Source: an uncultured Verrucomicrobiota bacterium (GTDB lineage: Bacteria > Verrucomicrobiota > Verrucomicrobiia > Limisphaerales > JAJXZI01). From it: a stretch of DNA of 36,657 bases. Location of the stretch: the NCBI GenBank assembly GCA_903847485.1, contig CAINDV010000905.1, positions 1-36,657 of the forward strand, in the 5' to 3' direction. Positions 1-36,657 of the stretch are shown in pieces. Position numbers and translations under genes: made by a program. How positions within the stretch are numbered: the first letter of the stretch is position 1; each line of letters starts with the position of its first letter. The notes beneath the pieces are model-generated. The model saw only the letters and a list, made by a program, of their open reading frames with translations, was not told where the DNA came from and did not search any database.

Positions 1-41
1 CGCTTTTGGGCCAGCACTTCTTGACGTGTTTTTTCACTCAT
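1..41 (-). CDS. 5' end of a gene truncated by the window edge, possibly a transposase/integrase
   Basis: Reading leftward from an ATG at 41, an open frame runs off the window, giving MSEKTRQEVLAQK and on. The charged start is reminiscent of the first residues of integrase-type transposases that begin with a short basic helix, but 13 codons cannot establish a family. Just upstream (57-79 and 115-137) are two similar direct repeats sharing a GTAACA...TTTTGAG core, which could be element-end or binding sequence. The product is therefore unassigned; a transposase is only a suggestion, supported weakly by the mobile-element remnant nearby. Confidence 0.3.
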   Translation of the reverse strand, partial: MSEKTRQEVLAQK

Positions 42-333
42 GTGGGGGTTCATATTTGGGTAACACCCATTTTGAGCTTACAGGGGCCGACCCAGTCAGC
101 CCACACCCCGCCTTCGGTAACAATCTTTTTGAGTCAAATCGTGGGTGTGTGTGGCGACAATTATTCCTTTCCTCGACGCCAACGGTAGACAAACGTACCG
201 CTCTGCCTCGGTCACGCGCTGGCATGTCATTTTGTTCGCTTCGTCTGCCACACGAAGAACGTAGCTGACCGCGTTACCTTCTTAAACAACAGGTGTTGCA
301 ATAGCCGGTTGCGCACGGGACAGATTAACGGAA

Positions 334-615
334 CGGGGCTATTTAGTTGACTCCACCGACCCCAACCTGTAGGAAACGATCCGTGCGCGACGAAAAATAT
401 CCGACCACGCTTCTGGAATTTGAAGCGTGGTTCTCCACTGAGGAATTTCGGTTTAACCGACGGAAGTCCCCATCCCGAGGCAAGCTCTTCTACCGTTTGC
501 TCCAGCAGGCCGTGGCAGTAACGCCAACGGCTTGGGCGCAACTGCGGGGCGGCAGAGTTCTGCCGGAGTCTGACCACAATGTATTGGGGTCGGTGGAGTC
601 AACTAAATAGTCCCG
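334..615. mobile_element. Internally deleted IS1595-type element (MITE-like), 282 bp with 8-bp TSD
   Basis: The arms at 334-365 and 584-615 are 32-bp inverted repeats differing at one base, and begin/end CGGGG / CCCG. Immediately outside, TAACGGAA is present at 326-333 and again at 616-623: a perfect 8-bp direct repeat, the duplication size known for IS1595-family insertions. The interior keeps only the two ends of a transposase-like reading frame (see the pseudogene at 392-535), so the element is non-autonomous. The perfect duplication suggests that it transposed as a unit and fairly recently. Confidence 0.8.
392..535 (+). pseudogene. IS1595/ISXO2-like transposase relic: N-terminus joined to C-terminus
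   Basis: In the frame beginning at 347, codons 16-33 read like the start of ISXO2-type transposases (TLLEFEAWFSTEE, normally followed by the zinc ribbon). Codons 34-63 read directly like their C-terminus (FNRRKSPSRGKLFYRLLQQA). The zinc ribbon and the entire DDE/N catalytic core that should lie between them are absent. The junction is near 446, and the reading frame is preserved across it. Family assignment is from motif memory. No function is expected; it marks the origin of the surrounding 282-bp element. Confidence 0.6.
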
Positions 616-672
616 TAACGGAAAACTGAACGCCCCCCATCCATTCGACCTCCGCCAAAAGCCGCCACCGCC

Positions 673-2208
673 ATGTCCGCCACCGCCTCTCAGCGCGCTC
701 CGCGCCCCTCACCCTTCTTGCGTCTCCGCCACTGGCTTCGCGGCGGCACTTGGCGCGTCGTTTTCTTTACCGGCGGCTGCCTGCTCACTCTCGGAGTGCT
801 GTTCATCGCCGAGGAAAACTGGCGGGCAGAAGGTGCTTGGAACCGTTGCCACACGGCGCTCGAAGCCCGGGGCGAAAAACTTACCCTCGCTGACTTTGCC
901 CCCCCGCCGCTGCCAGCGGAACAAAACTTCGCCGCCACGCCGCTGCTGGCCGCGCTATTCACCAAGCCCACGGCCCCCGCGTTCCCCATCACGCTCATGT
1001 TGGACGACGCTGCCACCAACTCTCCCGGCACCGCCTTGGGCAGTTGGCGCGTCGCCCGCCGCACCGACCTGACGGCTTGGGCGAACGCCTACCGCAGCCA
1101 CACCCCCTCCGCCAGCAACGTCTCCCCCGGTGCGGTCGTGCTCACTGCGCTAACTCGCTTTGAACCCCAGTTCGCCGAACTGCGCGCCGCCAGCCAACGG
1201 CCCGGCGCACAGTTCCCCTGGACCTGGGATAATCCCGACCAACTCGCGCCCCATTTCGCCGCCGCCAAAGCGATCACCCAGACGCTTGCCCTCCACGCCA
1301 GCGCCGCCCTCGCCGAAGGCCGCGCCGACGCCGCGCTGGCCGACCTCACATTAAGTCTCAAACTGGACCAGGCCTTGCGCAATGAACCCATCATGCTGGC
1401 CTACCTCGTACGCGCCTCTGTCCTGCAACTTACCCTCCTGCCCGTCTGGGAAGGCCTTGCCGACCACCGCTGGAGCGACACCCAACTCCAGGAAATCCAG
1501 CAGCGATTCAGCCAATTGAATTTCCTCGCCGACCTGGCCCAGACTCTCCGCGGCGAGCGCGGCCTCGCCAACAGTCAGACCGAGCAAATGATCGCCGGCC
1601 CGCGTTCTTCCGCCCGCGGCGACGAGACGGTGAATGTGCGCTCCGCCGCCCGCTCCTTGGGCTTCGGCCCGCACGCCCTGCTGCGCCAAAACCAGATCCA
1701 CATCAACCAACTCTTCCAACTGGCCATTGACCCCATCCAAGCCGCGGCCAGTAACTCTCAAGGCCAGCGCCCTCCCGATCTCACTAACTTCCAGGACCAA
1801 GCAAAAAGCCTCCGCACGCAACATCCCTACCGCGTGCTGGCGGGGATGTTGGTGCCGGCGCTCCAATCGGTCATCGAGAAAGGGCTTCAGGCCCAAGTCT
1901 CGCTGGACCTGGCGTTGGTCGCCTGCGCGCTCGAACGCCACCGCCTGGCCCAAGGCACCTATCCGGCCCGGCTAGAACTCCTGGTGCCCGCCTATCTCCC
2001 GCGCCTCCCCGTGGATCTAACCGATGGTCAGCCCCTCCGCTATCAGTGTGGCCCGGAAGGTAAGTTCGTGCTCTACTCCGTCGGCCTCAACCGCATAGAC
2101 GATGGCGGTCGCGTGGAACTAAGTCCCGAAACGCAGAATCCCAACCCGCACCAAGGCGACTGGGTCTGGCGTTATCCGCCGCCTACTAACCATCCCGCCC
2201 ACCAATGA
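673..2208 (+). CDS. Membrane-anchored hypothetical protein with pilin-like C-terminal region
   Basis: The 511-residue product has a basic N-terminus (about 1-28) followed by one hydrophobic segment (about 29-46, VVFFTGGCLLTLGVLFIAEE), so it is probably anchored in the inner membrane with the bulk outside. The middle is Ala/Leu-rich and probably helical. Residues about 415-495 contain an ALERHRLAQGTYPARLELL stretch followed by DGQPLRYQ and LYSVGLNRIDDGG. This pattern also occurs at the ends of type II pseudopilin-like proteins and in many PVC-group hypotheticals. I know no catalytic function for it. The ATG at 673 is the first in frame after the IS relic and precedes the basic stretch. Its TGA overlaps the next gene's ATG (ATGA at 2205-2208), implying translational coupling to the DNA glycosylase. 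Confidence 0.75.
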   Translation: MSATASQRAPRPSPFLRLRHWLRGGTWRVVFFTGGCLLTLGVLFIAEENWRAEGAWNRCHTALEARGEKLTLADFAPPPLPAEQNFAATPLLAALFTKPTAPAFPITLMLDDAATNSPGTALGSWRVARRTDLTAWANAYRSHTPSASNVSPGAVVLTALTRFEPQFAELRAASQRPGAQFPWTWDNPDQLAPHFAAAKAITQTLALHASAALAEGRADAALADLTLSLKLDQALRNEPIMLAYLVRASVLQLTLLPVWEGLADHRWSDTQLQEIQQRFSQLNFLADLAQTLRGERGLANSQTEQMIAGPRSSARGDETVNVRSAARSLGFGPHALLRQNQIHINQLFQLAIDPIQAAASNSQGQRPPDLTNFQDQAKSLRTQHPYRVLAGMLVPALQSVIEKGLQAQVSLDLALVACALERHRLAQGTYPARLELLVPAYLPRLPVDLTDGQPLRYQCGPEGKFVLYSVGLNRIDDGGRVELSPETQNPNPHQGDWVWRYPPPTNHPAHQ

Positions 2209-2855
2209 CTTCCCTTCGGCAGTCCACCTATCCCCAATCCATGCTCGCAACCCTCGCCCAACACTTCGCCCAAACCGATCCCATCATGGCCGGTTTGATC
2301 GCCCGCATCGGCCCGATCACCCTCCAAGCGCGCCGACTGCCGCCCTGCCAGTCGCTCATCCAGTCCGTCATCTACCAACAACTTAGCGGCAAGGCGGCCG
2401 AGACTATCCTCAACCGGTTTCGCGCGCTCTTTGGGGCCGGGCGTTTTCCCAAACCGGAGGCGGTTCTAGCGGAAACAACCGGGTGCCTTCGCTCCGCCGG
2501 TCTTTCGTCGGCCAAGGTTGACTATGTTCGCGCCGTCGCCGCCCAGGCGGTCGCCGGCGCGCTGCCGACTCTCGCCCAATGCGATCGCCTGACCGATGCG
2601 GAAATCGTGGAGCGACTAATCACGATCAAAGGCGTTGGCCGATGGACGGTGGAGATGTTCCTCATTTTCAATCTGGGCCGGCCCGACGTGTTACCGGGCC
2701 ATGATCTTGGTGTGCGCCGGGGCTTCCAAATCACCTATGACAAACGAAAGCTGCCCGAGCCGGAAGCCTTGGAACGCTTCGGCGTCCGGTGGCAGCCGCA
2801 CCGCACCACAGCAGCGTGGTACCTATGGCGGGCCGTGGACACGCTCCAGAAGTAG
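2205..2855 (+). CDS. DNA-3-methyladenine glycosylase II-like (AlkA family, HhH-GPD)
   Basis: The 216-residue product matches the short bacterial AlkA-like glycosylases that excise alkylated purines by base excision repair. The SVIYQQLSGKAA segment (about 54-65) is the typical N-terminal family signature. The helix-hairpin-helix is IKGVGRWTVEM (about 141-151). The downstream PGHDLGVRRG (164-173) places the conserved catalytic aspartate at D167. The E. coli-type N-terminal beta domain is absent, as is usual for this compact subgroup. The start is chosen at the ATGA overlap with the preceding gene; M13 (2241) or M28 (2286) are possible alternatives, and the homologous region begins around residue 13. 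A repeat hairpin begins right at its stop codon. Confidence 0.9.
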   Translation: MTSLRQSTYPQSMLATLAQHFAQTDPIMAGLIARIGPITLQARRLPPCQSLIQSVIYQQLSGKAAETILNRFRALFGAGRFPKPEAVLAETTGCLRSAGLSSAKVDYVRAVAAQAVAGALPTLAQCDRLTDAEIVERLITIKGVGRWTVEMFLIFNLGRPDVLPGHDLGVRRGFQITYDKRKLPEPEALERFGVRWQPHRTTAAWYLWRAVDTLQK

Positions 2856-2874
2856 GACAGGCGTCGCGCCTGTC
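2856..2874. repeat. REP-like palindrome (GACAGGCG-TCG-CGCCTGTC)
   Basis: A perfect 8-bp stem (2856-2863 / 2867-2874) with a 3-nt loop starts directly after the AlkA-like stop codon. There is no T-run, so it is not a classical intrinsic terminator. Overlapping frames read GQASRLS and DRRDACPT, peptides I recognise as the usual false-ORF signature of an abundant extragenic palindrome in Verrucomicrobia-type genomes. A further weak hairpin lies at 2940-2953 (CCGCA-TTGG-TGCGG). Either could attenuate transcription between the convergent units. Confidence 0.6.
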
Positions 2875-3008
2875 TCCATCTGCATGCCCGCTCTTCGCCA
2901 AATTCTTTCGCTGTAAAAACAAGCGCGCCGCCGGTCCTACCGCATTGGTGCGGCTTAGTTACCCAGCCTCGCTTAAGCAGTTATCCGTTCCGCCGAATTT
3001 CCTCAAAG

Positions 3009-3140
3009 TCAGTCCGGTGCCAGCACCACCCGGAAGCCCAGGTCGCTGCCGCTGGCCCACGGTTCGCTGGCGAACCAGCACGCCGCGCGGCAGTTAGTTC
3101 CATAACTCGTGAAACAGCCGCCGTGGCCGTGGTGAAACTC
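3009..3140 (-). pseudogene. C-terminal remnant of a formylglycine-generating-enzyme (FGE/SUMF1) domain protein
   Basis: On the minus strand, 43 codons ending in TGA at 3009-3011 read the typical FGE-sulfatase C-terminus: GGCFTSYGTNCRAACWF, then SEPWASGSDLGFRVV and LAPD before the stop. The NCRAAC...LGFRVV pattern is characteristic of the family, which normally spans about 250 residues, so more than 80 percent is missing. Upstream the frame runs straight into the 3' end of the kinase gene at 3143, so the break coincides with that operon's end. This suggests that the kinase operon, or a rearrangement, truncated an older gene. Confidence 0.6.
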
Positions 3141-3142
3141 GG

Positions 3143-4129
3143 TTATCCGGCTCGTTTGAGCAGCGTGCGCAGAAGCTTGGGCAGCGTGTCAAAGTCGCGA
3201 CCAGTCTGTAAGTGGTAACAACGGCAGCTTCGGACTAGCGCAGCCAAGGCATCCAGATGCGCCTGCGACGAGCGCAGCTCCGTCAGGACCACGTTGCAGA
3301 TGAGTTGCAGCAGCGCCTCGGACTTGAGCATGGGCGTCACCTTGCTGGTACGCGACCGTGACGCTTGGGGAAAGAGAAGGACTGCCGGCACGCATTCCCA
3401 GCAGGGAGTAACTCCGTAAACCCGCGTGGCGCACACCGGTTGCTTCGGGCACGCAGCGAAAGCCGACTTGCCAATCAGCTTCTGGATTTCCGGAAAGAAG
3501 CTGGCGGTGTGCGCCGTGACATCAATCTCGTCCGGGAAGGCCAGCACGCGCAACCCGTTGTCTCCGTGCGCAGCGGTGAGAAACACCGTGTCATCGGCGA
3601 GGAAATCAAAGCCGGCGCGCACTAATGACAGTGTAAGTGTGGTTTTGCCAGCTCCGCTCTGGCCGGCAATCAGCAGACCTTTTCCGGCCACGGCCAGACC
3701 TGCCGCATGCACCATGTAAAGCCCGTGTCGCTTCAGCAGTTCGGCCAACGGCATCGTGAAACACACATGCGAGAGAAACCAGTCGGAGTCCGAGTTAGTT
3801 TCCAGATAGGAAACCCGAACCCGCCCCGCCTTTAGATCGCCCAGCGCCCGGCCTTGATCGCCGCAATCCATGTAGAACTGTTCCGTCTTATCGTAATAGG
3901 TCACTTCGCCCAGTTCCAAATCCAGGACAGATCGCGACGCGCCTATTGGTCTGGCTGCCGAAGGGTGGCCGGGGTTCGATGTCTGGCAGAACTCAAAACG
4001 CAGTTGAGGCAATCGAGCGTCCGTGCCTGCGGGAAACCGGCCCAGTCGCGCTAGCAAGGCGGCGAGCACCGAGTCTTCGGCGGAGATGTCCAGTTGCAAG
4101 CCGTGGACTAAGTAGGAATGGGTAGTCAT
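3143..4129 (-). CDS. HPr kinase-like ATPase (RiPP-associated serine kinase family)
   Basis: Counting from the chosen start, the product is 328 residues. A variable N-terminal region is followed by HAAGLAVAGKGLLI and a P-loop GQSGAGKT (156-163), then FLADD (about 176-180), the arrangement of HPr kinase/phosphorylase C-terminal domains. Relatives next to PqqD and B2 genes include kinases shown to phosphorylate lasso-peptide precursors; others have unknown targets. The start is placed at the ATG at 4129, one base after the TAG of the B2-like gene (TAG-T-ATG). An upstream ATG at 4153 would extend it by eight residues and overlap. It is the last gene of a three- or four-gene minus-strand operon. 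No PTS HPr gene is nearby, so carbon-catabolite control is unlikely to be its role. Confidence 0.75.
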   Translation of the reverse strand: MTTHSYLVHGLQLDISAEDSVLAALLARLGRFPAGTDARLPQLRFEFCQTSNPGHPSAARPIGASRSVLDLELGEVTYYDKTEQFYMDCGDQGRALGDLKAGRVRVSYLETNSDSDWFLSHVCFTMPLAELLKRHGLYMVHAAGLAVAGKGLLIAGQSGAGKTTLTLSLVRAGFDFLADDTVFLTAAHGDNGLRVLAFPDEIDVTAHTASFFPEIQKLIGKSAFAACPKQPVCATRVYGVTPCWECVPAVLLFPQASRSRTSKVTPMLKSEALLQLICNVVLTELRSSQAHLDALAALVRSCRCYHLQTGRDFDTLPKLLRTLLKRAG

Positions 4130-4130
4130 A

Positions 4131-4637
4131 CTAAATGGCTCCCGTGCTGCCACCGGGTAAGTGAGCCGATTCCGGAAGACTATAGACGAGACGAAATTGC
4201 GGGCGCGGATCGTTATTCTCCAGAAACGGCTCCCCGTCTTTGACCAACCAGCAATGGCCCACCATTTGGACTATGTCCCCCTTTTTCATAGCGTCACCGA
4301 AACAGAGACTTACCGGCAGGCCGGCCCGCCGGAGAAAGAAGTAGAGGGTAACTCCCCGCGTCAAGCACCTGGGGCACACCAGCGGGCCACCGATGACTCG
4401 CGCCAACTCCACACAACGGATGATTGGTTCCACCTTGGCTAAGTCAACGGCGGACTTGCTGGACACTCGGGTCCGACGTTCGAGCCAGCGGGTGATGACG
4501 CCAAACTTCAGGCTGAACAGGAGCGGCACTGCCGCCGCGAAGCAAAACACGCGCGCGAACAGCCACCACTGGCCGGGGCGGCGCAGTTCCCTAAGTCCGG
4601 CCAGTCTTCGGCGTAGGCTCGCCCAGGAGATTTTCAT
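4131..4637 (-). CDS. Lasso-peptide B2-like transglutaminase-fold protease
   Basis: The 168-residue product matches the family of B2 leader peptidases (transglutaminase-like core). An Arg-rich amphipathic start (LRRRLAGLRELRR) is followed by a hydrophobic stretch (about 31-43). The catalytic cysteine sits in CPRCLTRGVTLYFFLRRAGLP (C91), the histidine in GHCWLVKDGEP (H128) and the acidic partner in ENNDP (D143). In lasso biosynthesis this protein cuts the leader from the precursor after PqqD/B1 delivers it. The start at 4637 overlaps the PqqD-like gene by 47 bp but keeps the normal N-terminal arrangement. The stop is one base from the kinase start. There is no asparagine-synthetase-like cyclase in the window, so the modified product need not be a true lasso. 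Confidence 0.75.
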   Translation of the reverse strand: MKISWASLRRRLAGLRELRRPGQWWLFARVFCFAAAVPLLFSLKFGVITRWLERRTRVSSKSAVDLAKVEPIIRCVELARVIGGPLVCPRCLTRGVTLYFFLRRAGLPVSLCFGDAMKKGDIVQMVGHCWLVKDGEPFLENNDPRPQFRLVYSLPESAHLPGGSTGAI

Positions 4638-4893
4638 CGGCCAGGTTCGTCAGTAACTCCATTAGATCGCGCTCAATCGTGGCGGCGGGCGCGTCAAACT
4701 CCTCACTCAGCAGGCCGGCGATCTCGGAAACCGTGCGGTGGCCGTCACAGAGTTCCCAGGCGCGTCCGCCCACTCCGTCCAGGCAGTAGTATTGGCCTAT
4801 CTCCAGACTAAGTAGGACGATGGTGCCGGCGGCTTCCTGTGTGAGAATACCTTCGTTTCTTTGAAGGCGGGTGGATGGTTGTATTGCTTTCAT
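4591..4893 (-). CDS. PqqD-family RiPP recognition protein (lasso B1-like)
   Basis: The 100-residue product has the PqqD winged-helix pattern: LSLEIGQYYCLDGVGGRAWE (about 28-47), then a DGHRTVSEIAGLLSEEF block (50-66) and ERDLMELLTNLADENLL (74-90). PqqD-like domains are RiPP recognition elements that bind leader peptides and present them to modifying enzymes. It begins one base after the stop codon of a small upstream ORF (TAA-C-ATG at 4891-4897) and overlaps the B2-like protease, the order expected for a RiPP operon (precursor, B1, B2, tailoring kinase). Confidence 0.85.
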   Translation of the reverse strand: MKAIQPSTRLQRNEGILTQEAAGTIVLLSLEIGQYYCLDGVGGRAWELCDGHRTVSEIAGLLSEEFDAPAATIERDLMELLTNLADENLLGEPTPKTGRT

Positions 4894-4894
4894 G

Positions 4895-5212
4895 TTACCA
4901 GAAGTTAGTCACAACTTGCGGTTGCTCAGAACGAGGTTTCCCAGTGCGATCCCCTTCGACCGGTTCGGCTTGCACACCGGCGTCGCCTCCCATAGCGGTA
5001 CCCGATCCGGAGGCTTGGGCACTCACCCAACGGCACCAAGTAATCTTACAACCGTGGCCTGCCCGCGTGCCCGGCCGCAGATCGAGCGACAGAACTCCAC
5101 CCAGCCTATGGAAGCTGGTGGAATCGCTCGCACGTCGCTGGATCGTTCGCCCCGCGAAAACACAATCCAGAAACACCGGAACTTTCGAGTTGGCTTTCAT
5201 CGCATCGTTCAT
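4895..5212 (-). CDS. Small unrecognised protein heading the PqqD/B2/kinase operon; candidate RiPP precursor
   Basis: The frame is about 105 residues from the ATG at 5212 (start MNDAMKANSKVPVFLDC). An in-frame ATG at 5200 gives 101 residues, and an upstream ATG at 5293 would give 132. The C-terminus is Gly/Glu/Gln-rich and ends PRSEQPQVVTNFW. I recognise no family. Its value is its position: the stop TAA lies one base before the PqqD-like ATG, the same one-base spacing as between the B2-like and kinase genes, which argues that it is a real, co-translated gene. A GGDAGVQAE segment offers a Gly and a Glu nine residues apart, which is compatible with a lasso macrolactam, but this is speculative. 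Alternatives are an unrelated small protein or a chance frame. Confidence 0.45.
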   Translation of the reverse strand: MNDAMKANSKVPVFLDCVFAGRTIQRRASDSTSFHRLGGVLSLDLRPGTRAGHGCKITWCRWVSAQASGSGTAMGGDAGVQAEPVEGDRTGKPRSEQPQVVTNFW

Positions 5213-5252
5213 TGGCAGTCTATCGCTGTCGCCAGCAACACGAACCTGCCCA

Positions 5253-5290
5253 ACAGGGGCGGGACTGTAATAAAGGAAAGCCGCCCCTGT
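5253..5290. repeat. 10-bp stem hairpin upstream of the RiPP-like operon
   Basis: ACAGGGGCGG at 5253-5262 and its exact complement CCGCCCCTGT at 5281-5290 can form a 10-bp stem with an 18-nt AT-rich loop. It lies upstream of the minus-strand small ORF (and inside it if the 5293 start is used). It has no adjacent T-run on either strand, so a role as an intrinsic terminator is doubtful. It could equally be a leader structure. Confidence 0.45.
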
Positions 5291-5321
5291 CAAGTGCCTC
5301 CGGGATCATCCCTGGTGAATG

Positions 5322-5696
5322 GGCGCATCTCAGTTTATTGCAAGGCCGCTTTCAGCCCGGCAGGGCGACAGAGAATAGCCCAGCGTTTCAACGCTGGGAC
5401 TATCGCCCCGGCGTGCTCAAGTTCCGCTAGTGTAGTGTCTCGTAAATAGCTATACATATCAGATGGCAAATTGGCTCGCAAGTCATTGAAAGACAGCAAG
5501 GCAATCCGAAAAACCAGTGTATAGCTATTTCGGAGACACTACACTAGGGACGACAGAAGGTCGTTTGAAGTAGGGTTCCGTCGTCCCTGAAGGACTGGTT
5601 CTATTGACGCGCTCCCAAACCCAGCTTTGAAACGCTGGGCTATTCTCTATCGCCCTGCCGGGCTGGAAACAGCCTTGCACGAAACTGAGATGCGCC
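5322..5696. repeat. Large imperfect inverted repeat (77-bp arms) of a dispersed family
   Basis: The arms 5322-5398 and 5620-5696 are reverse complements at 70 of 77 positions by direct comparison. Both contain the block CCCGGCAGGGCGA and AGAATAGCCCAGCGTTTCAA. They generate false peptides containing GRATENSPAFQRW and GRAIENSPAFQSW, a signature I associate with an abundant extragenic repeat in PVC-type genomes. A MITE (5427-5547) and an additional 9-bp stem (5546-5554 / 5580-5588, AGGGACGAC / GTCGTCCCT) sit between the arms. No gene is seen in 5322-5812. Confidence 0.7.
5427..5547. mobile_element. 121-bp MITE-like element with 29-bp terminal inverted repeats
   Basis: The ends 5427-5455 and 5519-5547 are inverted repeats matching at 27 of 29 positions, beginning CTAGTGTAGTGTCTC. 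The 63-bp centre is AT-richer than its surroundings and encodes nothing. The outer CTAG on both sides may include the target site. No longer target duplication is evident. It is inserted within the larger 5322-5696 inverted repeat, so it postdates that structure. Confidence 0.65.
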
Positions 5697-5812
5697 AGGT
5701 GGCGAGGTTCTCCCACTCTGCGCCTTGACAAACTTTCAGCCAATGAAGGCCTGGGTACGGAACTTGAGTTGAGACACGGCGGCCTGGATGACCTTAGATT
5801 CAAGTTTAAGGT

Positions 5813-7111
5813 TCATACTCGGAGTGTCGGTGTTGTTAGGTTGTTGTTAGTCGTTTCGGCACTAATCAGCGCGCCGACTCTAACCGGAAAAACCGGCGAT
5901 CGCACAGAAACATTTTCCCAGCCAAACAGGAACTGCGCGGCGGCACCGCAGGTGCGGCCCTGGCAGGTGCCCATGCCGCAGCGGGTGTGCAGCTTCGCGG
6001 CGCGCCAGTTGGCGAAACCTTCGATCGTGTCGCGCCGGACATCCTCACAGCGGCAAACGACTGTGTCCGGCGTAGTGAGTTGGCGCAACTCGGGGCGCAG
6101 GCAAAAGGCTTTACTAAGCGCCGCCCGAAAACTATGCCAGCCAGCGCGGTGGCTGAAAAGCGCGCGCGACTCTCCGGTCAGGCCAGCGGCGGTCAGTCCA
6201 GCAATCTGGCCTTCGACCAAGGCGCACTCGGCACCGCCAATACCGGTAGGTTCACCGGCGCATAAGACATCGGCCACCGTCGTCTCTTGAAACTCGTTCA
6301 CGCTGACTGCGCCTGCGCTTAGTGCGCAGCCTACTAAGAGCGGTAACTCGACATTCGGCACTAAGTGGAAACCGCAGGCGAAGTAATCGCAGTCTTCGGT
6401 CCAGGTGCGCGTGCCGTCGGTCAGAGTCACTTGCTGCACGCGCCCGGTGCCTTCCGCCTTCACCGGCCAGCAACCGCAGCGATACGGCACGCCGAGCAAC
6501 CTACTCTTCACCCCAACGCCTTGACACAGCTTGCTGGGATGGCGCCAGAGACCGAGGCCAAAGCGCATGACTTTAGCCAGCGGAGTCTGTTCCACAACTA
6601 AGGACACTTGCGCGCCGTGTTGCTTCAAGCGGTCGGCCACAGCCAGTAACAAGGGGCCTGTGCCTGCAACCACCACCCGCTTGCCGGCGACGGGCCAACC
6701 GGCCTTGGACATGGCGTGCAGGCCGCCCGGTCCCAGCACACCAGGTAGTGTCCAGCCGGGAAACGGAAGGAACAGTTCCCGCGCGCCAGTAGCGAGAATG
6801 AGTTTCTGCCAGGTAAGTTCCAAGACTCCCGACGGCGTCTCCGCCAGCAGACGGCGCGGTGCTGGAGCCGCGAAAGCCGTGGCGTTGGCGAAGACTTGCG
6901 CACCGGACTTCCTAAGTCTTTGTAGCCAGCGCTGCGCCGCCGCTGACGTCGGCTGCGCCTGTTCGCCGCGCCAGATTTGGCCGCCGAGCCACGGAGCGTT
7001 ATCGAGCACCGCCACCTTCTTGCCTGCTTCCGCCGCTGCACAGGCAGCCGCCATGCCCGCCGGGCCGGCCCCGACGACAAGGATTTCAAACTGGTGTTGC
7101 TGGCTATTCAT
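5813..7111 (-). CDS. D-hydroxyproline dehydrogenase, FAD/NAD(P)-binding subunit with C-terminal Fe-S region
   Basis: The 432-residue product belongs to the HcnB/opine-oxidase-A-like flavoprotein subunits. The FAD site is VVGAGPAGMAAACAAAEAG (12-30), with a second dinucleotide site VVVAGTGPLLLAVADRL (about 145-161). The C-terminal part has CRCEDV followed by CGMGTCQGRTCG, a BFD-like [2Fe-2S] region. In heteromeric D-hydroxyproline dehydrogenases this subunit accepts electrons from the DAO-like subunit. Its ATG overlaps the stop of the 2Fe-2S gene by 8 bp and it ends the operon. The last ten residues (ETTNNNLTTPTLRV) are an Asn/Thr-rich tail encoded by a short repeat. Opine or other D-amino-acid oxidation is the alternative; the epimerase in the operon favours hydroxyproline. 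Confidence 0.85.
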   Translation of the reverse strand: MNSQQHQFEILVVGAGPAGMAAACAAAEAGKKVAVLDNAPWLGGQIWRGEQAQPTSAAAQRWLQRLRKSGAQVFANATAFAAPAPRRLLAETPSGVLELTWQKLILATGARELFLPFPGWTLPGVLGPGGLHAMSKAGWPVAGKRVVVAGTGPLLLAVADRLKQHGAQVSLVVEQTPLAKVMRFGLGLWRHPSKLCQGVGVKSRLLGVPYRCGCWPVKAEGTGRVQQVTLTDGTRTWTEDCDYFACGFHLVPNVELPLLVGCALSAGAVSVNEFQETTVADVLCAGEPTGIGGAECALVEGQIAGLTAAGLTGESRALFSHRAGWHSFRAALSKAFCLRPELRQLTTPDTVVCRCEDVRRDTIEGFANWRAAKLHTRCGMGTCQGRTCGAAAQFLFGWENVSVRSPVFPVRVGALISAETTNNNLTTPTLRV

Positions 7112-7352
7112 CGGTGCGCACCTCCAAGCCTTCCTCGCACAGTGTCAGACAACTGCGGCTATGCGGCTGGCCATTGATGGTTACTCGGCACTCGAAGCAG
7201 ACACCCATGCCGCACAGCGGGCCGCGTGATTCGCCGTGAAGGGAACTGCGGAAGCGTGCTGCTCCCGACTCTACCACCGCCGCCGCGACGATCGTCCCGG
7301 CTGGCACGCTTATCGGCTTACCGTTGACCGAGATAGTAACGCGCTTAGTCAT
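7104..7352 (-). CDS. D-hydroxyproline dehydrogenase, small (2Fe-2S) ferredoxin-like subunit
   Basis: The product is 82 residues from the ATG at 7352 ([19 protein letters not shown]). It has the beta-grasp start of 2Fe-2S subunits and the cysteine set GPLCGMGVCFECRVTING...SC. This is the HcnA/SoxA-type small subunit that carries electrons between the two flavoprotein subunits. It overlaps the upstream DAO-like gene and the downstream FAD gene by 8 bp each, so all three are translationally coupled. A longer frame from 7397 exists, but the extra 15 residues lie inside the preceding gene and are not needed. Confidence 0.85.
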   Translation of the reverse strand: MTKRVTISVNGKPISVPAGTIVAAAVVESGAARFRSSLHGESRGPLCGMGVCFECRVTINGQPHSRSCLTLCEEGLEVRTDE

Positions 7353-8478
7353 GCTGGGCGGCTCCTTTCGCGAGTCGAGCGGGCAAGTAAGGCTCACTTG
7401 CTATCTCCGAAGACCTCCTAAGTAGCCGGTCGGCCAGCAGTCTGCCCGTGGCCAGCGAGGTCGTGATGCCCAACCCTTCGTGGCCGGTGGCGAGCCATAT
7501 CTTATCACTGTCCAAGCTCGGCCCGATGAGGGGCAACTTATCGGGCGTTGCCGCCCGATGACCGGTCCAGCAACGAATAGCCGAGAGCCGGCCAAGAGTG
7601 GGCAGATACTCGCACGCCCGGCGTAACATGCGGTCGAGGATAGGTTGGTTGATTTCCGTGCCCTCCGCATCAAACTGGCGCGAGGAGCCGATCAGCATCT
7701 GGCCAGTCTTGCGCGGTTGGATGTTGAAGGCCACTGAGTCCGCGGCGACCGCGTGGGCACTCTTGAGATAGCCTAGCTCGATGACTTGATGACGGACAAA
7801 GCCAGAGTAGCGGTCGGTAATAACCAGATGCCCCTTGCGCTTGCGCACCGGCAAACCGGGCGTGAGCGCCGGGGACCACGGGCCAGTCGCGTTCACCGCG
7901 ATGCCGGCGGCCAGCCGCGTGCCGTCGCCTAACACCGCGCCGCCGTCAGGCAATAACGACCGCACTTCCACGCCCGTCCGGACATCTGCGCCAGCAGCCT
8001 GGGCTTGCTTGAGGAGTAAGTCAGCGGCGGAAGGCGGATACAGTACCGCGTCGTCCACCACACACAAACCGCCCACTAAGTCGCGCCGGAGATTCGGCTC
8101 CGCTTGCGCCAGCGCGGGGCCGTCGAGCACTTCCACCTTTACGCCGCGTTCGCGATAGAACGCTTCCTTGCGCCGCACCTCGGCCATTTCCTGTTCATCC
8201 GTCGCTACCCACATCGTGCCGCACGGATCGAATTCCACGTCCGCCGGCAGTTGCGGCGCGAGTTGATGCCAGAGCCGGCGCGAATAGGAGGTCAGCGCGA
8301 ATTGCGCCGGCGAATCATCCATAACAACTAAGTGCCCCATGCCCGCCGCAGTGGTGCCGCCACCAATAGGACCACGGTCGAGCACGAGCACCTTCAAGCC
8401 GGCACGAGCGCATTCCGCCGCGCACGCCGCGCCGACGATGCCCGCGCCCACAATAAGTATGTCCGGCTTAGTGCTCAA
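7345..8478 (-). CDS. D-hydroxyproline dehydrogenase, DAO-family FAD catalytic subunit (TTG start)
   Basis: The 377-residue product has the Rossmann FAD motif [21 protein letters not shown] directly at the N-terminus, the NATGPWSP segment mid-protein and the C-terminal PLIGPS...[18 protein letters not shown] of DAO/sarcosine-oxidase-type enzymes. It would oxidise D-hydroxyproline (cis-4-hydroxy-D-proline) to pyrroline-4-hydroxy-2-carboxylate. No ATG fits: the first upstream ATG (8634) lies 52 codons deep inside the epimerase gene. A TTG at 8478 overlaps the epimerase TGA (TTGA, 8475-8478) and puts the FAD motif at residues 7-12, the normal place, so I choose it. This is strong evidence of translational coupling to the epimerase. 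Confidence 0.87.
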
Positions 8479-9413
8479 TGGCGAATACCCCAGCAGAACG
8501 GGTCTTGGTCGTCCAGCAGCAGCGTGGACTCGGCGTTGACATAGGCCGTCCCGGTGATAGTGGGAATAATCTGGTCGCCTTGGCGACGGAAGGTTCCCGC
8601 GAAGGTGCTGCCGATGATACTCTCCTGCACCCAAGTTTCACCCTCGGCAAGTTTCCCATCGGTGGCCAAGCACGCGAGCTTGGCGCTGGTGCCGGTGCCG
8701 CAGGGCGAGCGGTCGTAGGCCTTGCCGGGACACAGCACAAAGTTGCGCGAATGCGCACCGGGCACAGTCGGCGGCCCGAATAACTCGACGTGGTCCACCT
8801 CGGGAAAACCCTGCTCGTTCACGGCCTGCCTAACCCGCCAGCAGAAATCGGTAAGTACCTCCACGTTGGCGAGGCGCAGGTCACAGTCGCCTTTCTGCAC
8901 CAGATAGAACCAGTTGCCGCCCCACGCGACGTCGCCCGTCACCGCACCAAGTCCCGGCACCGCGACAGTGAATTCCTTTCGCGCGCGATAACTAGGAACA
9001 TTCGCCACGGAGACTTCGCCGGTCGGATGAAGCGTGGCGGTAACTACGCCCACGGAGGTTTCGAGGCGATGCTCGCCAGGTTGAAGGCGGCCCAGATGTG
9101 CCAGCGCCACGACTACTCCGATGGTTCCGTGACCACACATGCCGAGATAGCCGACGTTGTTGAAAAAGATAACGCCCGCGGCGCAGGACGGGTCCACCGG
9201 TTCGCAGAGAAGCGCCCCGACCATTACGTCGGATCCGCGTGGCTCGTTGACGACAGCGGAGCGGAACCGGTCGAACTCACGCTGGAAACGGTCGCGCCGT
9301 TCCGGCAACGGCCCCGATCCAAGATCAGGTCCGCCGGACGTGACGACGCGCGTAGGTTCGCCGCCAGTATGCGTGTCGATCACCGCGACACTATGGAATG
9401 ATGCTCGTTTCAT
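8475..9413 (-). CDS. 4-hydroxyproline 2-epimerase (proline racemase family)
   Basis: From the ATG at 9413 ([20 protein letters not shown]) the product is 312 residues. Upstream ATGs at 9425 and 9428 would add four or five residues. Both catalytic cysteines are present: GMCGHGTIG (C98 counted from 9428) and [10 protein letters not shown] (C243). This makes it a racemase/epimerase rather than a trans-3-hydroxyproline dehydratase, in which the first Cys is replaced. MCGHGTIG and WGGNWFYLV are the versions I associate with hydroxyproline epimerases rather than proline racemases. It converts trans-4-hydroxy-L-proline to cis-4-hydroxy-D-proline. It is first in the operon, divergent from the PAS-AraC regulator. 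Confidence 0.9.
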
Positions 9414-9501
9414 CAAGAACGACATCATACCCGACGGCCGCAGGAATGTCTTGTCCGCCAGCCCAGCGGCAACTTAGATTTCAGCACAAACAACGAACTA
9501 A
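9414..9501. promoter_or_regulatory. Divergent intergenic region between epimerase operon and AraC regulator
   Basis: This 88-bp gap must hold the promoters of both the minus-strand hydroxyproline operon and the plus-strand regulator. Such divergence usually means the regulator controls the neighbouring operon. I see no convincing -35/-10 pair; the only dyad is a weak CCGC-N7-GCGG around 9459-9473. The region is therefore identified by geometry, not by motif. Confidence 0.45.
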
Positions 9502-10248
9502 ATGATGACCATGGCAGTGTTACAGAAAGATTTGTTCACGCAATTGGACGCGCCGTTCACCGGCGAGGCGCTCTTCGATTGCCTGACCGACCTGACGTTC
9601 TTCATCAAGAACGTCCGGGGTGAATACGTGGTGGTGAACCGGGAGTTGGTGGCGCGTTGCGGGCGGCGCGAAAAGCGCGAGTTGATTGGCCGCCAGGCCG
9701 ACGAGGTATTTCCGTCGCCGCTAGGCCGGAGTTATCGCGCCCAGGACGAGGCGCTGCTGAAGACCGGCGATCCGATTCTCAACCAGCTAGAGTTACAACT
9801 CTATCATTCCGGCCGCACCGGCTGGTGCCTGACTAACAAGCTGCCTTTGCGCGACCGCCAGGGCCGGGTGGTTGGATTGGTTGGCATCTCCAAGGACCTC
9901 CAGGCGCCTAACGAGCGCGGGGCCGATTACTCGCCGCTCGCGGCAGTCCTCCAACACATCCAGACTCATTTCGGAGAACCGCTGCGCATCGCCGACCTCG
10001 CGCGCCGCGCCGGACTGTCGCCCTACCAGTTCGACCACCGCATTCGGAGAATATTCCAAATCACCACCGGCCAGTTCCTCCAGAAAGTGCGGATGGACGC
10101 GGCGGTGCGGCAGTTACGTGAGTCACCGGACCCAATTGCGATGATTGCCCTGGACTGCGGTTACTCGGATCAAAGCGCCTTCACGCGCCAGTTCCGGCAG
10201 ACGGTCGGACTGTCGCCGAGTGAATTCCGTAGAACGACTGGCTCGTAG
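9502..10248 (+). CDS. PAS-domain AraC-family transcriptional regulator
   Basis: The 248-residue product has an N-terminal PAS/PAC fold (about 20-132: DLTFFIKNVRGEYVVVN through RVVGLVGISKDLQAP). A C-terminal AraC DNA-binding domain with two HTH motifs follows (about 145-247: RIADLARRAGLSPYQFDHRI, then IAMIALDCGYSDQSAFTRQF and VGLSPSEFR). PAS domains can bind small ligands or sense signals; here the obvious candidate is hydroxyproline or a pathway intermediate, but the sequence does not show this. It is divergent from the epimerase operon and convergent with the GH146-like fusion gene (12 bp apart). Three closely spaced ATGs exist (9502, 9505, 9511); I keep the first. Confidence 0.9.
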   Translation: MMTMAVLQKDLFTQLDAPFTGEALFDCLTDLTFFIKNVRGEYVVVNRELVARCGRREKRELIGRQADEVFPSPLGRSYRAQDEALLKTGDPILNQLELQLYHSGRTGWCLTNKLPLRDRQGRVVGLVGISKDLQAPNERGADYSPLAAVLQHIQTHFGEPLRIADLARRAGLSPYQFDHRIRRIFQITTGQFLQKVRMDAAVRQLRESPDPIAMIALDCGYSDQSAFTRQFRQTVGLSPSEFRRTTGS

Positions 10249-10260
10249 TCCAAACCAAGG

Positions 10261-13200
10261 TCACTGCGTGCGGATGACTCGTTGAAACAGCACCGGTGGG
10301 GTAAGTGACTGTCCGTCGGCCGGCGCGGCGTGAACTTTTCGGACGACCTCCATCCCCTGCACCACACGGCCAAAGGCAGCGAAGCCCTGGCCGTCGGGAT
10401 TCCTTTGGCTGCCAAAGTCGAGCGCCGGTTGCTCACCCACACAGATGAAGAAATGGTCCTGCGCACTATCAGGTCCGTCGCGGGCCATCGAGATAGTGCC
10501 GTCGAGATGCTTGATCCCGGTATCCCGTGTGCGCTCCAGCGAGATGGGCGGAAAGAACTCATTGGTCTTCGCTGGATTGGCGGAGGCTTGAATCACTTGG
10601 ATCTTCACCATGTTAGTGGGTTGGTTGCTAAGTGTGACCGTGCGATGAAAGCGACCATCGCTGTAAAACCCGGCCAAAGCGTAGCGCAGGAAGTTCTTAG
10701 TCGTGACAGGCGCGCTCTTCGCGTCGAGTTCCACTTCGATGTCTCCTAACGCGGTCTGGATCAGCACGCGGGGCTTAGGGGTAAGTGCCGCCTCGCGCCA
10801 GACGAAGCGAGGCGCCTTGGCGGGGTCGAAACCAGCAAGATGCGCCCGACCGGCGGGGTCGCGCTGGGCCGGCTTGTGATAGCGCCAGGAGCGGTTGCCG
10901 AAGACTTCGGCGCAGAGTTCGGCCAGCGCCGGATCGTATTCCTTCAACTCCGCCCGCGTATTTACATGGTTGTGCAGCGAGTCGTTCTCACGGTTGTTAT
11001 CGAACCAGTCCTGCACACCCTCGGCCCAATACTCCATGCGATCCGAACCCGCATAGGTGCTTTTCCAAAGGCCGCGTGCCGTCGCGCTGTCGAAGGCCGC
11101 TTGAAGCCGCTTATCAAAAGTCGGGTCGAGCTGACTCAATCCCATCTCATGGATGGCGTGGGCGAACTCGTGAATAAGGATGTTCTCGGTGGCATACGGA
11201 TCGCCGGAGAAACCAAGGAGATTCTCCTCCGCACCACTAACCGCCGGCCGCTCGCTGGAGGCACCCAGCCCGCGCGCCCGCCGGTCCCAAAAGACCTTCG
11301 AGGTGAGATCGGAGTGCTCCGGGATGTCCGTCGTGAATTCATTCCACGCCATCACGGCCAGGCGGACATTGTTGGTCGCCAAAGCATGAAGAATGTCCTC
11401 CCGCCCAGGAAGCATCTGGCGGACAATCCACGCGGCCTCCAGCAAGGCGAAGTCGGATAAGTTAGTCGAGCCGACCACCGGCAGGCCCCCGACCTCGAGA
11501 TACCTCTGGTAGAAGGGTGATAGTTTGAAGCGCTCGCGCACAGCGGCCGGCACGGGTTGGACGGTATCGGCGGCAGAGCTTTGCCGGTTGGGGGCAGCCT
11601 CAGTTCGAATCATGCGGACGCCAAAGACCGCACCAACCTCGTTGCCCCTGGTGGCTTGGAACTTCACCGTCACTTTCTGCTTGCCCTTCACGAGTTCAGC
11701 AGGCACCGGATACTCAACTTCGAAGAAGCGCATGGGGCCGCGGCGCTCGATGGTTTGTTCGCCGACGCGCGTGCCGTCCACCAGTATCTCAAAGGTGCGC
11801 TCCTGCCACTCATCGTGGTTGTAAGTTACCACCAGCGCCAGCAGTTGCTTCGGATCTACGGGTAGGTCAAAGGAAAACCACTTAGTGCCCCGGCGACCCG
11901 GTCGGCTCTGGATGCGGATAGGTTCGGTGTCCTCGCCCTGCATGTTAGCATCGCGCTCGGCCTGCATCTCGCCGGGCTGGGCATAGCCGACGGTGGCGGC
12001 TTCTAGCTGACGCTGCTTCTCGCGCTCGGCCGCCAGTTCGGTGGAGTGTTGCGTCCACTCCGCCGGTGTAAATAGATCCCAATACACCGCGTAAGTGCGC
12101 CGGTGGAGCCGGTAGAAGGGCACGAAGTCAACGTCGCGTTCCTTGCCCACGCCCTCGGTACGGAAGCTACCGGGCTTGTCGGCCACCGGCTTCAGCCAGT
12201 CAGCCACGGGCCGATCGGCGGCCACAAACACCGGCACTGCGTCGGCCCGCGAACCACGCCGCCCCTCCTCCGGCCCCAGATCACCCGCCAGCACCAACGG
12301 TCCCCATAAGATGGCCACACGGCGCGGGTTATCCGGCAGCGGCTCCAACCGAAGCGTCTTGGGCAAAGTGACGGTAATTTGGTCGCCAGTCTTCCACGTG
12401 CGCTTGAGTTCAACGAACGAACTGGTCTTAGGCATCAGAGCCGAGACACCACGGCGGCCCGCCGGTCCCGCGCGGGAAGTAACTAGTAACTCCGGTGCCA
12501 CAGCCAAGCCATTGATGCTCACAGAAAAGCCCGCACCAACCCAGTAAGGACGACGCAGAGCAAGAGTGAACTCCTTGGGTGTCGTGACTGTAAGTTTGAT
12601 TGTAGCGGACTCGCCTTCGGGGAAGTCGGTTTCCATCGCCAGCTTCACGCCGGCAGCCGGCCAGTCCGCAGTCGAAGGCGCGTAGAGACTTACCCATAAC
12701 TTGTCTCCAGATTCGTAATAAAGGCCGTCACCGTGGAGGGCGTGGCTTTCCATGCTGGAACCGACGCAGCAGGTGAAGCCGCCGTCGAGCATGTTGCGTT
12801 CGTATTCGTGCTGCACGCCGCGGCCCACCGGGACCATGTAACAGGCCCAACCTGCCTGCGGATCCAATGAGGCGAGGATATGGTTGAACAGTGCCCGCTC
12901 GTGAAAGTCGGCATAGTGCGCGTCCGGCCTGAGGGCAAACATTGAGCGCGTCATCTTAAGCATGTTATAGACGTTGCAGGTCTCGGCAGTGCGGCCGTCC
13001 ACACGGTCGTTCAACCTATCCGGCTCACCGAAATACTCGTCCTTGCCGTGTCCGCCGGTGGCGTAGCTGTGATGGTCCACGACGCGATCCCAGAAGAAGG
13101 CCGCGGCGAAGCCGTCGCCGGGATCCCCGACGTAGCCGAAGCGCGCCAGCGAACCGAGCATCTTCGGCACCTGGGTGTTGCCGTGTTTGCCGGCAAGGTT

Positions 13201-14058
13201 GTCTTGTTGGCGCTTGAGCGGCTCGGTGAAGGCGTGGTGCTCGAACTTATAGGAGAGGTCGAGCCAGCGCTTGTCGCCCGTGTCGGCGTAGAGGTCGGCG
13301 AAGACTTCGTTCATACCTCCAAACTCCGTGTTCAACATCCGCTGCACCTGAGCGTCGTCGAGCTTGGACAGGATACCCCCGGCCCAGGTGGCGTATTTGA
13401 TTTCGAGTTCCAGCGCAGCGCGATTGCCGGTGTAGCGATAGGCATCGCGCAGCCCGGCATAGGTTTTATGAAGCACATACCACGGCGACCACAGGCCGTT
13501 CAGATCGAAGCCGCCGGACCGAATGTTACCCTGCGCGACTTCCGCGAAGCGTTCCTTACCATTCGCCAACGCACCAAGATAGCCGTCGCCGTTCTTATCC
13601 TGAACCTCCTTCAACTCCTTGACCAGATAGTCCGCCCGTTCCTTGAAGCGCGGATCACCGGTCGCCGCCCACATCAGACTGACAGCAGAGAGATAGTGAC
13701 CGCCGATGTGGCCGGTAAGTTGTTTTCCTTCGACTGAGTCCCAACCGCCGTAGCCCTTGGCTTTCGGCTCCAGGCCCGCGCGCAGGCGGTAGCCCGCCAA
13801 CATGCGGTCCGGCTCAAGCGCGAGCAGATACTTCGCATCCAGGTCTTGCGCGTTCTTGAGCGGTCCGCCAGTAAGACGCACAGCCGACAGCGGCAGTGGG
13901 CGGGCGGCGTTCGGAATGACCGGAGTGATCGGCGGCGCGGCCTCGAGGGTTCCCTGCCCGAGCAGGGGAACGGCTACGGCAAACAGGGTCAGGAGCTTGC
14001 AGCGGGAATGGGTGACGTTCATACGCAGTGGGGTCATGTGAAGTGAAGGGGCGGTCAT
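10261..14058 (-). CDS. Three-part secreted fusion: GH146-like beta-L-arabinofuranosidase, HEFxH metallopeptidase-like, cyclophilin-type PPIase
   Basis: The product is 1265 residues. After a signal peptide (best from M13, 14022) comes a DUF1680 catalytic domain (about 50-660). It keeps the zinc-thiolate set: AETC (E359, C361) and FTCCVG (C430, C431, one being the nucleophile of the family). A beta-sandwich follows (about 715-820, ending AVFGVRMIRTE). Residues about 840-1065 form a metallopeptidase-like domain with LIHEFAHAIH (H963, E964, H967), Y1002 in TYAGS and E1009 in MEYWAE. Residues about 1097-1265 are a cyclophilin-type prolyl isomerase (RFHRT, HFFICVG, AFGRVVQGMEVV). I infer that arabinose removal, peptide cleavage and proline isomerisation act on one substrate. 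All domains look intact. It is last in the minus-strand gene series, 17 bp after the frameshifted peptidase gene. Confidence 0.88.
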   Translation of the reverse strand: MTAPSLHMTPLRMNVTHSRCKLLTLFAVAVPLLGQGTLEAAPPITPVIPNAARPLPLSAVRLTGGPLKNAQDLDAKYLLALEPDRMLAGYRLRAGLEPKAKGYGGWDSVEGKQLTGHIGGHYLSAVSLMWAATGDPRFKERADYLVKELKEVQDKNGDGYLGALANGKERFAEVAQGNIRSGGFDLNGLWSPWYVLHKTYAGLRDAYRYTGNRAALELEIKYATWAGGILSKLDDAQVQRMLNTEFGGMNEVFADLYADTGDKRWLDLSYKFEHHAFTEPLKRQQDNLAGKHGNTQVPKMLGSLARFGYVGDPGDGFAAAFFWDRVVDHHSYATGGHGKDEYFGEPDRLNDRVDGRTAETCNVYNMLKMTRSMFALRPDAHYADFHERALFNHILASLDPQAGWACYMVPVGRGVQHEYERNMLDGGFTCCVGSSMESHALHGDGLYYESGDKLWVSLYAPSTADWPAAGVKLAMETDFPEGESATIKLTVTTPKEFTLALRRPYWVGAGFSVSINGLAVAPELLVTSRAGPAGRRGVSALMPKTSSFVELKRTWKTGDQITVTLPKTLRLEPLPDNPRRVAILWGPLVLAGDLGPEEGRRGSRADAVPVFVAADRPVADWLKPVADKPGSFRTEGVGKERDVDFVPFYRLHRRTYAVYWDLFTPAEWTQHSTELAAEREKQRQLEAATVGYAQPGEMQAERDANMQGEDTEPIRIQSRPGRRGTKWFSFDLPVDPKQLLALVVTYNHDEWQERTFEILVDGTRVGEQTIERRGPMRFFEVEYPVPAELVKGKQKVTVKFQATRGNEVGAVFGVRMIRTEAAPNRQSSAADTVQPVPAAVRERFKLSPFYQRYLEVGGLPVVGSTNLSDFALLEAAWIVRQMLPGREDILHALATNNVRLAVMAWNEFTTDIPEHSDLTSKVFWDRRARGLGASSERPAVSGAEENLLGFSGDPYATENILIHEFAHAIHEMGLSQLDPTFDKRLQAAFDSATARGLWKSTYAGSDRMEYWAEGVQDWFDNNRENDSLHNHVNTRAELKEYDPALAELCAEVFGNRSWRYHKPAQRDPAGRAHLAGFDPAKAPRFVWREAALTPKPRVLIQTALGDIEVELDAKSAPVTTKNFLRYALAGFYSDGRFHRTVTLSNQPTNMVKIQVIQASANPAKTNEFFPPISLERTRDTGIKHLDGTISMARDGPDSAQDHFFICVGEQPALDFGSQRNPDGQGFAAFGRVVQGMEVVRKVHAAPADGQSLTPPVLFQRVIRTQ

Positions 14059-14075
14059 TGAATTTGGTGGCGGGC

Positions 14076-14580
14076 TTATTGCACGGCAGTTGGTTGATAT
14101 CTCCAGTCCACCTTGCCGCCATAGGCCATCGTTTCGTGGACGAGCGCGAAAAGATCGGGATCGTAGTCCCGTAGTGCTTCGCGGGTGTTAATAGGATGCA
14201 CCGCGTCGGGGGGCGCGGCGTCCTGGCCGGCCGCGTCGAAATAGGCGAGCACGCCTTCGGCCCAGTAAGCCACGCGGTCATGGACTGCGGCAGTTCCCTG
14301 CCACTTGCTGGCACTCATAGCCTTTTCGTAAGTCGCCTTGAGCCGCTCGTCGAACCGCAGGTCGAGCCGCTGGACGCGCAGTTCGTATTGCTGGACGTCG
14401 CGGCCACGCTTCTCCCAATCGGAATCCACCGGGCGCTTGCCGGTCACTTGGTAAAGCGCCTTGGCGAACACACGAATCACCTGGTTATCTCCGACGTTCG
14501 GGGCCCTGGGGTTGGCAAGCAGATTCTCCTCGCCGACAACGAGCAATTTAGTCTCGGGCGTGTAGTCCAGTGTGCGCGCA
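14076..14580 (-). pseudogene. Frameshifted 3' part of the tandem metallopeptidase-like gene (degenerate second domain)
   Basis: This frame continues the second domain of the 14477-15661 gene: LDYTPETKLL then VVGEENLLANP follows naturally after NPSLDALRA of the upstream frame. The shift lies around 14568-14580, in a GCGCGC run, and is explained by loss of one base. The only start codon for independent translation is a TTG at 14546, inside the domain. The second domain's active site is ruined: where sister domains have HEFAH this one reads IRVFAKAL. AYWAEGVLAYFD and the terminal WRYQP are kept. It was thus a pseudoenzyme before or after the frameshift, perhaps a binding domain. Sequencing error cannot be excluded. 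Confidence 0.65.
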
Positions 14581-15661
14581 GGGCATCTAAGCTTGGGTTC
14601 TCCCTCAGCAAAGCATACTCGGGTAAGTCGGCAATGCCTTCGTTTCGACCGAGCACGACCAATCTTATTCCGTCGGCCATGAGAGCCTTCAAAATATCGT
14701 GGCGGTAAGCGAATAGCTTGCGGATGGTGTCATTGGCTTTGATAAGAGCGGCGTCGCTGGCTCCACGGCCGAGGATGGTGAATTCGCGCGCCCAGGTGAA
14801 CTTAGTGTAATAGTGGTCCGCTTTGATTCTCGGCGGCGGCGGTATCACGTTGGGCAGCGCTTGCAGGAAGCGGTAACGCCAGTCCTGGCCCGGCTTCAGG
14901 TTGAAGGCCGTCCGCGCCAGTTCGTAGCCTTCTGGGTCGTACGCCTTGAGTTGCTCGCGTGTGCCAATGGGGCCGTGGTTCCAGTTGTTGACACGATTGC
15001 AGTCAAAATAGACCTGCGCGATCTCGGCCCAGTATTCGCCGGCGTTCGAGCCGGCATAGGTGTCCCGGAAGAGTTCCTTCTGGCGTGCATTCCGGTAGGC
15101 GCGGTTCTTCCGCTCGTTCCACGTCGCATCCACCGACGCCAACGTGCTATCAATAGTGTGGCAAAACTCATGCACGGCGATGCTCTCGTCGTCGTAGCGG
15201 TCCAAGGGGAGACTAAGCAGATTCTCCTCGCCGAAGCTAGTCGGCCGGCCGCCGGTGCCGCGCACCCGTTCGTTCTGATAGGCTGGGTTAGGATGGCCTC
15301 GATGCTCAGGCATGTCGGTATAGACCTGATCCTTGCCGATTACGATGAGATACATCCGGTTCTTGACCATTGCCTCAATAACATCTGGCCGGCCCGCCAG
15401 CATGTGTGAGACGATTGAATGCGTGCGCTGCAACGCCAGATCCGCCACCTCGCCGGAGGCCACGGCCGGCATGCCTTGGACATCAATATGTTTCTTGTAG
15501 AACTGACGCGCAGCATCGCGGTCCCGCTCGCTAACCATGGCGAAGAATGACTCGGGTGGCGTGGTCACCGGCGGGCTGTCTGCACCAGCAGCGCTTGGAG
15601 GCTGGACACCTCCGGCGAGCGCGACGGCCGCCAGGATCATGGAGGATAACAGTAGCTTCAT
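14477..15661 (-). CDS. Secreted HEFxH metallopeptidase-like protein, first domain intact, frameshifted at the 3' end
   Basis: Of the 394 codons, about 362 are genuine before a frameshift. A signal peptide (MKLLLSSMILAAVALAGG) precedes a metallopeptidase-like domain (about 50-265). It contains GEENLL, VHEFCHTID (H164, E165, H168), Y202 in TYAGSNAGEYWAE, E209 and a terminal WRYR. HExxH plus the downstream Glu indicates a gluzincin zinc peptidase. The distances H168-Y202 (34) and H168-E209 (41) are close to those I remember for Pro-Pro endopeptidases of the anthrax-lethal-factor-like fold (32 and 39). A second copy begins at about 295, and the frame then shifts, so residues 364-394 are out-of-frame noise. 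The start is 5 bp from the S9 peptidase stop, so it is probably cotranscribed. Confidence 0.75.
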   Translation of the reverse strand: MKLLLSSMILAAVALAGGVQPPSAAGADSPPVTTPPESFFAMVSERDRDAARQFYKKHIDVQGMPAVASGEVADLALQRTHSIVSHMLAGRPDVIEAMVKNRMYLIVIGKDQVYTDMPEHRGHPNPAYQNERVRGTGGRPTSFGEENLLSLPLDRYDDESIAVHEFCHTIDSTLASVDATWNERKNRAYRNARQKELFRDTYAGSNAGEYWAEIAQVYFDCNRVNNWNHGPIGTREQLKAYDPEGYELARTAFNLKPGQDWRYRFLQALPNVIPPPPRIKADHYYTKFTWAREFTILGRGASDAALIKANDTIRKLFAYRHDILKALMADGIRLVVLGRNEGIADLPEYALLRENPSLDALRAHWTTRPRLNCSLSARRICLPTPGPRTSEITR

Positions 15662-15666
15662 GGCTT

Positions 15667-18045
15667 TCAGTTGGACGCAGCACTCTGGCCATTGCGATTG
15701 GGCGGCTCGACGCCGAGGAGATGCCGCACGAAGAAATCCTCCCGCCGGCGTGCCGCATAAGCGCCGCCGGAGCCGTGACCGCCACCCGGCACCACGAGGA
15801 AGTCAAAGTCCTTGTCCGCTTTGATAAGTGCGTCCACAAACCGGTAGGTGGATTCCGGCGGCACATTGTCGTCCATTTCGCCGACGATCAGGAACAGGTG
15901 CCCACGAAGGCGCTGGGCGTTGTCTATGTTAGAGTTCTCGGAGTATTGCGGTCCCACCGGATAGCCCATCCACTGCTCGTTCCAAGAGGCCTTGTCCATC
16001 CGGTTGTCATGACAGCCGCAGTTAGCGACCGCAGCCTTGTAGAACTCGGGATTAAACAGGACGGCCCCGGCGGCGTTTTGCGCGCCAGCGGACGTGCCAT
16101 AGGCTCCCACACGCGCCGTGTCCAGGTAAGGGTATTTCGCCGCGGCGGCTTTCATCCACAAAATACGGTCGGGGAACCCGGCATCCTTGAGGTTGTGCCA
16201 GCAGACATCATGAAACGCCTTGGACCGATGGGCGGTGCCCATGCCGTCTATCTTCACCACGACGAACCCAAGCCGGTTCAGCGATTCGTAGCGCGGGCCA
16301 GGGCTGAATGACTTGGGCGTATAGGCGCTCTGCGGGCCGGCGTAAATCTCTTCGATAAGAGGATACTTCTTGCTTGGCTCCACGTTGCGCGGCCGACATA
16401 TAAGACCCCAGATGTCCGTCTGGCCGTCCCGACCCTTGGCCACAAACACCTCCGGCGGCTCCCACCCACTGGCCTTGAGTTCGGTGATGTCAGCCTCTTC
16501 AAGTGCGCAGACCAACTTACCGTCCAAGACACGACGCAGTTCGTTCACCGGCGCCCGGTCCACGCGGCTGTAAGTGTCAATAAGGTATCGCCGATCCGGT
16601 GAGTAACGGATGGCGTGGGTGCCATTTCCGGCAGTCAGGAATACCAGACCGCTGCCGTCGAAGTTCACGCGACCGTAATGAATAAGATAGGGATCTTGGT
16701 TCGGATAGACCCCGCTGGCGTGAAACCAGACCAGCCGGTTCGTCTCATCAATGAGGTCAATGCCCCGCACCACCCAATCGCCCGTGGTGATCGGATTCTT
16801 CAGCTTGCCGGCCGCTACATCCACCAGGTAGAGATGCCGCCAGCCATTGCGCTCGGACGCGTGGATCATTTCGTCGGTCTGCTCCAGCCAGGTGACCGGA
16901 CTCAACTTCAGATCCTCGGTGTGGGCGGTCCAGATGAAGGTCTTGGTTTGCTCATCAATCAGGTTGCGGACCTGGCCGGTGTGGGTATCCACCGCCACCA
17001 CCCGGAAACGCTGATGCCCGCGGTCCTCCTGTTCGTAAGCGAAGCGAAAACCGTCCTGACTCCAATGCAGTTGCGGACTTAACCATTCGTGCTCGAACCG
17101 GTCCGCCACCGGTTTGCTCTGCTTGCGACCCGCAATCTCGAACAGGTTCACTTCATAGGTGGTGAACTTGTCGCCGGGAAGCGGATAGGGACGGCTCTGC
17201 AACTTGGCCCGGCCGCCCCCGGGAGGCGAGGACTGCACCAGATAGACTTCCTTGCGCTCGCCCGGTTCGATGCGGAACGCGACGAGCGACTTTGAGTCCG
17301 GTGCCCAGGAAAGCGCACCATACGAAAGGCCTTCCTTGCCATCGTGACTAAGTTGGATCTCCGGGGTCGCGTCGTCGCCCGCCCGGATGAAGACGTTGTG
17401 ATCTTTGATAAACGCCCTCCATTGCCCGTCCGGAGAGCGCTCGGAGCTTTCGCGCGAGCGTCGGCCGCGGCCCGGTCGGCGCGGTCCGCCAACACTCGCG
17501 CTACTCTCCGCTTCGGCGCCAGTTGTGGCAGAGGCCTTTGCATCGGTCTTGGAACATTCATAAGTGGTCAGATCACATTTCCAAGCTGTCCCAACCACGG
17601 TGAAGCTAACTGCCTTGGCCTCGTCAATAAACTCAATGCTGTCGAATGGAAGCTTGTCGGCGGGATAGTCGGCACCGGCAGCTTTGGCAAGGGCGGCGGC
17701 CAGCTTCGCATGATCGAACGCAGGTTCACGAACGCCGCGCTCCGCATCCACCAGAATGAACTCTTTCGCGCCAGCCGGGAGGGCGTTGAGATACCAGAAG
17801 CGTGTGTTGCCAGCGAACCAGTTCGGCGTGACGCGGTCCTTGAACACGCGCGCATCACCCGCGCTCCGCCCCGGCCTGCGCTGGGGCGATTCCTGACTGG
17901 CCGCGCTTAAATCCAAGCTTAGGCCGGACAGTAAGGCGAAGAGGATCACCCAAGTGTGCAGCCAACTCAAATGGGCCGCGAGTGAAAAGAAACCCCGCGC
18001 CGGAGTTGCGGCGTTCAGACGGTTATTCGTCAGGCTGGTAATCAT
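15667..18045 (-). CDS. S9 family peptidase (DPP IV / prolyl-oligopeptidase-like)
   Basis: The 792-residue product has an N-terminal hydrophobic segment (about 28-49), so it is exported or anchored. An N-terminal DPP IV-type beta-propeller (about 200-500) and a C-terminal alpha/beta-hydrolase follow. The triad is S652 in GAYGTSAGAQ, D725 in GEMDDNVPP and H757 in GGGHGSGG. The serine motif is GTSAG instead of the WSYGG of classical DPP IV. I cannot place the double-Glu motif that anchors free N-termini, so exo- versus endo-activity is open. Family members usually cleave after proline, which fits a Pro/Hyp-rich substrate. A low-complexity Arg/Ser/Gly insertion sits at about 165-205. It lies 24 bp after the DUF1680 gene and 5 bp before the metallopeptidase gene. 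Confidence 0.87.
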   Translation of the reverse strand: MITSLTNNRLNAATPARGFFSLAAHLSWLHTWVILFALLSGLSLDLSAASQESPQRRPGRSAGDARVFKDRVTPNWFAGNTRFWYLNALPAGAKEFILVDAERGVREPAFDHAKLAAALAKAAGADYPADKLPFDSIEFIDEAKAVSFTVVGTAWKCDLTTYECSKTDAKASATTGAEAESSASVGGPRRPGRGRRSRESSERSPDGQWRAFIKDHNVFIRAGDDATPEIQLSHDGKEGLSYGALSWAPDSKSLVAFRIEPGERKEVYLVQSSPPGGGRAKLQSRPYPLPGDKFTTYEVNLFEIAGRKQSKPVADRFEHEWLSPQLHWSQDGFRFAYEQEDRGHQRFRVVAVDTHTGQVRNLIDEQTKTFIWTAHTEDLKLSPVTWLEQTDEMIHASERNGWRHLYLVDVAAGKLKNPITTGDWVVRGIDLIDETNRLVWFHASGVYPNQDPYLIHYGRVNFDGSGLVFLTAGNGTHAIRYSPDRRYLIDTYSRVDRAPVNELRRVLDGKLVCALEEADITELKASGWEPPEVFVAKGRDGQTDIWGLICRPRNVEPSKKYPLIEEIYAGPQSAYTPKSFSPGPRYESLNRLGFVVVKIDGMGTAHRSKAFHDVCWHNLKDAGFPDRILWMKAAAAKYPYLDTARVGAYGTSAGAQNAAGAVLFNPEFYKAAVANCGCHDNRMDKASWNEQWMGYPVGPQYSENSNIDNAQRLRGHLFLIVGEMDDNVPPESTYRFVDALIKADKDFDFLVVPGGGHGSGGAYAARRREDFFVRHLLGVEPPNRNGQSAASN

Positions 18046-18069
18046 AGTGGAGCCGTTAGCATAGGAAGT

Positions 18070-20904
18070 TCACTCATCTTTAATCCAAACCATTGAGTTA
18101 GCCCCGTCGCGACGGGAGCGAGCACCCGGTAAGCGGTTCCCGCCAGCGGGAGCATTGGTGGAAGCCACAGTATTGGTAGCCGTAGCCACAGAGTTAATGG
18201 AGGTGCCGCCAGCGTAGTTGATGGTAGGATCTCCCCCCGCCTCCGGCCGCAGGAGGCGGACAGTCTCGGATAGGCGATTCTGTCGGGCGAAGTAAGGGAT
18301 GGCCAGCATCGGGCTGCCGTCAGCCCAGGTGCCTTTGATCACCCTCACGCCTTGCAGCAGGTCACCACGCCATTCGGAGTCCAGCGGTGCCTTGGTAAGA
18401 ACCTGGTTAAGGTCTGGTTGGTCCGCGCGCTCAACACTGTAGAGCAAAGGACCGTAGCGGAGGGCCACCCGGCCGCGATCCGCTTCGATTCTTTCGTCGG
18501 CCTTGACGCGCTGGACCGCCAACGGCAGCACTAACTCAACGGTGTCGCCCGGCTCCCACTTTCGGGTAATCGCCGCGTAGCCCTTCTCCACCTTGGGGGA
18601 AATCCGCCGGCCGTTGACTGTGAACGACGCCTGGCCCTCGACGCGAGGCAGGTTGGTGTAGAGGTCGCTGGTCTTTCGGTTCGGAATGCGGACGAAGAGC
18701 GAAAACTCTTTCGCCTGCTTCGGATTCACGGTGATCGCCACCTTGCCGTTCCAGGGGTAATCCGTCCTTTGCACCATCTCGACATCGGTGCCCGCGACGT
18801 TCTCCACTTTGATAGTGCTGCCGATGAAGAGATTCACATAAAGGCCCTCCTTGCCTTTCACATAGGTCCAGGTCGGGATCATCAGCAAAGTGCGCGGGAT
18901 GTTACCCACGCAGCACGGACAGCCGTGCCAGGCGGTGCGCTGGCCATCTATGAGCGGATTGGTGTAGTTGAAGATCGTGCCCTCCAGATCAGTGGCACCC
19001 AGGAGCGCATTATACATCGTCTCCTCATAGAGGTCGGCGTACTTCGCGTCGTGATAGGCGAGATTGAGCTTGTATTGGAAGAAGATCAGGCCGCAGCTCG
19101 AACAGGACTCGCAGTAAGCCTGGTTGCGGAGCGAATAGTTCGGGCCAAACCCCTCGGAGGATTCGCCGCTGCCCACGCCGCCGGTCACATAGTACTTCTT
19201 GTTGACGAGATTGTCCCAGAGCGACAGGACAGCGCTCTGGTAGTCCAGGTCGCCAGTCTCGGCGGCGACATCGGCCATGCCGGAGTAGTTATAGACCGCG
19301 CGAACCGCATGACCGACGGCTTCGTATTGCTGCTGCACCGGCACATGACTCTGGTCATACTCGCTGCCATCGCGACGGGAATCGAGAAGGAACTTGGCCA
19401 GCTTGATGTAGGCGTCGCCGCGACCATTGCCTTCCATGTCATTGACGAACCGCCCAAAGCGCACCAGAGCCTGCTCCATCTCCTGATGACCGTCATACCA
19501 GTCCTTCTTGCCCGGACCCAAGTTGGCCGCCCAGCAATCGGCGAGCTTCTTGGCGGCGTCATAGAGACGCCGGTCTTTGCCATTGGTCAAGGTATAGTGA
19601 TTGATGGCCGATTCGATGAAGTAACCGGCAACGTAGCCTTCATGATCGCCGCGGTGCGAAGGCGACCAGCGCTCCGGCCAGCGGCTCCGGCCGGCCAGCG
19701 TGTAGGCCGTCTGGAGATAGCCGTCCGGCTCCTGGGCGGAGAGAATCTTGGGAATCCAGTCTTCCAAGGTCGCCTTCATTTTCTCCTGGGCCTTGAGAAT
19801 GTCGGTGTCGCCGCGTGCGTCCACCATGAGTGCGATGCACATGGACTCGACCGTCTGATGCACCCAGGCGTTGGCGAAAACATAACCCTTGTGCCCTCCG
19901 TGCGATTCGCCTTTAAGGGCCTTGGCGGCTTCGATGAAGTTGTCAATGCCGCCCTGGCCCTGGGTCAGGTCAGTCCGGTTGTTCTGGTCAATGCAATGCG
20001 GAATCCAGCGGACGATGAGCGCCTTGGCCCGTGCGTTCCAGAGTGGGCTGTCAATCGTGTAAGGCTTGGTATAGATCACGTCGAGGCGCTCGGCTGGCGG
20101 CGGCAGTTCTACCTGGACACTTAGCTTCGCAGAGGCACCTAGCAGGCCGCGTCCTGCGCTGAGTTGCAAGATGTAACTTCCTACCTTCGAGAAAGTGGCA
20201 GTCGTGCTCGGTGAATTGGCGTCTGCGAAGGTCACCTGGCCCGGCCCAGATGCCATGCTCCACCGCAAGTCATCCGTGGCACCGCCCTTCAACCTTTTCA
20301 CTTGGCCGGATAAGTAGGTTTTCCCGCCCAATACCACCATGCGGTCGCCACCGGCAGTTACGGACGGCGGGAACTCCGGTGAGTTGCCGGAATCATAGAC
20401 CTTCCACTCAAGCACACCGGTGGAGAACTGAGCATCGCCGTCCATTTCGAGGCGGAGCTTGGCGGTGCGGACTTCATCGAAAGTGGTGGTATTGAATTGA
20501 TCGCCCGCCACGCCCAAGCCGGAGACATTGGGAACCGGGACAAACTCCACCCCGTTCCAGTACCGCACCCGGCAGGCCTTGGGCAGACGCACGCCCTGGC
20601 GGTCATCCCACCAATAGACTTCGATTCGTTTGGTACTAATGGGCTGGCTCCAGTCATATTGGACCCACTGGGTGCCTGTGCGCGGCCAGTTACCGTAGGA
20701 ACCCGGTTCGCGCTGGCGGGAGTTACGCGGATTAGTGTCGTCGTTGAGCGCGGCAAGTGAGGTGTCGCCCGATACGAACGAACCGGAGGGAGTGGCCACC
20801 AAGGCCAGATTCGCCGCGGGTTCGGCAGCGGCAAGCAGCAGGCATGGGTTGGCAGCAACCCAGACAACGGTTGAGGCGAGGCAAAGGATAGATCGCATAA
20901 TCAA
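18070..20904 (-). CDS. GH127-like beta-L-arabinofuranosidase with F5/8-type C and Ig-like N-terminal domains
   Basis: The 944-residue product has a signal peptide (to about 27), a discoidin/F5-8-like carbohydrate-binding domain (about 30-172), an Ig/PKD-like linker domain (about 180-266) and a DUF1680 catalytic domain (about 275-850). The zinc-thiolate site is complete: YCESC (E599, C601) and CPCCVGN (C664, C665). YVTGGVGSGESSEGF just before it should hold the acid/base Glu (E581 or E584). The alpha/alpha-barrel start is of the HypBA1-like GH127 type, known to release beta-linked L-arabinofuranose from Hyp-arabinosides. The C-terminus carries a Thr/Asn/Ala-rich tail (about 895-925). It is about two-thirds identical over the core to its upstream neighbour, so the pair is a tandem duplication. 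Confidence 0.9.
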   Translation of the reverse strand: MIMRSILCLASTVVWVAANPCLLLAAAEPAANLALVATPSGSFVSGDTSLAALNDDTNPRNSRQREPGSYGNWPRTGTQWVQYDWSQPISTKRIEVYWWDDRQGVRLPKACRVRYWNGVEFVPVPNVSGLGVAGDQFNTTTFDEVRTAKLRLEMDGDAQFSTGVLEWKVYDSGNSPEFPPSVTAGGDRMVVLGGKTYLSGQVKRLKGGATDDLRWSMASGPGQVTFADANSPSTTATFSKVGSYILQLSAGRGLLGASAKLSVQVELPPPAERLDVIYTKPYTIDSPLWNARAKALIVRWIPHCIDQNNRTDLTQGQGGIDNFIEAAKALKGESHGGHKGYVFANAWVHQTVESMCIALMVDARGDTDILKAQEKMKATLEDWIPKILSAQEPDGYLQTAYTLAGRSRWPERWSPSHRGDHEGYVAGYFIESAINHYTLTNGKDRRLYDAAKKLADCWAANLGPGKKDWYDGHQEMEQALVRFGRFVNDMEGNGRGDAYIKLAKFLLDSRRDGSEYDQSHVPVQQQYEAVGHAVRAVYNYSGMADVAAETGDLDYQSAVLSLWDNLVNKKYYVTGGVGSGESSEGFGPNYSLRNQAYCESCSSCGLIFFQYKLNLAYHDAKYADLYEETMYNALLGATDLEGTIFNYTNPLIDGQRTAWHGCPCCVGNIPRTLLMIPTWTYVKGKEGLYVNLFIGSTIKVENVAGTDVEMVQRTDYPWNGKVAITVNPKQAKEFSLFVRIPNRKTSDLYTNLPRVEGQASFTVNGRRISPKVEKGYAAITRKWEPGDTVELVLPLAVQRVKADERIEADRGRVALRYGPLLYSVERADQPDLNQVLTKAPLDSEWRGDLLQGVRVIKGTWADGSPMLAIPYFARQNRLSETVRLLRPEAGGDPTINYAGGTSINSVATATNTVASTNAPAGGNRLPGARSRRDGANSMVWIKDE

Positions 20905-20932
20905 GGTTTGGTGTGGCTTAGAAGCTTTTAAT

Positions 20933-23611
20933 TCAATCTGCCTTCACCCACACGATAGAACGACCACCCCGGTTGAGGCGGGCGCAATTGGGAATAGCCA
21001 GCATAGGTTTGCCATCGGCGAACTCGCCTTTGATAACCATTACGCCATCGAGCAATTCGCCCTTCCATTCCGTGGACAGCGAGGCCGTGGGACTAAGCTG
21101 GGAGTCCAGAGTTTGGTCCACACTCTCGAGGTTATAGATGAGCGGGCCGTAGCGCAGCGCCACGCGGCCTTTGGTGGCGGCGATTTTGTTACTGCCTGTG
21201 ACGCGCTGTACTTTCATCGGCACTTCCCATTCGACCTTGTCACCCGCCTTCCAGGTCCGGTCGAGCACCGCGTAGCCATTCGCGATAGTTGGCTTCAGCG
21301 GTTGGCCGTTGATGGCAAGCGAAGTAAGTCCTCCCACCGTCGGCGTGCTGGTGTAAAGGCTGCTGACTTGGCGGTTAGGGACGCGAATCTTAAGAGCGAA
21401 TTGCTTCGTCGCGGCAGGATTGACGATGAGCGCAACCTTGCCACTCCACGGGTAATCGGTGGTCTGCACGAGTTTTACCGAGGTGCCGGCGAGATTGTCC
21501 ACCGTGACCGTGCTGCCGACGAAGAGGTTCACATAGAGTTCGTCCTTGCCCTTCGTATAGGTCCACGTCGGCAGGCTGAGCAGCGTGCGGGGGATGTTGC
21601 CCACGCAACACGGACAGACATGCCACTTATAGCGGCGCCCGGAGGAGTCGAGCGGATTGGTATAAGTGTAATTCTGCGCCTCGAGGTCCACATCGCCGAG
21701 GATCGCGTTGTAGAGTGTCTCTTCGGCCAGGTCGGCGTAACGGGCGTCGTGGTGGATCATCTGTAGCTTGTGCTGGAAGAATAACTCACCACAGTTGGAG
21801 CACGACTCGCAATAGGCGTTGTTCGGCAGCGAGTAATCCTTTCCGAAACCTTCGGAAGTCTCGCCGCTGCCCACGCCACCGGTCACGTAGTACTTCTTGT
21901 TGACGATGCTGTTCCAGAGCGACTGCACGGCGCTGAGATAGTCCACGTCACCCGTCTCCATCGCGACATCAGCCATGCCGCAATAGGAATAGACCGCGCG
22001 CACCGCATGGCCGGTGGCTTCGTATTGCTGTGTCACCGGCAGATGACTCTGATCATACTCATCTCCGCCGCGGCGCGAATCGAGAAGGAACTTCGCCAGT
22101 TCGACATAAGCCTTGCCCTTGCCGGCACCGTCGGTCTGTTCCACGTAGCGAGCCAGCTTCACCAGCGCCATCTCTATTTCCTGATGGCCGGGATACCAAG
22201 TGCGCTTCGGCGCCGGACCGATGTTCTTCACCCAGCAATCCGCGAGGCGCCTGGCGGCGTCGAGCATCCGTGCGTCCTTGCCGCCGGTCATCAAGTGATG
22301 CGCGATGGCCGTCTCCATGAAATACCCGGCCTGGTAATCTTCATGGGCACTCTTGTCGGACCACCGGCGGTGTCCCTCAATCGTGTATTGCGTGTGGAGA
22401 TAGCCGTCCGGCTCCTGGGCGGCGAGCATCTTAGTCACCCAATCTTCAATCGTCTTGCGCATGGCGGCCTGCGCGGCGGCGAGCTCCGCGTCACCCTGCG
22501 GATCGAACATCTGCGCGATGCACATTGACTCCAGTGTGTTATAGACCCAGGTGTTGGCGAAGACGGCCCCGGTGTGCCTGGCGCCTGACTGACCGGCAAG
22601 CTTCTTGGCGGCTTGCACGAAGTTCTCGATACCGCCTTCCTTGGACTCCGGGTCTTCGCACTTCTGCACACAATGGGGAATCCAGTTCACGATAAGGTTC
22701 TTAAGCCGGGGACGCCAGAACGGGCTGCTGACCTGGTAAGGCGTCGTCCAGACCTGACTTAGATGCGACGTGGGCGGCTTGGGTGTCACAGTCACATGGA
22801 CCAAGCCGGACGCGCTCAACTGGCCATCGTCCGCCGCCAGCTTCAACACGTAGTCGCCAACCGCCGAAAACCGTGCGGTAGTCTCAGGCGCGCTGGCATC
22901 GGCGAAGGCGACGTTGCCAGGGCCGGAGTCTTTGCTCCAAAGTACCGTCGGCGACGGCTTAGGCCTTCCGTCGTCTTTGACCTTGCCGCTTAGGTAAGTC
23001 TCACCCGACAGTACGACCACGCGGTCCACCCCCGCGCTGACGGTGGGCGCGAAGTTGGGCGATTTGCCGGAGTCATAGACGCGCCATTCGAGCAAGCCGG
23101 TGGAGGCGTCGCCGTTACCGTCGAATTCGAGCCGCAGCTTTGTCGCGGTGACTTCGGGGAAGGTGGTGGTATTGAAACGGTTCTCTGCTAGGCCCAGGCC
23201 GGTGGCGTTAGTCAGCGCGACAAACGCGCTGCCATTCCAATACTTCAACCGGCACGCTTTGGGCAGGCGCACGCCGCCGTGGTCATCGAACCAATACACG
23301 TCCATCCGGCGAGTGGAGATCGGCTGGGTCCAGTCGTACTGCACCCATTGGGTGCCGCGCTGGGGCCAGTTGCCATAGGCACTGTGACTCTTGTCATTCG
23401 AGTTAGCTGGCGCAGACCCGTCGTTGAGCGCGGTGATCGTCTCGTGGCCGGAGACAAACGAGGTCGAGGGAGCGGCGACGAGGGCAAGGTTCGCGCCGGG
23501 GGGTGCTGGCGGTTGGGCTGCGTCTTCCGCTGCGCCAGCCACCATCATGGCCGTCAAGACGGCCATGCCGGATGCGATGCGAGTGTTACTGTGAGTTCGG
23601 TTTAGGTTCAT
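20933..23611 (-). CDS. GH127-like beta-L-arabinofuranosidase, tandem paralogue
   Basis: From the ATG at 23611 (MNLNRTHSNTRIASGMAVL, a clean signal peptide) the product is 892 residues. The longer frame from 23737 lies inside the preceding gene. Domain order equals that of the 18070-20904 protein: F5/8-type C-like domain, Ig-like domain and DUF1680 catalysis. The family motifs are YVTGGVGSGETSEGFG, YCESC and CPCCVGN. It lacks the Thr/Asn tail of its sister and ends RSIVWVKAD. The start follows the stop of the metallopeptidase gene by one base (TAA-T-ATG), so peptidase and glycosidase are coupled. Two near-identical scaffolds may split linkage or chain-length specificity on Hyp-linked arabinosides; that is inference. 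Confidence 0.9.
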   Translation of the reverse strand: MNLNRTHSNTRIASGMAVLTAMMVAGAAEDAAQPPAPPGANLALVAAPSTSFVSGHETITALNDGSAPANSNDKSHSAYGNWPQRGTQWVQYDWTQPISTRRMDVYWFDDHGGVRLPKACRLKYWNGSAFVALTNATGLGLAENRFNTTTFPEVTATKLRLEFDGNGDASTGLLEWRVYDSGKSPNFAPTVSAGVDRVVVLSGETYLSGKVKDDGRPKPSPTVLWSKDSGPGNVAFADASAPETTARFSAVGDYVLKLAADDGQLSASGLVHVTVTPKPPTSHLSQVWTTPYQVSSPFWRPRLKNLIVNWIPHCVQKCEDPESKEGGIENFVQAAKKLAGQSGARHTGAVFANTWVYNTLESMCIAQMFDPQGDAELAAAQAAMRKTIEDWVTKMLAAQEPDGYLHTQYTIEGHRRWSDKSAHEDYQAGYFMETAIAHHLMTGGKDARMLDAARRLADCWVKNIGPAPKRTWYPGHQEIEMALVKLARYVEQTDGAGKGKAYVELAKFLLDSRRGGDEYDQSHLPVTQQYEATGHAVRAVYSYCGMADVAMETGDVDYLSAVQSLWNSIVNKKYYVTGGVGSGETSEGFGKDYSLPNNAYCESCSNCGELFFQHKLQMIHHDARYADLAEETLYNAILGDVDLEAQNYTYTNPLDSSGRRYKWHVCPCCVGNIPRTLLSLPTWTYTKGKDELYVNLFVGSTVTVDNLAGTSVKLVQTTDYPWSGKVALIVNPAATKQFALKIRVPNRQVSSLYTSTPTVGGLTSLAINGQPLKPTIANGYAVLDRTWKAGDKVEWEVPMKVQRVTGSNKIAATKGRVALRYGPLIYNLESVDQTLDSQLSPTASLSTEWKGELLDGVMVIKGEFADGKPMLAIPNCARLNRGGRSIVWVKAD

Positions 23612-23612
23612 A

Positions 23613-24497
23613 TTATATGTTAGTTTCAATTGGTTTCGCGGCGCGGCCTGGGTCAGCAGGTTCCATCCGTCCGCTGTAAAGGTCATCCAGCAATGCCAGG
23701 GCTTCCGGGTCGTAAGCTTGGAGGCCGTCGCGACCATTGGCGGGCTGGGTGCCCTTCATGCTCCGATCGCCGTGCGTGCCGAAATACCACATCGTCAACT
23801 CGGCAAAGAACTCGTCGAGGTTGGAGCCGGCATAGGAACCAACCCAGAGGCCGCGAGCGAGCGAACGGCGATACTGCTCGCGGACCTTCTCCCGCACCGT
23901 GCGCGACACGCCGTGATCGAGGACGTTGTGCGCGAATTCGTGGACACAAATGTCACGGCCCCGGTAGCTATCCTTCTCCAACTTGAGCAGGTTCTCCTCG
24001 CCGCAGGAAGTCAGCAGGCCACCCATGCCGCGAGTCCGCTGATCGCGTGTAAGTCCGTGGTACTCGGCGAGCGGTTTGCCTTTGTCACGCCGCCATTCCG
24101 GGAGATCGGTGGTAACCTGATCGCGGCCGATGATGTGTAACTCAGCCCCGGCGGAGTGGAGTTTAGCCCGCACACTCGGCTGATTGCTGAGCATCATGGA
24201 AAGACGGTCGCGCGCGGCCCAGAGAGCCTCGTCCACGACGTTAGTGGGCGCTTTGATGGCAATGCCCGTGTAATCAAGGCGCTTGGCGAAGAAGCCGCTT
24301 TCCGGCGGGTCAATGGCGGTAATGGCGGGGCGGGGAGCATTGACCGGCTGGTCTGCTTGCGCGAACGAACGCAGACCTGCGGCCGTGAACCAGACGAGCA
24401 GCGCCAAGAGGAGCGCACACTCCACTCTCCACGCAAGCCTTCGAGCTTCAGGCTCCGAACTCACTTCGGACTTCGAATTTCGGACTTCGGACTTCAT
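23613..24497 (-). CDS. Secreted single-domain HEFxH metallopeptidase-like protein
   Basis: The 294-residue product has a membrane/signal segment at about 27-46 (ECALLLALLVWFTAAGLRS) and one metallopeptidase domain. The motifs are TSCGEENLL, VHEFAHNVLDHG (H186, E187, H190), SYAGSNLDEFFAE (Y222, E229) and a final LQAYDPEALALLDDLYSG. The distances H190-Y222 (32) and H190-E229 (39) equal those I recall for Pro-Pro endopeptidase 1. The first 15 residues (MKSEVRNSKSEVSSEPE) come from a GAAGTCCGAA-type low-complexity repeat, so a GTG near codon 25 is a possible true start. However, the ATG at 24497 overlaps an upstream relic's stop (ATGA), favouring the long form. It is coupled by one base to the following GH127 gene. 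Confidence 0.8.
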   Translation of the reverse strand: MKSEVRNSKSEVSSEPEARRLAWRVECALLLALLVWFTAAGLRSFAQADQPVNAPRPAITAIDPPESGFFAKRLDYTGIAIKAPTNVVDEALWAARDRLSMMLSNQPSVRAKLHSAGAELHIIGRDQVTTDLPEWRRDKGKPLAEYHGLTRDQRTRGMGGLLTSCGEENLLKLEKDSYRGRDICVHEFAHNVLDHGVSRTVREKVREQYRRSLARGLWVGSYAGSNLDEFFAELTMWYFGTHGDRSMKGTQPANGRDGLQAYDPEALALLDDLYSGRMEPADPGRAAKPIETNI

Positions 24498-24648
24498 TCC
24501 TTCACCCTCATCACTTGCGCCCCAAACACGTCGTCCGCCGACGCGCCGGCACGATCGCCCTCGAGGCGGCCAGGGTCAGGAGCGCCAGCGCGGCGGGCGG
24601 TGCGGTGCGTGTTGTCATCGCCGTCAAAGTAATCGTTGCGAAGGCCAT
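24494..24648 (-). pseudogene. Relic of an internally deleted secreted-protein gene
   Basis: Two pieces lie in different frames. From ATG 24648 a signal-peptide-like start reads MAFATITLTAMTTRTAPPA, then ALALLTLAASRA, and soon stops. In another frame the segment ends ADDVFGAQVMRVKE with a TGA at 24494-24496 that overlaps the next gene's ATG. The ATGA overlap is typical of operon neighbours in this window. The tail also resembles the AVFGVRMIRTE end of the beta-sandwich in the GH146-like fusion. I read this as the first and last bits of a lost operon gene; its identity is unknown. Confidence 0.4.
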
Positions 24649-24770
24649 GTTGCGAGCAGAAATTTCAAATCACTGTCTTGTCTTGGAGATAGCGATTTCG
24701 GAGCGGCTTGGACGGCTGGGGGAACCGCGCCGCCAGCCGGCGCACTTAGCCGTATCCATGCAGAAGGCAG

Positions 24771-24932
24771 AACCACGAAACACACGAAACACACAAAAAG
24801 AAAGGCGGCGACACTGCTTCCAGAGGCAGGGAGCGGAGCACTGAATGGTGACTGGAATTTGAGGCAGGTGATCCGGGTTCGGCCTCCGACCTGGCCCGCT
24901 TCTCTTTCGTGTATTTCGTGTGTTTCGTGGTT
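24771..24932. repeat. Inverted pair of ACGAAACACACGAAA-type repeats
   Basis: AACCACGAAACACACGAAA at 24771-24789 recurs in inverted orientation at 24914-24932, with looser similarity extending over 31-34 bp arms. In-frame readings give TKHTKHTK and NHETHEIHE-like peptides, the usual false-ORF signature of this dispersed element. The 24665-25036 stretch holds no gene. It separates the upstream glycosidase genes from the peptidase/GH127 genes and may break the operon or hold a promoter. Confidence 0.6.
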
Positions 24933-24953
24933 GCTGCTGAATAGATACGACTT

Positions 24954-25003
24954 AGAGCCTGTTTGAAAATGCCTACCGCTGGGCGACTTTTCAAACACGC
25001 TCT
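24954..25003. repeat. 50-bp palindromic element, GAGC(C/G)TGTTTGAAAA ends
   Basis: AGAGCCTGTTTGAAAA at 24954-24969 and its complement at 24988-25003 match at 15 of 16 positions around an 18-nt centre containing TGCCTACCGCTGGGCGAC. A related half (AGAGCGTGTATGAAAACGCC) occurs at 36556-36575, upstream of the other GH51 gene, so this is a repeat family present twice at transcription-unit borders. It could be a mobile-element end or a structured terminator/leader just downstream of the GH51 gene that ends at 25037. Confidence 0.55.
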
Positions 25004-25036
25004 TAGACTCAGCTCGTTTCCTTGCCAGTTGTGGAT

Positions 25037-27673
25037 TCATTGCGCTGGGATCTTAAGCACATTCACCGAAGAGGGTGGCAGCGTCACCGAAAACTCTTTC
25101 GCACAGCCAGAGAGGGGTTGTTCCAGCGGCACGATGCGACGCGGATTCTCCAGGGAGTTCTCGTCGTGGAAACCGTCAGAGCGGATAACGACGTGCTGGC
25201 CAGTGGCACCCACGGTGGCCACGCCGTCGAGTGCGATCGTGGCCCGCACGGCTTGCTTGTTGTAATTCGTGGCTCTCACCACCACCGACTGGGTCGTCTT
25301 GCTGTAGCCCGCGGTCGCGAAGAACGCCGGCAAATTGACCGCGCTGGCGTCGGACACCCTCTTGCCATCGAGGAACATCTCCGCTCTGTCCTTTGTGACG
25401 AGTAGGCTGATTTCATACCAGCGGTCATTCTCAATCTTCCCTGGCGTGCTGCGTCCGCCACGGAAGGCGCAGCCATCGGGCGTGCCGCGGTCCTGAATGC
25501 CGGAAAAAGTGTTGCCGGCAGCGCCATAGTTGCAGAAGAGGAAGCGGTCTTTGTCGGCGGCATTGAAGAACATCAGGAAGCCTTCCCTGCCGCCGACCCG
25601 ACGCGCCTTGAGCGTTACGCGACCGGTCTTTAACTCACGAGCTTTGAGCAGCAGCATGGCGGGCGAGCTACCCTCGTCGGTCTGACGCAACACGCCGTCT
25701 TCCACACGCCATCTGCCGACGCCGGGTGTGTCCCAGTTATCAAGCGTCTTGAAATCGTCGCCATAGACGAGTTGGTCCTTGTCGTCGTAGATGCGAAGCT
25801 CCTTGAACTCGCTCTGCGTGTTCCAGGCACCAAGGCCGAACTTGCCGGCCAGGAGCGGACGCGACGCATCCGGCTTCGGCTCGACATCCACGCTGGCGGC
25901 CAGATTTACGTCGGGGCGGGTTTCGTTGAACACCTTCTGCACGTAATAGGACGCGTGGGCAAAACTGCGCGACGAGTCAAACTCGATCAGGTTCACGCCC
26001 CAGTCGCGCTTGTTCACATTGCAGAAGAGCGGTGCGTAGCTGGCCAACTTCACCAAGTCGCCGTTGCGCTCCAGCATCATCAGATAAACCGAGTCGCTCA
26101 GGCCGCCATACCAATCGCCCCCGCCGTGGTGAGACGCATATTCGCCGACATAGATCGTCCACGGCTTGCGCTGGTATTTGTCGAAGTAGTCGAAGTTGGT
26201 GCGGATCCAAGCGGCGTCGCGGTAAGCGTGTTCGTCCACCATGTCAATGTTATCGTCGCCCGCCCTGGCAATCGCGCGAGGATTCAATCCGCTCCAATAC
26301 ATGCTCATGATGACGGTTATGCTGGGATACTTAGCCTTGATGGCCGCGCGGAACTTCTTATAGTAATCGCCGTAAAGCGCGGGCGGATGTTCGTTGCCAA
26401 CCTCGACATACTTGAGCGGGAACGGCGCGGGATGCCCCATCTTAGCGCGGACGGCGCCCCATTTGGAACTAACCGGGCCGGTGGCGTACTCTATGCCGTC
26501 CAGCGTCTGCTGGATGACGCGTTGGATATCGTCGAGCGGCCAGTTGTTCTCCGGATGCACGGTCATCCCGGCGAAGGCGACATACATGGCGTCGGCGCCG
26601 ATGTCTTCGCAGAACTGGAGGAACTCATGATAGCCGAAGCCATCCGTCGAGCGGTATTGCCAGTAGCCCCATTGGCCCGGCCGTTCCTCCGGCGGACAGA
26701 CCATCTTGCGCCAGTCGGGTGCGGACTCCCAGGAAAGCCCTTCGACGTAGCAGCCGCCAGGGTAGCGGACGAACGACGGTTTCAACTCCTGTAGATAGTT
26801 CGCAAGGTCGAGCCTGAGACCGTTGGGCCGGTTCTTGTAAGTCGGCGGGAAGAGCGATACCCAATCTACTTGCGCCGCGCCTTGGCCCCGGAAGGAGAGG
26901 ACGAAACGGGCATTGGGCACGCCGGCGTATAGGTCAACGCCGTCCACCTTGAGCGTCGCAGTGAATTGCCTCCAAGCCGTGCCCGGCTCAACTTTGCCGA
27001 AGTCATGGCTGGCGAGAACCTTTCCGTCCTTGGTTTCCAGCGAGGCGGTGAGTTGTCCCTCGTAGGTTTCCGGGCGCAGGTAGAACTTCAAGGCGTAGGG
27101 GGTGCCCGATTGCACGTTGATGCCCCAGTAACCGCTGTTGACCAGGGCGACGCGACCGTCGGCTATCTCCGGCACAGCGATGGTTATAGCCAGGGAACGG
27201 GACGAGGCCGCGTTCATAGGATTTGCTTCAGTGAGTTTCATTTCGCCTTTGGCGCCGCCTTCGTTCTGTAGCGACCAGCCGATGAGCGCGCGGTTGGTAT
27301 CCCAGCCACAGTTCATCATCCAGGGCCAGGGCATATCCCACTGGTTAGTCGGCACGCCAGCGGGGAGCGATGTTAGTTCCATCTTCAACGCGCCGTCCGG
27401 CTTCGTCACCAACTTCATGCCCGGTGGCAGGACGCCTTCCTCGAAGCTGCGGTTCTGGATCAGTTCGGCATAGATGCCGCCGTCGAAGGCATGACTAATC
27501 TCCTCCATGAAAATGCCGTTGAGCGTGGGCGGGATGGGTGCTTTCTCTGCGCGCAGATTCACTCGGATTGTGGCAGTGGGCGGGGGCGCAAGGGTGAATT
27601 GCGCCTGCTCAGCGGACAGGGCGCAGGAGGTGAACCAAAGTGCGCAAAGGATGGAGTTGGACGGTTTTGTCAT
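25037..27673 (-). CDS. GH51 alpha-L-arabinofuranosidase with inserted LamG/DUF1080-like domain
   Basis: The 878-residue secreted protein (signal peptide to about 20) begins with an ASD-type start (LNGIFMEEISHAFDGGIYAE, 51-70). A CBM-like beta-sandwich follows (about 130-275) and then a clan-A barrel. The acid/base is E428 in VEVGNEH and the nucleophile E511 in VGEYASHHG. A concanavalin-like insert (about 615-775, DDFKTLDNWDTPGVGRW through EMFLDGKRV) splits the C-terminal beta-domain, as in plant/Bacteroidetes-type GH51. It would remove alpha-L-arabinofuranosyl residues. It is 44 bp downstream of the cytochrome-type gene. It differs in architecture from the GH51 at 34159, so the two are not recent duplicates. 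Confidence 0.9.
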   Translation of the reverse strand: MTKPSNSILCALWFTSCALSAEQAQFTLAPPPTATIRVNLRAEKAPIPPTLNGIFMEEISHAFDGGIYAELIQNRSFEEGVLPPGMKLVTKPDGALKMELTSLPAGVPTNQWDMPWPWMMNCGWDTNRALIGWSLQNEGGAKGEMKLTEANPMNAASSRSLAITIAVPEIADGRVALVNSGYWGINVQSGTPYALKFYLRPETYEGQLTASLETKDGKVLASHDFGKVEPGTAWRQFTATLKVDGVDLYAGVPNARFVLSFRGQGAAQVDWVSLFPPTYKNRPNGLRLDLANYLQELKPSFVRYPGGCYVEGLSWESAPDWRKMVCPPEERPGQWGYWQYRSTDGFGYHEFLQFCEDIGADAMYVAFAGMTVHPENNWPLDDIQRVIQQTLDGIEYATGPVSSKWGAVRAKMGHPAPFPLKYVEVGNEHPPALYGDYYKKFRAAIKAKYPSITVIMSMYWSGLNPRAIARAGDDNIDMVDEHAYRDAAWIRTNFDYFDKYQRKPWTIYVGEYASHHGGGDWYGGLSDSVYLMMLERNGDLVKLASYAPLFCNVNKRDWGVNLIEFDSSRSFAHASYYVQKVFNETRPDVNLAASVDVEPKPDASRPLLAGKFGLGAWNTQSEFKELRIYDDKDQLVYGDDFKTLDNWDTPGVGRWRVEDGVLRQTDEGSSPAMLLLKARELKTGRVTLKARRVGGREGFLMFFNAADKDRFLFCNYGAAGNTFSGIQDRGTPDGCAFRGGRSTPGKIENDRWYEISLLVTKDRAEMFLDGKRVSDASAVNLPAFFATAGYSKTTQSVVVRATNYNKQAVRATIALDGVATVGATGQHVVIRSDGFHDENSLENPRRIVPLEQPLSGCAKEFSVTLPPSSVNVLKIPAQ

Positions 27674-27717
27674 AGGGTTGTTATGTGATGGTTATGAGAT
27701 AGCTCGTTACTTGGAAA

Positions 27718-30201
27718 TCAGGGATGGTCAGACACCGGATGATCCCGCTCCACCCCGGTCGGGTGCAACGGGTCCACGTCAATGGGCGGCCACGAGGCAA
27801 AGCCGCGTTTCTGGGCGTCGATCTCGCTCCGGTCGTTGCCGATCCAACCCACTTCGTTCGAGTTGAGGTCTAGCCAGAGAGTAATGCGACGGCGATCGTC
27901 GTCGGTAAGTTTCACGTCCTTGTGCTGGGGCTTGGCTAGAGACTTCCAGATGCCTGAGGCCCGGGCACCGAATTGGCCCGGCGTCGTTCGTGACCCGCCC
28001 ACGCCCAGCACGTTCAATCCGTCTTCTCCCGGATAGCTAAAGGCTCGATCATGCCGGGCCAGCGACGCATAACTCATGTCGGGCGCCTTGGGATGTTCGC
28101 GGTGACACGGCACACATTGCCGGTCGAACACGGGAAACTTGACTAACTGACAGAAGTTGAAGGGCATCGCCCCGCTTTCGACTTCCGGCATGAGTTTCGA
28201 GGGTGGACGCCGCAAGGCAGCCGGTGTGGGATGCGGTTTCACCGCCTGCCACTTGTCTTCGTGGCAGCCAACGCACGAGAGATGTTCCCCCGGATGAACG
28301 TAGGTCGCGGATCGCATGGAACTGACGGCCATGCCCTGTTCGTCGAGGAGTTGGAAATAGAGCGCCTTGCCCACCGGGGCCTCGCAATAGACGCTGCCGT
28401 CGTCTTCGACCGGCACAACGCCCAGCGGCAGGCGTCCGATGGAATCGCTGGCAAACGAAGCCAGCGTAACCGTTTCCAAGCTGCAACAACGGTCAATGAG
28501 CATCTGGGGAATCACTTGCACGATGCGCATCCATTTCACTTTAACGCCCTCGGGCAGCTTGCCCACTCCATCGGTGGAATACACGTTCATGACGCTGATG
28601 ACTGCGCGCCGGTGATCGGGCAGCATCTCGCGCTTGCCCTGCCATGTCAGCACCGGCAATGCCGGCGGGGTACGGCGTGACCGCAGTGGGAAGGGATCTC
28701 TCACGCGATAAGGCCCGCGGCCGGGATCGAAAATCATCTCCCGGTTTCCAAAGCGATCAAGGAGATACAGACCGAAGTTGAAGTTACAAAGGTAGAAATC
28801 CTCGTTCAGCGGCCAGGCTGTCCCGTAGGTGTGCGTACCGCCCGGCTCCACTTCGGGGAAGAAATATTCGGGAGTAATTCGTTTGACCTGGGCCATTCTG
28901 CCGTCGTCAGGCAGCGTGGGATCGACGAGCACGAGGCTGCCGGAGAAACCCTCATGATGCCCCACGGCGGTGGCGGTGTATTTCGGTGAATCCGGAACCG
29001 CACGGAATGAAATCTCCGCATCGGGCCGGAGGAAGCGCCCGTTGATCAGGCCGCGCTTGCCATATTGTACCGGCTCCACGCCCGTGGGCATGGCAGACCA
29101 AGGCAGCGGGTAGTTGCCGTGATAGTTCCGCGGATCGCGCCCGTCCGGGAGGCATTCCCAGAAATGGTGCGCCGTGCCCCAGTGGCGATCCACATAGTCC
29201 CAGCGGGTATAGACGATCTTCCCATCGTGGCTCACGCTGGGCGCCCACTCGTTGGTCTCGTGAAAGCTCAGGCAGATGATGTCCGAACCATCCGGCTCCA
29301 TCGAGTGCAGCGTGTAGGTCAACGACTGCGGTGTAAGCACGCAGCGACCAATGCCGCCGCGCCGCGTGGAAGTGAAGACGATCCGGCCCGACGGCAGGAA
29401 GCACGGATCAAAATCGTCGTCCGGCCCGTCGGTCAGTTGGGTGAGTTGCTTCGTGGCCAGGTTGAACTTGAAAATGTGCCAAACCTCGTTGGTGGTGGTG
29501 GAGGCGAACAAAAGTTCCGTGCCGTCCCAGCTCAGTTCAAGACCTGAGAATTTCCCGGTCAACTCGCGCCCCTGCCACGGCCCGGACGCCACGCGCACGC
29601 CTGGCAGCATCGCCACGCACTCAGGTTGGGATTTGAGACTAATGATCACCGGGCCACCGCCGCGGCTATGGCCGCCCCAAACGGCGCGGGCTTGCTCGAT
29701 GATGCGCGCGTCGCCGGGCTGTTCCAACATGCAGACGAGGCGATCAACATCCAGCAGCGGGTTGGCGAAAACGAGGCTTCGGCGCACGGCACAGGCTTTC
29801 GCGAAGAGGGACTGGCGACCAATGTCGGACGAATCCGCGTTCGCCTCTTCCGATAACTCCCTAAGTTGTGATTCGGACTCGGTAAGTGCAGAGGCAGAGA
29901 GCCAGCCCCGCTGCTTGTAATGGAGCAGGAGCGCGCTGGTTCTGCGCAGCACCACATCCACTGGATTGCTGTCCTTCGGCAGGATCAGGGCCTGCGGATC
30001 CAGCGCCTCGGCGTTGAGCTGATCGCGCCGTTCCGGCTTCGCTGTCGTCAGCCGGCTGATCTGACCGGCGAGTTCCTGATACTCTTCGTTCCAAGCCTGG
30101 GTTGCGGTGAGTTCCGCCGGCAAGGCCGACCGGACGGCCAACAGCAGAATCACCACGCAGAGCGCGGTGTGTTTCAGGCAGGGGCGCAGGATTACACTCA
30201 T
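27718..30201 (-). CDS. PD40/hydrazine-synthase-alpha-like protein with two c-type haem motifs
   Basis: The 827-residue product has a signal peptide (about 10-29), a helical N-terminal region and a TolB/PD40-like beta-propeller (about 215-345: LSWDGTELLFAS, PSGRIVFTSTRRGG, PSVSHDGKIVYTRWDY). Two CXXCH motifs follow: CVGCH (643-647) and CVPCH (696-700). The C-terminus GSRTTPGQFGARASGIWK, then DDDRRRITLWLDLNS, is that of the PSCyt-like/HzsA-related proteins common in Planctomycetes and Verrucomicrobia. Despite the family name it is not evidence for anammox. The role is unknown; haem motifs suggest periplasmic redox or electron transfer. It sits 18 bp after the GH5-like gene and 44 bp before GH51. 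Confidence 0.8.
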   Translation of the reverse strand: MSVILRPCLKHTALCVVILLLAVRSALPAELTATQAWNEEYQELAGQISRLTTAKPERRDQLNAEALDPQALILPKDSNPVDVVLRRTSALLLHYKQRGWLSASALTESESQLRELSEEANADSSDIGRQSLFAKACAVRRSLVFANPLLDVDRLVCMLEQPGDARIIEQARAVWGGHSRGGGPVIISLKSQPECVAMLPGVRVASGPWQGRELTGKFSGLELSWDGTELLFASTTTNEVWHIFKFNLATKQLTQLTDGPDDDFDPCFLPSGRIVFTSTRRGGIGRCVLTPQSLTYTLHSMEPDGSDIICLSFHETNEWAPSVSHDGKIVYTRWDYVDRHWGTAHHFWECLPDGRDPRNYHGNYPLPWSAMPTGVEPVQYGKRGLINGRFLRPDAEISFRAVPDSPKYTATAVGHHEGFSGSLVLVDPTLPDDGRMAQVKRITPEYFFPEVEPGGTHTYGTAWPLNEDFYLCNFNFGLYLLDRFGNREMIFDPGRGPYRVRDPFPLRSRRTPPALPVLTWQGKREMLPDHRRAVISVMNVYSTDGVGKLPEGVKVKWMRIVQVIPQMLIDRCCSLETVTLASFASDSIGRLPLGVVPVEDDGSVYCEAPVGKALYFQLLDEQGMAVSSMRSATYVHPGEHLSCVGCHEDKWQAVKPHPTPAALRRPPSKLMPEVESGAMPFNFCQLVKFPVFDRQCVPCHREHPKAPDMSYASLARHDRAFSYPGEDGLNVLGVGGSRTTPGQFGARASGIWKSLAKPQHKDVKLTDDDRRRITLWLDLNSNEVGWIGNDRSEIDAQKRGFASWPPIDVDPLHPTGVERDHPVSDHP

Positions 30202-30219
30202 CGGATACCTTCGGTTCGG

Positions 30220-31764
30220 TCACTCAAAATCCACGATTTGCACATAGGTGTCGGAGGACTGGCTGTTTCGCCCGCCCGTTGACTTCACGACCACCAGATG
30301 GCGCGTGTTGGGCAGATTCGTGACGAGGACCGTGCGCCGGTTCCAGTCAACAGATGGCGAGTAGGAGTCTAACTCGGCGATAAGTGCGGGCTGGCCATCA
30401 ATCGTCACTCGGGCAATGCCGCAGTCCGGCCCAATCTTGTGGACCAGCGTGACGGCAGCGCCTTGGAACTCCCAGGTGACAGTCGCGTCCGCTGTGTTGG
30501 CGTAATGCAAACGGTCTTTACGCGGCCCGCTGCCGGTCCAGCGCGTCCAGCCGTCGGAGAACTTGAGGCCGTCTTCGGTGTGCGCGGGTTGCCCGGCTCT
30601 GGTCTGCGGCTTCGAATAGTCGGCGGCGGCCCAGTCAATGGTCTTGCTGGCGCTGGTTTTCCGAATGACTTGGTGCTCGGCCGGGTCGTAAGGACGGCCG
30701 TCGCGCTGGAACAAATCGTGAAACCACACCTTTGGCTCCGGCGTGCCGCGCTTGTGATACCAGGCGAACTGGCATTGGGTGCGGCCATTCACCAGCCCCC
30801 AATTGTAGCAGCCCACCGCTTCCTTCTTGAACAGCGGCAAGTCTGTTTCCCAACGACTCCCTTGGAGTCGGGCCATCCATTCGGTGTTGATGACCGGGCG
30901 AAGATGCTTCTTGTAGGCGGCGACTTGATTTCGCAGCCCCTCGTAGTCACCGTAGAAGTGGAAACTGATCACATCGGAAAGTTCGATCTGGCGCCGGCTT
31001 AGCTCGGCCGGTCCGCCAAATGGCCCCATGGTGAGCGGCTGCGAAGGAGTCGCCGCGCGCGCCCAGGCGAAGGTCGCCTCCACCAATGGCAGCGAACGCG
31101 ACGGTTCGTTGTAGAGGTCCCACATCAGCACCCGCTTGTCCCGGCCATACGAGCCGACAATGTCCTTGATATACTTCTCCAGATCAGGCCATGCGCTTTG
31201 GTCAGAAACCGTCCGGTAGCCGGGGCTGGGCGTCCAGCTTGGCAAGATCATGCCGGGAATAGGATCGCGCTGCCGGCCAAGATACGGCTCGGTCTGCGGT
31301 GGATCGCCAAAGGCGCAATCGTCGAAGAGCACCAGCGTCGTGGTCAGGCCGTGCGTATCTGCGAGGGAAAGAAACTTGCCAAGGCGCTGCTTGATCCCCT
31401 CTGGGTCCTGCTTCCAGACAAGGTATTGCACAAAGACACGGCAGGAATTGAATCCGAGTTCCGCAGCCCAGCCGAGTTCGCGATCAATGGTCTTCTCGTC
31501 GAATGTTTCCGCTGACCAGAACTCGGTGGTATTGGCGGCGGTGCTGGGGACGTAGTTAAAGCCGACGATCCAAGGTTGTTGCTGATACCAAGCCCAAGCT
31601 TGAGACGCTGTCCAGCGGGGCCCCAGGACAGCCGTCGAATCCTGCGCGGCTGCTGCCGCGAACACCACAGTGGCCAACAGTACGACTAGTAAGCCGATCC
31701 TTGGTTGAAACAGGTGGTGCTTCTTCAAGGGCAGGAAATAACCATTCATCGCATGGTATTTCAC
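30220..31764 (-). CDS. Clan-A (GH5-like) glycoside hydrolase with C-terminal beta-sandwich
   Basis: The 514-residue product has a signal peptide (about 22-41) and a TIM-barrel domain (about 60-330). MWDLYNEPSR (acid/base E220) and INTEWMARL (nucleophile E295) give the two carboxylates of clan GH-A. NSCRVFVQY and ISFHFYG are further barrel strands. Residues about 395-514 form a beta-sandwich that may bind carbohydrate. Relatives are often labelled 1,4-beta-xylanase, but the substrate is not predictable; in this setting an arabinan/galactan or glycoprotein sugar is plausible. The GTG at 31764 overlaps the preceding TGA (GTGA, 31761-31764); an ATG five codons in (31749) is the alternative start. 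Confidence 0.82.
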   Translation of the reverse strand: MKYHAMNGYFLPLKKHHLFQPRIGLLVVLLATVVFAAAAAQDSTAVLGPRWTASQAWAWYQQQPWIVGFNYVPSTAANTTEFWSAETFDEKTIDRELGWAAELGFNSCRVFVQYLVWKQDPEGIKQRLGKFLSLADTHGLTTTLVLFDDCAFGDPPQTEPYLGRQRDPIPGMILPSWTPSPGYRTVSDQSAWPDLEKYIKDIVGSYGRDKRVLMWDLYNEPSRSLPLVEATFAWARAATPSQPLTMGPFGGPAELSRRQIELSDVISFHFYGDYEGLRNQVAAYKKHLRPVINTEWMARLQGSRWETDLPLFKKEAVGCYNWGLVNGRTQCQFAWYHKRGTPEPKVWFHDLFQRDGRPYDPAEHQVIRKTSASKTIDWAAADYSKPQTRAGQPAHTEDGLKFSDGWTRWTGSGPRKDRLHYANTADATVTWEFQGAAVTLVHKIGPDCGIARVTIDGQPALIAELDSYSPSVDWNRRTVLVTNLPNTRHLVVVKSTGGRNSQSSDTYVQIVDFE

Positions 31765-34178
31765 TTGACGGTGACGAGGCGAAGTTCATAAACCGGACCG
31801 GCGACTTCGCCCGGCCGAGCTTGGAGACGCACGGTCACCTTGTCTCTTCCAGCCAGCAGCCCGTTGGCGATGGGATACTCTGCGCCGCAGTAGTCGTCCT
31901 GGCCGCCATCCAGTTTCACCGTAGCGATGACGTTGCCATCTACCTGAAGGTCGAATACACGGCCACCATCCCGCCCCCAGAAGAGCGCGTAAACAGCGGC
32001 CTTCGTCCCCGCCGGAGGCAGCTTCATCTCGTAGCAGAACCAGCCTCCGTCCCGTGCGTCTCGCCAACGCCGGCCCTGCGGTCCGGTGCCGCTTTGAGAG
32101 TTTTCAAAGCGCAGGTTGTGGTCAATCTCCGGCTGCTGCTCGCCGATGCGCACCCGGTCCAAAGTGCGGCCGTCGAGTTCGCGCTCCAAACGCTCGGCTT
32201 CGGCGATCTTCCGCTGGGTAGCTTCCCAACTTTCAAGTTCGCTTACCTGCCAATACATGGCGTAGCGCTGGAAGTGAGTTCGAAAGAAAGGCGCCAGTGT
32301 GACATCCGCGGGCTTCACCAACCCTGAGGTCTGGAAGGCGCTTGGTCTGCCTGGGATAGGTGTAACGCGAGCCACCATATCCTCGTCGTGACTGGCGAGG
32401 ATCACCGGCGCCTTGGCCAGCGGTCGCAACGCCTTGATCGGCGTGTAGCGCCCGATGTAATCGGACTGTGTAGTGCCTTCAGCGCCCAACTCACCTACCA
32501 AAAGAATGGGGCCATAGAAGAAGGAGACCCAACCCGGCACCTTCTCCTGGCGTACTACGCGGATCTTCATGGGTAACTCGATCTTCACCCGGTCTCCTGC
32601 CTGCCAATGGCGCGTCAGTTCCGCATAGCCGCCGGGCTGTGAAGTGATATTGACTGCTTGATTGTTGACGGTCAGGCTTAGACTTTGGCCAACCAGCCAG
32701 AACGGGTGGCGGATACGCAGCGTCAGGGCTTCGGTTGGAGCTGCGGTGAACACCAAGGCGCTCCCAGCTTCGTCGGGGAACCGAGTCTCCTGCCGCAGTG
32801 CCACGCCACGCTCCCGCCAGTTCAATTCCGAGGCCACGAAGAGGTTCACCGTGAGAGCGCTTGCATCGTGCGAATAGATGAACTCTCCATAGCGGGCGTG
32901 GTTCTCCATTCCCGTCCCAGTGCAGCACCAGAAGCAGGTGAAGTCTGTGCCGTAAGCGCGGCCGAAATCCGGGCGCAGCGGCGTGTAATAGACAAACGCG
33001 CCGGCACCTACCAATGGTGCCTGCGAGGCGAGAATGTGATTGAAGAGGGCGTTCTCGTAGTAATCCACGTAGGCTGCGCCCGGCTTCTCGCGGTAGAGCG
33101 CCTCGGTAAGCTTAAGCATGTTATAGGTGTTGCAGGTCTCCGGCCCACCGTCATCGGGAATTAACTTGCCCATATCTTTCGGCTCAGGGAAATGCTCGTG
33201 AATGCTGTTGCCGCCATTGACCCAAGTGCGGTCTTTGACGACAGTTTGCCAGAAGAAAGCGGCGGCCGCTCCGGCCCGCGCGTCGCCGGACAACTCGTGG
33301 ATGCGCTGGAAGCCAATGAACTTAGGGACCTGGGTATTGGCGTGCTTGCCGGTCAGATTATCTTTGCCGTCGGCCAGCGGGTCCAAGAGCGCGTGGTGAG
33401 AGTAAAGGCGGGCGTACTCGAGGTATTTCGTGTCGCCGGTGATGGCATAGACATCCGCCAGCACTTCCGCCATACCGCCATGCTCCATGTTCAACAGACG
33501 TTCCCGGCGTTCGTCAGGGAGATCCTTCACGAGAGAGCCGCACCAGTCCGCCAAGCCCACCAACACTGCGCGGGCGGTGGTATCACCACACCAGAGCCAG
33601 GCGTCACGCAGGCCGGCTAACTCCTTGTGGATGGTGTAGAATGGCGCCCAGTACTTGTCAACTGTCTCCACTTTGTTGCTGCGAATATCGGCCTCCAGCT
33701 CGCGGGCGTAGGGGAACGCGACCAACGAGCCATCACCGCGTTTCTCCTGGCATTCCTTGAGTCCCTTGGTGAGATAGGCAACGCGCTCTTTGAGGCGATA
33801 GTCGTCGGTCACGCGATACATCAGGCTCAGGGCGCTGAGATAGTGACCAAGGCTATGACCAGCAAGCGACCAAGTCTTCCCCGGCTGGGCCGGCGACTCC
33901 CATCCGCCGTAGGGCTTCGCTTTAGGCTCCAGCCCGGCTTCGACACGGAACTGTGCCAGCAAGCGATCCGGCTCCAGGCGCATGAGATAGGCGTGGTCCA
34001 CGTCTTGCATGGTTTTGAACGGCCCTTCCAACAGGCGAACGTCGCCCTGTGGGAATAACTGCTGCGCGCTTGGCACAACGGGCTTGACCGACCAGCCGTC
34101 CGGTTCAGCGGCATTGGCGGCGAAGGCGAGACTGGCAGAGAGGATGACGATACCGGAGTTATTCCACGTCGAGCGCAT
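31761..34178 (-). CDS. GH146/GH127-like beta-L-arabinofuranosidase
   Basis: The 805-residue product has a signal peptide (to about 23) and the DUF1680 N-terminal pattern FKTMQDVDHAYLMRLEPDRL and GHSLGHYLSALSLMY, shared with the fusion protein at 10261 rather than with the F5/8-bearing GH127 pair. The zinc-thiolate residues are present in PETCNTYNML (Glu and Cys) and FWCCTGTGMENHAR (Cys-Cys). The C-terminal beta-sandwich ends YELRLVTVK. This corresponds to the full-length GH146-like layout described for beta-L-arabinofuranosidases acting on plant arabinosides. Its ATG overlaps the stop of the upstream GH51 gene by 20 bp, and its stop overlaps the GH5-like start, so the three glycosidases are translationally linked. 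Confidence 0.9.
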   Translation of the reverse strand: MRSTWNNSGIVILSASLAFAANAAEPDGWSVKPVVPSAQQLFPQGDVRLLEGPFKTMQDVDHAYLMRLEPDRLLAQFRVEAGLEPKAKPYGGWESPAQPGKTWSLAGHSLGHYLSALSLMYRVTDDYRLKERVAYLTKGLKECQEKRGDGSLVAFPYARELEADIRSNKVETVDKYWAPFYTIHKELAGLRDAWLWCGDTTARAVLVGLADWCGSLVKDLPDERRERLLNMEHGGMAEVLADVYAITGDTKYLEYARLYSHHALLDPLADGKDNLTGKHANTQVPKFIGFQRIHELSGDARAGAAAAFFWQTVVKDRTWVNGGNSIHEHFPEPKDMGKLIPDDGGPETCNTYNMLKLTEALYREKPGAAYVDYYENALFNHILASQAPLVGAGAFVYYTPLRPDFGRAYGTDFTCFWCCTGTGMENHARYGEFIYSHDASALTVNLFVASELNWRERGVALRQETRFPDEAGSALVFTAAPTEALTLRIRHPFWLVGQSLSLTVNNQAVNITSQPGGYAELTRHWQAGDRVKIELPMKIRVVRQEKVPGWVSFFYGPILLVGELGAEGTTQSDYIGRYTPIKALRPLAKAPVILASHDEDMVARVTPIPGRPSAFQTSGLVKPADVTLAPFFRTHFQRYAMYWQVSELESWEATQRKIAEAERLERELDGRTLDRVRIGEQQPEIDHNLRFENSQSGTGPQGRRWRDARDGGWFCYEMKLPPAGTKAAVYALFWGRDGGRVFDLQVDGNVIATVKLDGGQDDYCGAEYPIANGLLAGRDKVTVRLQARPGEVAGPVYELRLVTVK

Positions 34179-36534
34179 AAAGTGTAACGCTACAGGGGGC
34201 TGCGGGAAGGCGGTCGCTAAGATCGCTGACGGAGGCTTCCTCGATGACCAGCCGGGGTGGCTGATCGGGGTCGTTATAGACCATCGGGTCGTTGCCGGCT
34301 ATCTGCCAGCGGGTGCCGGTGCCCTTGAGCTTCGCGCCGCGCAGGGCTAGTGGGATTTGCATCTGATCCAGGGAAGCGTTGACCACGCCAATCGTGAGAG
34401 TTTTGCGGTCGTGACTCCAAGCGGCCTGGGCGTCGAGGGGGCCAGTGGCTTCTGTTGTTACCGGCAGTTCCCCGAAGTGCTGGCGGTAGAGCTTCAACAC
34501 CAGGCCGGTGCTTTCAAATGCGGCATTGCGGCGACTCACCTTGATGGCACCAATGACGTTGACGGTCTGGGCGTAGAAGGCAGAGCCAATGATGTCGCTC
34601 TGCCGGGCATATTCATGCACGCCAGCGGCGATACCGAGAGCATCCTTGAGGAAGTAACGGGTGCCTAACTCGCCGAACGCATGCGGGCCATACCAGTAGT
34701 TCCACTCCGTCATAGCCACCCGGATGTCTTTGCCCTTGAGTGCGGGCAAGTCTTGCCGCGCCTGGCGATGGAACTCGGCCTTGCGCCGGATGTTATCGGG
34801 AATTTGGCGCATGTGGGCCACCAGACCGGGGCGTTCCTGACAATAGAAATGCTCGGCGATGAAGTTCATGTGGTCCGCGCTGCCTTTCAGCAGCCCGGTG
34901 CTCCAGGTCCCGGCATTGCCCGAAGCGATGCAGATGATCGTCGGATCCACAGCCCGCATCGTATCCACGACCCAGTTCTGCTTGAGCACGTACTGATTGA
35001 GGGCCATATAGCCAAGCTGCCACGCTCCCCACATCTCGTTCCCGATACCCCAGTACCTCACGCCAAACGGCTGAGTAACGCCGTTCTTTGCGCGGCGGCC
35101 ACCCCACAGAGTATCCGCCGATCCATTGCAGTATTCGAGCTGCGCCGCAGCAGAATGGGCGTCCCCGAAGCCAGTGTTGACCGTGATCCAAGGCTCCGCT
35201 TTCACGAGCTGGCAGAAACGGATAAACTCACTCATGCCAAAGTCATTGTGCTCAACGCCGGTCCAGGCCGGGTTAGTCCGCGGCGGCCGGTGATCGCGGT
35301 CGCCAATGCCATCCCGCCAATCATAGCCGCTCACGAAATTGCCACCGGGCCAACGATATATGGGGGCTTGGAGATCCCTGAGAAGCGCGAGCGTATCCGC
35401 GCGCATCCCGTCCACGTTGTCGGCCGGCATAATTGAAACCGTGCCTACCAGCACGGCGCCACTCTTGACCAAGATAGCAAATGCTGCTTTGTCCGTGGTG
35501 GCGCCGGCTTGGAACTCAAACGGATAGCGGCGATACTCGGTCTCGATGCTGTCCAAACTAACGGATTTGCGGCTGGCCTCACTTTCACCCCAAGTGAGTT
35601 CAAGATTAACATGTGCGGTTCCGGCGGCGGCAGATTTCAGCCATATGTAACCCGCGTAGCGCTTTCCCCGCGTGACGCCAAGGTCGCCCTGACGGATGCT
35701 GGTGCCGGCCTGGATGACCGGTGTGTGCCGGCCGACAAAGGGCCGGTTGGTGCTCATCGTAACGGCGTCGCCGCCCCCCAGGATTTGCCAGGGCGAAGCG
35801 CCCACAACGGGAAAAGGAGTGTTCACCAACGAGCGATACGGCTTGAATTCGGAGGTGATGGGGTAATGGAACTTGCGGTCTTCAAGCATCTCGGCCCAGA
35901 TGCCGCCATAGATGCACCGGCCCAAGTGCTCGATGAACTGACTGTAGATGTGCGGAGACATCGGCTCGCCTATGTTGCCCGCGTCAATCGTTATCCCAGT
36001 AGTGGGCGGCGTGCGCTCACCGATCTTCTCCAAGCCCAAGTCGTCGAACCACGCCTTGCCGGTGGCCAAGCCCCACCCGCCAAGCAGGCAGTTGATCTGC
36101 ACGCTGCTGTTGTCCGCCGCATCGAATTCAGTCTCGACCCGGGTCCAATCAGCGCTGCCAGTCACTGCTTTGGTGGCGGCCGGCTGAAGGTTGTGCAGAT
36201 TGATCAGCGCACCTCTGCCGCCAGCGACCTTGACGTCCTCGGTCCTGATCCAGCCGGTGAGCCGGTAGCGGGCGAACGGCACGACCGGCACCGTCGTCGA
36301 CCAACTGATGTCCGCCCCCGTGTCGGAAGCAAGCTGGACGCTATGGTTTCCGGTGTGGCCGACGTCGGCGTACGCGGAAGTGCCTTCGCCGCCCCACCGC
36401 TCTTGGTGCCAACCCCGCGGGAACAGGCCGTCGGCTACCTCGAAGGAAGGGTTGGGCACGGGTTCTGCCCCCAGCAGGACACTGGTGGAAAACGCCGTCA
36501 AAGCGACCATCAACAGAGAGATGTGTGAATTCAT
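34159..36534 (-). CDS. GH51 alpha-L-arabinofuranosidase with N-terminal CBM4/9-type module
   Basis: From the ATG at 36534 (MNSHISLLMVALTAF, a signal peptide) the product is 791 residues. A TTG at 36549 would add five and is unlikely. A CBM4_9-like sandwich (about 25-170: PNPSFEVADG, ARYRLTGWIRTEDV, KAWFDDLGLE) precedes the GH51 domain (SQFIEHLGRCIYGGIWAEML). The acid/base is in WGIGNEMWG (E500) and the nucleophile in AMTEWNYWYG (E610). It would remove alpha-L-arabinofuranose from side chains. It is the first visible gene of the minus-strand glycosidase series; the 100 bp upstream is filled with repeats. Confidence 0.9.
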   Translation of the reverse strand: MNSHISLLMVALTAFSTSVLLGAEPVPNPSFEVADGLFPRGWHQERWGGEGTSAYADVGHTGNHSVQLASDTGADISWSTTVPVVPFARYRLTGWIRTEDVKVAGGRGALINLHNLQPAATKAVTGSADWTRVETEFDAADNSSVQINCLLGGWGLATGKAWFDDLGLEKIGERTPPTTGITIDAGNIGEPMSPHIYSQFIEHLGRCIYGGIWAEMLEDRKFHYPITSEFKPYRSLVNTPFPVVGASPWQILGGGDAVTMSTNRPFVGRHTPVIQAGTSIRQGDLGVTRGKRYAGYIWLKSAAAGTAHVNLELTWGESEASRKSVSLDSIETEYRRYPFEFQAGATTDKAAFAILVKSGAVLVGTVSIMPADNVDGMRADTLALLRDLQAPIYRWPGGNFVSGYDWRDGIGDRDHRPPRTNPAWTGVEHNDFGMSEFIRFCQLVKAEPWITVNTGFGDAHSAAAQLEYCNGSADTLWGGRRAKNGVTQPFGVRYWGIGNEMWGAWQLGYMALNQYVLKQNWVVDTMRAVDPTIICIASGNAGTWSTGLLKGSADHMNFIAEHFYCQERPGLVAHMRQIPDNIRRKAEFHRQARQDLPALKGKDIRVAMTEWNYWYGPHAFGELGTRYFLKDALGIAAGVHEYARQSDIIGSAFYAQTVNVIGAIKVSRRNAAFESTGLVLKLYRQHFGELPVTTEATGPLDAQAAWSHDRKTLTIGVVNASLDQMQIPLALRGAKLKGTGTRWQIAGNDPMVYNDPDQPPRLVIEEASVSDLSDRLPAAPCSVTLYALDVE

Positions 36535-36555
36535 AGTTAAAGATGTCAAGTTCTT

Positions 36556-36657
36556 AGAGCGTGTATGAAAACGCCCGGCGTGGTAGGGCTCGGCTCCTGC
36601 CGAGCCGCCCGGTAGGAATATTGCCGCTGTCGCTGAGGCTCGGCAGGAGCCTCGCCC
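36556..36657. repeat. Repeat cluster at right edge: GAGCGTGT half-element and GGCTCGGC palindromes
   Basis: AGAGCGTGTATGAAAACGCC (36556-36575) resembles the ends of the palindrome at 24954. Next comes a perfect hairpin GGCTCGGC-TCCT-GCCGAGCC (36587-36606), then GAGGCTC-GGCAG-GAGCCTC (36635-36653). GGCTCCTGCCGAGCC at 36592-36606 is also the exact complement of 36637-36651. No gene is visible after 36534. The promoter of the GH51 unit must lie here or further right, but I cannot point to it. Confidence 0.6.

Follow-up and report, generated by a model that had tools for sequence, protein, structure and literature searches.

A single open reading frame in a 36,657-nucleotide stretch of DNA (the window) from an uncultured member of the Verrucomicrobiota encodes a protein of 1265 amino acids that joins a GH146-type beta-L-arabinofuranosidase, a predicted zinc peptidase and a cyclophilin behind one predicted signal peptide. 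The fusion protein is probably secreted, for stripping and cutting the hydroxyproline (Hyp) glycoproteins of plant or algal cell walls.

One frame from three parts

The frame and its stop codon occupy positions 10261-14058 on the minus strand (read from 14058 down to 10261), exactly where a sequence-only reading of the window had placed them. That reading had proposed one polypeptide combining a beta-L-arabinofuranosidase, a zinc-peptidase-like domain and a cyclophilin, which the single frame, Pfam and fold matches confirm; every residue that it singled out (E359, C361, C430, C431, H963, E964, H967, E1009, RFHRT at 1136 and HFFICVG at 1202) was found in its place. The protein begins with what was judged by eye to be a signal peptide (residues 1-41, 13936-14058, ...CKLLTLFAVAVPLLGQGTLEAA), the sole one present. 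There follow a GH146/GH127-type catalytic domain (59-442, 12733-13884); the usual GH146 C-terminal half, comprising GH127 middle domain (454-566), DUF4986 (606-660) and DUF6805 (684-817), at 11608-12699; a linker (822-835, 11554-11595) with no signal peptide between the parts; the zinc peptidase domain (836-1092, 10783-11553); and the cyclophilin domain (1093-1265, 10264-10782).

Stand-alone GH146 relatives end in ...GLRMIRADAER-stop, stand-alone secreted peptidase-cyclophilins have a signal peptide and then ...VGPVPPALRERFQLAPFYQ, and the fusion protein reads ...GVRMIRTEAAPNRQSSAADTVQPVPAAVRERFKLSPFYQ at the junction. From this comparison with both kinds of relative, the fusion joins a mature end to a mature start and has no signal peptide in between. 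An assembly or sequencing artefact at the junction between GH146 and peptidase might be suspected, as the metagenome-assembled genome (MAG) is fragmented (1379 contigs, 75.65% complete), the adjacent upstream gene is frameshifted and the fusion was seen in no other genome. However, a lost stop codon or an indel would keep the downstream gene's signal peptide and the intergenic spacer; both are missing and the join is in frame, with even GC across the parts of the gene (0.59-0.66). Fusion through base error was rejected on account of the missing signal peptide and spacer, and we regard an artefact of any kind as extremely improbable.

No other GH146-peptidase fusion was found among 320 genomes from the order, 384 from the class and 80 named loci, nor was the three-part fusion present elsewhere in 169 redundant frames of the peptidase family. 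The sequence-only reading had counted an assembly artefact, or homologues that are always separate, as reasons to abandon the fusion; one half of this holds, in that all other genomes examined encode GH146 in one gene and peptidase-cyclophilin in another. Anything beyond a single-genome event is unsupported, the architecture having been seen in one fragmented MAG only. With the queries used, the only other glycosidase-peptidase fusion involved a GH51 enzyme (L048). One further locus (L160) carries a GH146 fused to esterase-like and ThuA domains. A literature search returned nothing on the three-part architecture, which the sequence-only reading had likewise not recognised from the literature, or on fusions of peptidases with the von Hippel-Lindau (VHL) domain described below.

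Catalytic sets of the three domains

Pfam recognises the GH127 catalytic domain (59-442, 8.6e-111), the GH127 middle domain (454-566, 1.3e-17) and DUF6805 (684-817, 5.8e-20), with DUF4986 (606-660) scoring slightly below its cut-off. Residues 57-817 match the GH146 structure 5OPJ with an E-value of 1.9e-136, whereas GH127 structures reach only 1e-8 to 1e-20; the beta-L-arabinofuranosidase call therefore survives, while its earlier GH127 label is replaced by GH146 and a plain GH127 is rejected. The zinc/nucleophile set E359, C361, C430 and C431 aligns with the ETC and CC of 5OPJ, and E341, aligned with a conserved glutamate of GH146 structures, is a candidate acid/base. Domain order over 57-817 and the Glu-Cys-Cys-Cys set are shared with GH146 enzymes from Bacteroides (5OPJ/6YQH) and Bifidobacterium (Bll3HypBA1, Bll4HypBA1), of which one bifidobacterial member works on plant Hyp-linked arabinose; unlike the fusion protein, with its ~450 extra residues, known GH146 enzymes have no attached peptidase or cyclophilin. 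A reference title cited in PMC10850190 describes a GH146 as the final enzyme taking oligoarabinofuranosides off Hyp-rich glycoproteins.

No Pfam family reaches its cut-off over residues ~836-1092: the M90 model scores 14.9 bits against a cut-off of 26.2, and the ATLF/M90 cut-off is reached only by some distant members of the peptidase family or their second domains. Membership of M90 or ATLF by Pfam score was therefore rejected for the fusion's domain, which was assigned by fold. A profile search of the PDB gave Pro-Pro endopeptidases (PPEPs) and lethal factor as top matches (E-values 0.001-0.04). Foldseek matches to a two-domain model of peptidase and cyclophilin were dominated by cyclophilins, and the peptidase domain was modelled alone for structure search (AlphaFold2, 25 relatives; pLDDT 94.6). 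That model retrieved first PPEP-3 with bound PLPPPP peptide (E-value 4.2e-6, probability 1.00, TM 0.52/0.63), then PPEP-2, then lethal factor, so that structure prediction, the check that the sequence-only reading had asked for, indicates a PPEP-type fold for the zinc-peptidase-like domain.

HEFAH (963-967, 11158-11172) supplies two zinc ligands and the catalytic glutamate, Y1002 the oxyanion tyrosine and E1009 the third zinc ligand (11032-11055); across 25 diverse family members, H963, E964, H967, Y1002 and E1009 show no or almost no variation. The tyrosine-glutamate spacing of seven equals that of PPEP-1 (Tyr178/Glu185) and PPEP-3 (Tyr190/Glu197) (PMC12828418). The aromatic residue of the PPEP S-loop (Trp103/Tyr113), which stacks on the P3′ proline, aligns with the alanine of the present family's RRARG motif in a weakly aligned stretch, and so the sequence does not imply Pro-Pro specificity. 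The likeness to PPEP-1, -2 and -3—which sit with anthrax lethal factor in the M34-like/ATLF clan—covers fold, HExxH, tyrosine and third-glutamate spacing and secretion; the differences are an identity of only ~17%, an S-loop aromatic that is apparently not retained, and an extra C-terminal region and fusion partners in the present family. Known PPEPs have bacterial adhesins as substrates.

The cyclophilin matches PF00160 over 1098-1251 (2e-27, 96.8 bits against a cut-off of 21.7), and its fold matches PpiA (Foldseek E-value 2.7e-13). It retains the catalytic arginine (RFHRT), glutamine (VIQA) and phenylalanine (HFFIC); the equivalents of Trp121 and His126 of human CypA are not retained. E. coli periplasmic PpiA (1J2A/1CLH) shares the fold, ~32% identity and the catalytic Arg/Gln/Phe, and differs from the fusion's domain in lacking the insertion after RFHRT, the longer loop after LDFG and the tether to a peptidase.

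Gene neighbourhood and relatives of the peptidase

Upstream of the fusion, on the same strand, lies a double peptidase gene (14076-15661) whose first domain has HEFCH and EYWAE and whose second is without HExxH; it is read as two frames that overlap (14477-15661 and 14076-14546), in contrast to the single 561-amino-acid frame of relatives. Beyond it, also on the minus strand, are a DPPIV/prolyl oligopeptidase family (S9) peptidase (15667-18045), two GH127 beta-L-arabinofuranosidases (18070-20904 and 20933-23737), a third peptidase of the same family (23613-24497; 294 amino acids, HEFAH and EFFAE), two GH51-type arabinofuranosidases (25037-27673 and 34159-36657), an HZS-alpha-like protein (27718-30201), a GH5-like protein (30220-31764) and a second, unfused GH146 (31761-34178). 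On the other side of the fusion, a D-hydroxyproline catabolic operon (5813-9428, minus strand) encodes a 4-hydroxyproline epimerase with both cysteines retained (8475-9428), a DAO-type subunit (7345-8634), a 2Fe-2S subunit (7104-7397) and an FAD/BFD subunit (5813-7111); a PAS-AraC regulator (9502-10248, plus strand) is divergent from the epimerase.

Since 5OPJ stems from pectin utilisation in Bacteroides, GH146 alone is no proof of a Hyp-arabinose substrate. Were the GH146 part directed at pectic or other arabinans, with the fusion unrelated to Hyp glycoproteins, this nearest solved relative and the operon's two GH51 arabinofuranosidases would fit; yet the window holds no detected pectinase domain and does hold the Hyp epimerase, D-hydroxyproline dehydrogenase subunits and DPPIV, and we consider such a target very unlikely.

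The sequence-only reading named the right domains and overlooked how widespread two-domain proteins of peptidase and cyclophilin are; the pair is found at 50 of the 80 named loci. Many marine and freshwater members of the Planctomycetota and Verrucomicrobiota carry it with no arabinofuranosidases nearby, and the family has also been fused to a sulfatase, an amidohydrolase, a SASA esterase and a fucosidase-like domain. These observations would fit a general endopeptidase for proline-containing proteins, collagen-like and other Hyp/Pro-rich chains included, to which GH146 was joined incidentally in one lineage, mainly for co-secretion. Because marine planctomycetes carry the pair and ~80% of the order's testable loci have no epimerase nearby, the family is not specific to plant walls. 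Against so general a role, 18 of the order's 93 testable members have a proline racemase/4-hydroxyproline epimerase gene at a distance of 15 kb or less where ~0.6 would be expected, some 30-fold above chance, and in G040/G318 as in the window the family belongs to an operon of GH127, DPPIV and GH146; we judge it unlikely. Fusions of the peptidase to DPPIV recur (L039, L041, L043, L163, L164, L166, L167 and L172), as does an operon of peptidase, epimerase, DPPIV and DAO (L114 and L127; L118 without detected DAO), and one peptidase-cyclophilin frame, from an Opitutaceae MAG (L094), is preceded by a GH127 gene 55 bp upstream.

A VHL beta domain takes the cyclophilin's place at 14 of the 80 named loci. 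In an aligned set all 14 match PF01847, and their profile matches human VHL with an E-value of 3e-10; by the pocket residues given for human VHL (PMC9528729), Trp88, Ser/Thr111 and His115 of the hydroxyproline pocket are retained, and Tyr/Phe98 and Trp117 mostly so. The resemblance to metazoan pVHL lies in this domain and pocket; the relatives' version is bacterial, fused to peptidases and absent from the fusion protein itself, and a search of 12 window proteins, DPPIV included, with filters off matched none. The interchange of cyclophilin and VHL at one position, the degenerate cyclophilins beside intact peptidases in several relatives (L042, L101-L105 and L108) and the double peptidase's second domain without HExxH all suggest that one or both C-terminal domains might bind the chain without catalysis, the cyclophilin serving as a prolyl-binding targeting module in VHL's role. 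The fusion's own peptidase set is complete, however, and Arg, Gln and Phe of the catalytic site are all present in its cyclophilin, which makes purely binding domains improbable here.

Proposed function and wider meaning

We think it rather likely that the fusion is a secreted three-enzyme protein digesting arabinosylated Hyp-rich glycoproteins of the extensin type, from plants or green algae, by a mechanism that we infer as follows. The GH127 and GH51 enzymes of the same operon would shorten arabinan chains and the GH146 domain would remove the last arabinose on hydroxyproline; the tethered zinc peptidase would then cleave the exposed Pro/Hyp-rich stretch internally, with the cyclophilin converting cis prolyl and hydroxyprolyl bonds into the conformer that suits the peptidase. 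DPPIV would next take off dipeptides, and the epimerase and D-hydroxyproline dehydrogenase would consume free 4-hydroxyproline. Tethering could allow a single molecule to proceed along the repeat in sequence. The Hyp-arabinosylated substrate foreseen in the sequence-only reading draws independent support from the PPEP fold and catalytic set, the epimerase linkage and the DPPIV and VHL fusions. HypBA1, HypBA2 and HypAA of Bifidobacterium longum share the sugar-side logic, stripping beta-arabinooligosaccharides from Hyp-rich glycoproteins; to our knowledge, no peptidase, isomerase or hydroxyproline catabolism has been described for that system.

In the breakdown of extensin-type glycoproteins, the sugar side is known and peptidases for the Hyp backbone are largely missing from the literature searched; the fusion protein provides a concrete predicted candidate, with a fold and catalytic residues, and three predicted activities on one chain make their cooperation measurable. 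More tentatively, Verrucomicrobiota, Planctomycetota and Poribacteria may possess a dedicated extracellular system for Hyp polypeptides, in which a new PPEP-like family, paired with either a cyclophilin or a VHL-type Hyp-binding domain, is combined by fusion or linkage with DPPIV, arabinofuranosidases and the catabolism of 4-hydroxyproline; its most complete single-chain form would be the window protein. On this tentative proposal the VHL hydroxyproline reader of animal oxygen sensing would also be a bacterial substrate-recognition module, and a bacterial hydroxyproline-reading VHL beta domain, if real, would be of interest well outside carbohydrate enzymology.

Domains of the fusion protein

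The fusion gene (window 14058 down to 10261, minus strand) encodes a single polypeptide of 1265 aa in which the arabinofuranosidase, zinc-peptidase-like domain and cyclophilin proposed in the sequence-only reading were all identified. Residues 57–817 form a complete GH146 beta-L-arabinofuranosidase (5OPJ match, E 1.9e-136) that keeps the Cys/Glu zinc set named in that reading (E359, C361, C430 and C431), while residues 1093–1265 form a cyclophilin (2e-27) whose closest relative is E. coli PpiA.

The middle domain (residues 836–1092) matched no Pfam family above its cut-off. A profile of 25 members gave lethal factor (0.0014) and then Pro-Pro endopeptidases (PPEPs; 0.014–0.04) as top PDB matches, and a profile of 15 members placed PPEP-2 on top at 0.009; taken alone, these matches are borderline. 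Structure prediction, also proposed from the sequence, gave an AlphaFold2 model (pLDDT 94.6, pTM 0.92) that Foldseek matched best to PPEP-3 (Ac-EPLPPPP-NH2-bound form, E 4.2e-6), followed by PPEP-2 and lethal factor. The predicted key residues H963, E964, H967 and E1009 were kept: across the 25 aligned family sequences, those HEFAH (963–967) residues that bind zinc or act in catalysis are invariant, as are Tyr1002 and Glu1009. The PPEP-3 set is His153, Glu154, His157, Tyr190 and Glu197, and the PPEP-1 pair is Tyr178/Glu185 (PMC12828418); in all three proteins the Glu follows the Tyr by 7 residues. Together with the fold match, this invariant set and its spacing make the middle domain very likely a zinc peptidase of the PPEP/lethal factor clan. 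Pro-Pro cleavage is a candidate specificity; the S-loop aromatic of PPEPs is apparently not kept in the window peptidase family.

The two junctions

Architecture searches recovered one of the two joins elsewhere. A survey of 80 named loci (GTDB genomes) found a peptidase followed by a cyclophilin in 50 frames, most of them 450–500 aa long. The frames belong to Verrucomicrobiota, Planctomycetota and a single bin labelled Acidobacteria, and those whose starts were read begin with signal-peptide-like sequence. The window protein is 44–71% identical to the aligned set across this pair, and the peptidase-cyclophilin junction is therefore well confirmed. Locus L077 (8951–11281; bin labelled Acidobacteria) has a fucosidase-like N-terminal region (PF01120, 9.5e-9) before the pair. 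At L094 (7318–11278, Opitutaceae MAG) a peptidase-cyclophilin frame lies 55 bp downstream of a GH127 gene, an independent pairing of these activities.

So far the GH146 junction has turned up only in the window: there was no GH146-peptidase join among 320 genomes of the order, 384 of the class or the 80 named loci. The source Verrucomicrobiota MAG is fragmented (9.0 Mb, 1379 contigs, 75.65% complete), and the sequence-only reading had held that homologues always found separate would point to an assembly artefact; GH146 does stand apart from the peptidase-cyclophilin in all other genomes examined, but peptidase and cyclophilin are commonly joined. Two other genomes (G040 and G318) share the window's operon order of GH127, DPPIV, double peptidase and GH146, the last unfused at 834 aa and, in G040, 75% identical to the GH146 part of the fusion. 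In a third, G569, a GH146 with 72% identity lies on one contig and a peptidase-cyclophilin on another; a further GH146 of this genome (L160, 484–4542, 1353 aa) is extended at its C-terminus by BD-FAE-type hydrolase and ThuA domains.

The GH146 part of the fusion stops a few residues short of its usual end (MIRTEAA versus MIRADAER-stop in unfused proteins) and is followed by a linker of ~12 residues and then the mature peptidase start (VQPVPAAVRERF, versus VGPVPPALRERF in stand-alone secreted relatives), the peptidase signal peptide being gone. Since mature end joins mature start with the signal peptide missing, one wrong base would not produce the fusion, and a base error is unlikely. Misassembly in frame at exactly these two mature ends appears improbable.

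Gene neighbourhood and hydroxyproline linkage

The fusion gene is the last of a closely spaced minus-strand run (gaps −125 to +126 bp) in the order GH51, GH146, GH5-like, HZS-alpha-like, GH51, orf138, third peptidase, two GH127, DPPIV, double peptidase and fusion. Inside this arabinofuranosidase operon, window 27718–30201 matches the hydrazine synthase alpha middle domain (PF18582, 2.2e-19). The double-peptidase gene (14076–15661, minus strand) comprises two overlapping frames (394 + 156 aa) versus a single 561-aa frame in loci L155 and L051. The split is a frameshift, either genuine or a sequencing error; the second domain of the double peptidase has no HExxH in the window or in L155.

Beside the fusion gene, and accompanied by a divergently oriented AraC gene, is a hydroxyproline operon encoding a 4-hydroxyproline epimerase (425 bits against NF052296, just below the cut-off of 450) and DAO, 2Fe-2S and FAD subunits, which we take together to resemble a three-subunit D-hydroxyproline dehydrogenase. 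The small 2Fe-2S subunit (Fer2_4, window 7104–7397), between the DAO and FAD subunits, completes this dehydrogenase-like set.

Association with proline racemase/epimerase matches was assessed for 114 single-domain and 24 double-domain family loci of the order. Among 93 loci in genomes with an epimerase among the matches listed, 18 lay ≤15 kb from one, against ~0.6 expected in a 5-Mb genome; the ratio of ~30 is a guide only, as the genomes are related and the epimerases are those among the matches listed. Linked loci span many genera, and peptidase-epimerase-DPPIV operons recur (L114, L118 and L127, with DAO also in L114 and L127). Peptidase-DPPIV fusions occur in both domain orders and a peptidase-GH51 fusion once (L048, 5573–9037; the window's third peptidase type, one 1155-aa frame); further partners are sulfatase, SASA esterase, amidohydrolase, DUF6797 and a fucosidase-like domain. 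Sulfatase fusions (L165, 2247–7223; L133, 1311–3347, the latter also with a VHL domain) suggest sulfated substrates in some lineages.

VHL domains and a proposed role

A VHL beta domain takes the cyclophilin's position in 14 named loci; none was found in window proteins. PF01847 matched 14/14 of the aligned VHL set, whose profile matched human VHL at 3e-10. Bacterial VHL domains lie either C-terminal to the peptidase or within the DPPIV peptidases that hydroxyproline operons encode (L114, 11862–14258, aa 115–193; L118; L127), and occur also in L043, L045, L172 and L173. Hydroxyproline contacts of human VHL include Trp88, Tyr98, Ser111, His115 and Trp117 (PMC9528729). Across the aligned set (n = 14), positions 88 (Trp) and 115 (His) are invariant, 111 is Thr/Ser, 117 is Trp in 12/14 and 98 is often aromatic; domains with human pocket residues include those of L035 (5199–5498), L114, L118, L127 and L172 (2190–6521, aa 733–816). 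The bacterial domain is a possible hydroxyproline-binding module, which may have other uses because some copies sit in sulfatases. As cyclophilin and VHL, two prolyl-reading modules, alternate beside the peptidase, there is good indirect evidence that the family works on Pro/Hyp chains.

On the best reading, the fusion would be secreted and would tether three activities against arabinosylated hydroxyproline proteins, namely deglycosylation, Pro/Hyp-directed endopeptidase cleavage and prolyl isomerisation, its products feeding DPPIV and then the hydroxyproline pathway. GH146 Bll4HypBA1 is, according to a reference title in PMC10850190, the last enzyme in stripping oligoarabinofuranosides from hydroxyproline-rich glycoproteins, which fits deglycosylation as the first step; we infer the order of action of the three domains and the benefit of tethering. 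The sequence-only reading knew of no precedent for the GH146-peptidase-cyclophilin architecture, and no paper describing it was found in the literature searched. Behind the fusion there may lie a larger finding, a bacterial hydroxyproline-reading peptidase system.
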